A stretch of DNA of 64,000 bases from assembly GCA_021234155.1 (NCBI GenBank), contig JAJEKV010000058.1, forward strand, positions 5,652,600-5,716,599. Reading direction: 5' to 3'. Positions within the stretch are counted from its first letter, which is position 1. Each line of letters opens with the position of its first letter. The stretch comes from Isoetes taiwanensis. Its lineage: Eukaryota; Streptophyta; Lycopodiopsida; Isoetales; Isoetaceae. The notes under the pieces are model-generated. The model searched no databases. It saw only the letters and a program-made list of their open reading frames with translations, and was not told the origin of the DNA. Shown piece after piece: positions 1-64,000 of this stretch. Both the position numbers and the translations under genes were made by a program.

Positions 1-425
1 TCCAACATGCCACTTATCCAACATTCCACCTAGGCTCCAACATGCCAAGGTGGCTCCAACATGCCATGCGGGCTCCAACATGCCACCTAGGCTCAAACAT
101 GCCAAGGTGGCTCAAGCACGCCACCTAGGCTAAAAAATGCCAAGGTGGCTCCAACATGCCACCTAGGCTCCAACATGACAAGGTGGCTCAAACATGCCAC
201 CTAGGCTCTAACATGCTCAAACATGCCACGCGGGCTCCAACATGCCACCTATGCTCCAACTTGCCATGGTGGCTCAAATATGCCACATGGGCTCCAACAT
301 GCCACCTAGGCTCAAATATGCCACGCCGGCTCCAACATGCCACCTAGGCTCAAACATGCCAAGATGGCTCAAACATGCCATGTTAAACATGCCACGCGGG
401 CTCCAACATGCCATCTAGGCTCGAT
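1..425. repeat. Minisatellite, unit about 19-21 bp
   Basis: Some twenty imperfect units of the type CTCCAACATGCCACCTAGG, or the variants CTCAAACATGCC-AAGGTGG and ATGCCACGCGGG, run from the window start to about 425. The array enters from outside the window, so its true length is unknown. Open frames across it are products of the repeat and are not taken as genes. Confidence 0.9.
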
Positions 426-2351
426 TGTTGCTCTGATAGCGTCCCAATCCCACAGAAGAAAATGAGGTCTCCTATTGAACACACAGCCATTCCTGAATTT
501 ATCATGCATCCTTTGCCACCATTCTAAGTTTTCTATCAAGAAACCGCAACTAAAATAGTACATAGAAACAAGATTGAAATGGACATCGAATAGAAACAAG
601 ATCGATCCAAAAAATGGGCATTGCATAGACACGAGCGATTGAAGGAATTGGATGCATACAAACAGGAGCAGGAGCGATGAATATGCTTAACACAAGAGTG
701 ATGAATAGTGCTTAGAGTGATTGAATGAATTGAATAGTGCTTAGACACAAGAGCGATGAAGAAAACAACAATCGAAGGAATTGACAATAGAGAACAAAGC
801 GATCAAAGGAATTTTACAGCCATCTCTAATACCACAAGAACAACATTCTTTGGGCTTCTAGAGCCGTCTCTAATAGCACAAGCAAAGCATTTGTGGCCAG
901 ATTTCGAAGAGCCTTCCATGCAATAAGGTTTGCTATAGATGATTTGCAAGGTTTTTTCAATGGTTTGGAATTGGGTTTTTTTTTTTTGGAACGGTTTCGA
1001 ATAGCTTTTTTTTTCTATAAATGTTGGACATAGTAAATTCTTGGAAAGCAGGTTGTTTCCTTTTTTATCACGGCCGATTCATGCATCCGCCCTGATTTCC
1101 AAATCTTGGGCTGTGTGCTTGTGGGCTGCAGGAGATTGTCGTGGTCCCCGAGATTGCAGTAGCTGCTCATCTGCTTTCTGTTTTAGGTTGTACCTTTAGA
1201 TTACTCCGGACAGAGCCTGGGTTTTGGTTTCATGGGGGTTCTGAGTTTTTCTGTTGTTGTGGAGTTGCATGCATTATTGGTATTCTTGCCTCAGATTTCA
1301 TTCAGAATATTTATCTCAGTTTTAATTTCGAATGCACAATCGCTTTAGATTTGTATTTTGGATTTTGTTCCGGGTGAAGATGCAGTGGTTGCTTGGAGGC
1401 AGCTCAATCCGACATGCTCCATTCCAGACACAAACGCTGCCTGCCTTTTCAAATCTGTACAGTGGCAGCAACTAGCTACTGGTTTCTTGCTGTTGGGTTA
1501 TGGCTGCATATGATATAGCTGCATGTGCTTCGTTCCCTGGAGCTTATCAGGTTTAGGCTTGGGCTTGATCGAACCACTGGCATGTGCACGTATTTGCACA
1601 TTTTGGTGTATCCATTGTTTATAAGTGATAACTCAATGGCTTAACAATGGTTAAAACTTAAAAAAAAAATACAAAAGGTTGCATTTAGACGATAAGGTTG
1701 CGCTTAGACAGCGGCATTTTAATAATTCGTCTCAGGGGCAAACATGGGTATTATTAACAAACAAGGGCATTTTAACAATGTGTGAACATACATGGGTATT
1801 TTTATAATTTTCCCATAAAATAATGAATTTGCTAGGTGTGGAAAATAAAATAATATTTTATATACGCGTGATATTTTGTGAGAGGCCGAGATAAACGGCA
1901 CAGATCTTGATCCGAGTCCTTTGTCTTATTGGTCTTTATTTAGCGGTTCAGATTGACTCAAAGATGAATGGTATAGATGTTGATCCTAGTCCTATGATAT
2001 TACTGGCTACCAAAATGAAGGGCTGAGATTGAAATCCGAGATTATCCCGCCATTGTGCACCTTGTGTTTCTTTCCCTCTTGTATTCTTTCTCCAGCTGCA
2101 GGCTATGGCGCTATGGCAATGGCAGAGCATGCTATGGCAATGGCAGTTCCGGCTAGCCATGGCGATGGCAGATCCAGCAGATCCGGATGGCTATGGCGAT
2201 GGCAGATCCGGCAGATGGCTATGGCGTGCTGGCGATGGCAAACAGGTTTTTTCCATTCTAGTTTTACCCTAAAAACAGGCTGGCAGCATTCCGGCCAGGA
2301 TTTGATTCCCAAGGAGCTGGGCTTTGCTTGTCCTTCAAGGAATACAGAAAT
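426..2351. other. No gene recognised
   Basis: I see no convincing coding region here. The stretch holds short runs of T (around 970-1,010), a region of mixed composition with gene-like base use at 1,080-1,400 but no recognisable protein, and an imperfect ATGGCGATGGCAG repeat at about 2,103-2,240. Intron or UTR of an unseen gene cannot be excluded. Confidence 0.4.
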
Positions 2352-2738
2352 TCAAAGATGTTTGTAGACGACTCTTCCTAATGGGAACGCTAGGCCTTCT
2401 TCCGAAGAAGAAACGGCTTCAACCTGAACTCCTGCTTCTGTTTCTCCTTCTTCTAGCCCGCCCAAATCATTATTTGCTTCTATTTCTCCTTCTTCCGAAC
2501 CCCGAAAATCATTGTTTGCTTCAGAATCCGCATGAATAACACTAGAAAATGCAGATTTCTCAGAATCTGACAAAGAGCGCCACATTTCCCCTAGGCATTT
2601 CGCGACATGAGAAGCAGACGAAGGCTGACCTGCTGCAACTAATTGAGCCTTGGCCTTTCCTCTGTTCTGATTGCAGAATGCAAAATAAGGGAAGATCTTC
2701 TTGCCTTTTTTGTTTGTTTTCTTTAAACAATTTCTCAT
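2352..2738 (-). CDS. HMG-box protein, short intact reading frame
   Basis: A 128-aa frame opens at an ATG directly after an in-frame TAG. Residues about 15-65 read as an HMG box: a basic lead-in (KKTNKKGKK), then YFAFCNQNRGKAK, the central HVAKCLGEMWRSLSDSEKSAF and an acidic tail with repeated EANND and EEGE blocks. HMG boxes bend DNA and act in chromatin. The frame is shorter than usual plant HMGB proteins and ends soon after the acidic tail. No intron signs are obvious, so it may be a retrocopy or one exon of a longer gene. The domain call is firm. Whether it is expressed cannot be judged. Confidence 0.6.
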   Translation of the reverse strand: MRNCLKKTNKKGKKIFPYFAFCNQNRGKAKAQLVAAGQPSSASHVAKCLGEMWRSLSDSEKSAFSSVIHADSEANNDFRGSEEGEIEANNDLGGLEEGETEAGVQVEAVSSSEEGLAFPLGRVVYKHL

Positions 2739-3404
2739 CTATTGTTTCAATGCAAAACATAACCGGATGCTACCATAACAGCAATGCATGGTCTATTCCT
2801 CCGAACCTTCTCTGTAAACCATTACCCTGGAAGGAGGGCCAGCTCATGACGGATTACAATAAATACAAGCGGCTGTCTTGGAGCAAATGGCACTGAAACA
2901 GGGGCGATATGAGGTAAAACATTCCGAAACTCCTTTCTTCTATAATAGCCCTTTCTGATCAGGAATATTTCTGCACAGATAGGTTTGAGGACAAATCGGG
3001 GCTTTCAAGTATGGCTACTTCAAGAAAAACCTATGAAAGGCATCAAAAGATGATGTTACAGAACTAGAAAGGAATAGGTAACATGCAGTTGAATTTGTTT
3101 CAATAAAATATCTGAGCATGAACTAGTTTTATGAACTGGTTTTAAAACATGAGCTGTTGTAACAAAATATGTGAATAAACTGATTTTAGAACATACTGTA
3201 AACAATCTACAAGAAATGTTGAATATGTATTCAAAGTCTATATATTTTGAATAAAGCAAAAATTCCTTGTTTACTATTACAATCATCTAACTGTATTCTC
3301 TCGTGACAATGGAAAACAAATTCTCTCGTGACAATGGAAAACAATCGCTAATCCTAAGTTTCATATCTTTGTTGTTATTGTTTAATTTGAACACATTGTT
3401 TCTA
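2739..3404. other. No gene recognised
   Basis: AT-rich sequence with a short direct repeat (TTCTCTCGTGACAATGGAAA, twice, about 3,297-3,345). I see nothing else in it. Confidence 0.4.
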
Positions 3405-3780
3405 CACTACAAAAAAAAATATATGTTATTGTACCAAAAACAACACTAGAAAAAATACAAATACTAAAAATAACATATAAAAAATTGAAGAAAAACTGTG
3501 CTAAAAAACTTATATATAAGGACTATGCATTGTTTTTAGCTAAAGGCCACATCTAAGAATCATGCATTGTTTCTCTTTTTGAGCGAAGCCATGCATAGAA
3601 TCTGACATTGTTTTTCTCTATAAACAACGGTGAAAACCATACATAAAAATGCGAAACTACACATAGAATTTGGCATTGTTTTTCTCTATAAACAACGGTG
3701 AAAACCACACATAAAAATTACGAGTTGTTTTTGTCTAAAAACCACGCATGAAAACCATGCGTTCTTTTCGTGTGAAAAAC
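3405..3780 (+). mobile_element. CACTA-like terminus with subterminal repeats
   Basis: CACTACAAAAAAAAATATAT at 3,405 has the form of a plant CACTA (En/Spm) terminal repeat. It is followed by about 370 bp of short repeated units in both directions: ATGCATTGTTTTT, the pair CTCTATAAACAACGGTG at about 3,617 and 3,687, and variants of AAAACCATGCAT. Such subterminal repeats are typical of CACTA transposase binding regions. The matching opposite end was not found, so the extent of the element is open. Confidence 0.45.
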
Positions 3781-3899
3781 TACATTAAAAAACTACTATT
3801 GTTTCTAGCATTTTCGGAACATTTATATGGGTGGTCTTTGAGTATTGTTTTCTTGCAGAAACAATAGCAAAAAACTACATATAGAGCAGATTTTGGGGT

Positions 3900-4166
3900 T
3901 ATAGTGCAAGCAGTGCAATCCTGGTGATTTGATCCTTTTTCCTTCCATTTTTCTTCTAAACTTGTTATGGCCACACCCACTTTATCCTCTCCTAACCTTT
4001 CATCATTGACAGCCTGGATAGGATCAGCTAGTATGATAGCTCCTTCACCTACTAGCTCCTTATTGCATTGGTGCTTCACTTTCACCTTCTTATTCTTCCA
4101 ATCCAACCTACTGTAGAGGACAATTTGCTTAGTAGTCTCAGCCTCAACACCCTTTGGGAGGTCCAC
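3900..4166 (-). pseudogene. N-terminal fragment of the DUF7869-type transposon gene (left element)
   Basis: Residues reading KQIVLYSRLDWKNKKVKVK, then DPIQAVNDERLGEDKVGVAI and EEKWKEKGS, match the minus-strand stretch at 29,930-30,140 (IVLYTRVDWKTK, NAMNDERLG, GVAI, NWKEKGSAK) over about 75 residues. In both places the stretch lies on the minus strand, upstream of a plus-strand FCP1-like gene. I take it as the N-terminal domain of the same transposon protein. The rest of the gene is not found to the left, where a CACTA-like end intervenes. Function of this domain is unknown to me. Confidence 0.5.
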
Positions 4167-4440
4167 AGCATTGACCTACAAGAACAATGTTTACAATGGG
4201 GTAACAATGTGATAAGAACATGTGGTAACAATGTTGAAACATGTTGGGGGGATAGGCATTACATTTTTACCCTTTTTAGGATCCACACGCTTCACCTATA
4301 TAAAGTGAAATGTCTTAATATTAGTTCGAAAAAAGGACAAAGTAATTTTGAGAACCGATTAAAGGGAACTTTAAGAAATACCAAGAAAACCATTAAATGG
4401 ACAAATATATGTTGTAAGTGCAGCAAAAAATAGGTTATAA

Positions 4441-4740
4441 GTATACCTCAGGTGTAGGTAATTATTGCAAAATTAATGGTAACATAGGGTGTATGCTAGT
4501 AGTACTAATGAGGTAAGTATAGGTCGTGAATCTAGATGGGCCAAAGTTGGTTGTAAGTATAGCTGGGGTCTAGGTAATTATACAAAATTAATGAAAACAT
4601 AGGTTTTAAGTATAGCTGACATGTGGGTAATTCTATAGAGAATTATGATAACCTAGGGCGTAATTAATTCAATAGAAGTAATGATAGGTAATCCGTATAT
4701 GATATAAATCTTGTATGATGTGATGGAATCATAATTACAA
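4441..4740. repeat. AT-rich imperfect repeats upstream of the acidic ORF
   Basis: Units of the form GGTTNTAAGTATA...GTGTAGGTAATTATNNAAAATTAATG recur about three times between 4,430 and 4,680. A comparable AT-rich, repeat-bearing spacer (AAGGTTATTATAGG units) separates the two divergent genes of the inner element at 30.4-30.8 kb. It could be a shared promoter region, but this is inference. Confidence 0.45.
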
Positions 4741-4828
4741 CCGCGCCTATAAGAAACCCTCCATTCTTTCAACCGCCAATCCTTTCTTCCTTCTAGCGCC
4801 AATCCTTTCTTCCTTTCTTCCTTCTACC
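4741..4828 (+). promoter_or_regulatory. Possible TATA-like site and pyrimidine-rich leader
   Basis: CCTATAAGAAA at about 4,746 lies some 75 bases before the ATG at 4,829. The leader is rich in C and T and contains the direct repeat CGCCAATCCTTTCTTCCTTC (about 4,772 and 4,798). The start sits in ACCATGG, a strong plant context. Confidence 0.4.
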
Positions 4829-5299
4829 ATGGTGAGCCATGCTGCCCGGCCTCGTCCCGCTCCATCCCGCCGGACTCGCCTCCGAGAGGCAAAGAGGCAG
4901 ATAAAAAAATTGATAAAGAAATCCATTCCCCCCTCCCGCAGATGCCGTTGTGGCTGCTCTCCGCACCACAGTCCGGATAATTGCGAGGAGTTATTTCTTC
5001 AGGGCAAGCTTCGCCCGGGAAAAGATTATCTGAGCACCAGCACCAGCAGCCCCGAGTCCCCCCATACTCCCCTTGATTCAGATGAGGAGATGGAGAACGA
5101 GATTGAGAAAGAAGAAGAAATGGAAGAAGCAGATGAAGAATGGCGGGAAGAATTAGAAGAAGAAAAAAAGCAGCTGATTATGGACGCCCTCTCCTCCTCC
5201 GATGATGAAGTTGTTGCAGAAGCCATCCTTGAGGAGATGGCAGATGAAAGCTCAGAGGAAGAAGAGGAGGAGGAAGAAGAGGAGGAGGTAGAGGGCTGA
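4829..5299 (+). CDS. Intact 156-aa ORF: basic N-terminus, Cys/His cluster, acidic tail
   Basis: I do not recognise a family. Residues 1-35 are basic (RRTRLREAKRQIKKLIKK). Residues about 38-54 carry a Cys/His cluster, CRCGCSPHHSPDNC, that could bind a metal. Residues about 73-86 are Ser/Pro-rich. From about residue 87 to the end the protein is strongly acidic, with runs of EEEE and a DSDEE block, as in chromatin or transcription-associated proteins. The frame is uninterrupted, unlike almost everything around it, starts in an ideal context and stops just before a T-run. It lies between the transposase-side fragment and the FCP1-like gene of the left element, so it may be an element-encoded accessory protein. 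Low-complexity codons could also keep such a frame open by chance. Confidence 0.5.
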   Translation: MVSHAARPRPAPSRRTRLREAKRQIKKLIKKSIPPSRRCRCGCSPHHSPDNCEELFLQGKLRPGKDYLSTSTSSPESPHTPLDSDEEMENEIEKEEEMEEADEEWREELEEEKKQLIMDALSSSDDEVVAEAILEEMADESSEEEEEEEEEEEVEG

Positions 5300-5442
5300 T
5301 TTTTTTTTTTTTGTTTTTGTTATTTAGTATTTGGTTCAGAAGAGCGATCTGGGCATCTCCAAAAAAGGCCTCAAATGAGGATTATGAATGGAGCTAGGCA
5401 TCTCCTTAAAGCGCCTAGAACTTCGTAATTTTGTAACAATTT

Positions 5443-5716
5443 TGGGCAACTCTAGTAAAAGGCCTTATGTAAAATTTTTCAATGGCAATACAAGGATTTA
5501 CTGACTGCAATATGTTTCTTTAGTTTCTACTCTAACTTGAAAGCAGAACTGTAATTTCTGCAGAAGCTGTTTTGAATTCTGGCAACTCTAATAAAAGGCC
5601 TTATGTAAAAATTTTCAATGGCAATACAAGGACTAATGACTGCAATATGTTTCCTTAGTGTCAACTCTAAATTGAAAGCATAACTGTAATTTCTTCAGAA
5701 GCTGTTTTGAATTCTG
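5443..5716. repeat. Tandem duplication, two units of about 137 bp
   Basis: The segment beginning GGCAACTCTAGTAAAAGGCC (about 5,443) repeats from about 5,580 with few differences and ends in AGAAGCTGTTTTGAATTCTGG both times. Confidence 0.85.
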
Positions 5717-5736
5717 GCTCTTTCATTCTTAATTTT

Positions 5737-5947
5737 GAGAGAGCTGAAGTGAGATCACGCCAGGCGCGAAATATGTTTGTGTGCAAAATGTTTAAATTGT
5801 CAAGCAGTCCAATACACGCCTGGCGTGAATTGCACACAGTAATTAGCTTTATGCAGTTCACGCCAGGCGTGTATTGGACCTGCACAATGTAAACATTTTG
5901 CACACAAACATATTTCGCGCCTGGCGTGATTTTACTTCAGCTCTCTC
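5737..5947. mobile_element. Foldback (MITE-like) element with embedded GGCGTG palindromes
   Basis: The 211-bp segment is a near-complete inverted repeat. It opens with GAGAGAGCTGAAGT and closes with the reverse complement ACTTCAGCTCTCTC. The arms, about 100 bp each and roughly 90% alike, contain CACGCCAGGCGCGAAATATG and TCCAATACACGCCTGGCG, and the spacer is about 15 bp. It could fold into one long hairpin. No target duplication is clear. It may be a MITE, or part of the palindrome family seen at 9.3 and 34.9 kb. Confidence 0.8.
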
Positions 5948-6057
5948 GAATTTAAAAATTACAAGATGCGACTTCAAGAAATTACAAAGATCGCTTTTAA
6001 AGTACAATACAGGATACACGCATGGCATTTAAATTACAAGTGAATGGTATTAGCTCA

Positions 6058-6142
6058 TGGCGCGAAATCACTAATTTGTTTTTTCAATGAATTCGCGCCT
6101 GGCGCGTATTCAACTGAACATACGCCTGGCGCGTATTCAACT
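6058..6142. repeat. Palindromic modules, two direct copies
   Basis: CGCCTGGCGCGTATTCAACT occurs at about 6,089 and 6,120, preceded by ATGGCGCGAAATCA at 6,058. The CGCC-TGGCG core is itself palindromic and is the same core as in the foldback at 5.74-5.95 kb. Confidence 0.7.
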
Positions 6143-6198
6143 GAAGATCCTCCTATGCCAGCATAGGCTACAAGCATAAGCTTATTCAATGAGTAGTG

Positions 6199-6400
6199 CC
6201 GTGCTCTGGAGGGGCTTGAAATGGAGAATGCTAAGCTGATAATTAGAGTTGCAGACCTCGAAGCCATTTTGGGTAATATCCCAATAGCTGCACCATCTTA
6301 TTTGCCAGAATCTTGTATGCCAGTTTATCTTTTTTCAACAGCATTTGAGACTATTGTGCCAGCATTTGAGACTACTGAGGAACAACATACAGATGAATAA
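6199..6400 (+). pseudogene. Coding-like stretch, possible terminal exon
   Basis: A frame reading LEGLEMENAKLIIRVADLEA and on to a TAA near 6,400 looks like the C-terminal end of a protein, with a short heptad-like leucine pattern at its start. A TAG lies just upstream in frame, so only an exon or a remnant is possible. No family recognised. Confidence 0.3.
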
Positions 6401-6663
6401 CACATAGATAAATAACACACAGATGTAATTAAAACAATGTAAAGAATGCAGGTTTTTTAAAGAATATCCCATCCATGTAAAGAATACAGTGTTTTTTGAA
6501 TTCCTGAATGCTCTGGTCTGCAGGCCTTATAGTTTTGCAATATTGAATGAATGGTCTGGCATGCAAGCCTTTTAATTTCATACATATGACAGAATCAGCT
6601 TGTGCATTTTAGTATGAGCACTCAATCTTCCTCTATGTCTTCCAAGAAAATGAAACTCACCTT

Positions 6664-6912
6664 CTATAAGCGAATTACTGGCCATGCAACAAAGGTTCCG
6701 ATGCTTTCACCCACTGTGTCTCCATCAGGATGCCTTCTGGGTAATGCTTCGTCGTTGAAATGGCAACTGGTTACTAGAATCTTCACATGATCATTTCCAA
6801 GAGGAACTCCATGGCAGATTGCTTCCGGATCGATTGATTCTATCTTGCAATTTCCCACCCTCCTCTTCAAATTTGTCGTCAGCATGTAGCATTCTTCTCC
6901 AATGTTGTTCAA
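6664..6912 (-). pseudogene. Transposase-associated domain fragment (DUF8039-like)
   Basis: The frame reads GNCKIESIDPEAICHGVPLG, then LPRRHPDGDTVGESIGTFVA and WPVIRL. The pattern of a GVPLG turn, a DTVG(E)SIG stretch and a closing (F/I)AWP is what I recall from the small domain attached to plant CACTA/En-Spm-type transposases, annotated as DUF8039. About 80 residues are open. The segment is an isolated exon-like piece on the minus strand within the left transposon region. Confidence 0.45.
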
Positions 6913-7254
6913 TGTCGCAAGATCGTGGGATTAATTCAGAGCTTGGGTTCTGGAAGAGTAGATGAACTTACATGAAGGCGCTCGACATCGCCAGCGGCTT
7001 CTTCTTCGATTCTTCCGAAGTTCTTTTCGAAGTTCTTCCCTGTTCTTCCCAGTTCTTTCGAAGTTCGAATGACAAGAAAGGTGGCGGCAAGATTAGGTGG
7101 TAGTTTCAAATTATCCGATTAATTGTCTTTGCTTTTCTAGCGGATTTGAGTGAAATCTAATTATGGGATTTGACAATATGGGTCGTAGAGCCATTTACTT
7201 TCGCCAGACGATCGCGTCCGAATCCATTAGGACCAATCGTAAGATTGCTAACCG

Positions 7255-7385
7255 CCGCTTAAAAAGTCGATCCATGAAATTTAAATATCCGCTCCCTTCT
7301 ATCGGACCGTCAATTAAAAGTCGATCCGCGAAATTTTAATAACCGCTCGCTTCTATCGGACCGTCGATGAAAAGTCGATCCGAAT
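7255..7385. repeat. Tandem repeat, unit about 60 bp
   Basis: AAAAGTCGATCC is followed by a GAAATTT...CCGCTC..CTTCTATCGGACCGTC block. The block occurs twice, and the AAAAGTCGATCC start occurs a third time just before 7,385. Confidence 0.8.
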
Positions 7386-7542
7386 GAAACCCTCGATCGA
7401 AAGCCGACCTAATCGCCTTATGGAAATCTATATAAGTTTTGAATTCCATTTCTTGCTTTTTGATTGTCGACTTGCTTTCGAGACGCCAAGAACTCCGAAT
7501 TTCGGGAACTCAAGAACTTCGAGGCGCTCAAGATCATCGCGA

Positions 7543-8615
7543 AGATGCCGCCCAAAGGTCGTGGCCGCTCCAAACTTCCGCCGGAGAGAAGATGCTCAAG
7601 GTCGAGTATTGTCATCATTCACGTGTTATTCATTCATTGTTCATTGCTCAGTATTTCTTGTATTTGCTCAGTATCTTACGCCTATGCTCCTGTCTATTAT
7701 TTCTGTAGCAGTGACTTAAATTTCTATAGCTGCTGACACTCCTGTCTATCATTTCTTTAGCTGCTCATTTCTGCTGTGACTTGTATTTGCATCTGCATAA
7801 TAAATTCCTGCTCGTGATTAACTGTTATGTCTATAATTTGTAAAGTAGTATGACCGTGTTTAGTTGGCTTTCGCCGATTATGCAATGGCATCTTTGTAAT
7901 TGGCACGCATTTATGAGTGCATGTAATAATCGGGGAGGTGTATACCATTCTGTGCTTTAGCCTGGCCGGAATTGATGACCACCCGAAATCGCGCTAAACG
8001 TGTATTGCACCGTCGTTTGCAGGGAAGAAGAGACAAAACCGAATGATAGCTCCTATACCTCCTCCTAAGAAAGCAAGAGGCTTGGAAGATACTCCAGCGA
8101 GCTCCAGCTCACAGAAGAAGGGAAAGCCCAATGAGGACGCAGATCCTATGCATTGTCGATGGATGATAGCGGATCCATTATCGAGGCGGAACCATGAGAT
8201 CCTCCATGCCCCGAGGAGAAGATGGATGGCGGTCGCGGAGTGGTATGTTGATGTAGGCAAAACAAATGGTAAGGTGGATCTTGTGTTACACTCCAGAAAG
8301 AAAGAGACCGATCTTATGAAGAAACAAGGTATTCTTATCACTTGTGAGGAGCAGGATGACATCCGTTGTCAACTTCTAGTGGAGGTTGTGAAGAACCACA
8401 AGAAAGATCTCGATTTTACATGCGTGGCAACCGCTTTCAAAGATGGTCCGATGAAGAAGGGCGTGAGTGCCGAGTCATGTTTCAAGCACGGATGGCCTCA
8501 AAATACCGCCCTCACTCCGGTTTCTATTAGTGAAGGGGTGTCTGCAAGTAGTGAGGAGAGCTTTATGAGGACCTTCTCCAAGTTACTACACGGAGGAGAT
8601 GAAGCATCAAAATGA
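7543..8615 (+). CDS. Candidate two-exon gene, unrecognised basic protein
   Basis: A short first exon may begin at ATG 7,543 (MPPKGRGRSKLPPERR, a basic chromatin-like start). After about 400 bases the sequence TCGTTTGCAG at about 8,013-8,022 gives a good acceptor, and an open frame then runs to TGA at 8,613-8,615. It reads GKKRQNRMIAPIPPPKKARG, a Ser-rich linker, then a globular part with RWMAVAEWYVDVGK, VDLVLHSRKKETD and LLVEVVKNHKKDLDF. The donor for exon 1 could not be fixed, and the phases do not join cleanly with the obvious GT, so the first exon is uncertain. The gene lies on the plus strand in the left transposon region, in line with the coding stretches at 9.7-11.6 kb. No family recognised. 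Confidence 0.4.
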
Positions 8616-8981
8616 TATCGAGGGATGTCACGAAGATTCTTTGGACTTAGGAAAGGACATCCCTACGCAACAGATTGATGGCATTTTGGCGGAAAATGAC
8701 TCCGAAAAGAAATTGCGGTGGAGGCAATGAGTAGGCTAGTCAAGTATGCGAGACAACTACCCACTTGGCCAATCTTTTACACATCCCATCCATGTTGACC
8801 GCCCCGGGTGAGATCACATAAGTCAAGTCTTGTTAGCGGGAGGTATGACCCCGAGCATGCAAGAGAAATATTGAGGCGATGGTGAGGAATCCAGGCCAAG
8901 TTCCTATGCCCAGACGTGCTTCCTTGGGATAAGAAAAAGGATGCTCCACTCCAAAGTGGACAACACTAGAAGAGCTAATGA

Positions 8982-9224
8982 GTGGAGAACCCTAATGTAT
9001 GCTTCCTTATTATTGATCGGACAAACATTCTATTGAGGCACAACGATCCCTATCCAACCAGGCTTTGCAAACTGGACAAACAATGTATACGCTACATTAC
9101 AACCACGGAGGTGTGGGTTTCTAAGCCCCATACCCCGGCAGAGGACTGGCGCGAGATTAGTGCAACATTGAGCGAAATGGGCGAAGTCTTTCTTTATAAA
9201 AGGTTAGTATATTTAGTGGAATAG
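8982..9224 (+). pseudogene. Unrecognised coding-like ORF (80 aa)
   Basis: The frame contains DRTNILLRHNDPYPTRLCKL and TPAEDWREISATLSEMGEVF and has the look of a structured protein piece. It follows the unrecognised gene at 8.0-8.6 kb on the same strand and could belong to it. A TAG ends it just before the palindrome cluster. Confidence 0.25.
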
Positions 9225-9289
9225 AGTCGATATATCAAGTAGCAATACTTGATAGTAGAATAGGTCAGCGTGTGTCAAGGCGTGCCAAT

Positions 9290-9715
9290 TACTTTTGGCA
9301 TTGAATTCATCTTTGCCAATTGGCGCTGGCGTGTATTCGTCATGGTGAATTGTCGGCATGAATACACGCCACGCAGCGTGAATTGCCAATTTCATCAGCG
9401 GGACGAATACCACGCCCGGCGCCGAATCACGATTGCCTTGCCAATTGGCGCATGTATTCATCTTTGCCCTAGCGGGCGAATACATGCATGCGCCGAATTG
9501 GCGCTGGCGTGTATTCATCTTTGCCAATGCGCGCTGGCGTGTATTACCGTCGCAATGTCGGCATGAATACACGCCGGCGCCGACCGGCAACGCATCGCCC
9601 CGATCAAAATGTAAGATATTGGCAATTGGCGTGTGGCGTGTATTCATACCGACAACCACGGGGACGAATACACGCCAGCGCGAATTGGCAAGCATGAATA
9701 CACGCCACATTACGC
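9290..9715. repeat. Cluster of GCGTGTATTC modules in both orientations
   Basis: Eleven copies of GTGTATTC, or its complement GAATACAC with one-base variants, lie here. Those read on the plus strand are at about 9,331, 9,452, 9,509, 9,538 and 9,638. Those on the minus strand are at about 9,360, 9,405, 9,478, 9,565, 9,666 and 9,696. Most are fused to GGCGCTGGC or GCCAGCGCG and joined by ATCTTTGCCAATTGGCG spacers, so neighbouring modules form hairpins. The local GC content is far above that of the flanks. Long open frames across the cluster on both strands are by-products of the repeat. Confidence 0.8.
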
Positions 9716-9730
9716 CATTGGCACGGCGCT

Positions 9731-11560
9731 TTGACCTTTCCCGATTATCCACGTTTGCTTGATCTAAAAGCGGTTCTTTTTGTGCCCCGCTCATATTGGC
9801 CGACATGCTTTCCTCACACGTGCAGCCCTTACGTGGAACAACTCCGTCATGCCCGCCAGCAATGGATAGAATATGGAAGACCCCTGCAAACAAAACAGGG
9901 AGGAACGAAGTCTGAGGAGTTTAAAGCATTGGAAAAGACCTTGGCTCGGACTATCATCCAAGATAGGAAACCAAGAGCCAAAAAGCGAAAAAAAAACTGG
10001 GAGGAAGCGGTGAGGCGTCGCCGGCGGCTTCAGAGGAGGTCCCACCGATGCCTACAAGATCGTCTTTCGCTAAGGGCCTAAGTCCGGGCGGCGGAATGGA
10101 ATGAGTACGGGATGCTTATGCTCGTAAAGCGCCTACGGACCCAATGGGACGAGGGCCTCCTCAAGATACTTCAATATTTGATCTCAAGACTACCGAGATG
10201 AGGAAAGTACAGGGCCTCCAAGATGATGAAATCATTTGGTTGTTAAATCAATGCATAAACAAAGAAGTTATGTACAAGAAGGCTTCTTCAGTTAAGGACA
10301 AAATGTCCTTCATTGATTGTTGCACTCATATAAAGAACATCACGAGTTATGAAGGTAGCGATTGGTGAAGAACTTGAGAAGCTATCCGGTGATGTAACAT
10401 TGTTCGAAGTCGGCACTGCTAGACAAGTATGGTGTCGCTGATGACATCAAGAAATACGTCTTTTGGTCGAAGGAATTTTTGCAAAAAGAAATCGAAGAAC
10501 CAACGGCACACCTCAAAGCTATCGATAAGGTGATGGCCGGTGAGAAAGAAGAAAGGTTGCCGCCCGAAAGATGTTGGTGGTGACTTACCGCACTCCAATA
10601 CCCGGTCTCTGGCTATAAAGGTCTCCCTACCCGATACAACAATAGGCCCTCGTAATATTTTCTGTTTGTATTGGATAGCAGGATCAGTAAAAGGAGAGAA
10701 GGGGATGACTCAACAGGAGTATAGCAGTTTTTTTAGTAGCTGCATAGGTTTAACAACTCAGAAGCTCTTTACTATTGTCATCATATGCCCCTCAGGAGAG
10801 CCTCATATGCATGCTTTGGTGGCTTCATACGACTTGGAATGCCTAAAGGTCGTTAGGGAAGGCTCTCTTCTCTTTGAGACAAAGGATCCGATTTGAGGAT
10901 GCGATATAAAAGCACTTGTATAATCTTCATAATGATATCCCTTGTGCTAGATGACGACTATGAGGTAGCTAAGAGCAAAGGGGCATCGGATAAAGGTGCA
11001 TGGCAGTGTTTTCTTTTGGATGAACCCAACTTGAAAAATGTCTTCTACAAAGCAGATGATGAGGATGAAGCAAATGAATGCGAGGAATTTGATGTTCCTA
11101 ACCTCTACCGCAAAGACATCACTCTGGAATTGCTGACAAAAGAAAAGGGACCCTTGAATAAACATGGGTTTGCAATCAATCTGGCAAGCTATCTTGTTGA
11201 GGCATTTGCACCACTTGATACCACTCGTGTGAATTGCATGTTGGAGGGTATATTGGTAGAGAGGCCAAGACATCAAGAAGATGTTTAAGTTTAAATCAGC
11301 AATGATGACCAAATTCGTGGATTTGCTTGAAGTGTTTTCGAAAAGGTACTAGCCCGCGGCTGATTGGGGTCCTGTCAAAGAAAAAAAAAAACTGTTGGCT
11401 TTGGTACCTTACGAAGGGCGAAGCGGGAATACTAGTTCACAAAAGCCTACGAGTGCAACTCGGAATGTTCAAAAAGCAATGCAACCCCGAGGAGAAGGCC
11501 AAAATGCTAGAGCGGGAGCGTGAGACCATGGAGAAAAAATTTGGAGTCCATGCTTCATAA
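9731..11560 (+). pseudogene. Unrecognised multi-piece coding region of the left transposon
   Basis: Several consecutive plus-strand frames read as one or two decayed proteins. The first (9,731-10,081) has a lysine/arginine-rich end (RKPRAKKRKKNWEEAVRRRR). The next (10,144-10,368) has QDDEIIWLLNQCINKEVMYK. A stretch at about 10,370-10,530 reads GVADDIKKYVFWSKEFLQKE. Then come 10,540-10,896 (GPRNIFCLYWIAGSVKGEKG, SGEPHMHALVASYDLECLK) and 10,893-11,288 (ASDKGAWQCFLLDEP, an acidic DEDEANECEEFD linker, LLTKEKGPLNKHGFAINLAS), ending with 11,327-11,560. Frame changes between pieces are small, so introns, decay or base-calling errors are all possible. I recognise no domain. Position and strand suggest cargo or an accessory gene of the element that ends at 12,793. 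Confidence 0.35.
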
Positions 11561-11919
11561 CATTCCAACCGGTAATGTCCGGCTTGAAGTACGAGTCGCG
11601 GCAGTTCGACGATACCGGCCGGGATGATCATGCAAGCTCGGATGCAACCACCGAGGTTAGGAATCAAACCCCCGTGGTAGCTTTCATAGAACGTAGCGGT
11701 CCGAACTTAAGCGGTGGCGTTCATGCCGACGAAGTAAGCATCAGGGAGTGAAGTAGACGCTAAGCTGCTTTGCGGATGGCGACGATGAAAGGTAATTCAC
11801 GCCCGGTAGCGATATGTAGCTTTGTTATGAAGGATAAAACGCGTTTGGCGTGTATTGCGAACACTTTTGCATGGCTAACTCTTTGTTTTCCATGGTTCGG
11901 GCTCCACCGCTTGTGACAA

Positions 11920-12535
11920 AATCATTGTCTTGATCCGAATGGTATCTGTGTAAAACGTTTCCTAAGAAGCTTATTAGCAGTGATGACTTGAGCAAGTCCT
12001 CTAGAATCGAATACTAAGTGGATCTATCCTCGTCCACACTTAGAAGATATGATGAATGAGGCGTTCAGATTGTTTCGAGTTGCCATCTGGTCCTCAATGG
12101 AATGCAGAAATGTTGAATGAAGTACTTAGGGTGTTACCAGGCATGAATCGAGACTTTGTGACGATTTGGGACCAAAGTAAGTGTATAAAGTTTCCATATC
12201 CAAGAGATCTGGATGGCAAACCGGTCTTCGTGAAACATCTTGGTACTATGATGGATCAGCTTGGCATTCAAAAGAAAGAGGACATCATAATAGTAGATGA
12301 TGATGCTCTTAAGTGCTTTTATAATCAAGGTCAGGCTCTAAATCCACCAACTTATACTCCACAAGATTACTCAACAGATGAGTTTCTAGTACTATTCATG
12401 TCCATCATGAGTGGCTTGGCTTCTGGTAAAACAATATCAGATGTTGTCGAAACGCATCCAGAACTAGATCGGACTAAGGAGATGGATCCCTATCTTGAGA
12501 GTTATTTGACAAAGAAAGGACTAGTCCCTCCATGA
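11920..12535 (+). pseudogene. FCP1-like HAD phosphatase domain protein (left element)
   Basis: The sequence matches the FCP1-like (NIF) HAD family in order. It has a degraded motif I (LDPNGIC), then KWIYPRPHLEDMMNEAFR and FRVAIWSSMECRNVE, which correspond to the motif II region with W-S-S. A one-base shift near 12,113 leads into VLPGMNRDFVTIWDQSKC, then GKPVFVKHLGTMMDQLG and IIIVDDDALKCFYNQGQALN, the motif III region. The last 159 codons (12,056-12,535) are open and end in TGA. The normal second Asp of motif I is Asn, as in some plant relatives, so activity on phospho-substrates is doubtful. A relative lies at 32.7-33.4 kb. Both stand just inside a transposon right end, which suggests element cargo. 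Confidence 0.65.
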
Positions 12536-12761
12536 TGTAATCTTCATATCAAGTGAATACAATGTAAAAAGTGTTCTCTATATATTGATGTGTTGTTATC
12601 TACAAATGCTAATCAAACACCACATTCTTCTCACTAAAACAAGAAAATGTTAAACCACCCACTACTACAATGCAAAAATTTGCAACAATGCAAAACAGCA
12701 TGTCACACAACAAAACACTATATTGAGAAAAGGGTATGCAAAAGTGGCGTGCTTTTGGAAC
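12536..12761. other. 3' region between FCP1-like gene and transposon end
   Basis: AT-rich, with no coding signal. The motif ATGCAAAAGTG at about 12,737 recurs near the right end of the inner element (about 34,181), which supports a shared subterminal region. Confidence 0.5.
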
Positions 12762-12793
12762 AGACATAAATCCAATTTAAATGAATGATGGTT
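12762..12793 (+). repeat. Right terminal repeat of the left transposon
   Basis: The 32 bases starting AGACATAAATCCAATTTAAA and ending GAATGATGGTT match the right TIR of the inner element (34,245-34,276) with three or so differences. The similarity continues leftward (GCGTGCTTTTGGAA here, GCGCGATTTTGGAA there), giving about 41 of 47 matching bases. The sequence just outside begins TATAATAAAATAG, which is found uninterrupted at 53,902, so the boundary is supported independently. The left end of this element was not found. Confidence 0.75.
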
Positions 12794-13005
12794 TATAATA
12801 AAATAGTTTTGTCTGCTGCCTGTTTTGTCACAGCATTACCAGCTGGGTTACAATTTTTCTAATAACACAAAATAGTAATACTTAGGAGGAATCTGGGTAA
12901 CTATTAAATCAGGTGATAAAGAGAGTCAAGTTTGTATTATAATTGACCAGTGAGTCAATTGTAAGCATCTTCAGGTCTACGATCTATATACCTAATCCAG
13001 GATGG
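12794..13005. repeat. Dispersed repeat, second copy at 53,902-54,125
   Basis: About 210 bases (TATAATAAAATAG, GTCTGCTGCCTGTTTTG, ACCAGCTGGGT, AGGTGATAAAGAGAGTCAAG, CATCTTCAGGTCTACGATC) are shared with 53,902-54,125 at roughly 95% identity. The 53.9-kb copy has a short extra segment (GGCAACTAAATTATT). The copy here is cut on its left by the transposon end. Confidence 0.85.
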
Positions 13006-13489
13006 TATTTTCGTGATACTGTGCATTTGCATTACGTGATGTTGTGCATTTGCATGCAACGGCCCACCTTCGGAGGGGTGGGGTGGCCGTGTAACTCCGC
13101 ATCCATGCCAAATGGCCTGACGGATGAGCTAGAACATGTACATACAGATGGAGAGAGTGGTCTCCTTGGGGTAACCACCCAAGGATTACACTTGGCATGT
13201 AGTTATGCATAAGTAATGTCATAATATAGAATGTGCTAACCCATGCAGGGGGAAACTTGATGGAGCAGGTAAATAATGTATCGTTGTTATGCTAATGACT
13301 GAATGTTGAACATCCCTAATGCTCCTCCCCACTTAGTCCTTGTGGACTAACCCCAGGTGTATGTTTGTATTTAAGATGGCACGTCCTGAGGCTACCATCA
13401 TCCTGAACCTGGATTCCTTCGTCACATGGTGGTTTAATGAGACGGAGGATGGAGCCGATATGATGTCCAAAGTAAGAGTTTATGAGATC
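13006..13489. other. No certain gene; short ORF near 13,376
   Basis: A short frame from ATG 13,376 (MARPEATIILNLDSFVTWWF, NETEDGADMMSK) looks coding, and another coding-like piece to the right of the LINE at 14,580-14,692 reads QLYYEQLRPQIEVEESS and ends in an acidic tail. They may be two parts of one frame split by the LINE, but no target duplication supports this. The stretch 13,040-13,200 has raised GC content without recognisable content. Confidence 0.3.
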
Positions 13490-14575
13490 ATAATTTATAA
13501 TTTATTCATCAAGCCATTTAGGCCCTCAGGCCTCTATGGCAAACAAAATACATAATGTAATGCAACGTAATATAGGCACTCAATCCGAAGCACCTGAAAT
13601 ATCAAAACTATCCATAAGATTAAATAAGTTTATAATGTCTGTACGCTCCATCCAAACATCCCTAAGATAAGCACTTAACTTATGTGCAGGTATTTCTAGT
13701 AGCTCTCTCAAGGTCTGGCTCTGTATATCATATTTGGTTCCAATATTCTCTTTTTTAATTGAGGGCTTATAAGTATATTTATATAAGTATAGGTACAAAA
13801 CTACTTTTTACAGGGAAGTATAACCCATAGAGTTTTTGGCTTAAGATAATAAAAAAAGAAGCTCAGGTCAAATGCATAAGTCCGCGACATTTTATGGTTC
13901 CAATATTCTCATAAGCTGAACATTCCAGAAATGCGTGCTTCTCTGTTTCTATTTCAGGGTCTAGGCATCCTAGACAAAATCTCTTATTACGAGGTGTTCC
14001 ATTCCATCTACCTGTTTCAACATGTAGGTGATGCGATGATAACCGCAACTGAGAAATTAACATGCGGTTTTTTCTGTTGATGTTTGCAAGCAAATACTCA
14101 TGTTCTTCATATGTGTCCAGCTTGTTTATATCATCAAGATAGAACCTTTTTTTAACATCTCCGTCTGGTTCAAGCGCCCACATTTCCTTCAGGACACAAG
14201 CCTTCACCTCCCCATAAACTTCTTTGTACTTAATTGACTTCGGCCACACATCATGTCCAAGCCACTTAGTACTCCATTTTCTCACTTCATAATACCACCC
14301 CTTATCCTTGGATTGCTCAAGGGCTAGGCGAGGAAATCTATCCACTTCCATTGTGAGAACCCTATTAACAAAAGTTATTGTTCTGCATAGGGCTTCCACT
14401 TCTAAGGGTAACATGCCTGTCTCAGCCAACATCATGCAATATGGAGTTTGTGGCTTTGCACCAAGCTCACTTAATAAAAAACATTTCTGCACATTCTCAA
14501 TGCCATTCCAGCATTTTCGGGATAATCCAGGGCCCCATACTGGGCTACCATATAGTGTCATTGTTCAGGCAACTG
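13490..14575 (-). mobile_element. 5'-truncated LINE, 3' part of ORF2
   Basis: A 232-codon open frame (14,561-13,863) reads as the C-terminal part of a non-LTR reverse transcriptase ORF. It begins MTLYGSPVWGPGLSRKCWNG, passes LGAKPQTPYCMMLAETGMLP, and ends in the typical RLSSHHLHVETGRW...RFCLGCLDPEIETEKHAFLE zinc-finger region. A second piece (about 13,775-13,580) reads ELLEIPAHKLSAYLRDVWME and stops after DSFDISGASD. The 3' end has GAGGGCCTAAATGG followed by an AT-rich tail, similar in plan to the LINE end at 29.7 kb. The catalytic reverse transcriptase motifs are absent, so this is a 5'-truncated copy. Identity to a named clade was not resolved. Confidence 0.8.
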
Positions 14576-14894
14576 TATTATGAGCAGCTTCGACCTCAAA
14601 TTGAGGTTGAGGAGTCTTCTTCCAGGGGCAGATCTAGCAATTCCTCCTCGGTCACTTTCGAGGAGGGGGAGGAAGGGGACAAGCATGGGTGATTGTGTTG
14701 CTGGAGTTGTGTATATAACGTATGGGTGTGATCATTGTATGTTGGTGGAATGTGATCGTTTATGTGTGGCCCTGGCCTTTATATGAACTTCTATTTGTAA
14801 AGAAGCATTATGAACAAAATGTCATTGTTACATGGTTATCTATATCTGGATTATTTGGCAAATGACCTAGGCCAAGGGGCTAGGTCCGTTCGAT

Positions 14895-16440
14895 TGGTAT
14901 GAAAGCCAAGTTCTGAAAACCTTCGGGCCATGGGAATTAAGGGCTAGAAACTTAAGAAGTATACTGGAAAGTAGACTTGTTTTATGGAAAATAACCATTG
15001 CCATCATTTTCCGTGGTTAGCACGATGTCCGAAATAATGATAACGATTCAGAGCTGGGAAGTGGGCATCCCCTACCATAATCGAAAGCAAATTTTGGCGG
15101 CTATGCAGCCACAACTTGCCACTATGCAACAACAACTTGCCACCAAGGATGCTGACCTTGATGAAGTCAACAAGGTTTTTGAAGCAACTTAAGATGGAGA
15201 CATTTAATGGTAAATATACCGCGAGGTGAGGATCTTGATGCGTGGTTGAAAGGGATCGAGTTTTATTTTCAAGTTAAGAAAACTTCCAACTTATTAAAGG
15301 CAACCATTGCCGATATGCTATTGGACTCGCCAAGATATGGTGGGAAGAGTATAAGAAGGCTAATCAGCTTTTTCTCGAGCCATATCACATGGGGTACCTT
15401 CAAGGTAGCATTTAAACTCCATTATTTACCTTTGGGTTTGAGCTAAAAGGCATGAACAAGTTCAAAATTTGGTTCAAGAAGATCACAGTAGAAGTGTATG
15501 CCAATGCATTTAGGGCATTGCAACCATATGGATCCACTATGACAAAGGGCACAATTAGGCGACAAGTTTATTCGTGGACTCAAGCGAGGAGTTGACTTTG
15601 CTAGTCCGGAGGGTAACCTATCCCAAATTTTTTAGAAAAAGCTATCCAAGTCTTCAAGTTTAAAGAGCAAGTCCGGACTTCGGATCATGAAAAGTCGAGA
15701 GGAAACAACCCAACCTTTGAAATCGAAGGGAATGTCCTCATAAAAGCGAGAGAAAGATCTTTTGTCGCTTCGGAGATACCAGAGGAAATGCGTCCTACTC
15801 CGGAAAAGGCAAAGCTAAACGGACCAAAGCGAGATAAGTTCGAGGAACAAGAATGTTGCCGCCGAGAAAAGATTGTGTTACTATTGCAAAGAAGCTAGGC
15901 ATATTCAGCTCATTGTCCTAGAAAGTGGCAAAATAGGAACAATGCATGACCGCAAGCTAGTAGTGGGAACTCGGGAAACTAGAATAGGCCAGTAATAAGT
16001 ACATCAAGTGTTAGTGGACCTCGAAATACTCGTACTGAGGAGAGGCCTGCACGAGCTCAAGCAGTTACATTGGAAGAAACAGAAGTAGCACCAGATATGC
16101 GTGCATACGCCATTGGTGGAGGCCTCATGAATATATTACTCGACATTATCCATCTACCGGTAGCATTGAGCGCAACCTTTTCATTTTCTAAATGACAATA
16201 GTAGCACACACAATTTCATTTTGCCTAGATTGGTTGCTCAGCATGGAATGCTAGATCTGTAGAATTAGCAGATGGTGTGATTAGCATAAAGTTTCATACT
16301 AACTTTGAAGTCCTTGATCTGGGTAAGTATGATTTAATTCTGGGAATGCCATGGTTGAAAGCCGTGAAGGCCTCGCCGATTGTAAAGGCACCCTCATCGC
16401 ATTTGGAATTTATGAGCTAATTATTGGTACTATTATAATA
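14895..16440 (+). mobile_element. Ty3/gypsy retrotransposon fossil (gag and protease)
   Basis: A tRNA-Met-type primer binding site resemblance (TTGGTATGAAAGCC, about 14,897) precedes a gag-like region (about 15,200-15,700, DAWLKGIEFYFQVKK). A CCHC-type zinc knuckle follows at about 15,860-15,920. An aspartic protease region lies at about 16,200-16,370 and includes the family's LILGMPWL motif. Reverse transcriptase, RNase H and integrase are not seen, and no pair of long terminal repeats was found. The copy is broken at several points and is probably old. Confidence 0.7.
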
Positions 16441-18041
16441 GAGTGAGCGATGTAGAAGCCCATAGAGCTATAAGAATGTAGTTCTAAAAACATGCGTTCT
16501 GTTGAATGGTTCTAAGAAGATATCATGAAGTATAATATGAGTTTCTACACACTTTTGTGTTGAGTGACATTTATGACAACCTTCTATGTAGTTAACCACA
16601 TTATACACTAGCTCCATTCTATGTCTATTTTGCCGATCAAATTTGTTAGAGAGCTCCAAGAGCGGAGACGAAGGAGCCAAGTTATGATAGTGTGTGGCCT
16701 AGTAGAGGAGGCATGAGAGAACCTCATCCATATGCTTCAGATCTGGATCTTTGCTGGGGATGGCGTTCTATACGCCCATACACATTGCCGAGCAAGCCCC
16801 ATGGAGCCCGGTGTCCAAACCGCCCTAGGTAGTCATATTCACGATCGGGGATGTATAGGAGGCGAGCAATTTTGATTGAGTGGCAAAATATGACCTTCCA
16901 TTATGATTTAAGCCACTTCACCCTCCGACCATGGAGGGCAACCCTCGATGCTGACACCTTGTTTTTTTTTGTTTTTGTTTTTTGGTATTGAAATCACAAG
17001 CACCAAAGAAAGAGGATCAATTGGAAGTTCAAAACCCTCTTTGGCAATCACAAGCACTAAAGAAAAGAGGTTTAAATGGAAGCCCACACGCAACTTGGAG
17101 GGTCCAAAGTAGGATCCTAAATAATAACTTTTGTTTCTAAGTCTATCTGGTTGGTTGTTTTTTCTTCAGATTTTTTTTATGGTATATCATAATCTTTTAG
17201 TTTTTCCATCTCTCCATCGGGATTAAAATTCTATTATTTTTAGAGGTATAGAGGATACTTAGTTATTTATCATCCTTTTGGTATTTTTATGTTCTATTTA
17301 TGTAGATGACCATGTAGTCATGGCACTGAGGCTTCAATACATGTAGGGAAGATTCTCACTAAAGCTCCAACCTATCAGTTATGGAGTTCATAGCTAAAAA
17401 TATTCTAGTAAACTAATGATAAGACTAGGAACTCTCTTTCCCACCAACAAATACTACAAAGGCAATGACCAATGATGACAATGCATTAAAGATAAAATAC
17501 CCTTTGATTTGGGGATGGATTCCAAAATAGAAATTAAACACATGAAATAAGGGTATTAGACTTACAAAGTAAACACGGGTTTAAAAATAAGCCAAAAAGA
17601 CATAGCTCCTCAATGTCTTTGATAAGCACGGAAACTCGAATTGCATTGTATTTGAATACTATTGTATTCAATTGTATATTCTGAAACACCACCCACATCA
17701 TAACCTACAATTTGCTATGCAAAGTAATCAAACGTGTTTTGGACTATTTTTTTTTACATCCTTCTTATGCGGCAAAAGGAGAATCGATTGGTTGCATTTT
17801 GATGTCACAATTTGTGGCGGGTTTTTCCTAAAAGAAATGGGGACAGCAAAAAATTTACACAATGTAAATGAGACATGACACAAAAGTGTCCATGGAAAAG
17901 CTCTCGAGTCTTATTTGCTTAAGTGGCTCAATCAAACTTTAAAAAAATTAAGGACAAACTTGTCGTGGACCTTTTCCCACCGCAACTACATCTTCTTTTG
18001 ATTAAATTTGGTTGGTCCACCTCAGCAAATAAGACACGATG
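16441..18041. other. No gene recognised
   Basis: AT-rich sequence with short open frames only and no coding pattern that I trust. A block at about 16,985-17,060 contains two similar ATCACAAGCAC(C/T)AAAGAAA units. Confidence 0.4.
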
Positions 18042-18140
18042 GATTTTCCATAGCAAGTTCTGGGACATGGTGCAAACATCTTCCATGCCCTAGATTTTCC
18101 ACGGCAAGTTCTGGGACATGGCGCAAACCTCTTCCATGCC
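18042..18140. repeat. Tandem duplication, unit about 51 bp
   Basis: Two units of GATTTTCC(A)..GCAAGTTCTGGGACATGG.GCAAAC..CTTCCATGCC. Confidence 0.85.
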
Positions 18141-18407
18141 ATGAGACCCGAGAGCCGCATTTTCTTAGGGATTTCTCCCCCAACAAAATAAGATTGCAAC
18201 CTAGCCCAACCAGAATTGGTTTCTTCCGGAATATCTGGCTTGTTTTAGCTTTCTGGAAGAATAGGTAATGCCGCTTCTTGGTGCTTCGCTTCCAGGATGC
18301 GTTGTGGTACATATCGACCTTAAAACAATGATCATGTGGATGTATGACCTGTTCACAATTTATTGAGTTCAAAAGCTTTGCAGCTATGGAAAACATGCAA
18401 CAGCTGG

Positions 18408-18517
18408 CTTAATTTTTGAAGGAGATGTGTTTTGAAACAAGGCTTTTTTGTCTTGCCAATGGCTTAATTTTTGAAGGAGATGTATTTTAAAACAAGGCTC
18501 TTTTGTCTTGCCATTTG
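18408..18517. repeat. Tandem duplication, unit about 55 bp
   Basis: Two units beginning GGCTTAATTTTTGAAGGAGA and ending TTTTGTCTTGCCA. A looser third repeat pair, GACTTGATG.CATATACTTTT, follows at 18,542-18,620. Confidence 0.8.
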
Positions 18518-19094
18518 CAGGAGATGTGTGCTGATTCTTGAAGACTTGATGTCATATACTTTTATAAGAATAGAATCGAGTTCTTAAAGACTTGATGCCA
18601 TATACTTTTATAAGAATAGATTCAAGTTGTTGAGCTGTACTTCGACCAATTGGAAAGCAAAAAAATAAAATAAAAAATCAAACCCATTAGTCGTACTTCC
18701 CTTGCCTTGCTCATCATTAAACAAAAATCAAATTTTGGAAAATCTTCTGCCACATATTCTCGCAACAGCTATCTTGCATCAAAGCCCTCTTTAACTCATT
18801 CCATGGTTTTTGCATCTTCAACAAGACTGTGAACCATGTAGCAAAAATGCAAGAAAAACAAGAAGAGAAAAAGTGGCAAAGCGGAATTTATGAGACATGA
18901 TGTATATTACAAGTCACGCCTTGATAATTGATAACGAAGTAGTGAAAAGGTAAATTTGATAAGACATGTCCAAGGATGACATGGCATCACAAATGTTGTT
19001 GTATACTTATAAGATAGTCATGTTTTAAGCCAACCGGCCCCCTCAACAAATATGAATCTCGACTTTCTGAGCGCCTGTGCCAGCATGAAGCTAG

Positions 19095-19275
19095 ATATAT
19101 ATATTAGCAAAACCTTACCCACATTGCCGGACTATAGTTGAAAACATATAACCCGACCACAGACTATTCATAGTGGTGGTCGTTGATATATATTAGCAAA
19201 ACCTTACCCATGTTGCACGACTATAGTTGAAAACATATAATGACCACGGAATATTCATAGTAGTGGTGCTTGAGA
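19095..19275. repeat. Tandem duplication, unit about 91 bp
   Basis: Two units beginning TATATATTAGCAAAACCTTA, each with GACTATAGTTGAAAACATAT and ending TATTCATAGT.GTGGT. Confidence 0.85.
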
Positions 19276-20449
19276 AGGACGTTGCATGTTTCTAATAGAA
19301 GACTTAGTGCATTAACCTATCTCTATTGTTGTTGAATCTTATTATTGCATTATAATCAGATTTGGATGAGGGCATATTCTATAGCATATACCCTCACATC
19401 CCATCAAGCCATACACATAGTCGATTGACGGGGTCAATTGTTCATGTGGCTCTATAATTGAGGCTTTGATGACCATTAGGTAAAATAAGAATCTGATTGG
19501 ACTTATTAATAGACACTTCCAATTGAATAGCAAGTTTCTTTTCATCCTGCAATAAACAAGGGTGTGTCATTATGTTGAAGTTCATTCTCAATATAGGAGC
19601 CAAACGCGATGCTCAGATATTGTAGCCCTAGATATTCGAACACCATATGCAAAGCACAATTCCAAATAGTCTAGCCTCATGCATATTCAGAATCAAACTC
19701 AATGTCTTCCACATGACATCTTTGAAGAGGATCTGGAGCATCAACAATCGCAGGAATAACTACCACATCTGCACAACATGAAACCCTTGCATAAAAATAA
19801 AAGACAAGAAACAAAAATGGCTCTAAATGGTTATGCACTTTTGCAAGGATTCCTGTTCATGCACATTGTATATGTTCATGAACATTGCATATGTTCATGC
19901 CTTACTTGTTTAACAAAAAACCAAAGAAAAAGAACAAAGTATGGACTAGAACTAATTTTTGGCTCTGCATATTGGCTACACATGAATAGATCATAAATGA
20001 AGTATGATTATATTATACAACAAGCATGAGTTACAACAAGGGCACTGCACAAAAATCGGCATGAAGGAATCTACAAAAAGAATCCATTGCCAAATAATAA
20101 AAGAAGCCCTTTATACTTAACATCTCGGATATGCTTTATAAGAACAAAAAGTTGTGCAAATACACAAAAACACACATGTGCAGAAAAATCTGGATATGGG
20201 GATGCATAAGACCACAATGGGAATTATGGTGATGCAGAACCCAAATATAGAAATATTTGTGCTCTGCAACAACTTAACAACCGCTATTACGGGCTCTGCA
20301 TCAAACCTATGAAATCTAACTTAAGGAAAAAAAAACAAACAAAGAGAAGTTGTAAGATGCCAAACTTGCTCATTTATCTACGTATTTATATCACTTTACT
20401 ATTAACAATCTTAGGTTATTTTATCGATCGTTATGAAAGGGCACGATTC
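19276..20449. other. No gene recognised
   Basis: AT-rich. No frame with a coding character was found. A short duplicated string (CATATGTTCATG / TATATGTTCATG) lies near 19,870-19,900. Confidence 0.4.
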
Positions 20450-21430
20450 TCTATCCCGAGCGTTGAGGAAAAACAAACTCTCTAAAGTCTGCAGTCTCTT
20501 TAAGAAGCTCGACCCCTTTGGAATAGGAGTGTAAGAATCTTCAATGACTCGAACTAAAGTAGGAAGACAAAAAGCTTTCTTCCTTCGAAAGCCATTTAAA
20601 ATCTATTTGAACATCGGGTCAATCGATCATGGGTGTGCCCTACAAGTAAAAAATCCGAGCTTTACTTTTCCGAAGATCCTTAGCTCCACTAGCATAGCAC
20701 AATAAGCAAAGAGTGTTTGATTCTTGTTCTCTCTTGTAGTGTTGTCAAGTTGCAAGTAGAGCAATGTGGTAGTTGCTCTTGCTCGCCATTGAGACCTTAT
20801 TAAGGATTGTAATTGTCGTGTTTGGGTCACCATGCAAGTTTGGATACGTCAAAAATACTTTACACTTTAGACTTCCTTTAAAGACCATGGCTCCTACAAG
20901 GTGGACTTTAACAAAACATTCCTCCTCGCACATCTTTTTGGAATATTTAGAAAATGGGGTAGAGTTGTCTTTTTTGATCCATTCCATCAATTACAATGGA
21001 CATATATATTGCAATGGACGTTCGAGAGCTTTTTTTTTTTTTTCGTGTTTGGCAAGCTTTCTTCTCTCTGCGCTTGTTGTTCACTATGTCCAGCAAGATT
21101 CTTGCCTAACAATGTCCCAAAAAGAAATCGGGTTAAAAAATTTTTCTTCAAAGCAAGTGATAGGATGGAGGACATGAGCTTACTTTTTTCGACCCTCTGT
21201 CTTTGCGGTTTCGTTGACTTTTTAATTCTGCACATCTTGAGCAAACAGACATTCTGTGTCTCCTTGGAATTTTCACAAGGCCAAATTCACTTTTCCACAG
21301 TCTGGTGAAGTGTGAGTAAGAGATGTGCTGAAACGGAATGCATGTCTCTTTGTATTCTTTGAAGACGTCTTTTTTTGTAATGTTATGCAGTGAGATGATA
21401 CATGTTGCTATTAGGCAACTTCTCACATCT
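20450..21430 (-). pseudogene. Outer DUF7869-type gene, middle and C-terminal part
   Basis: Minus-strand pieces show the conserved order of DUF7869-type proteins. First comes SYSHFTRLWKSEFGLVKIPR with a SVCSRCAELK zinc-like pair (about 21,330-21,180), then DGM-like MMEWIKKDNSTPF at about 20,985, then LQLDNTTRENKNQTLF and ELRIFGKVKLGFF (about 20,760-20,640), with RAHP and SIDPMF remnants of the GHT-x-x-D-x-D motif. I recall DUF7869 from plant, algal and animal genomes with an RNase-H-like pattern of conserved Asp residues. A transposase role is inference. This part belongs with the N-terminal part at 24.2-25.4 kb. About 2.8 kb of foreign sequence separates them. Decayed. Confidence 0.6.
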
Positions 21431-24240
21431 ACTTATTTAAAAAGTTTTTGGGGTGTCTTGCTGATGCCGGTGTGCCCTTTTTTCCGGCGTTACATTGGAA
21501 GAAAAAACGATTTTCCGGCATTGTTTTCGCCTTTCCGGCTCCTTCCCCTCCCGTTACTATTTTGCCCCCAAAAAACCGTCGTTCTTGATTGTTCTACTGT
21601 GTGTAGCAGAGGAGCGGATAGACCGTTTCAGTCCTCTCGCAATATGATTCTGGGCGGACGGTGACTTCATGGAGGACGGAACCAGACTAAGGAGCATCGA
21701 GCCATTTTTTGCAGATATCTAAACCATTTTGATGGTTTGAGATTTTTGTTTTTGATGTTCTACAATGAGGTTCGGTTTTGTTTATCTATGCAATCTTTTA
21801 GATTCGTTTAAATGAGTTTTTGTTGATCTGAGTTCTATTTTTACCACAGATGAAGTGAAGCATGCACCAGATTCTTTGGCTTTAGTTATTCTATTTATAC
21901 AGCTATCACGGTATGAGCAAGAGGAGCCGGCATGCAATTATGGGGCCGTTGAGATTTCTCTGCTGCCAATCCGTTTATTTTTTCCTTTCTCCACTTATAG
22001 AAAACGATGCCGAGGTCGCAACACAAAGCTTTCAATCTGAAACTCCGTATCTCCATTTTCCAAAGCTTTTACAGCCAGCCATTTGATTCTAGAAGACCCT
22101 GGAGCAGGAATATTGCATCTTTTTGGGATTTTGGTTAGTATGCGAGCATTGATGCCCTCGGTTATGGCGGACTAACTTGCATATGAAAAAGAATCCGCGG
22201 GTCGGTATTGACTCCATTAGTACGAAAAATACATGCTGCAGAACTGTTCCTATTTTGGTATCTTATTTTGGGTTCTTTGGTTTAGACTAAACCGCCTTTC
22301 CAAGTTTGCAAATCACATTCGGGGTAAACTCTTTATGGTTTCTTAAATCTCTATTTTGCAGAAATCCAACTCTATTTTGCAGAACATCTGATTTTCTATG
22401 TAGGTAAGTTTTCGTACTATTTTGCAGGCATTCATGACAGATTTCTGGCAACTGACCGATCTAAAATTGTGGGAGAAATCTGGCTGATGGTAGTGGCAAC
22501 TTTCAAAATTTAAGCTCCTTTCGACACAAAGCACTTTGGTTCCAGGTATAATTTTCCTTGCATACAAGGGATGCTCTTTTATGTTTTCTCATTCTGATTC
22601 TGTTCTTTTGAAATGCTTAGCCCTTGCAATATGCCATGATTAACATTTGCTTGCTGGAGAAGGACGTTTTTAAGTCTAGGGTTCAGGTAAAATATGCTCA
22701 ATGTATCTCTTGCTATTTTAATTTCTATAAATGTTTGATCTGAATAAATCTTTAATTGTTTCCAGAAACATTTACTTAGCTGACCATATTTTGGGTGCAT
22801 AGATCCATTTTTCGTCAGCCATTCAAGCCTCTTTGCATTTGTTTGAGTAATGCTTAGATTTCTTTTGCCATTGAAGGTTTGCTTTCTGATCTTTTTCCTT
22901 TAAATTCATTACCACGATTCTCAGAATTTTTTGGCAATTCTCGGATGCTAATCCACCAGATTTATGCTCTTCATACTAAAATACGATCCGTAGACAAATC
23001 TTTTGAGAGAGTCGATTTCCCAATTCTAACATTAACTTCTCGATCCATTTCCAAATTTAACTTTTGTTGTTTTATGCATATGTATAAGTGTAGTTACCAT
23101 CGTTTTCGACATTGTTCTATTGTAGGAATCTTATATTTCAAGTTTTGAGAACCAACAATAATGTCGTTTTTGCATTCCTTACAGAAAGAACATTTGTCTA
23201 TTTTTCATGCAAGGTGCATAAGATGATTTAATCATGTGTTGTTTTTTTATGATGTTGTTGTAATGTGTAGGTTCTCGAAAGCTATGGAATGGAGCAAGAA
23301 TTTTCCTTTCCAGATGTTCGTTGGTACTGTTTTGAAGATCCTTTTAAAGCAAAGGTATATGTATTTGTTTTACATCCTTATTCAAAACAAATTTAAGTAG
23401 GAACAGGTTCATTGCTCATGCTAGCCCTATTTGTGAGTCCTTTGATGCCAATGTTTCTAATTACTGGAGTCAATGAGGAGCACCAAAAGCAGAATCCAAT
23501 TTTCGTGTAAAGGTAGTACTTAGGAAATCTTATTATTATGCATATATAGGTCTCCAACGTATAAAAATGTAGAAATTAGCTAGATAGAAGTTGAACAATT
23601 GTTTGTGGCCATAAAACTCCCTTGGTTTTCTCAGACCGCCATTTCTTCGTTAATATTAGAACTATGAGCATAAAATCTACGATCTGATTGTATGCCAGAT
23701 GTCTTAAAATTGTGTGAACTTCCATGCGAAGAAATAGGCATTGTCCATTATGTTGATGACTGAACACTGTATTGAAAAACAAATTCATTGAAGAAGGTAG
23801 TAAAGAGAAATGGACGAAGAAGTTGTTGATAAACCGCCATTTCACAATTATTGTTTCATTGCCGCTTGAGGAAGATCTTTTACTACAATAATCTTTTTGC
23901 AATCATGTTTTACATCCCTTATAATTCTACAACTTATTTACAAGAAAGGAATGATTGGTTCTACTTTTTTTTTTTTTAAAGGGTAATAGATCTATGGTTT
24001 ATAACCACTTTGGAGGATGAAATTTTTCCATCTATAAGTTTGTTCCTATAAAGAAATGTAGTTGCAAGTTAAAGCTTAGAGCACCCCCTGCATTTAGAGC
24101 ATCCATTCCTATATGCCTATGTACCTTTTCTTGGCACAATGTTTTAAAACATGAAAAAAGCAGGCCCTAAATTTTAATGTAAACATACATGTTGGGATGA
24201 AAGTTGTGCATGTATCTTATGGACTTTTGAGGATGTTATC
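21431..24240. other. Insertion between two parts of the outer DUF7869-type gene; gene-like, unassigned
   Basis: These 2.8 kb separate the N-terminal and middle parts of the outer gene and share nothing visible with it. The first 250 bases are GC-richer and look like a 5' exon or UTR (CCGGCGTTACATTGG, CCGTCGTTCTTGATTG). The rest is intron-like, T-rich sequence. One candidate exon lies at 23,272-23,355. A captured host-gene fragment is possible. No terminal repeats were found. Confidence 0.35.
23272..23355 (+). pseudogene. Candidate isolated exon (28 codons)
   Basis: AATGTGTAG as acceptor and AAAG|GTATATG as donor bracket 84 bases that read VLESYGMEQEFSFPDVRWYC followed by FEDPFKAK, with no stop and a length divisible by three. 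No family recognised and no partner exon identified. Confidence 0.3.
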
Positions 24241-24243
24241 TTT

Positions 24244-25404
24244 ATGATCATAAATAAAGTTGCACCTCATTATGGTGTAATTGCCAAGTTAGAAATAAAA
24301 CTTATGCTCGGGGCACCACTTAATTTATGCTCATATCTAAAAAGTTTGAGGAAGTTGATCATGAGTCCATTCTTACCAATGTCAACATGCATTGTTGTTG
24401 AAGTTGCACATATGAAAGGCCGGGCAAAACACATCCCAACATTAGCCCGGCAATGGTGGGCACCCGATTTACTAGTGTCTCTAAAATATTTCTCCATCCA
24501 TGTAACAATGAGCCAGGCATGCATAGTTACAACTCTTCTTGGTCCCAAGTGATCATCAATTCTTTGGGTTTTTGTCGATCTTTTGTGTATTCCGAGACAT
24601 TCTTGTGGACCTCGGTGGTGGACAACCATGAAGCATTTTTGGCAGACTTGTTCACGGTTAATGTAGTGCAAGAAGGTGTTGCGGTCTGGTCTTACATGAT
24701 AAGCTAAGTAGGCATTCTGGTCTGCCAATGTCATTGAACTATAGTTGTCTCTAACCCGCCGTAGTTTGGCCATGTTAAACTGCTGATGCAACCCAATAAG
24801 CAAAAGATTTAGTTCTCGTGGAGTCTTCTCATTTTGTGTTCATCCATAAGGTTTCTTCTTCTTATAGAGGAGCATGCTCTCAAACTAAAATCCACCTTGA
24901 ATTTCTTTGAAGATTGGCTGGAGAACATGTAATCTCCTTGTTCCTCGTTGGTGTCATCATCTTCTGATGAAACTTCTACTCTAGGGGTGATGGCCCATAA
25001 GAGGTTGTGGCATCCATTTGTTCTTGTACCATCTTGAAAAGGAGTTCTTGCAAACATCTCCTTTAGAGCGGACCGAATTCCAAAATCCATGTGTCACAAC
25101 CGCTGTGTGAAGAGTAAGTGCATCGCCGCAAAGATCGCCCTCATTTGTAGTGAAGTCCGGTGAGAGAAATTGTAGTGAACCTCCACGATCTTTCGTGTTT
25201 TTCTGTGTTCCTTGTATGTTTGCACGAAGGGGCAAAACTACAAAAAGGGGGTAGCTTGTTCTTGAGCACCGTTGTTGTGGAGCATCTCTGGTAGGTGGGG
25301 ATGGAACGAAGGGTGGTGGCGCATGCTTTTAACCGGTGGTGATGCCTTGGAAGGAGATCCCGGTGTCATGTCTCTTTGGACTTGGTGGCGGTTGGAAGGG
25401 TGGT
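24244..25404 (-). pseudogene. Outer DUF7869-type gene, N-terminal part
   Basis: On the minus strand the frame coming from the right (RNRLPP, left of the inner element's far end at 34.28 kb) continues here as PPPSPKRHDTGISFQG. It passes a Ser/Pro-rich stretch, ITPRVEVSSEDDDTNEE, and then a structured part from about 24,790 with NREQVCQKCFMVVHHRG, DDHLGPRRVVTMHAWL and WMEKYFRD. This N-terminal region with a Cys pair precedes the zinc-like and catalytic-like parts in DUF7869-type proteins. The inner element's left TIR begins at 25,405 within this coding region. Stops show that the gene is decayed. Confidence 0.55.
25401..25404. repeat. Target site duplication TGGT (left)
   Basis: TGGT directly precedes the left TIR. 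The same four bases directly follow the right TIR at 34,277-34,280. Confidence 0.6.
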
Positions 25405-25436
25405 AACCATCATTCAATTAAATTGGGATTATGTCT
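25405..25436 (+). repeat. Left terminal inverted repeat, 32 bp
   Basis: Begins AACCATCATTCAATTAAATT and continues GGGATTATGTCT. It is the exact reverse complement of 34,245-34,276 over all 32 positions. Confidence 0.85.
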
Positions 25437-25718
25437 TAATTTTGGGATAAATTTTATATTGCACTTTTTAGTAACTTTGTTAAATTCACTTTTTAGTATC
25501 TTTGTTGCCCTTAGACTAGAATAGGCGTTAACATATAATCATAATACGGGAATATAAATTCACACCTTAACTTCAAATTACAAATTCATATATCATGAAA
25601 CTCAAGTAGTACACAACTTTTATTAAAAGTGATTGATACATAGCTTGTTTATCATTTTTCCACCAACATCCCCAAGGATATGAGAAACCTTATTCCTTAC
25701 ATCACGAGGTATTGTAAC
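25437..25718. other. Subterminal region of the inner transposon, left
   Basis: AT-rich and non-coding. CACTTTTTAGTA(A/T)CTTTGTT occurs twice (about 25,461 and 25,489). Confidence 0.5.
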
Positions 25719-28070
25719 TCACCGGCTGTTTACTAGGAATAGTTTTTGGAGTCCACGAGTACAATATCTGGTTTCAATGTCTAGCCAAAGATCGGGATCA
25801 CTAGGATTTCTTCTCCACCTCTTTGTCCAACAATCTGAATATCTTTCTTTATAGGTGACATTACTCCAACCGATGTCTTTGGACACCACCATTCCACTTG
25901 GCACCTTATTGAAGTTAACATCACCTTCTTCTTTGCAAATATCCAGATAGTCCATCCCAACCACCTTGGATAGGTCTCTAGATCTATTTGGTTTTACTAC
26001 TACAAATTGGTGGCACTCCACGTCGTTAGAAGGTTCATAAGAATCCATGCCTAGATATTTTGGCCTATCCTTCTTAGGACCAACATAGTGTTTATCCAGT
26101 TGAGGAGGAGCATATGCCTTCACAATGCTACTAATGGTACCATCATCTGCCGTCGGCACCACCTAATGTTTTCCACTTACTTTTAGGGAACCACCCTTCT
26201 TTTCGGCTCTTAGAGGATGTGTCTACCTCATCCAACAAGTTGATCACCTTCTTCCAATAATCTATCAATGCACCCATTAGTGTCATTACGAATTAGTTTG
26301 CCAATGCTTGATGTAGTCATTGATGCCATCCTTAGTCAATCCCAATTGCTTGACTTCTTGATTGGTTTTAGAGCTTTTTTGGTTGACGGGGAGGTATCAT
26401 AGGCTTGCCATTTGCATCCCTGCTACCAAATTTCTGCCCCACCTCTCCACTTCTCCTCTGAAGGTCTCATTTTCCATTGCACGATTGGAATCCCTTCTCT
26501 CACCCAAAAGTGAATTGAAGAGGTCTAGAATGACCTTCCATGTCGAGAGCATAACCATCCACAAAACTCTTCCAATCGGGCACTTCTTCTATGATAGATC
26601 CTATAGGAGATGGATTTGTACATCCATGAAATATTTCCAATAGCCTTTGGGAAAGTTGGTAACTGGCGTGTATTTGTCTCAATACATGACTAAATTTTCC
26701 AAACAATGCATCCACATCCTCATGAGTATGTCCTGGCATTAGGAACCCCAAATTGACTCTTTCAAAAATACCCACAATTTGTTAAGTAGGATAGGAAAGA
26801 AAACATCCACTGTTCTTATTTTGACCAGCACAATTATCTAGTTGCAAGAGGAGCTTTACGGGCAGATCTCGAGGTTTTAGCGAGAGATGTTGAAGCTCCA
26901 ACATGTTCATTAGGTCCATTCCTCCTAAATCTTGCCTTGCTAAACTTTTCAATACTATTAGGGTTCCATCTAACAATGCACTATGTAGTGCACGGCTAGT
27001 TGTAGGATCCACATGGGTGACCATTGTAACCCCTTCTCATAGTTTCTTAAACACCTCATGATACTCCCAATGTGAAAAAATCGGACCATCACTCCACAAC
27101 TCTAAACCGAAATGGCCATAATAGGTGCGAGGCGCCCATGCAATATTGCCCTGATCATTGAAATCTGCAAAGGGTATGATCTTCCACATGACTTAGGAAT
27201 GTACTTGAATTGTGGAAGACAAGTCTTCTGTTGGTCCATTTTATCATGTATAATACATAGATAGTTATTAGGTTCCATTGCGAGATAAGGTCCTCCACAT
27301 CCATGTTGATCTACATGATAGTTGATCCGTCATATGGTCCTTCATATGTTCCCTTATCTTTGCCCTTAGACTTGGTTGCACGGTCTTATCTAGTGTCTCC
27401 TTGACTTAGCACATAAATTGCACTTGGCAAAGTTGTTTGAAGTTGCTATGGTCACATGCTTGAAATGCTTATTCCATAGCCTACTAAAACTGGGCTGGGA
27501 TATAGAGGCTACTCAAGTTCCCGAAGCAATGCATTTATTTCCTCTAATATGCTCTCTTCGGGTACAATGGGATGGCAATCTCTTTTCAACAATAACTCTA
27601 CCATTTCATCCTTCTTACTCTTATGTGGCATGTTTTACGCATTGAAATCCACATATCTTTCAAATATTTCCTTTGCAGCTATAGTTCTTGAGGTAGGCCT
27701 TACGAGGCCCGGTGTTCCCATCTGCAATGCAATTTTACTACCATTTTCATGTCTCTTTTGCCCGGTTATTGCAAGAAGAGGTTGGAATTCCATGTATAGC
27801 CATCCATGCTTTTGAACATATCCACTTTCCATTCAATGGAATCTTTTTCTTCTTTGATCTTTGATCCTCAATTGCATAGCCAAATATGGTGTACATGAAA
27901 TTTCTCCGCTATCACACTTATGTTTCGATATGTAGCTCTTGCTCCCACCAACTCCTCTATTGTGAACATTCTAACACAAGAAGCCCAACAACATTCACCT
28001 CCTCTAACCTTCTTACAGAACCATCATGGTAGGGAGTGTCTATTCTAAATTCTCAGGTTGCCTGTTGGAG
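25719..28070 (-). pseudogene. DUF7869-type putative transposase of the inner element, main part
   Basis: Reading leftward, an N-terminal Cys/Trp region (LNGKWICSKAWMAIHGIP, about 27.8 kb) is followed by a Cys pair FAKCNLCAK (about 27,420). Next come MDQQKTCLPQF (about 27,235-27,200), LQLDNCAGQNKN (about 26,840-26,805) and VNLGFLMPGHTHEDVDALFG (about 26,755-26,700). The C-terminal part includes WKSFVDGYALDMEGHSRPLQ and, at 26,162-25,719, a 147-codon open frame with KKDRPKYLGMDSYEPSNDVE. The three spaced acidic motifs (DQ..T, DN..NKN, GHT..D.D) are the hallmark of DUF7869-type proteins and resemble an RNase-H-fold nuclease core. DNA transposition is inferred from the TIRs around it. Several stops and shifts break the frame. 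The upstream part lies beyond the LINE. Confidence 0.65.
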
Positions 28071-28079
28071 CCAAAACCG

Positions 28080-29720
28080 AGTACATGGGGTGAGACAAAT
28101 GAGAAACGCTTCCCGTGCCGTTAAGCGGGTTCAGAAAAATGCATAATACCTTAGATCATGCCCTCACTTTATGAGTCTTGATCGAGAAGGCAAAAAGACC
28201 GTGTAAAGCCCTTTTCCTTGCTTTCATTGATTTCTCTAAAGCATTTGATCACGGTACCCGAGGGGATGAGTTAGGGCAATCGAATGAAAGAAATTGGCGC
28301 CCCAACCGCACTTATGGGGGGCGTGATTCTCAGTATAAGGAAGTTAGAACCGGCTTGCGAGACAATCCATGTGAAATTCACAAAGACGATAGGGGTAAGG
28401 CAGGGCTGCCCGTTGTCTCCCACCCTTTTGGACTATATATAGATGAATTACAAAGAAAGTGGATGGAGCAAAAAGGTCTTAAGGGGAACGCAGCTAGGAG
28501 ATTATGTAATTCAACTGTTGCTATATATGCGGACGATGTAGTATTGCCGGGCGGAATCACCCGTGCGCTTTACGGTACATCTACAAACACTAAGTGAATT
28601 TGTCTAGCAAGGAAAATGAAGGTTAACTTATCCAAATCAAGATCATGGTTTATGGCACAATCCAAAGACCACGTTTACTTACAATGGAGAATTGCTAGAA
28701 ACCTGTAAGTTATTATAAGTATCTTGGCTTGGAATTGAGTTCGGGATTATAAGTGGAAAGAGGTATTAAGAAGAGAGGTAGGTGGGGGAAGCGGCTTTGT
28801 ATGGCATGCTTAGGCGATGCCGTAAGACATCATTGCTTGAGAATGGAAGTTGAAAAAATGCTTTTAATGGCCGGTCCAAACAGTAGCATTATATGGGGCT
28901 CGGTGTGATGGGGCCTATGTCAAAGGCTTATGGAAGCAGTGGAATGCATTCAAAAAGATTTTACGCAAGAAGAACTCCGAATCAAACAACGCATTCCATA
29001 TCCAATTATGTCATAAGGTGTACGTACCGGTTGGAGGCAGAGGCATTGGTCCACTATTGTTTTTGTAAAGGCTATCTACTCTAGATGATAATCGACTACC
29101 AAGAAAAGCTATGGAAGAGTCTGCACATACGTGATGGTACAGGGATGTTGGGAATGGGCCGCTACCGGGAATCAAGGAAGCTAAGCGGCGTATCCGAGCT
29201 AAGTGTAAGAGACACGTAGACAGGTTGCGTGTGATGGAGCGGATCTGAGAATTTGAACCAGCACTAAAATGACATATTATATGATGAGGTGAACCCGATG
29301 GTATACTCGTGATCAAGCATATCTTTTCAGCCAAGATCCCACGCCCCGAGGCAAAACTATTGCACGATACCGGACGAAAGTTGCCGACAGCTCCAAATTG
29401 AAGTAGGCCGATGGACCCGGCATCCCTGAGAGAAGAACGGGTTATGCTTACTTTATGCACGATGGGGTTGTTGAGGATGAAGAGCACACATTTTTAGCAT
29501 GCGCGGATATACGTACATTAGAAATTCATTTGATATCGACTCAATAGCTTTTATAGTCTCTTAGACATTGATCCAAAGAAAAACCCGGTTGCTACCTTAA
29601 AAAGATTGAATTGCATAGATTGTTTTTGACTCAATTGAGATCAAACAACATGTAATGGCTGCTCCATGACCTCAAGGTCCTAAGGAGCATGATAATAAAT
29701 TATTATTATTATTATTATAA
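28080..29720 (+). mobile_element. 5'-truncated LINE inserted in the inner transposon
   Basis: Plus-strand reading shows reverse transcriptase motifs in order: AFIDFSKAFD (about 28,215), KAGLPVVSHPFGLYIDELQ, AIYADDVVLPGG (catalytic Y/FADD, about 28,525), and MKVNLSKSRSWFM. Next is a decayed C-terminal domain with LYGARCDG and a stretch parallel to the LINE at 13.9-14.6 kb. The 3' end is AGGAGCATGATAATAAATTA followed by a run of ATT units to about 29,720, a usual LINE tail. The element separates the N-terminal piece of the DUF7869-type gene from its main part. The 5' end is set only approximately. Many stops and shifts are present. Confidence 0.75.
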
Positions 29721-29929
29721 TCTGACTTGCATCTTTTGGTGGGATAATGTTTGAAAGTTGGAAGTGGCCTCTTGTTACACTAATGTGAACATTGTTGACA
29801 ATGGTTCTACATCTAAAGGAAACGTGTAGTTCCCTCAGGTTGAATATCGTCCCCTAGGCCATGCAACAATAGTTGGAACCTCTAGTTGCTTCACACAAGC
29901 TAGGCATTCTTGTTTTGCCGAACCCTTTT

Positions 29930-30338
29930 CCTTCCAATTGTCATATAATTTTGAGATTGCCACACCTAACCCCGTCCTCCCTAATCTTTCATCATTCATC
30001 GCATTGATAGGATCTCGCTAGAACAATAATCCCTTCTCCCATCGCCTCTCGTTTGCATGCATGCGGGATCTTGACCTTTTTGTTTTCCAATCGACCCGAG
30101 TATAAAGTACAATTTCCTTTCCTTTGCCATCATCCTTTTCATTTGAGGTCTTTTTCCTTTCCTTTGCCATCATCAACATCATTTGAGTCTTTTCCTTTCC
30201 TTTGCCATCATCAACATCATTTGAGGTATTTTCCTTTCCTTGGACATCATGTTCATTAGTTGGGAATTTCTCCTTGCCTTGATTAGCATCATTGGGGGCT
30301 TTTTTTAGCATTTTGCATGCCATTGACCTAGAATGCAT
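29930..30338 (-). pseudogene. N-terminal domain of the inner element's DUF7869-type gene
   Basis: The frame starts near 30,338 (MHSRSMACKMLKKAPNDANQ). It has a repeated charged stretch (NDVDDGKGKEKT, NEKDDGKGKE) and then KEIVLYTRVDWKTK, NAMNDERLG, GVAISKLYDNWKEKGSAKQE. The last part matches the fragment at 3,900-4,166. The charged stretch arises from a duplicated codon block on the coding strand at about 30,115-30,235. It is parted from the remainder of the gene by the LINE. Confidence 0.55.
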
Positions 30339-32185
30339 AAAATATATAGTAAGTTAGCATATCCAAATAACCTCTAACTAACATGTTCATAAATGAAAGC
30401 CTCGTATGTCTTATTCTATTTGATCATTCTATTTATATAATGGGATTCCCCAAGTTATTTTCCTCAACATTATATAAAAATAAAACCCTCTACTTATAAC
30501 CTTCAACTTGTATCCTATAATAACCTTAGAAACAACTTTTAAGGTTATTATAGGTTTGCGCTTTAAGGTTAAGAAGTTTATTATAAGTTAGAAAATTTAA
30601 GGTTGGAAAGTTATTGTAGGTTAAAAAGTTTTAAGTTTAGAAGTCTAACTCATGAACTTTCAACCTTATAACTTAACTATTAACTTAAAACTATTTTAAA
30701 AACTTATAAGTCATAACTTTTAAACTTAATAACCCTTAAAACAATTGTCCTTAAAACAATTAACCCTTGTAATAAATTTTTCGCGGAAGTTATAATGGCG
30801 CTGTACTAAATTTTAGAAGCGATTATTATTTCAAGTTAGCCTTCCTTTTCAAACTTTTCTCTCACACTTTCGAACATTAGCGCTTCCGCTTCCAATTTCG
30901 CATTCCGTAACCGATTCCAATTTCCGGCTTTCTCGGCTTCTATCCGCTTCGGCATCATCAATCTACCTTCAATCTATCTTCTCGCTTTACGGGCATCAAT
31001 CTATCTGGCTGCGATGACCCTAAGGAATCAATCTATCTCTGCATGACCTAAGGAATCGTCAATCTATCTTTCGGCTTCAATCCGCTTAGAGCTTTATCCG
31101 TTTTCGAGCTTCGAGCTTTTATCCGTTTTTAAGCCGCTTCGAGCTTTTTATCCATTTTTAATACGTTTTTTTTTTTTCTGCTTTTGGAACGGCTTATCCG
31201 CTTCTGGCTTCTATCTGCGGCAATCTCGACTTCTATCGCTTCTCGGCTTATCGCATCAATCTCGACTTCTATCGCTTCGGCTTCTATCTCGCTTTAGGGT
31301 TTTCGGCTCAAAGGTTTTTTCGCTCAAAGGTTTGTAGGCTCTATACAAATCAGCGTTTTTTGGGTTTCGGCTCCTCTACAATCTCGACTTTGAATAACTT
31401 TGGTTTTGTGTTAAAGCTTCGGCTTCACCGGCTTCGGCTTTCTCGGCTTTTCGGCTTCTTAAAGGCTAAAATCATCTCACTATTGGCTTCTCGAATCAAA
31501 TCAACTTTGATTTTCGATCTTTTTGGTTTTAGAAGGCAAAGGCTCAATTCTCAGGCTTACGTAACACAAATAGATTAGTATTTCCTCATTATATACATAA
31601 AGTAGTTATTTTACATAAAAGTTCCTCACAGATTGGTTACGTGATCTTGCCTATATGATCCGGCTCTTATTCTATTTCACTAGGTCTTCCTCTATCTCTG
31701 TTCTAATTAATGATCTAAAATAATGAAGTAAATAATGATCTATGATCTATCTCGCTCTATGATCTATGATCTATCCGCTTCTATGATCTATGATCTATCC
31801 ATTGTATGATCTATCTGGCGTATGATCTATCTCACGATTCTCCCCAGATTCGCTTCTTATTATATTTCACTAGCTCTTCCTCTATCCGCTCTAAATAATG
31901 AACTAAAACAATGAACTAAATTTTGAACTAAACAAGGACTATTATTATTATATATCCGCTCTAATCGGGTTTTATATTTTGAATTCGTGATTCGCATGAT
32001 TCTCGTTAGAATAATATGTTGAATGGGAGAAATCGCGATTGGCGATTTCTATTTTGGGTTACGCTTTTTTCCACTAGATTAATCAAAGCTCGGCTCGGCT
32101 TTTCTTTTCATATGCTCTATACAAATCGCGCCAGAGGAAGCAACTAGGGGACCAATCTAAAAGGTAAAAAGCAAAGCTTCTACCT
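30339..32185. promoter_or_regulatory. Divergent spacer between the two genes of the inner transposon
   Basis: No coding region is seen. Three zones stand out. At 30,480-30,780 AT-rich repeats of the form AAGGTTA(TTATAGG) and AACTTATAA occur in both directions. At 30,850-31,500 there is a pyrimidine-rich zone with many CGGCTTC and ATCTATC strings. At 31,735-31,835 there is a (GATCTAT)-type repeat. Since the flanking genes point away from it, it probably holds both promoters, but no single TATA box can be assigned. Confidence 0.4.
31735..31835. repeat. GATCTAT-rich short tandem repeat
   Basis: ATGATCTATGATCTATC and variants occur about eight times in 100 bases. Confidence 0.75.
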
Positions 32186-33411
32186 CTAAGACCGAAATAC
32201 CGCAGATTTGCTTAAGGAACGGGAAGGATTGAGAAAGCTATTGGTTGGCCGCAACTTCATGGATGAAACCAAGATCAGCCAAATTACCAAATACCTATCG
32301 ACATGCCTGGGCGGAACATCCTTGACCCTAAAAATTTAGAACATGTTGAAGATAAGCAAGATGATGCTAATAACAATAATGAGGATGAAGCGGACTCCAA
32401 ATCTGAAAACACTAGCCGTGTTAGCGTAAAGAGTAATGAACTATCAAGCATAGTTCCCATCGCATTATCTCAATCGATGTGGTTGGTGCTTCTATCGACC
32501 GGAGACAACTCGTAATAAGGATGCAACTAAGAAGTCACAACGGGAATGAAGAAGAAGAAGAAAGGTATCGTGAACAATATTCCTTTTTTGATATCCATGC
32601 ATTTTGTAGCATATAGAAATCGCCCTGCGCGATTTAGACTTTCCTAGAGATCATATTTTTAAATTATGTTGACATGCATCATTCATGAAATCGCGCTGGC
32701 ATTTTCGCTACCATTTCTTTTGTCTCATACGCTATTGTTCTCCTTACGTAAATAATTTGGCTTCCCCAAAAGTACCGGGTCTTTGATTTGAATGGTGTGC
32801 TATGTAGAACGTTACCTAAAGCAACGTTCGAAAAGTCATGGTATGCGCAACAACCATTTGAGACACGCATCAAATATGTTTACCCGCGCCCTTATCCGAA
32901 GGAGATGTTGGACCAGGCCTTCCGGTATGTTTGGTTGTGCAATTTGGTCATCTATGGAGCATAGAAATATACGGGATGTTTTGAAAGTAGTGCCTCGAAG
33001 CTAAATAGAGACTGGGCCCATCCGGGATCAAAGCAAATGTGCTTCATTCACAAACCCTAAAAAGAACCCCAGGTAAAAAGATATTTGTGAAATGCTTGCG
33101 CAACATGATGGATGCCCTAGGTGTTGAGGATAAGGAAGGCATGATCATTGTGGATGATGACGCTTTAAAGTGTTGCTTCAATCATCCACGTGCATTGAAT
33201 CCTACCGCCCTATCATCCTCAAGATTTTGACAAAGATGACTTCCGCGCGCTTTTGTTAGTGTCTTGCATGAAATAGCTTCAGAAAAAAAACGGAAGAAGA
33301 GATACAAACACTATACCAAGAACTTGATCTGGACAGGGGAAATTGATGGGGACCTTGAGAAAATCGTTCTAGAAAGAGAACTTTTTGATATATATGTATA
33401 CAGGAAATACA
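32186..33411 (+). pseudogene. FCP1-like HAD protein of the inner transposon
   Basis: A first part (about 32,205-32,520) reads LLKERE, KLLVGRNFMDETKI, then an acidic stretch (NNNNEDEADSKSEN) and a lysine-rich end. After about 220 bases a second part begins with motif I, VFDLNGVLCRTLPKATF (about 32,780), then KYVYPRPYPKEMLDQAFR and GCAIWSSMEHRNIRDVLKVV. Next come KKIFVKCLRNMMDALG and MIIVDDDALKCCFNHPRALN (about 33,140-33,200). The order equals that of the relative at 11.9-12.5 kb. Motif I has Asn in place of the second catalytic Asp in both. The region contains shifts and stops. Some of the gaps could be introns. Confidence 0.6.
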
Positions 33412-34244
33412 CTTTCCAAAAGTTTTGAATATGAAATATACTTTAATTTAAAGGTTTAGAATTTATATTGTGTTCTTATATCAGCATTATTGGTTACATT
33501 ATGCGTATTGTTTTTATATTATGTGTATGGTTTGCTATACTTGCAATAATTTGTATGTATATACCGGCCAATAATTTAGTGTGTATAAATAGGCATGCAT
33601 AAAATTGGCAAACCATCGGCCGGTCTTGCCTACGCTTGTTATTATGGCACATTTTATTACCTCGCACGATGAACCATGCGGACCTCTGCGGTGCCGCGAG
33701 CTAGAAATAGAACTTGGGGGACGGGCTTGATGTCGTTGCTTTGAATCCGTCCCGCTTCTATCCCGATCCCTTTGATGTTGTAATCCATCTTATATGGAAT
33801 CCGAGCATGGTTTGTTCATGATCGGCGGGATCTCGAGGACCGCTGCGGCGCTGACGGCGATGAATCGGATTAGTTTTTAAGTTTATGTTCTATTATAATG
33901 CCTTATTTATGCCAAGCAAATGGCGCCACGTAGCGATTTGAACCATGAAAAAACTCGCTTTGTGTAGCAACTTGCTTTTGTCGTTATTTTTTCGTAAAGC
34001 ATTACAATTTCAATGTTTAGATTTCGTTTGTCGTCCGTGAATGTGCTTAATTAATAAGTAATTTCTTGTTTTTCTATTGCCAACATTCTCGTCATAATAT
34101 GGGTCATTTGCATGGAATATTTGAATGACTTTGCATTTCAACATAAAATGCATCTTCCTAGCCCGAAAAATGAACAATGATGCAAAAGTGTGGTTAATTC
34201 AATATAATGGTCAATAAAATGCTTATACGGCGCGATTTTGGAAT
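33412..34244. other. 3' region of the inner transposon, right
   Basis: AT-rich and non-coding to the eye. A GC-richer block at 33,620-33,870 contains GATCCC / GGCGGGATCTCG strings without recognisable content. ATGCAAAAGTG at about 34,181 matches the left element's end region. Confidence 0.4.
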
Positions 34245-34276
34245 AGACATAATCCCAATTTAATTGAATGATGGTT
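34245..34276 (-). repeat. Right terminal inverted repeat, 32 bp
   Basis: Ends GAATGATGGTT. It is the exact inverse of 25,405-25,436 and nearly the same as 12,762-12,793. It is followed by TGGT (34,277-34,280), the right copy of the target duplication. Confidence 0.85.
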
Positions 34277-34280
34277 TGGT

Positions 34281-34516
34281 GGAAGTCTGTTACGTGCTGG
34301 ACTCGGTGTCTCTTCGAGAAGCAACAACGATGAAGTAGAGGTAGGAGTCGGAGAATACCGGTCTTCAGAAGAAAAGACGTTGTTCCCGAGCGTGTCCTCA
34401 GAACTAGACGAGCTTGAGACAACTAGACGAGCTTGAGACGAGCGGTTTATGGGTTTATGGGTTTCTATAAATAAACCCCTCGGAACTAGACGAGCTTGAG
34501 ACGAGCGGTTTGTCAT
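34281..34516 (-). pseudogene. Outer DUF7869-type gene, extreme N-terminus
   Basis: A Ser-rich frame starts at MTNRSSQARLVPRG (34,516), contains a duplicated NRSSQARLV block, and reaches EETPSPARNRLPP at the inner element's right border. With the element and one copy of the duplication left out, the frame goes on directly as PPFQPPPSPKRHD in the segment left of 25,405. This makes it the upstream part of the outer gene. The repeated block reflects an AACTAGACGAGCTTGAGACG direct repeat at about 34,400-34,510. Confidence 0.5.
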
Positions 34517-34519
34517 CTT

Positions 34520-34930
34520 AAGAACTGCAAAACAGTGTAGAGATTTGAGAAACTTTCTCTACTGCAGAGCTTTTCTTATTCCCGAATACAAGCCCACCTA
34601 GTACAAGTAGAAGTTCATGTAACAATTAAGTGAAAGGCAAACTAAAAGCTATTCCGGAATACACTAGAGCAGAACAGTAAGGCTAAATGTATTCCACTTC
34701 ACATAGAAAACGAGCAAGACGAAATGGATACCTTTAAAAGGAAATTTTGGCGCCAGGTTTGCGTATTTTAGTCTCTCGAGCTCAAGTCGCCAACGCATGG
34801 CCTCGAATATAATATTGAGATCGTATTCGATCCTCATAGAGAAGACATGGACGGTGAGCAACAAAGTACAAGCGTTACAATCATTTTAAGTTTGTTTCTT
34901 ATTCGAATATTTGCCTTGCGTAATAAAGGC
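34520..34930. other. No gene recognised
   Basis: Scattered half-modules (TTCCGGAATACACTAG at about 34,652, AATGTATTCCACTTC at about 34,687) resemble the palindromes that follow. No coding signal seen. Confidence 0.4.
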
Positions 34931-35142
34931 AAAGTGTATTCCGAATACACTTTGGCTTATTTTGAAGCCAAAGTGTATTCAGGAATACACTTTGGCTTAC
35001 ACGATCCGCGAAAGTGTATTCAGGAATACACTTTGGCGAAAGTGTATTCCGGAATACACTTTATTACAAGTGTCAACTAAAAGTGTATTCCTAATACACT
35101 TTGTTTATACCGATCCCTAAAGTGTATTCCGGAATACACTTT
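34931..35142. repeat. Array of six 24-bp palindromes
   Basis: Each unit is AAAGTGTATTCC followed by its reverse complement. Units lie at 34,931-34,953, 34,970-34,993, 35,011-35,034, 35,039-35,062, 35,080-35,102 and 35,119-35,142. Two are perfect and the rest differ by one or two central bases. Spacers are unrelated or weakly similar (GGCTTA). The core GTGTATTC is the same as in the 9.3-9.7 kb cluster. Confidence 0.9.
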
Positions 35143-35220
35143 CGTGACTTTAGGTTTTAAAAGGACAATTCTTTCAAATTTTCTCGTGAATTTTAGGCGT
35201 TTTTTCCACTTTGTAGACTT

Positions 35221-35279
35221 ATGAGTGACATCTTAAAGGAGCATGCTGGCATTCATTTCAAAATGAGCATAGATAGAGA
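35221..35279. repeat. Junction repeat, first of four copies
   Basis: ATGAGTGACATCTTAAAGGA...GAGCATAGATAGAG occurs at 35,221, 39,274, 55,326 and 59,508. It marks the ends of a unit of about 4.1 kb inside each duplicate. Confidence 0.85.
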
Positions 35280-35469
35280 AAAATAAATTATCGATGGTGG
35301 GGTGGTCCCAAAAGAGAGTAGGCGCAAGTTCGATAGGACATCAGACTTTGTTTAATTAAGAGTCAAATACAAGTATAAGTGCAAAGACGGGAATAAAATC
35401 TCAGTGGATAAGCAGAGACCCACCGAGTGAAGGAACCCGCCTAAGCATAAGAGCGTACATCCAAATACT

Positions 35470-35870
35470 CCTCAAAGATCAATCGCCTCTTACGAGGGGC
35501 AAGTGAAGGACAATGATACAACTTAGCAATGTGAGCTTGCATTTTCTGGAGAACACGGTTATCTGCCACATCCAAACCTTTGAAGATTATCAATCTTCGT
35601 TTTTTTCCAGATAGTCCAAAGCAACCATCCTGTTGTAAGATGAAAAGTCTGGCTTTGTAACTTCGTCCCAGTACTTGGGCAAATTGCCAAGAGCTCTTGT
35701 TAACTTGTTAGTGAAACTTGAAAAAGAGAGAACAAACAATCCCTTACCTATCTGAGGTGGTCACATAAAAAACAATGCTCAATGGTCTCAGATTCACGCT
35801 TGTATATTGGACGCTGATCTTGTATTCTAGGAGATCTAGTACACACGGCTGTGAGATGGCACATGGGGGA
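35470..35870 (-). mobile_element. LINE remnant, zinc-binding C-terminus (left copy)
   Basis: Minus-strand reading gives RPIYKRESETIEHCFLCDHL (about 35,815-35,757), then GWLLWTIWKK and GLDVADNRVLQKMQAHIAKL downstream (about 35,630-35,520). This is the C-terminal zinc-binding domain (zf-RVT) of plant LINE reverse transcriptases. Upstream reverse transcriptase motifs were looked for at 36-38.7 kb and not found with confidence. The same remnant lies in the right duplicate. Confidence 0.6.
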
Positions 35871-36219
35871 TTTCCTTTAAGACTTGTATTCGCAATAATA
35901 TATTTAGAATTTACCGTTTTACTTGTTCATCGAAAGTTACTTGGGTTCAAAGAAGTGGCTTTCGTAGAGTCCTTCAAAAGTAGAGTATGTACTAATTGTT
36001 ATGAAATGTTGTGTTTTCATTCCTTCAAAAGTAGAGTATGTACTAATTGTTATGAAACGATGCATGTTAAAATTTATATGAGTCATCATAGCCACAATAC
36101 CACGTTTATGCCAAGTGCTCTTTTAAGATATGCTAACCATTCAATCATTTTTTCAAGCTTTTCAATGTTTCTCCATTTAACATCAGTGAGTTTCATGCTG
36201 TGCACAAAGGTATAAGAAC

Positions 36220-38880
36220 TCTACTATGGTGCCCGATGATAATTGCTAGCATACGAGACTGTTAATATCACATGCAAGAATGCATGCACGTGGAAGAAAG
36301 AAGAAATACTAAATGCAAGAACTTCGTGATGCTACTTAAAAAATAAAAACTTTTACCTACTTGCATAACCGAAAAGACATCCCCGGATTTGTCACAATGA
36401 ACATTGGGTTAGAGGACAATATGACTTTGAGTGTCAGCCGGTCCTCATATCCCCCAATTTACCACAATTTAAAGCTCTCAGATTATAGCCAAACACCTAG
36501 CTTAATAAGCGTCTCCTAAGCACCTTAGGCAATGATAATCTCGACAAAACAAAAAGTGCTTCACAATGTCCATAACAAGTGGTGTTAGCATTCAAGCGCT
36601 TTGATGTACACATGTTGGTCATGATGACATATGCATGCAAATCGAGAAGGCTTCTCTGGCCTTCCCCATGCCAACATAAGTTGAAACATTAGTATGTGAT
36701 TATCTAAATCATCTCTATGAATCTATTTCTCTAAGTCAAAGCTTTATATTTGGCCCAAACTAGCCTCAAGACGATAGAAATCTGAGATGGTATATATGAT
36801 AAATTCACCAACAAAGAACTTCTAATAATAGGCAAGTGTGCCCTAGAAGATCATTTACATCTTTGAAGAAAAGGTCATTCCTTGACGGTCTAGTCATAAA
36901 CTAGGAATTTAAAATGCTACTTCTAAATGAATCAAAGCTTTAAAGGCTTAAAGTTCACATGCCACAATCCTCTAAAAGGCAGGTTCGCCTCTTATTTGAA
37001 TATCTATTTGTTAGGATGTGCATCAATGCAGACTAAGACATAGACAAGCCTCGGGTTAGATTGCACTTTATAGATAAAACCAAAATGCAGTCTCATTTAG
37101 AAATCTACCTTTTCTTTATACATAAAAACCAAGTACACGACATCTCAAAAAGTAGCAATAAGTAACCGACACAAGCAAACCCCTCATGTGATTATACATT
37201 GTGACCTATAATATCTTTGTCCTTGCAATCATGGAGTTAAACTAAAAGATGTGCACAACTAACCATGATTGGGGAATTCTAGTCTAGGCTTAGCATGAGA
37301 CATTAGGAAATGAGATAATGAAGATGCATTAAACCGCAATGGCTGATTATAGATCTTCTAAATAGGATGTGACTCTTACATGTATAGTAGGGTCGAGGGT
37401 TTTCAAGGGCCAAGATATATATCAAAACCAGAAAGTAAGTCCGGAAATGGGAGGGTCTAACCATTTTAACAACTTTTAAGTTACACACGTGTTAAATCAA
37501 AACCAAACTTTCTTTGGTTATGTTGTTGTACAAGTGCACCCCGACGTAAGTCGAGAATTTGCCTTTTAGATACATAAAATGCAACAAAACTTAGAGAAGG
37601 ACTCCGATGGCAAGAATCTGATCATGGACAAACAAAAATGTGGAGTCATTTAAAATCCAGAGCAAGATCTTGAACTAAAAAATAAATCTTTATACTGGAA
37701 CAACCTAATTAGGCACACCGCTATCCTTGAGAGGAAGGCTGAGATCTTGTATCCAAAGCTCCAAAAATTGAGAAGGATGGATCCGATGAATACCATAATA
37801 CATAATAGCCAAGTGACACCGATCCAATCATTACAAATAAAATCTCACATATATATCTTCAATGTGGCCATAGCAATAGCACTTCAGTTTGTTTCTCTCA
37901 CTGTATTATAGATAGGATAGTACTTTTACGTATTGTATGGTGAAGATATCCTCAAAGATATCCGATATCCATATAATGTGTAGTTCATCTTAAGGTGTAG
38001 ATTTAATCATATACAATCATGCCTATAAATTACAATTTCACTATGTGCTTAGCTCATTTGCTCAAAGCTACAAAGAAATGGCAGATGCCATTGCTTGCAA
38101 ACATAAACATGATGAAATAAAAGGTGGTCATTTATAAGGTTATATCTCAATCAACCAGGATTTGTGAAGGAATACCTTTTAAACAGTATATATAATCATT
38201 ACATATACTGTTCATGTGTTGTACTTTACTTGAAAAATTATATATACGTTATTTGTATTTTCAATGTACATGATAGACACAACATGTGGGGGCATGGCTG
38301 CACATTCTATGCTGTTACAGAGTGCAGGCTTACCATAGTCAGCTGTATCACGATGTACTTTGAACATTTCCTTGGATTCTAATTTTCAACAAAGACAGCC
38401 GTCTTAATAGCATGCAAGGCCTTTATATTTCTACATTTTGCAAGCACAAAGTCAAATGAGCCTGAACCTTAAAAAATAGAAAATCCAATATGGTTAAAAT
38501 CTTGAGAATATGGTTTATGCACTATACTTAGGACCTCAAGCTTGGTCTTGAAGGCCCAACAAGCCACATTTCTAGGGACATATTTGGCTGCCATGTACCT
38601 TAAGAAGAGCATGTGTTTGGTGTAATTCATGTTATTTTAAGATAATGCTATGATATCTGGAAAGCAATAACAGCTTATGATCTATCTGCCAATGATTCTA
38701 GGAATGCATAAAGTTTTGGCAGGATTGGATTATGCTACCTAAGGATTAAAAGTTCCAGCTTAGAATAACATACGATCGTTTACATACTGATATGAGGGAA
38801 ACAAAGGTCTCCCAAGTTACATTTGGGTTCCAAGTTACATTGCAATTGTCCATACAAACTGTATAAGAAGAAAATGCAAG
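36220..38880. other. No gene recognised within the left duplicate
   Basis: AT-rich sequence with short minus-strand frames that could be decayed LINE or intron. A 39-bp direct repeat (CCTTCAAAAGTAGAGTATGT...) occurs just before, at about 35,971 and 36,020, in both duplicates. Confidence 0.4.
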
Positions 38881-38884
38881 TTAC

Positions 38885-40700
38885 CTTTCTATATGTAGTC
38901 CATGTATTTGGATGCTTTTTATCGTTCGCACTCTCATAAACTCCGACTATTCTTGATTATGTTCAAAGAGCATTCAACTACCTTGCTCTCTAGTGCTTTT
39001 GAACTTATGTTCTCTGCCAAAGCATAACAAAAAAACTCAATGGACAGAAAACCAAAAGATTTTGCCATACAAACACTACCAGAAAAGTGTCAACTTTGCA
39101 CCATCAAGACACTTTAGCTTCGCCAGTCTTGCCAAGCAAGCAAAGGCGCTGTTCTCTCAACTCGGTATTGTCTGTAAGAAGAGGAAAAGGGATATTAGAT
39201 TGATGGGGATAACGAGGAGTGCATCAGAAACATGAGAGCGCGTCTTGTGGATAAAGAGGAGTGCATCAGAAACATGAGTGACTTCTTAAAGGAGCATGCT
39301 GGCATTCATTTCAAAATGAGCATAGATAGAGCACAAAGATGACTCTCTATAGCTATCAATTTGTTGGTATGGGAATAGAAGAAACCCCTGAGAATGAAAT
39401 CAGCAGAATTCATATGAGGATACTTCCACTTCAAGAGGCCATTGTATCCATATATGGTATGTATGGGTCATCCCATCCCTGCACAAGAAAACGAAAATGA
39501 ATTAACTATATATGAAGCCCTGCACAAACTCCCTAGGGACAATATGCTCTGTTTTAAGTGCAACCATTTTCCTAGGAATTTATTATTGATGAATGAGTAA
39601 AAGACATCAGATATCGTAATATTTAGAGCGCTACACTAGGCACATGGATCTCTTCACATGTTTCCTTTGATAATCAAGTTACATTTACCTGGGAAATCAC
39701 GCCATCAGCTTTATGGGAAGTTCTGAATAAGACCACCGAGAATCCTTGGCGTCATTGGCAGAACCCAAAATCCTTCCATTTTTTCTGGTATATCAAACCA
39801 GCAAATTAATAGAATAAACAGGCCAATTCGCACATGTTATTTTTCTGCATGAAGGAGGGAGGAAAGCAACATTTATATGGACAATACTCGTATGCGTGGC
39901 TGAGAGAGAATTCAATTGGAGAATGACTGAGAAGCAGTTCTCCTTGAAAATCCAACTTGGAAAATGTTCTGCACTTTTCAGTTTGTTATAGTGATAACAC
40001 TGAATTGCATGACTGTAGACAAGCCTTGCTCTTCTAAACTCATCCATATTTGACCAGTTGAAACAGTCTTCCCACAGCCATATACTCAAAGCTCTGAGGA
40101 GCTTTACATTTTATCCACGATGATAAAGATTGCCTAAGACTGGTAACACGCATTTTACAGCATAGACTATCTATCTCTACACATGGCATGCCTCCAAATG
40201 AAATGAAACTATGCACCAAACATCGATATAGAAATGAAACTATGCATCAAGGTGCAATTGAGACCAACCTGGAAATATTGGACTGCCTCCAATTCATAGT
40301 TATATTGATGGCTAGATAAGGCATCCTGCTTCCTTGCTTCTATAAGGTCTCTTTCAATTGCCTTCCTCTCTGTTTCTGCGAGCATGTCAATGTGTTTTGT
40401 GCATCAACAGGCGGCATAGTTGGCTTTGGGATCGTGCCAACATCCGACGGACAGCACACAAATATCTGGGATTTTTCCTAATTTAGATGTGGCCTTTTCG
40501 AAAACCAGGAATAGAACTGAGATATTTTTTAGAATGGAAAGTGCAGAGTCACGCGACAACTACAAAGGTATAAAAGAACGTCTGCATTTGCATTTGCATT
40601 GTGTTGGCATTACAGAATTCTGAGTATGGAGACGAAGACGGAGGAGACAGAAGAAATTCTCAACTACAACTATTCTGCTTTATTTCCCAATCTTTTGAAG
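38885..40700 (-). pseudogene. Capping-enzyme-like pseudogene (left copy)
   Basis: Minus-strand exon-like blocks correspond one by one to those of the right copy: a first block ending near 40,270, the ADG-type block near 39,700-39,780, the GWDDPYIP block near 39,390-39,480, and the VVECSLN..FMRV block at 38,885-39,013, each with AG/GT borders. All lack the upstream half of the enzyme, and several small indels relative to the right copy are present. See the right copy (59,121-60,697) for motifs. Confidence 0.6.
40569..40575 (+). promoter_or_regulatory. TATA box of the left kinase copy
   Basis: TATAAAA lies 57 bases before the ATG at 40,626, as in the right copy. Confidence 0.55.
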
Positions 40701-41587
40701 AGCTATGATCTGCTTAAGGAAATCGGCAGCAGTGGCCAAGCTACGGTTTTCGCTGCAAGTAAAACAGAAGGTAAGAAAGAGTTTGCTTGCAAAATCATCT
40801 GGGTAGGAGACACAGAGCCGATCAGGAAGTGGAGATCATGCAGAAGCTAGCCAGCAGCCCTGGCGTAGTGCATATGCACGAAGTAATCAAAGACGAGGGA
40901 TTCTGGCACTTGATCATGGAATTGTGCGAATGTAGCTTGATGTAATCGTCCAAGAAAGGCAGGCTATGGGAAAAGGAAGCTGCTCTTCTTATTCGAAATC
41001 TTTGCTCTAGCTATACGGATCTTCATCAAAAGGGTATTATCCACCGGGATCTGAAGCCGGAAAACGTTCTTGTGACCTCAGCAGCAAAACCCTATGATGT
41101 TAGGGTTTCGGATTTCGGCCTATCGGCTCGTTTTTTCAGGTTCGGCTCCCAGTTTTACATCAGAGTCAGGAACACTAAGATATTTCGCTCAGAGGTTGTG
41201 CAGGGATATTATTCCACAGAGATAGACATATGGGATCTGGGTTTGATCCTGTATGAGGCGCTTACAGGGAATTATCCCTTCTCAAGTCTACAAAATGCAG
41301 AAATTCACGAAGAACTGCTTCATGGCGAGGATCTGGCTGCCTCACACTTGCATTGGCCAGTTGGGTTGGTGTCAGAAGAAGCAAAGAGCCTTGTTTTGGC
41401 GATGTTGCAGCCTGATCCGGAGGAAAGGATATCTGTGCAGCAAATTTTGGCACATCCTGGGTTGCCAAATATTATTCTAGTGCTAGTAAGTGCGCCTCAG
41501 AGCTTAAAACGTAAGAGGCCATGCTTCAAATATGGTGTTCCTTCTCCGCTCATCAGAACAGTGAGGCCCTGTGAAATTGCCTGCTGA
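40626..41587 (+). pseudogene. PEPKR2-like kinase, broken copy
   Basis: The sequence follows the intact kinase at 60,876-61,847 along its whole length but contains several small indels. These include loss of bases in the glycine-loop region near 40,755 and a one-base loss near 40,828. Further changes near 40,940 remove the LLDV stretch, and others occur around 41,015, 41,135 and 41,460. The HRDLKPEN and DFGL motifs are still present in sequence. It also keeps Tyr in LYEALTG, where the intact copy has Asp. Either it is a pseudogene or part of the damage is base-calling error, since most changes are single-base indels. Confidence 0.8.
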
Positions 41588-44440
41588 AAGGACATTCTTT
41601 GTTAATTTGCCACTCAAAGGCAAAATTCTTTTATACATACGTCACCTCTGTGACATATTTTTTGAATACAATTATTTTTTTTAAAGGTTGGCTTCTCAGA
41701 TATGCCATTTTGAATACAATAAAATTATTTAGAGAGGTTGAATACAATAGAATTATAGATAGAGCACTGGTTGGCTTCTTGACATAATAGGCCACCTCCA
41801 TTCAAAATGATTGTTTATATCTGTGTCTTGTATATCAATTTATGTACCATCACGTTCACTCCTCGTACCAGCACAGAATTCTATATAAGCATATGCATTC
41901 AATGAGTGTCATTCATGCACACCATCAGAACTGACGCAGGGGAGGTTATTTCTCATTTCAAACCTCTACCTTTGGAAAACTCATGTATCAAAAACATATA
42001 TAAAGCATTCACTTTGATTCTATTCCTTCAAGATTCCTTGATGCTCCATTGCATGCGTGCAAAAATGTCAATTTTTTTTTAGGGGAACATTTTTGCAATT
42101 TTATGTTCTTGCATTTATTGAGGAGGAGTCACCGGCCACGTTTTTGCATTTTTTCTAGTTAAAATATTTATTGAGGAGCCACGGCCTGGAATCTCCCTTC
42201 GACGCCATAGCCAATCGGCAGGGAGCTCGGCGATGCCAAATCCGAAGCTTCTCGCCATCTTCGCCAAGGAAAATCCTTCCAATGGCCCGGAGGCGCTCCA
42301 AGCGAGGGGATCAAAATGCGGCCGATTTTTCGGCTCTTCGGGTTGAATCTACCGGGATTTTGAGCAATTGCGGCTTTGAATCTGTTTGATTCATGGTTTT
42401 TCAGCGAAAAATGCGCCCGAGAAGAGAATGGATTTAGATCCATATATGGGGAGGGGAGGCAAACCCTCTTGAAGAAGTCCTTCCTTAGACATGTGGGCTT
42501 GGAGAAAATATGACCAAAAACCCATCAAAGACTTCGCCTTTATCTGTGCGCCATGGCCCAGAAAGCTTACGGATATTCTTTTTTTTGCTTTCCTAACCCA
42601 ATTCCATCGTTTTTGCATTTCTTTTGCCTTTTCCGCCATAGCCCACCTCGGGACTTCCTCCCACTTCTTTCATTCGTCATTAACTCTTTGCTTCTAGCAT
42701 ATGCGGCATGTATATGTCTACGTAGTAGATTCTTTTGATTATGTTTTGCGGTCAAATCTGCGGTCCCGCGATTATGTAATCTCTAGGTATGTCTTTTTTA
42801 ACTTAATAATCTCATTTCTCACACTCAATTCTTAAAACCCCATTGCGAAATATTTATTAGCGGATTAAATCCGGACTCTAAATTACATTTGCATACCTTT
42901 GCCAAAGATATATTTGTATCCTTCTCGAAGCAAAGTGAAAGAAGAACATCTTACAATGAAGCTCGCATCCACCCTTGGTCGTTGCTTTACATTAAATCAC
43001 ATGGAATAATTTTAGCTTCGGCTCTACTTTATCTTCGGCATTGAACACCCCGGGCGATTTGCAAATAGGAAAGTTGCTTAAAATCTCCCATGAAATCTCC
43101 CAAAAGCTCAAAATTTATGCCCTAAATTGTAAATTCTTTGCTTGCACATTCTGCCGCAAGACAATCGTTGTTGCAAGGAGGATCTATCCATCGGGAGCGG
43201 ATCACGCAAACCACTTTGAAATTCCTTGAGAAAACTTTCTAACCTCCCATATCAGCAAAAAATCACCTAATTTAATGGAGATCAAAGGCATTTTCTTGCA
43301 ACGCACATGAGGATCACCTTTTTTAGATTCACACGCACTAATCAAGAAAGGTTATATAGTTACTATTCAAGAGAGCGTGCAAAAAACCGGTCGATTACGT
43401 ATTTGAAGACTTCTCAAATACATAGCCAAGACCATCATTGGGCGAGATCTTCTCGTCTGACATCCAATTCCACCTTTTTCTTTGGTTTTATGCAATTACG
43501 AGTTATAAGCTGTTAAAATAGGATCCGGCCTCTAAGTTTTTTGATTAATCCGTGCTCACGAAGATTTCTATGGTATTTGTCCACTAATCATCGGTTCTTA
43601 TGAAATCAGTTTTCATCTCCCTCATCCTCCGGCCTTGCCATGCGAACGGAGAGGTACATTCCATTCATAATAAAGCACGGGCATTCGCAACTCTCTTATT
43701 CGCGACTTTTCCGTGTTCCATGGCGGGAAGAATGGCGACGACCTTTATTTGCAAGGCGGAGTTCTGTTTCCAAGTTGTGGATTTTACATTTTTAGAGTAA
43801 GAAGCCGGGCTTTTTTGAAGCATCTCGGAACCGGATCTTCAAGGTTTGAAGGTAAGGCGTTTGCTATCTCTGTTATAGCGTGCGGTTACTTAGAACCAAG
43901 CCACGAGATTTAGGGTCCAAGCCACGAGGGTTTGGCATCCGAAACAAGCGATTTTCATGGCATCATTAATCATGGCGTTACCTAACTTGATTTCGCCATT
44001 TTGCTTGTGATACTATTAAAATAGTTGTGCTCATTATTATTATCGATTTGGCAACACAAGGCGGTTGGCAACACAAGGCGGCAACAAATCATGTCTGTAA
44101 AACACTCTTTGCCATCTCAATGATCCATTTTATAATTGGATTAGTCGCTCTTATCTTGCCCTTGGGTTTGGGACTAATGAAATGATAACAAATAAAGATG
44201 CCGGAATAGCCTACAGGAAACTTAATACATGGAGAGTGGCAAAATATTACGAGAATGATAGGATGCTTCTGTTCAGTTCCCCAGAACCATATGTCTTGGA
44301 AGGAAAAGGCAACAAAACATATGGCTATACTGCAGGTTCAATTCCTGCACTATTGTAAAAGCTGAACTATCACAAATCTCAAACTAGATAATATCCGGAA
44401 CATATCATAAGTCTCATTGATAGGGTTGGAAGAAGAGAAA
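41588..44440. other. No gene recognised; shared with the right duplicate up to 43,740
   Basis: 3' flank of the kinase, then mixed sequence. A stretch at 43,600-43,900 has a coding look (NGDDLYLQGGVLFPSCGFYI) but no family match and no clear exon borders. Differences from the right copy cluster at CAG/CTG/CGG triplets (42,180-43,200). Confidence 0.4.
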
Positions 44441-44444
44441 CGTT

Positions 44445-44466
44445 CGCGGCGGCCTTGGCCGCCGCG
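44445..44466. repeat. GC-rich hairpin
   Basis: CGCGGCGGCC, TT, GGCCGCCGCG: a perfect 10-bp stem with a 2-base loop. Flanking GAAACGTT / ATAAGTTTC could extend it imperfectly. It is isolated in AT-rich surroundings. Confidence 0.85.
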
Positions 44467-46440
44467 ATAAGTTTCTTGTATTAAATAATTACTATGCACT
44501 ATGTGCACTGCACACTGTGATAGGTCTCAACAAATTTATCAAAAACACAAAAGTTTTACTTTGTTAAACTGGTTCTTCCTTTGCATATTTGTAATTCATG
44601 TATAGATAATTAAAGTCAAAAGCTTTTACATGTTTGCATGGTTCTTACCCTAATGAAGTTCTTGAACAAGATATGGATTCTTTATTTGAAGTTATTTTAA
44701 TTTCTTCCTTTGTTTCACAGAATATGTCGAAGTTCTGCCCTGAGAACAGCAATAAGGTCCTCTATGAAAAAAATTGCTGCCAAAAGAAGTCAACTTGCCT
44801 TAGCACGGGTTCTCAATCAAGGAAGCGATGTTGCATCCATTTCGCACGTACATTTTTAAGCTCAATAATCAAGGAGAATGTCTCAAAGCGGCTTTGCTCC
44901 TTTCCATGAGGATATGGAGGGGAATGAGGGGGTTGTACCTCATGATCTTGTTGTTTGGAGATATATGGTGATGCATTCATGTCATCAACATGGAGACATG
45001 GAAGTACACCACCACTTTCGTTTGACAATGTGTTGAAAAGTGAAGTCATAGCTACATAAGAATGAGCATCGAGTCGACCCATTATGACCAACGTTATAAT
45101 GCGGAGCACATGGAGTAAACCAGCCTAATCACATAATACCCAAGAATTTGCCCACAATAGAGAAACGATATTAACCAAAGATGCAATGAATGTTGTGAAA
45201 AGAAATTCTGCGCCATAATTTCTAACGCTATGGTTTAGAAACCAAGCGAGGAATTTGTCAGAAAGTTTGTTTTCAGGAGAAAGCTCTACATGGTAGGACC
45301 AGAGAGGATAGATTTCAACTAGTGTTCAAGGTTCAGTTGGCATAGCTCTTGGGTGCTACAAATCCAGAGAAATATATGTTGGAGTATTTGGGCAAAGCGG
45401 ATTCTTTGTATTCATTCCTACTTTTTCAAAATTCTATAAGCATCTATCTATGATTGTGCTCTACTCAGTTCAAAGGATATCTAATTGTTGTTATACTTTT
45501 CGCCCACGAGGATACTCTTTTCCTCTTAGTATTATGCATCAATGCAATTATGATATTGATCTAGGTAAAAATAACATGTTCATACTTGATTTATCTTCAA
45601 TTGATTTGTATATTTGCAAAATGGAGGAGAAGCAGAAAAATCATCACATTTCCTTGGATCTAGATCTTGAGTATACTTGGCATATGGTTCCATTTCTCAC
45701 TCATTATAATATCTTCTTGAGCAATATTCAATGTCTTCTCACCCAAATCCGTTGTTTTCCTATTCCTCTGTTAGGAGCCAAGCTTCCTTTTTGAGCCACC
45801 AGATTGAACCAACCACGAGATCCTTTAACTTCGCGGAATTCTTGTCGCAAAGATAGCATAGCATGAACAATCTCGCAATATATAGCATGAATAGGGGCGA
45901 GGGGCGGCTTGTTCTTTAGAATGCATTTGCGCACATGAAGGGGCGATGGCGCCCGGATTGGTGAGCCCCACGAAGGCTGCGATGGCAAAATAAGCTATAG
46001 AAGCTTCTTCCCGCCCGCCATCGCCAACATAGCGGCTAAGCGTCACAGTTACGCAAGAGATGGAGCAAAAGAAATAAAACATGGCATGTCAATAAACGCC
46101 AAATGAGACCATGGCGCCGGATTTCATAAAAAAGTAAAATCTGAGATGATTGAGGATGGGGAGAAAATAACAATTTTTTGTAAGTGGACGAAAAAAGGAA
46201 ACTAGTTTATATATGTTGAACGTAAATATACTATGGTTGGTTATGGCATAATTTTTTATTATTGTTAGTACTTTAGCTATTTAAGAAGACATTTGGAAGG
46301 GGATGCTTGATGATCCCCTATGTTGTTGTATGGCACGTATTATTTGCGGGGAGATGTTGGGTGATATCTCCTTTTTTTCTTTGTCTTCTCCCTTTTTTTT
46401 GAGGGAGAGAGTGTTGAATTTGATATGTTTGTTTAGGTGT
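44467..46440. other. No certain gene; membrane-protein-like stretch on the minus strand
   Basis: Between 46,082 and 45,825 the minus strand reads hydrophobic segments (MFYFFCSISCVTVTLSRYVG, SIAYFAIAAFVGLTNPGAIA) that could be transmembrane helices of a decayed protein or exon. No family was recognised. The rest, including 44,600-45,700, shows only short frames. Confidence 0.3.
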
Positions 46441-46821
46441 GCCTGAGTTTTGGTGCATAGGTTTTGAGCTCTCTTTTTTTTTTTTTTTTTCTTTTGTGTT
46501 GGGGATGAGGGAGAAGGGCGGGATTGGATTTGATGTGTTTACTCTCTTTTGAACTCACTCTTTCGAACTCTCTGCTTATCTCTGCTTTTGAACTCTCTCT
46601 TTCGAACTCTCTGTAGCCTCGATTCGGCTTCTCGCAATCTACGCTTTATTCTCGATTCTACCGGCTTCTGCGGCTTCTTCCTCGCTATTGCAACCCCAAG
46701 GCTATTCCAAATTCGGCTTCTTCTTGGCCTATTGTAAAATCTCAAACTTCTATTTCAAATCTACGGGGAGAGGAATATCATTTGCTAATTAGTTAATTTC
46801 TCTCGTTCTAGTGCATTACAC

Positions 46822-47230
46822 ATGGCGGATTCTCGTTCAACTATACTTCCTTTGGGCGACAATCAACTTTGGACCCTATACAAGATACTACTAAATTGTG
46901 CTTTTCAAAACCTACAAAGAGAGGTGGACAAACCCATCACGGTATCACATCCGGGGCCATGGGAATGCTACCATCGCATCCACGAGGGTTTATGCGGCTC
47001 CTCATACTCTTGGTATACCTCATGCCCGACAAAATTTGTAAACAATGCCCGGCACAAATGCGAAGGCTTTCCACGGAGTTTCTTTACGATCTACGGATCA
47101 ACCCCAAGTTGAGCAGCTATTCTTACAATATGCTCCTTTCCAATAGCAAGCGCGTAGTGATGGTCCATTTCTGCGGTATCCAGGTTGTTTTGGCATGTCA
47201 ACATCCATTCGCGTATTTGCGTCTTTAACA
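46822..47230 (+). pseudogene. Unrecognised ORF pair
   Basis: From ATG 46,822 a frame reads MADSRSTILPLGDNQLWTLY and KILLNCAFQNLQREV. An overlapping second frame continues as RGFMRLLILLVYLMPDKICK and FLYDLRINPKLSSYSYNMLL to 47,228. They may be one protein with a one-base shift. The upstream region (46,540-46,740) is rich in TTCGAACTCTC and CGGCTTC, like the spacer at 31 kb. No family recognised. Confidence 0.3.
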
Positions 47231-47935
47231 CGCCTCGACATATCGAGGCATTGCTTTTATCGCTATCCAACAATTAGCCCCGCAATGCCAAAGAAAAATT
47301 GAGTAGAAGAAACCAACTTCGTCTTTTTGGTGAATGGTCGGCAGAGGTTCTCTCACTTCTGGAGCCGCCTTCAGCCATGCCCATGTACTCAAAATTTAAG
47401 AAGCGGCTTCTCCAGGCGCTTGGTTATTACTGGCAGTATGGAGTCCCTGTTCTTGTTCAGTGCTTCAAGCTTTTTGAAAATGTAATGTAATGTCTTTGAT
47501 GTTTTATACAATCTCTTGAATTAATAATCCTTAAAGTTTTTCTATTTTTCCTTTTGTTAGGGCCCGAAGGGTCCAATTTTTTTTTGATATAACAACTAAT
47601 ACATAATTACCATTAACATTATTAACACAAACCATTGCATTCAATGCATTTAAATTAAAATCCCCACAAACCCCCCTTTGGTTTGGGTGCATATTCACAT
47701 GGGGGGTTCGAGGGCAAATGTGAGAGCCCCTAAAACTTACAATACATGTACAAAATTAGCACCATTAAGTATATTCCTTCAAACCTTATAGTATTTTGCA
47801 AACCTCAATATCTGATATACAAAAACTTGTACATGCATACCCCACAAGCGAAGATCGCTATATACGGTCCGGATCGAGGAATAAAGGCCAAATATGCCCA
47901 TCCAAAACTCTCGATGCGGAGTAACCCCCGTGAAA
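47231..47935. other. No gene recognised
   Basis: Short frames only. A run of T at 47,577-47,586 and a GGGTTCGAGGG / CCCCCC patch near 47,670-47,710 are the only visible features. Confidence 0.4.
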
Positions 47936-48241
47936 AATGCGAGGTTTACGGTGGCATTACGTGTGGTGTTTCTGGTGACATGGTGGCCCGACATTACGGT
48001 GGCAATTTGGCCCGACATTATATGTGATGTTCACCATTTCTTTGCATAGGTGACATGGTGACTAACATTATAGGTGATAGGCTGCAATGACATTATACAT
48101 GGCGTTCACCATTTTTGCATTTTGTGTCAAGCGGGCTTTGACACCTATATGGCGTCGGCTTAAAAAAAAAGTTGAATTGCAATTTTAGGTCAGGAATTGA
48201 GCATAATCATTGATAACTAATTGACCCCTTCTCTTATAGTG
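47936..48241 (-). mobile_element. CACTA-like terminus with subterminal repeats
   Basis: Read on the minus strand the border at 48,241 is CACTATAAGAGAAGGGGTCA, a CACTA-type end. Inside it lie units GACATTATATGTGATGTTCACC and GACATTATACATGGCGTTCACC and several GGTGACATGGTG strings (47,965-48,120), like subterminal repeats. The second, similar border is at 50,565. No transposase was recognised to the left. Confidence 0.45.
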
Positions 48242-50159
48242 GTTGGGGATAACTAAATATGATAGTCATTTGATTTTTGAGTCAATAAGCACTTTGACAA
48301 AGGCGGATCTTCTATGATTGTGTAATGATATAGTATATGCCAAAGTAAAACATCCAATCAAATGTGGGTGCCTCTTATTTGCAATGTTCTATTGATAATA
48401 CGCTAAAATTGAGACCAAATCGAGATATGCGTGCCTCCTATTTGCTTGATTGTTGTAAACATTGCGATAGCCAACCACCTATTGTAAACCCAAAACCCTA
48501 AAAAAAAGGGGTTAAATCTATAAAGCGAAAACCAACAAAATGTAATGTAAGGCTTTTTGGCTCATTGAATTCAAAAGTAGTTTTCACTAACATTGTAGAT
48601 TAAAACAAGACAATTGATGCTTTGTAGGATATGGCAAGACCACTAAATTTACACACAAACAATATAATTTGAGGGGATTTTAAGCGAGTCTTAAGGAATT
48701 CAAAAGAATCCTCATACGATCGAGAGAATATAGGGGATCCTTAGGAATCTAATATAATATTGGGGATTTTAAAAGGAATCTATATGGAAATTAAAGGAAA
48801 TCTTCATAAAATCTTAGGGAGTCTGTGGGATCATAGAATTTCTTGAGATGTTAATTTTGAGCTCCGTTTCTAGTGTATAACATGACTTAGCCTTCCACGA
48901 AGTTAAACTTTGACTATGACTCCTAACTTCTTTCAATTTTAGTTCAACTCTTTTAGTTTAATTCATATTTATTTGATTTGACCTCACTCATTAGGATTGA
49001 CATTGACTTGAACATCTTGGTTTTATCTTGACAACTTTAGTTTAGTTCATTTTGGCTTGACAAATTTGACATTGCACTCTAGGGTGACGTTGGTTCCCCT
49101 TTACCAAGTTTCACTTTCAAACTTCTATTTTCTAAGTTCTAAAGCAAGCAATCATTATAATAAGATCAACTATGTTTGTTAAAATTATTCATGTCACAAC
49201 CACTCATAAAGCAAGGCACGTTTCTAGTTTTGTTGAAAATAGAAAACCTTACAAAGCATTAACTTTGCACTCATATTCTCTACTGATCTAACAAGATATA
49301 GAAGTGTACATCATACATCGCTTCGAAGCATCCCCTTCATTTCCTAATACAAAATGAAAACTACCAATTCTAGCTATGTCACTAAGGATAAGCTCCATAC
49401 AATAAATTTAGTAATTTCTTTATCTAATTTCATATTCTTATGTGGTTATCTAAATCAATCTGTTACCATATGTTTTTTTTTTCCTCCCTGTCTTCCACAT
49501 GCGGTAGCCACGTATTTGCTCTGCGATGTGTTCTCATAAGTTCCTTGAACCTTGATTGCCCCATTTTCACCGCAATCAAAATGCTAGTGTCAATTCTTTT
49601 AGCTGGAAACTCTTTTGCTTATGGAATGCCGATTCATCCCGTTCGACCCATCATGCTTTAGAAATAAATGGTTCAAACTAGGTTCCTTATTGAGGCCATG
49701 CAGGTTCTTGGGCGGGCCAGCTTGATGCCTCCAACAATGTTAGAAGCTGATTCTTTGGCTATTATAATCGAGTTAGACCACACAAGCTGCCGGGATGATC
49801 TTGCGGATGAGCTTGAGATTTTTCTTCCCATAGAGTACGTGCTTTTTTTTTCTTTTCTCGAGTATTATTTGGTGGGAAGAGTGTTAGTCCGTGCGAAGGC
49901 ACAAAACTATTTCTAAGGTACACAAGGAGCCTAAGGGCAAGGGCTTTGCATCCACGTTAGGTGCAAGACCCGCCAACTAAGAAGAAGAGACCACGAGAAT
50001 CCACGTCATAAGGAACACCGATTAAAGGATGATCACTTGCCGCGTTTGCCATTATAATTGTTTTCAAAAGCGACATGAATACAATTTTTTATACAAATGC
50101 GTTACTTGTGATGTTAACAAGATGGCTTGCTATGTACAATAAGTGAACCGACATAAATT
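48242..50159. other. No certain gene; weak RNase-H-like stretch
   Basis: 48,660-48,850 holds imperfect repeats of (A)GGGGAT..TTAGGAATC. At 49,680-49,850 the plus strand reads LIEAMQVLGRASLMPPTMLE and ADSLAIIIEL, which loosely recalls the RNase-H-like tail of plant LINEs (EgDS motif). This is too short to call. Confidence 0.3.
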
Positions 50160-50565
50160 GACATAACTTATGGAACAACATCTGACAATATTAGTGGTGT
50201 TAATACAACAGTTATTATGGCATATACTATGGCCATACAAACATTGACAAAATTTGTGACACTGAAGATGCTACTATAGTTGATGCTAATAACAACACCT
50301 ATAATGTCACTAGGGGGCATTGACACTAATGTTGATGCTATATATGTCACAACTAGTGACATTATTCTTTATAAAAATAGCAACACATATAGCATCAACA
50401 AAAAATTAATGACACTGTTAATGACACAAAGAGTGAGGCTATATGTGACACAAATTCTGGCATCTATAGCATCACTTACAGATAAATGTCACCAATAATG
50501 TCGTAGTTTATGCTTTCCAATGTTTTAATGACATTTTGATGACACAAATTGACCCCTTCTCTTGG
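50160..50565 (-). mobile_element. Second CACTA-like terminal region
   Basis: The 17-mer AATTGACCCCTTCTCTT at 50,549 is the same as at 48,219, but the expected outer TATAGTG is replaced by GGGTG. Leftward to about 50,160 there are many TGTGACA, GACATTA and TGATGCTA units in both directions, typical of subterminal repeats. Confidence 0.4.
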
Positions 50566-51415
50566 GTGCAAGGTACCAACATAGGCTCGAACTTTGAACT
50601 CAAGGTATTCAACTTCAAAGGTACTCAACTTCGATTACCTGGAAGCTATGATTGAATGATTAAATGCAAACAAATGAAATAGGCTCCCCAATTGGAAAAT
50701 AACATCTTGAAGAACTGAAGTAGCAAATTTTAAAACTTTTCTTTCACATGTATGCACAAAAATGAAATGACTACTCTCTTTCTATGGTCATTTAAAATTG
50801 CTATCTGCCGCGAAAGTGTTCTAGTTCACACTGGAAATAATGGGCACTACTTCCTAAGCAAGGGATCAGGGGCCCATCTCTCTTCTTCTTCTGATTATGC
50901 AAAATTTCACAAAACAAATTATGCAAGACTCCACAAAAACAAAAGCAAAAGAAAGACTTGTTAGCATCCTTTGCTTTCAAAGCTCGGAAAAGAAAGACAA
51001 AGTGAACGACCATTGTCTAGCAAAAGATGCTCTTTAGAATCATTGGAAAACTTAGGCTCTGCTACAACATAAATGGAAATAGCATTGCCCTAAACTAAAA
51101 GATAGCAAATACTCATTCCTCAATACAAAGGATTTTTAACTAGAAATGCAAGGGCCCTCTTTCTTTTTATAGAAACTATTACATAATCAGATATTGGCCT
51201 CGATGAAACATGAGGGAGTCATGACATAAAAGCAAGTGCTAATAATGCATACGCTCTTCAAACTTTAGTTTGTTATTTGCCTAGCGTCCACTCTAAGAAC
51301 ATCATATCCCATATTTGAGCCCTCTCCAAAAGCACACACACAAGTGAAAAAAATGTGAATCGGTGTGCAATAAGCTTATAAAATAGAGAACATATTTATT
51401 TATCATGCGACCTCA
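50566..51415. other. No gene recognised
   Basis: AT-rich, no coding signal seen. Confidence 0.4.
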
Positions 51416-51535
51416 CTTAAAAATCTCGCAAATGCCTCGGATTAAGTATTGAAGTTATTTTATATCCTGTGTATAAAATCTCGCCAAATGCCTCCAGTTA
51501 AGTATTGAAGTTGGTTGTATCCTGTGTAGATCAAC
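51416..51535. repeat. Tandem duplication, unit about 58 bp
   Basis: Two units of AAAATCTCGC.AAATGCCTC..TTAAGTATTGAAGTT...TATCCTGTGTA. Confidence 0.8.
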
Positions 51536-51550
51536 TAATGCTATTCCCTT

Positions 51551-51690
51551 CTTTTTTTTGGAAGGTATGGTTGGTGGCACTTGCACCCCCCCGCGTCTCC
51601 AACCCAATGGTAGCGATTTGGGTTTTGAACCTGATGGGAATCACCCCAGCCCAAGGCCTTACCACTAGAGCACCACCACAATGGGCAAAG
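51551..51690 (-). mobile_element. tRNA-derived SINE
   Basis: On the minus strand TGCTCTAGTGGTAAGGC (about 51,675-51,659) resembles a pol III A box and GGTTCAAAACC (51,631-51,621) is a canonical B box, spaced as in tRNA-derived SINEs. The 3' end has an A-run (complement of the T-run at 51,551). Target duplications were not found by eye. Confidence 0.7.
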
Positions 51691-51737
51691 CTATTCTCGA
51701 TACATCTACAAAGCAAACACTTAGACATGTAAAAGAC

Positions 51738-52130
51738 ATCATCCTAGATTAGCCTATTTTGCATGAAAGGACAAAAAAAAAAAATCAAGATCGGACAAAG
51801 CCTCAACGCCATCGGACTTTAAACAAAGCAAATTCGAGAAAAATAACTTGTCAAATGCCCTTCAACCCAACAACACATCATTTATACGTAACAAAATAGA
51901 GAGGCACCCTTTATTACCTTATTTTACATGAAAGGACCGGATAGAATCAAGATGGACAAAGACCCATCGCTATCAAACCTTTTTTGCGGGCAAATAATTA
52001 AATATTTAAATTGAAGATGGGATCAAGTATACGCAACAAAATAAAGAGGCACCCTAGATTAGCTTATCTTGCATGAAAGGACTAGAGAAAATTAAGATCA
52101 GGACAAAGCCTGTAGCTATCAAACTATAAA
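51738..52130. repeat. Three imperfect tandem units of about 150 bp
   Basis: GAGGCACCCT..ATTA.CTTAT.TT.CATGAAAGGAC followed by AATCAAGAT..GGACAAAG recurs at about 51,745, 51,901 and 52,047. Confidence 0.7.
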
Positions 52131-53901
52131 TAAAACTAAACTCCCGGAGAAACAACTTTAAGAAGGCCCCAAAGGTCCTTAGGATCCGTAACACATCATT
52201 TGAACAAAACTAACCTCCTTTCTCCTATAGCTGTACAAGAGAGTATTGAGCGACAAGCTAAATCCCATGCAAATTTGCACAAAGACCGATGTATGTGCTT
52301 GTATTGCATTTGAGCGTGCAAATAAGTACATTAAAAAAGGAAATTTCATCGAGGTTATTATCAGGTTGTAGAAAATTAGGCTATAATATTGAAGATGTAC
52401 CTAGAAAAATGTGAGATCACATCATTGGGCTCCATAGTTATTCTGGCAAGTTGCAAAAGCAAGAAAAATCTTTCCAAGTCCTTCTGAATTTTTTAGCTAT
52501 AATGGTTGAAACCTCCACCAGGTCTATCATAAAGCACTAGCCACTATACCTAGCCGGACCGAACCAATAGAATCCATTATCATTTGTAGCAAGGGTGGCC
52601 AACAATCGCCGCCATAGCTAGAATGATTTTTGAACCTCTTGAAACTTGTCGGGCAAGAGCTTGAGTTCTAACTGCTACTCAAAACTCTTAGGTCCAAATC
52701 TTCAAAACTTGCCACCCATAGCTTTGTTCTTGGGCTAAATCGGGTCATCCATGTAGGACTTACGGTTAAAGGGAAATAGGTAAGTGGGCCAATATATTAA
52801 CTTTTTGTCGGGAAATTACTGCCTGCCTCATCATCCCCCCCTCCCCCCTTTCCCCATTTTTTTGCTATTCAAAAGTCTACCCTTATATGAAGCTTTATTT
52901 TGCCACATTGTACGAGTGCATTTAGTACGTGTTTCTACCTCATACATGGCAATAATTATATGAAAATTTTTATGCATTGCCACCTCATCAAGTAGCATTA
53001 AATTATTCAATATTCCAATCAAGCGCGTGAAGGTAAAATAGAATTGACGGTGACCATAGCTCTTCCTAACTCATTGGACAAATTTGCCATTAATTTTGAA
53101 CAAAGGGTATTATTCAAACCAGACAATTTTTTTGATTGGCTAGTAGTAACAATTCTAAGAATATTAGCCCAACCTCCATGCAAAAAAGTGTTGGTCTTTA
53201 TAAGGAACCCAAGAAGGCAGTAAAGGTGCAATTGTGAAGTAAATGGTTGTATTATTAAAGGCTAATTAACATTGAACGACAATGTTGTTTATGTGTTAAC
53301 ATCAGCAACCTATCTAGCAATGATGTTTAGGGCAACTACTATGCTCTTTTGAGAATTATAGTATACGTTATCAATATGATTGGTTGCCCTTTTCAACAAT
53401 CTTATCACAATCCTTAAACTAGTTAAATATTTAGGGCTAGGAAAAAGTGTATAGTAATTGTGTGGAGTCTCATGTTCATGCTAGAATGCATCAATAGCAT
53501 GGACATGTTACAAGCAAAACAACAATCTCCAAATTGCCATTTTGGCAGCCAATTGACAAGTTTCGGGTGGGTAGGATGGGGAATAAATCCTAAATTTACT
53601 CTCATGCTCGGATCAAGCTATTTGTAGCATTCAAAAAAGCAAGCGGATCATACACTCTTAACATAGGATGTGCAAAGTGGAGCCCTTCCATTTCTTCTAG
53701 CCTTGGTGATTTAAAACCTTGAAGTCGCTTAGTTATCCTTCTTCGATTGACTCTAATGAGCAAAACCTCACATCCGTTCACCAATAGAAACATAGCACTT
53801 ACCTTGCAGTCATCCAGACCTCAAGCTTGGACCAAAATTGCGCTCTCTTCGGATCTAATTGGGTCCATATTGAGATTTAGCAGCAACTTTAGTGATTTAA
53901 G
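52131..53901. other. No gene recognised
   Basis: Short minus-strand frames at 53,020-53,230 and 53,420-53,790 have some coding character (for example NLGFIPHPTH, compare NLGFLMPGHTH of the DUF7869-type gene) but too little for a call. Confidence 0.35.
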
Positions 53902-54125
53902 TATAATAAAATAGTTTGGCAACTAAATTATTGTCTGCTGCCTGTTTTGGCACAGCATTACCAGCTGGGTAACAATTTTTCTAATAACACAAAATAGTAA
54001 TACTTAGGAGGAATTTGGGTACCTATTAAATCAGGTGATAAAGAGAGTCAAGTTTGTATTATAATTGACCAGTGAGTCAACTGTAAGCATCTTCAGGTCT
54101 ACGATCATATACCTAATCCAAGATC
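53902..54125. repeat. Dispersed repeat, paralogous empty site for the left transposon
   Basis: Second copy of the repeat at 12,794-13,005. Here the sequence continues leftward without interruption (GATTTAAG|TATAATAAAATAG), while at 12.79 kb the transposon end stands at exactly this point. This shows the border and suggests a 4-base duplication, TATA. Confidence 0.8.
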
Positions 54126-54844
54126 GCTAACTTCTACATGTATCAAATTCTAAATTCTGATCTATAGGCATTGGAGGCATGCAAGTCTTATACCATAGTG
54201 TCATTAATCGAAAAAAGCTTAGATCTTGCTTAGGTAGTAGTGAACGTTCTATTCATATTCCATACATTGGCAGCCGGACGACCCTTCCACTTTCCTCAAA
54301 GCACATCTTATGTAATGTTGTCTTCAATACTCTTGATAATCTGTATATATGAACAGGCTGGTTATAAGTGTATCAGCCACATTGTTATATATCTATGACA
54401 AGTAGTTAGGGTGTCACTTATTCAGTGGCAAGGACGAATCGGCAGACAAGCTCCGGTCTAAGAGAGTATGATCTAAGGATGACCTAAGAGAAAGGCGGTC
54501 GATAAAAAATTTGAGCGCTAGTAAGATTTCATATGAAACCAATAAGTTAAGGGGCATACAGAAACAAGCTCCAAATCTCACGATTGGATGAATGGTTTAA
54601 TGTCCATCTGACTTTAGTGTTCTACGTGAACATTTCACTAAAATCCTTTTCTATCATTTGCTCAAATATGCAGCAAAATAATTCCTGAACAAAAAGGTAG
54701 GATGCACCATGAGGTGTACAAAATCTCATCATGCTAGATACCTGGATGCTCACAATGTCAAATCAACATTGGTGCCACCAAATGGTTTTATCAATGTTCC
54801 CAATGTCAACTGGAACTAGTTTATCCTGCCAGAATAAGATCTAT
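54126..54844. other. No gene recognised
   Basis: AT-rich, no coding signal. GCCAGAATAA(G/A) at 54,829 also occurs at 58,897, just before the duplicated region. Confidence 0.4.
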
Positions 54845-55325
54845 GCTGAATATCTTGCTTGATTTTTGTTCCATTTGCGTTCCAAGTTACATTGCAATTG
54901 AACATACAAATTGTATAACAAGAAAATGCAAGTTACCTTTCTATATGTAGTCCATGTATTTGGATGCTTCTTATCATTCGGCACTCTCATAAACTCCCAA
55001 CTAGTCTTGATTATGTTCAAAGGGCATTCAACTACCTTGCTCTCTAGCGCTTTCGAACTTATGTTCTCTGCCAAGCATAACAAAAACTCAAGGGACAGAA
55101 AACCAAAAAGATTTTGCCATACGAATAACTACCTGAAAGTGTCAACTTTGCACCATCACGACACTTTAGCTCGCCAGTCTTGCCAAGCAAACAAAGTATT
55201 TATTCTCTCAACTCGGTATTATTATGCAGAAGAAGAGGAAAATGGATATTAGATTGATGTGGATAAAGAGGAGTGCATCAGAAACATGAGAGACATCTTG
55301 TGATAAAGAGGAATGCATCAGAAAC
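54845..55325 (-). pseudogene. Third fragment of the capping-enzyme-like gene
   Basis: The exon at 54,937-55,067 reads KALESKVVECPLNIIKTSWE, FMRVPNDKKHPNTWTTYRK and is followed by a GT donor. A second block at about 55,145-55,190 matches the GKTGELK(C) exon. The segment parallels 59,000-59,507 and stops at the junction repeat at 55,326. Its SWEFMRV stretch is nearer to the usual capping-enzyme W-x-(F/C)-MR motif than the other two copies, so it may be closest to the ancestor. Confidence 0.65.
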
Positions 55326-55579
55326 ATGAGTGACATCTTAAAGGAGCATGCTGGCATTCATTTCAAAATGAGCATAGATAGAGCAAAATAATTCATCAAT
55401 GGTGGGGTGGTCCAAAAGAGAGCAAAGGCAAGTTCGATGGGACATCGGACTTTTTGTTTAATTAAGAGTCAAATACAAGTATAAGTGCAAAGGCGGAATA
55501 AAATCTCGGTGGATAAGCGAGACCCCACGAGTGAAGGAACACTGCCTAAGCATAAGGCGTACATCCAAATACTCCTCAA

Positions 55580-55985
55580 AGATCAATCGTCTCTTCGAGG
55601 GGCAAGTCAAGGACAATGATACAACTTAGCAATGTGACCTTGCATTTCTGGAGAACACGGTTATCACCACATTCAAACCTTTGAAGATTATCAATCTTCG
55701 CTTTTTTTCCGAGATAGTCCAAAAGCAACCATCATTTGTAAGATAAAAAGTCGGCTTTGTAACCGTCCCGAAGCTTGGGCAAATTGCCAAGAGCTCTTGT
55801 TAACTTGTTAGTGAAACTTGAAAAAGAGAGAAGAAACAATCCCTTACCTATCTGAGGTGGTCACACATAAAAAAGCAATGCTCAATGGTCTCAGATTCAC
55901 GCTTGTATATTGGACGCTGATCTTGTATTCTAGGAGATCTAGTACACACGGCTGTGAGATGGCACATGGGGGATTTCCTTTAAGA
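55580..55985 (-). mobile_element. LINE remnant, zinc-binding C-terminus (right copy)
   Basis: Same remnant as at 35,470-35,870 (KRESETIEHCFL), with additional small indels. Present in both duplicates, so the insertion predates the duplication. Confidence 0.6.
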
Positions 55986-56329
55986 CTTGTATTCGCAATA
56001 ATATATTTAGAATTTACCGTTTTACTTGTTCATCGAGTTACTTGGGTTCAAAGAAGTGGCTTTCTGTAGAGTCCTTCAAAAGTAGAGTATGTACTAATTG
56101 TTATGAAATGTTGTGTTTCAGTCCTTCAAAAGTAGAGTATGTACTAATTGTTATGAAATGATGCATGTTAAAATTTATATGAGTCATCATAGCCACAATA
56201 CCACGTTTATGCCAAGTGCTCTTTTAAGATATGCTAACCATTCAATCATTTTTTCAAGCTTTTCAATGTTTCTCCATTTAACATCAGTGAGTTTCATGCT
56301 GTGCACAAAGGTATAAGAACTCTACTATG

Positions 56330-58990
56330 GTTTCGAAGATAATTGCTAGCATACGAGACTAAGCTAATATCACATGCAAGAATGCATGCACGTGGAAGAA
56401 AGAAGAAATACTAAATGCAAGAACTCAGTATGCTACTTAAAAAAATAAAAAACTTTTTACCTACTTGCATAACCGAAAAGACATCCCTGGATTTGTCACA
56501 ATGAACATTGGGTTAGAGGACAATATGACTTTGAGTCTTTGCCGGGTCCTCATATCCCCCAATTTACCACAATTTAAAGCTCTCGTATTATAGCCAAACA
56601 CCTAGCGAATAGCGTCTCTCCTAAGCACCTTAGGAAATGATAATCTCGACAAAACAAAAGTGCTTCACAATGTCCATAACAAGTGGTGTTAGCATTCAAG
56701 CGCTTGATGTACACATGTTGGTCATGATGACATATGCATGCAAATCAGAAGGCTTCTCCTGGCCTTCCCCATGCCAACGCAAGTTGAAACATTAGTATGT
56801 GATTATCTAAATCATCTCTATGAATCTATTTCTCTAAGTCAAAGCTTTATATTTGGCCCAAACTAGCCTCAAGACGATAGAAATCTGAGATGGTATATAT
56901 GATAAATTCACCAACAAAGAACTTCTAATAATAGGCAAGTGTGCCCTAGAAGATCATTTACATCTTTGAAGAAAAGGTCATTCCTAGTCGAGACGGTCTA
57001 GTCATAAGCTAGGAATTCAAAAAGCTACTTCCTTTAAAGGCTTAAAGTTCACGTGCAACAATCCTCTAAAAGCACGTTCGCCTCTTATTTGAATATCCAT
57101 TTGTTCGGATGTAGAATAAATCACAAATAGTCATATAAATGGCATCAATGCAGTAGATTGCATTTTATAGATAAAAATCAAAATGGAGTCTCATTTAGAA
57201 ATCTACCTTTTCTTTATACATAAAAACCAAGTACACGACATCTCAAAAGTAGCAATAGCAACTGACACAAGCAAACCCCTCATGTGATTATACATTGTGA
57301 CCTATAATATCTTTGTCCTTTGCAGTGATGGAGTTAAACTAAAAGATGTGCACAACTAACCATGATTGGGGGGAATTCTAGTCTAGGCTTAGCATAAGAC
57401 ATTAGGAAATGAGATACTGAAGATGCATTAAACCAGTGGCTGATTATAGATCTTCTAAATAGGATGTGACTCTTACATATATAGTAGGGTCGAGGGGTTT
57501 TCAAGGGCCAGCATATATATCAAACCAGAAAGTAAGTCTGGAAATGGGAGGGTCTAACCATGTCGAGGGGTTTTCAAGGGCCAGCATATATATCAAACCA
57601 GAAAGTAAGTCTGGAAATGGGAGGGTCTAACCATTTTAACAACTTTTAAGTTACACACGTGTTAAATCAAAACCAAACTTTGCTGGTTATGTTGTTGTAC
57701 AAGTGCACCGACGTAAAGTCGAATTTGCCTTTTAGATACATAAAATGCAACAAAACTTAGAGAAGGGACTCCGATGGCAAGAATCTGGTCATGGACAAAC
57801 AAAAATGTGGAGTCATTTAAAATCCAGAGCAAGATCTTGAACAAAAAAAGAGAAAGATCTTGAACTAAAAAATAAATCTTTATCTTTGGAACAACCTAAT
57901 TAGGCACACCGCTATCCTTGAGAGGAAGGCTGAGATCTTGTATCCAAAGCTCCAAAAATTGAGAAGGATGGATCTGATGAATACCATAATACATAATAGC
58001 CAAGTGACACCGATCCAATCGTACAAATAAAATCTCACATATATCTTCAATGTGGCCATAGCAATAGCACTTCAGTTTGTTTCTCTCCACTGTATTATAG
58101 ATAGGATAGTACTTTTACGTATTGTATGGTGAAGATATCCTCAAAGATATCCCATATCCATATAATGTGTAGTTCATCTTAAGGTGTAGATTTAATCATA
58201 TACAATCATGCCTATAAATTACAATTTCACTATGTGCTTAGCTCATTTGCTCAAAGCTACAAAGAAATGGCAGATGCCATTGCTTGCAACATAAACATGA
58301 TGAAATAAAAGGTGGTCATTTATAAGGTTATATCTCAATCAACCAGGATTTGTGAAGGAATATCCATTTGGCATGTCAAGCAAAGCCTTTTAAACAGTAC
58401 ATATAATCATTACATATACTGTTCATGTGTTGTACTTTACTTGAAAATTATATATACGTTATTTGTATTTTCAATGTACATGATAGACACAACATGTGGG
58501 GCATGGCTGCACATTCTATGCTGTTACAGAGTGCAGGCTTACCATAGTCAGCTGTATGCGATGTACTTTGAACATTTCCTTGGATTCTAATTTTCAACAA
58601 AGATAGCCGTCTTAATAGCATGCAAGGCCTTTATATTTCTACATTTTGCAAGCACAAAGTCAAATGAGCCTGAACCTTAAAAATAGAAAATCCAATATGG
58701 TTAAAATGCGCAGAATATGGTTTATGCACTATACTTAGGACCTCCAAGCTTGGTCTTGAAGGCCCAACAAGCCACATTTCTAGGGACATATTTGGCTGCC
58801 ATGTACTTTAAGAAGAGCATGTGTTTGGTGTAATTCATGTTATTTTATGATAATGCTATGATATCTGGAAAGCAATAACAGCTTATGATCTATCTGCCAG
58901 AATAAAGCCAAATATGCTTTCAAAACGTATGATTCTAGGAATGCATAAAGTTTTGGCAGGATTGGATTATGCTACCTAAGGATTAAAAGT
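56330..58990. other. No gene recognised within the right duplicate
   Basis: Counterpart of 36,220-38,880. Two minus-strand frames at 58,090-57,896 and 57,844-57,662 (IMYYGIHQIHPSQFLELWIQ, DQILAIGVPSLSFVAFYVSK) look mildly coding but match nothing I know. Confidence 0.4.
57489..57634. repeat. 73-bp tandem duplication private to the right copy
   Basis: GTCGAGGGGTTTTCAAGGGC...GGGTCTAACCAT is present twice here and once in the left copy (about 37,390), so it arose after the segmental duplication. Confidence 0.9.
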
Positions 58991-59120
58991 TCCAGCTTAG
59001 AATAACATACGATCGTTTACATACTGATATGAGGAAACAAAGGTCTCCCAAGTTACATTTGGGTTCCAAGTTACATTGCAATTGTCCATACAAACTGTAT
59101 AAGAAGAAAATGCAAGTTAC

Positions 59121-60697
59121 CTTTCTATATGTAGTCCATGTATTTGGATGCTTTTTATCGTTCGGCACTCTCATAAACTCCCGACTATTCTTGATTATGT
59201 TCAAAGAGCATTCAACTACCTTGCTCTCTAGTGCTTTTGAACTTATGTTCTCTGCCAAGCATAACAAAACTCAATGGACAGAAAACCAAAAAGATTTTGC
59301 CATACAAACACTACCAGAAAAGTGTCAACTTTGCACCATCAAGACACTTTAGCTCGCCAGTCTTGCCAAGCAAACAAAGACGCTGTTCTCTCAACTCCGG
59401 TATTGTCTGTAAGAAGAGGAAAAGGGATATTAGATTGATGTGGATAAAGAGGAGTGCATCAGAAACATGAGAGACATCTTGTGGATAAAGAGGAGTGCAT
59501 CAGAAACATGAGTGACATCTTAAAGGAGCATGCTGGCATTCATTTCAAAATGAGCATAGATAGAGCACAAAGATGACTCTCTATAGCTATCAATTTGTTG
59601 GTATGGGAATAGAAGAAACCCTGAGAATGAAATCAGCAGAATTCATATGAGGATACTTCCACTTCAAGAGGCCATTGTATCCATATGGTATGTATGGGTC
59701 ATCCCATCCCTGCACAAGAAACGAAAATGAATTAACTATATATGAAGCCCTGCACAAACTCCCTAGGGACAATATGCCCTGTTTTAAGTGCAACCATTTT
59801 CCTAGGAATTTATTATTGATGAATGAGTAAAAGACATCGAATCGTAATATTTAGGGCGCTACACTAGGCACATGGATCTCTTCACATGTTTCCTTTGATA
59901 ATCCAAGTTACATTTACCTGGGAAATGACGCCATCAGCTTTATGGGGAAGTTTTGAATAAGACCACCGAGAATCCTTCGCGTCATTGGCAGAACCCAAAA
60001 TCCCTTCCATTTTTTCTGGTATATCAAACCAGCAAATTAATAGAATAAACAGGCCAATTCGCACATATTATTTTTCTGCATGAAGGGAGGGAGGAAAGCA
60101 ACATTTATATGGACAATACTTGTACGTGGCTGAGAATTCAATTGGAGAATGACTGAGAAGCAGTTCTCCTTGAAAATCCAACTTGGAAAATGTTCTGCAC
60201 TTTTCAGTTTGTTATAATGATAGCACTGAATTGCATGACTGTAGACACGCCTTGCTCTTCTAGACATGTTATAACTCATCTACATATTTGACCAGTTGAA
60301 ACAGTCGTCCCACAGCCATATACTCAAAGCTCTGAGGAGCTTTACATTTTATGCCACGATGATAAAGAACTGTCCTGCATGTGATTGCCTAAGACTGGTA
60401 ACACGCATTTTACAGCATAGACTATCTATCTCTACACATGGCATGCCTCCAAATGAAATGAAACTATGCACCAAACATAGATATAGAAATGAAACTATGC
60501 ATCAAGGTGCAATTGAGACCAACCTGGAAATATTGGACTGCCTCCAATTCATAGTTATATTGATGGCTAGATAAGGCATCCTGCTTCCTTGCTTCTATAA
60601 GGTCTCTTTCAATTGCTTTCCTCTCTGTTTCTGCGAGCATGTCAATGTGTTTGTGCATCAACGAGCGGCATAGTTGGCTTTGGGATCGTGCCAACAT
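59121..60697 (-). pseudogene. mRNA capping enzyme-like gene, guanylyltransferase C-terminal half (pseudogene)
   Basis: Minus-strand exons with AG/GT borders follow the plant mRNA capping enzyme in order. The exon at 60,697-60,528 has ERDLIEARKQDALSSHQYNY. The exon at about 60,020-59,918 reads GFWVLPMTRRILGGLIQNF and then LPHKADGVISQ with a one-base shift between them. The exon at 59,710-59,620 reads GWDDPYIPYGYNGLLKWKYP. A further exon near 59,430-59,330 has LCLLGKTGELKCLDG. The exon at 59,253-59,121 reads KVVECSLN and FMRVPNDKKHPNTWTTYRK. The family caps the 5' end of nuclear mRNA. The nucleotidyl-lysine motif KxDG and the N-terminal phosphatase domain are missing, so it cannot be a working enzyme. 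Its first exon lies head-to-head with the kinase, about 180 bases away. Confidence 0.7.
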
Positions 60698-60824
60698 CCG
60701 ACGGACAGCACACAAATATCTGGGATTTTTCCTAATTTAGATGCGGCCTTTTCCCGAAATCCAGGAATAGAACTGATATTTTAATGGAAAGTGCAGAGTC
60801 AGTGCGACAACTAACTTACAAAGG

Positions 60825-60831
60825 TATAAAA
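60825..60831 (+). promoter_or_regulatory. TATA box of the intact kinase gene
   Basis: TATAAAA in AAAGGTATAAAAGAACG, 51 bases before the ATG at 60,876, implies a very short 5' leader. The intergenic space to the minus-strand exon is only about 180 bases. Confidence 0.6.
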
Positions 60832-60875
60832 GAACGTCTGCATTTGCATTGTGTTGGCATTACAGAATTCTGAGT

Positions 60876-61847
60876 ATGGAGACAGAGCCGGAGACGGACG
60901 AAGAATCTCTCAACTACAACTATTCTGCTTTATTTCCCAATCTTTTGAAGAGCTATGATCTGCTTAAGGAAATCGGCAGCGGTGGCCAAGCTACGGTTTT
61001 TCGCTGCAGAAGTAAAACAGAAGGTAAGAAAGAGTTTGCTTGCAAAATCATCTGGGTAGGAGACACAGAGCCGATCAAGGAAGTGGAGATCATGCAGAAG
61101 TTAGCCAGCAGCCCTGGCGTAGTGCATATACACGAAGTAATCAAAGACGAGGGATTCTGGCACCTGATCATGGAATTGTGCGAATGTAGCTTGCTTGATG
61201 TAATCGTCAAGAAAGGCAGGCTATGGGAAAAGGAAGCTGCTCTTCTTATTCGAAATCTTGCTCTAGCTATACAGGATCTTCATCAAAAGGGTATTATCCA
61301 CCGGGATCTGAAGCCGGAAAACGTTCTTGTGAGCTCAGCAGCAAAACCCTATGATGTTAGGGTTTCGGATTTCGGCCTATCGGCTCGTTTTTCAGGTTCG
61401 GCTCCCAGTTTTACATCCAGAGTCGGAACACTAAGATATTTCGCTCCAGAGGTTGTGCAGGGATATTATTCGACAGAGATAGACATATGGGATCTGGGTT
61501 TGATCCTGGATGAGGCGCTTACAGGGAATTATCCCTTCTCAAGTCTACAAACTGCGGAAATTCACGAAGAACTGCTTCATGGCGAGGATCTGGCTGCCTC
61601 ACACTTGCATTGGCCAGTTGGGTTGGTGTCAGAAGAAGCAAAGAGCCTTGTTTTGGCGATGTTGCAGCCTGATCCGGAGGAAAGGATATCTGTGCAGCAA
61701 ATTTTGGCACATCCCTGGGTTGCCAAATATTATTCTAGTGCTAGTAGAAGCGCGCCTCAGAGCTTAAAACGTAAGAGGCCATGCTTCAAATATGGTGTTC
61801 CTTCTCCGCTCATCAGAACAGTGAGGCCCTGTGAAATTGCCTGCTGA
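60876..61847 (+). CDS. Intact serine/threonine kinase, PEPKR2-like (CDPK-related)
   Basis: A single-exon gene of 323 codons. All kinase landmarks are present: glycine loop GSGGQATV (34-41), ATP lysine in FACK (Lys57), helix-C Glu in KEVEIMQKL, catalytic HRDLKPEN (142-149, Asp144), DFGL (Asp165), GT..Y.APE (184-192) and DIWDLG (203-208). The EFACK / EVEIMQ / PGVV / LIMELC pattern is closest, among families I recall, to plant PEPKR2 in the CDPK/PEPC-kinase group. There are no EF-hands. The N-terminal extension is short and acidic, and the tail carries a basic LKRKRP patch that could serve nuclear import. ATG 60,876 is chosen because the codons upstream in frame contain no other ATG and the TATA box lies 51 bases before it. 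Asp in LDEALTG replaces the usual Tyr. Confidence 0.85.
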   Translation: METEPETDEESLNYNYSALFPNLLKSYDLLKEIGSGGQATVFRCRSKTEGKKEFACKIIWVGDTEPIKEVEIMQKLASSPGVVHIHEVIKDEGFWHLIMELCECSLLDVIVKKGRLWEKEAALLIRNLALAIQDLHQKGIIHRDLKPENVLVSSAAKPYDVRVSDFGLSARFSGSAPSFTSRVGTLRYFAPEVVQGYYSTEIDIWDLGLILDEALTGNYPFSSLQTAEIHEELLHGEDLAASHLHWPVGLVSEEAKSLVLAMLQPDPEERISVQQILAHPWVAKYYSSASRSAPQSLKRKRPCFKYGVPSPLIRTVRPCEIAC

Positions 61848-64000
61848 AAGGACATTCTTTGTTAATTTGCCACTCAAAAGGCAAAATTCTTTTGTACATA
61901 CGTCACCTCTGTGACATATTTTTTGAATACAATTATTTTTAAAGGTTGGCTTCTCAGATATGCCATTTTGAATACAATAGAATTATTTAGAGAGGTTGAA
62001 TACAATAGAATTATAGATAGAGCACTGGTTGGCTTCTTGACATAATAGGCCACCTCCATTCAAAATGATTGTTTATATCTGTGTCTTGTATATCAATTTA
62101 TGTACCATCACGTTCACTCCTCGTACCAGCACAGAATTCTATATAAGCATATGCATTCAATGAGTGTCATTCATGCACACCATCAGACGACGCAGGGGAG
62201 GTTATTTCTCATTTCCAAACCTCTACCTTTGGAAAACTCATGTATCAAAACATATATAAAGCATTCACTTTGATTCTATTCTTCAAGATTCCTTGATGCT
62301 CCATTGCATGCGTGCCAAATGTCAATTTTTTTTTTCGGGGAACATTTTTGCAATTTTGCGTTCTTGCATTTATTGAGGAGGAGTCACAGCCACGTTTTTG
62401 CATTTTTCTAGTTAAAATATTTATTGAGGAGCCACAGCCCAGAATCTCCCCTTCTGACGCCATAGCCAATCATTTGGGAGCTCCAAATGATGCCAAATCC
62501 GAGCTTCTGCCATCTTCCGCCAAGGAAAATCCTTCCAATGGCCCCGGAGGCAGCTCCAAGCAGGGATCAAAATGCGTGTCGATTTTTTTTCGCTCTTCCG
62601 GGTTGAATATTTCCGGGATTTTGAACAATTCTGTCTTTGAATCTGTTTGATTCATGGTTTTTCAGCCGAAAAAATGCAATGAAGAAGAGAATCGTTTTGC
62701 GTCCATATGGGAGCGGAGGCAAACCCCTTGAAGAAGTCCTTCCTTAGACATGTGGGCTTGGAGAAAATATGACCAAAACCCATCAAAGACTCGCCTTTAT
62801 CCAGTGCGCCTATAGCCGAAAGCTTACAGATATTCTTTTTTTTTTGCTTTCCTAACCCAATTCCATCGTTTTTTGCATTTCTTTTGCCTTTCCGCCATAG
62901 CCCACCTCGGGACTTCCTCCCACTTCTTTCATTCGTCATTAACTACTGCTCTAGCATATGCAGCATGTATATGTCTCTGTGGTAGATTCTTTTGATTATG
63001 TTTTGCAGTCAAATCTGCAGTCCCCACGATTATGTAATCTCTAGGTATGTCTTTTTAACTTAATAATCTCATTTCTCACACTCAATTCTTAAAACCCCAT
63101 TGCGAAATATTTATTCGCGGATTCTGATCTGGACTCTAAGTCTGTTGCATACCTTTGCCAAAGATAGACTGTATCCTTCTCTCAGAAGCAAAGTGAAAGA
63201 AGAACATCTTACAATGAAGCTCTGCATCCTGCCCAGGTCGTTGCTTTACATTAAATCACATGGAATAATTTTAGCTTCAGCTCTACTTTATCTTCACAGC
63301 ATTGAACACCCCGAAGCAGTTGCAAATAGGAAAGTTGCTTAAAATCTCCCATGAAATCTCCCAAAAAGCTCAAAATTTATGCCCTAAATTGTAAATTGCT
63401 GCTTGCACATTCTCTGCTCCGGGCAATCGTTGTTGCAAGGAGGATCTATCCATCCGGGAGCGGATCCCCGACCAAACCACCGAAATTCCTTGAAAACTTT
63501 CTAACCTCCCATATCGGCAAAAATCACCTAATTTAATGGAGATCAAAGGCATTTTTTTCTTGCCAATTACATGAGGATCACCTTTTTAGATTCACCTGCA
63601 CTAATCAAGAAAGGTTATATAGTTACTATTCAAGAGAGCGTGCAAAAAAAAAACCGGCCGATTCGTGGTTGCGACTTCTCAAATACATAGCCAAGACCAT
63701 CATTAATGGATCTTCTCGTCATCAATTCCCAGCTTTTCTTTGGTTTTATGCAATTCTGAGTTATAACTGTTAAAATAGACCGGCCTCTAAGTTTTTCTCG
63801 ATTAATCCATTTGCTCCACGAAGATTTCTATGGTATTTGTCCACTAATCATTCGGTTCTTATGAAATCGTTTTCATCTCCTCATCCTCCGGCCTTGCCAT
63901 GAATCGAGAGGTACATTCATTCATAATAAAAGCACGGGCATTCGGCAACTCTCTTATTAGCAGCTTTTCCGTGTTCCATGTATTAAGAAGAATGGCGACG
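61848..64000. other. No gene recognised; 3' flank of the kinase
   Basis: Counterpart of 41,588-43,740. Contains a duplicated AATACAATAGAATTAT string close behind the stop and mixed sequence after it. No coding region that I trust. Confidence 0.4.

What the first reader, a model, noticed from the sequence alone, without database searches (positions are those of the whole stretch)
25405..34276. TIR transposon pairing a DUF7869-type gene with an FCP1-like HAD gene
Perfect 32-bp inverted ends, a TGGT duplication and two divergent genes make a well-bounded 8.9-kb element (about 7.2 kb without the LINE). DUF7869-type proteins are, as far as I recall, annotated mostly as orphan domains. Here one lies between TIRs, with three spaced acidic motifs (DQ..T, DN..NKN, GHT..D.D) that look like a nuclease core. 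The FCP1-like partner is unexpected. This may be an undescribed DNA transposon family, and it would give DUF7869 a function.
Basis: partly seen in the sequence, partly recalled or inferred. Interest (0 to 1): 0.88.

Follow-up and report, generated by a model that had tools for sequence, protein, structure and literature searches.

The report
DUF7869 transposon with a phosphatase-like gene
A protein domain so far listed only as 'unknown function' (DUF7869) turns out to sit inside a large, highly repeated jumping gene of what is probably the quillwort Isoetes taiwanensis, where it looks like the enzyme that moves the element, together with a conserved phosphatase-like companion gene whose job is not known.

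Summary
Window 25405-34276 is a TIR element with perfect 32-bp ends and a TGGT duplication; ten of ten aligned related loci show the unfilled site with one TGGT. This copy is dead, internally deleted and carries a LINE insert. The 32-bp end occurs 3,427 times in the same genome (reversed control 0). The ten copies read in full are about 12.3 kb; 20 of 22 examined end pairs, this one included, have 4-bp duplications. A diverged 18.9-kb relative across the window start has nearly the same ends and the same gene order and orientation.

Whether this is a new superfamily is open: Sola (4-bp duplications, DDD transposase, known in moss) fits in outline, but no Sola sequence could be compared. The host name and the role of the phosphatase-like gene are inferred.

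The parts
25401..25404 (.). left target-site duplication TGGT
   Evidence: empty sites with one TGGT in 10 of 10 aligned loci
25405..25436 (+). left 32-bp terminal inverted repeat
25671..28011 (-). DUF7869 transposase gene, broken (C-terminal and central parts)
   Evidence: tblastn against the open 807-aa C423 frame; Pfam
26710..26733 (-). motif 3 GHTHEDVD (third catalytic acid, inferred)
   Evidence: start of the helix after strand 5 in both models
26812..26844 (-). motif 2 QLDNCAGQNKN (second catalytic Asp, inferred)
   Evidence: end of strand 4 in both models
27231..27251 (-). motif 1 IHDKMDQ (first catalytic Asp, inferred)
   Evidence: strand 1 in both models
28012..29713 (+). LINE fragment inserted in the DUF7869 gene
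   Evidence: RVT_1 1.1e-3 on 28175-28597 (below cut-off); gap against C113
29714..30353 (-). 5' part of the DUF7869 gene (Lys-rich N terminus and what follows)
   Evidence: 63% to the C985 N-terminal frame, 3e-72
32134..32669 (+). end of the gene-2 main coding stretch (most of it deleted here)
   Evidence: 8.6e-32 to the L049 717-aa frame
32770..33386 (+). FCP1/NIF-like HAD domain, broken
   Evidence: 45.7% and 64.2% to the C139 232-aa frame, which scores NIF 2e-17
34245..34276 (-). right 32-bp terminal inverted repeat
34277..34280 (.). right target-site duplication TGGT
1..12793 (.). window part of a second, diverged element of the same type (whole: -6074 to 12793, 18,868 bp, duplication TATA/TATA); gene-2 pieces 8742-9203 and 9821-11393 (+), FCP1-like 11995-12523 (+), 5' piece of DUF7869 gene 3906-4172 (-), right end 12762-12793
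20444..25404 (-). older repeat into which the element inserted; holds another DUF7869-type gene (core 20513-20764); other copies of the repeat lack the window stretch of about 21429-24477

Best explanation
A cut-and-paste DNA transposon family of at least two diverged lineages in this genome (most likely Isoetes taiwanensis). The DUF7869 protein is the transposase: an RNase-H-fold DDD/E enzyme that recognises the 32-bp ends, cuts the element out and joins it to a target with a 4-bp stagger, giving the 4-bp duplication. A second, divergently transcribed block (a large protein without detected relatives, ending in or followed by an FCP1/NIF-like HAD domain) belongs to the element and probably helps expression or transposition. 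Shown: ends, duplications, empty sites, repetition, gene order, fold prediction for relatives, purifying selection. Inferred: the catalysis itself, which acid is third, and what gene 2 does. The window copy is a dead, internally deleted member.
Confidence: 0.88

Rival explanations
1. The element is a member of the known Sola superfamily (DDD transposase, 4-bp duplications), and DUF7869 is simply Pfam's name for one Sola transposase group; only the second gene is new. This competes with 'new superfamily', not with the transposon reading.
For: 4-bp duplications in 20 of 22; DDD/E-type core; Sola is described as 4-bp TSD, DDD-TPase, mostly 2-9 kb and some over 15 kb, TIR 11-1124 bp, present in the moss Physcomitrella (PMC10741241, passages); a Physcomitrium DUF7869 protein is among the relatives (P0076).
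Against: 0 of 20 duplications are AWWT, the Sola2 form reported in a slime mould (PMC3627910, passages), and 0 of 20 are TTAA (Sola3, recalled). No Sola sequence was available.
Confidence: 0.45
2. Gene 2, not DUF7869, is the transposase, and DUF7869 is an accessory nuclease.
For: Gene 2 has the stronger purifying selection (0.12) and no detected relatives.
Against: No transposase or recombinase profile on the gene-2 frames scanned; DUF7869 has the integrase-like core and relatives in plants and animals.
Confidence: 0.06
3. The FCP1-like gene is a host gene captured by chance, without a role.
For: NIF phosphatases are ordinary eukaryotic genes (recalled); the first motif reads DLNGV instead of DxDx(T/V) (consensus recalled).
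Against: Same place and strand in 56 of 56 linked cases, dN/dS 0.26 over 8 copies, kept in the diverged element at 50-56% identity.
Confidence: 0.07
4. It is a Polinton/Maverick-type or virus-derived element rather than a cut-and-paste transposon.
For: Large size (12-19 kb) and more than one gene.
Against: No polymerase or capsid-like profile among the frames scanned (not every frame of a full copy was scanned); no DUF7869 relative in IMG/VR; 4-bp duplications with a short TIR.
Confidence: 0.02

Closest known systems
Sola superfamily of DNA transposons
   Same: 4-bp target duplication, DDD-type transposase, size range, known in a moss (passages read)
   Different: Duplications are neither AWWT (Sola2) nor TTAA (Sola3, recalled); an FCP1-like gene was not mentioned in the passages read; sequence relation untested
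Tc1/mariner (Mos1, SETMAR) and retroviral integrases
   Different: 4-bp duplications of varied sequence instead of the TA of Tc1/mariner; the only Pfam model above its cut-off on the C423 protein is DUF7869
FCP1/NIF HAD phosphatases (PF03031)
   Same: Above the Pfam cut-off over nearly the whole profile, 2e-17
   Different: Encoded inside a transposon; motif I is DLNGV, with Asn at the second Asp position
DUF7869 (PF25273) proteins of mosses, liverworts, molluscs, sea urchins, corals and lancelet
   Same: Same conserved motifs D.MDQ / Q.DN..NKN / GHTHED.D
   Different: The named hits among the 120 listed of 247 are called uncharacterized, hypothetical, unnamed or DUF7869 domain-containing; their surroundings were not examined

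Membership tests
TIR cut-and-paste DNA transposon | terminal inverted repeats recurring genome-wide | tested here: met
   1718 + 1709 places, control 0; 23 inward pairs of 28 neighbours under 40 kb, from the 100 places listed
TIR cut-and-paste DNA transposon | target-site duplication of fixed length | tested here: met
   4 bp in 20 of 22
TIR cut-and-paste DNA transposon | unoccupied sites | tested here: met
   40 scored matches across the joined flanks, 10 of 10 aligned at the join
TIR cut-and-paste DNA transposon | RNase-H-fold DDD/E transposase | tested here: met
   predicted only, on two relatives; invariant or near-invariant acids. Foldseek alone gave no E <= 0.001
Sola superfamily | 4-bp target duplication | tested here: met
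   20 of 22; feature from PMC10741241
Sola superfamily | transposase sequence that converges with Sola1-3 transposases | not testable with these tools
   no Sola sequence held; key papers not held; no supplement look-ups allowed
Sola superfamily | DDD catalytic triad | tested here: inconclusive
   D-D-(E/D): three candidate acids in GHTHED.D
Sola2 group | AT-rich AWWT duplications (Dictyostelium fasciculatum Sola2, PMC3627910) | tested here: not met
   0 of 20
Sola3 group | TTAA duplications (recalled) | tested here: not met
   0 of 20
Tc1/mariner | TA duplication | tested here: not met
   4 bp, varied; feature from PMC10741241
Mutator (MULE) | 7-12 bp duplication | tested here: not met
   4 bp; feature from PMC10741241
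FCP1/NIF HAD phosphatase | NIF profile above Pfam cut-off | tested here: met
   63.8 bits against 21.8 on the C139 frame
FCP1/NIF HAD phosphatase | motif I DxDx(T/V) (recalled) | tested here: not met
   DLNGV in the frames read of C139, C170, C113, C115, C258, C67, L049 and the window; NLNGV in C423; what looks like DPNGI in the second element

The most novel reading that the evidence does not exclude
DUF7869 elements are a superfamily of their own, outside Sola, spread over land plants and animals, and in this quillwort they form a two-gene system in which a phosphatase-like protein is an obligatory partner of the transposase. It would be a cut-and-paste transposon that may control its own expression or its transpososome by dephosphorylation.
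Probability: 0.3. Interest if true: 0.86.

Novelty: new variant of a known kind. Interest (0 to 1): 0.72.

Why it matters
It gives a testable function (transposase catalytic core) to a Pfam domain without one, found in plants and animals. It accounts for a repeat with thousands of candidate places in this genome that gene annotation may count as host genes. And it shows a phosphatase-like gene kept by selection inside a transposon, which makes the question of what a transposon does with an FCP1-like protein directly testable.

Tried and rejected
Led nowhere: paper searches for DUF7869 (0 papers), for new plant TIR superfamilies (0), for FCP1 with transposon terms (0; 1 paper, listing only, on Trichomonas introns). 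Relatives of the gene-2 main frame in the protein collection (none at E 0.001 among 7993 scored, proteins of similar length only) and in the PDB (best E 1.1). DUF7869 in viral contigs (none). DUF7869 profile against PDB sequences (best E 0.13, a potassium channel). Pfam at E <= 10 on gene-2 frames and at E <= 5 on broken pieces: nothing near a cut-off. DUF7869 in the tool's 14 control genomes: none. I considered a ParB-like (IDGQHS) and a methyltransferase-like reading of gene 2 by eye and dropped both: no profile supports them, and IDGQHS is not kept in the second element, where the aligned stretch is itself broken.

Rows dropped or merged: overlapping tblastn rows at one place (such as gene 2 at 9821-11393) were read as one piece. 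For dN/dS I gave 16 loci for DUF7869 (13 used), 7 and 11 for the two gene-2 parts (7 and 6 used) and the 59 loci longer than 1 kb for FCP1 (8 used); the rest had no stop-free match at the set threshold. One search timed out and was redone in a simpler form.
Full report
What is in the window. The 32-bp ends at 25405-25436 and 34245-34276 are perfectly complementary and flanked by TGGT on both sides. The end is not expected by chance in the window (0.00 in 100 shuffles). The DUF7869 gene lies on the minus strand in pieces between 25671 and 30353, split by a LINE fragment at about 28012-29713; the FCP1-like remnant lies on the plus strand at 32770-33386. Stops and frameshifts break both genes. 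Compared with the full copy C113, the window copy lacks C113 positions of about 4978-10249.

The genome. The window lies in G000 (1,658,258,908 bases, 1110 contigs). The Isoetes taiwanensis assembly is given as 1658.30 Mb in 204 scaffolds plus 909 contigs (PMC8566536, passages). I infer that the host is this lycophyte; no label confirms it. The same passages say that repeats resembling plant proteins were taken out of that project's repeat library, which may have hidden such elements.

The family. With up to 3 mismatches the 32-bp end occurs 1718 times forward and 1709 reverse, the reversed control 0 times. Only 100 places were listed. Among them 28 neighbouring ends are under 40 kb apart, 23 of these inward-facing, and 15 of the 23 are 12.0-12.9 kb apart. 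Ten of these were read in full: 12,282-12,477 bp, perfect 32-bp ends by choice, and a perfect 4-bp duplication in 10 of 10. Of ten further pairs read only at the ends 8 have the duplication; C24 and C284 do not. With the window copy and the second element this is 20 of 22. The duplications have no fixed sequence, 72.5% A+T; none of 20 is AWWT or TTAA.

Empty sites. The joined flanks of the window copy, with one TGGT, match 40 scored genome places across the join at 86-92% (542 first-look candidates; a 41st match is only a fragment). In 10 of 10 loci aligned at the join the sequence runs through with a single TGGT. The target is an older repeat that holds another DUF7869-type gene (window 20513-20764, 43% to the lancelet protein P0029).

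A second element. The end at 12762-12793 (3 mismatches) belongs to an 18,868-bp element whose left end lies 6 kb before the window (the two ends share 31 of 32 bases, TATA on both sides). It carries DUF7869 (57.8% over C423 residues 73-738), gene-2 pieces (31-34%) and the FCP1-like domain (50-56%) in the same order and orientation. This element is also broken by stops and frameshifts.

The genes. The C423 copy has an open DUF7869 frame of 807 aa. A profile of relatives finds 247 proteins (120 listed; 7994 candidates scored), among the named ones Riccia, Physcomitrium, Ceratodon, Branchiostoma, Mytilus, Lytechinus, Strongylocentrotus, Porites, Montipora and Saccostrea. The gene-2 main frame is 634 and 717 aa in L046 and L049; it has no relative at E 0.001 in the protein collection. 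The FCP1-like frame follows; 150 of 6443 first-look candidates were scored, and 30 of the 150 show a 232-aa frame without stops. Its motif I reads DLNGV where the family has DxDx(T/V) (recalled); the counterpart in the second element seems to be DPNGI. Whether gene 2 and the FCP1 part are one transcript is not shown.

Linkage. Of 150 listed DUF7869 hits 26 have a listed gene-2 hit (125 rows) within 20 kb, 25 of them divergent; random placement gives a mean of 1.9 and at most 7 in any orientation. Of 150 listed FCP1 hits 56 have a listed gene-2 hit within 8 kb, all 56 on the same strand and downstream, at a median of 2.0 kb. These lists hold only the best-scoring hits, so the fractions are lower bounds.

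Selection. Pairwise NG86 medians: DUF7869 C-part 0.37 (13 sequences, 75 pairs, range 0-0.85, two of them the same copy), gene-2 main frame 0.12 for its first 320 aa (7 sequences, 21 pairs, 0.06-0.22) and 0.23 for the next 240 aa (6 sequences, 14 pairs, 0.07-0.56), FCP1 0.26 (8 sequences, 17 pairs, 0.10-0.81). Copies came from best matches without stops in the alignment, which lowers the values. Per site, silent changes exceed replacements about 3- to 11-fold in the means.

How it works. Most likely the DUF7869 protein binds the 32-bp ends, cuts them and inserts the element with a 4-bp stagger. The second gene block is kept by selection and by position over large divergence, so it is probably needed for expression, stability or transposition. 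A dephosphorylating regulator is the simplest guess; the altered motif I leaves open whether it is an active phosphatase.

What is known. DUF7869 is found in no paper of the library. Sola is the nearest described kind by outline (passages of PMC10741241 and PMC3627910; PMC4455052, passages, names the Sola1-3 groups; PMC10294476 and PMC9976928, passages, list the superfamilies). The defining papers (Bao et al. 2009; Yuan and Wessler 2011) are recalled and not held, so sequence membership is untested. Searches found no paper on an FCP1-like gene as part of a transposon.

Verdict. A real, large transposon family, decayed in both copies of this window; DUF7869 as its transposase is well supported by prediction and context; the phosphatase-like partner is a real part of the element; a new superfamily is possible but not shown.

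Noticed in passing
window -6074 to 12793 (G000:C1065:5646525-5665392): An 18,868-bp diverged element with nearly the same ends, a TATA duplication and the same gene order straddles the window start; its DUF7869 gene is split, with a piece at 3906-4172 and the rest before the window; a further N-terminal-like piece lies at 6655-6900.
   Followed up: yes
window 20444-25404 and 34277-34423: The insertion target is itself a high-copy repeat (542 first-look candidates) with another DUF7869-type gene closer to the lancelet protein P0029; its own ends were not found.
   Followed up: partly
window 46765-47033: A fragment like the first coding piece of gene 2 (83% to C139 7125-7389).
   Followed up: no
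G000, whole genome: 9902 first-look candidates for PF25273 (150 scored, all over the Pfam cut-off) against 3427 ends: many DUF7869 loci must belong to other families or have lost their ends.
   Followed up: no
C67 against nine other full copies and the window copy: The main aligned piece at the DUF7869 end is 92.9-95.2% alike, the main piece at the other end only 80.1-88.5%: the two halves seem to have different histories or constraints.
   Followed up: no
C279:283817 and 284354: Two ends in the same orientation within 569 bp, perhaps a nested arrangement.
   Followed up: no
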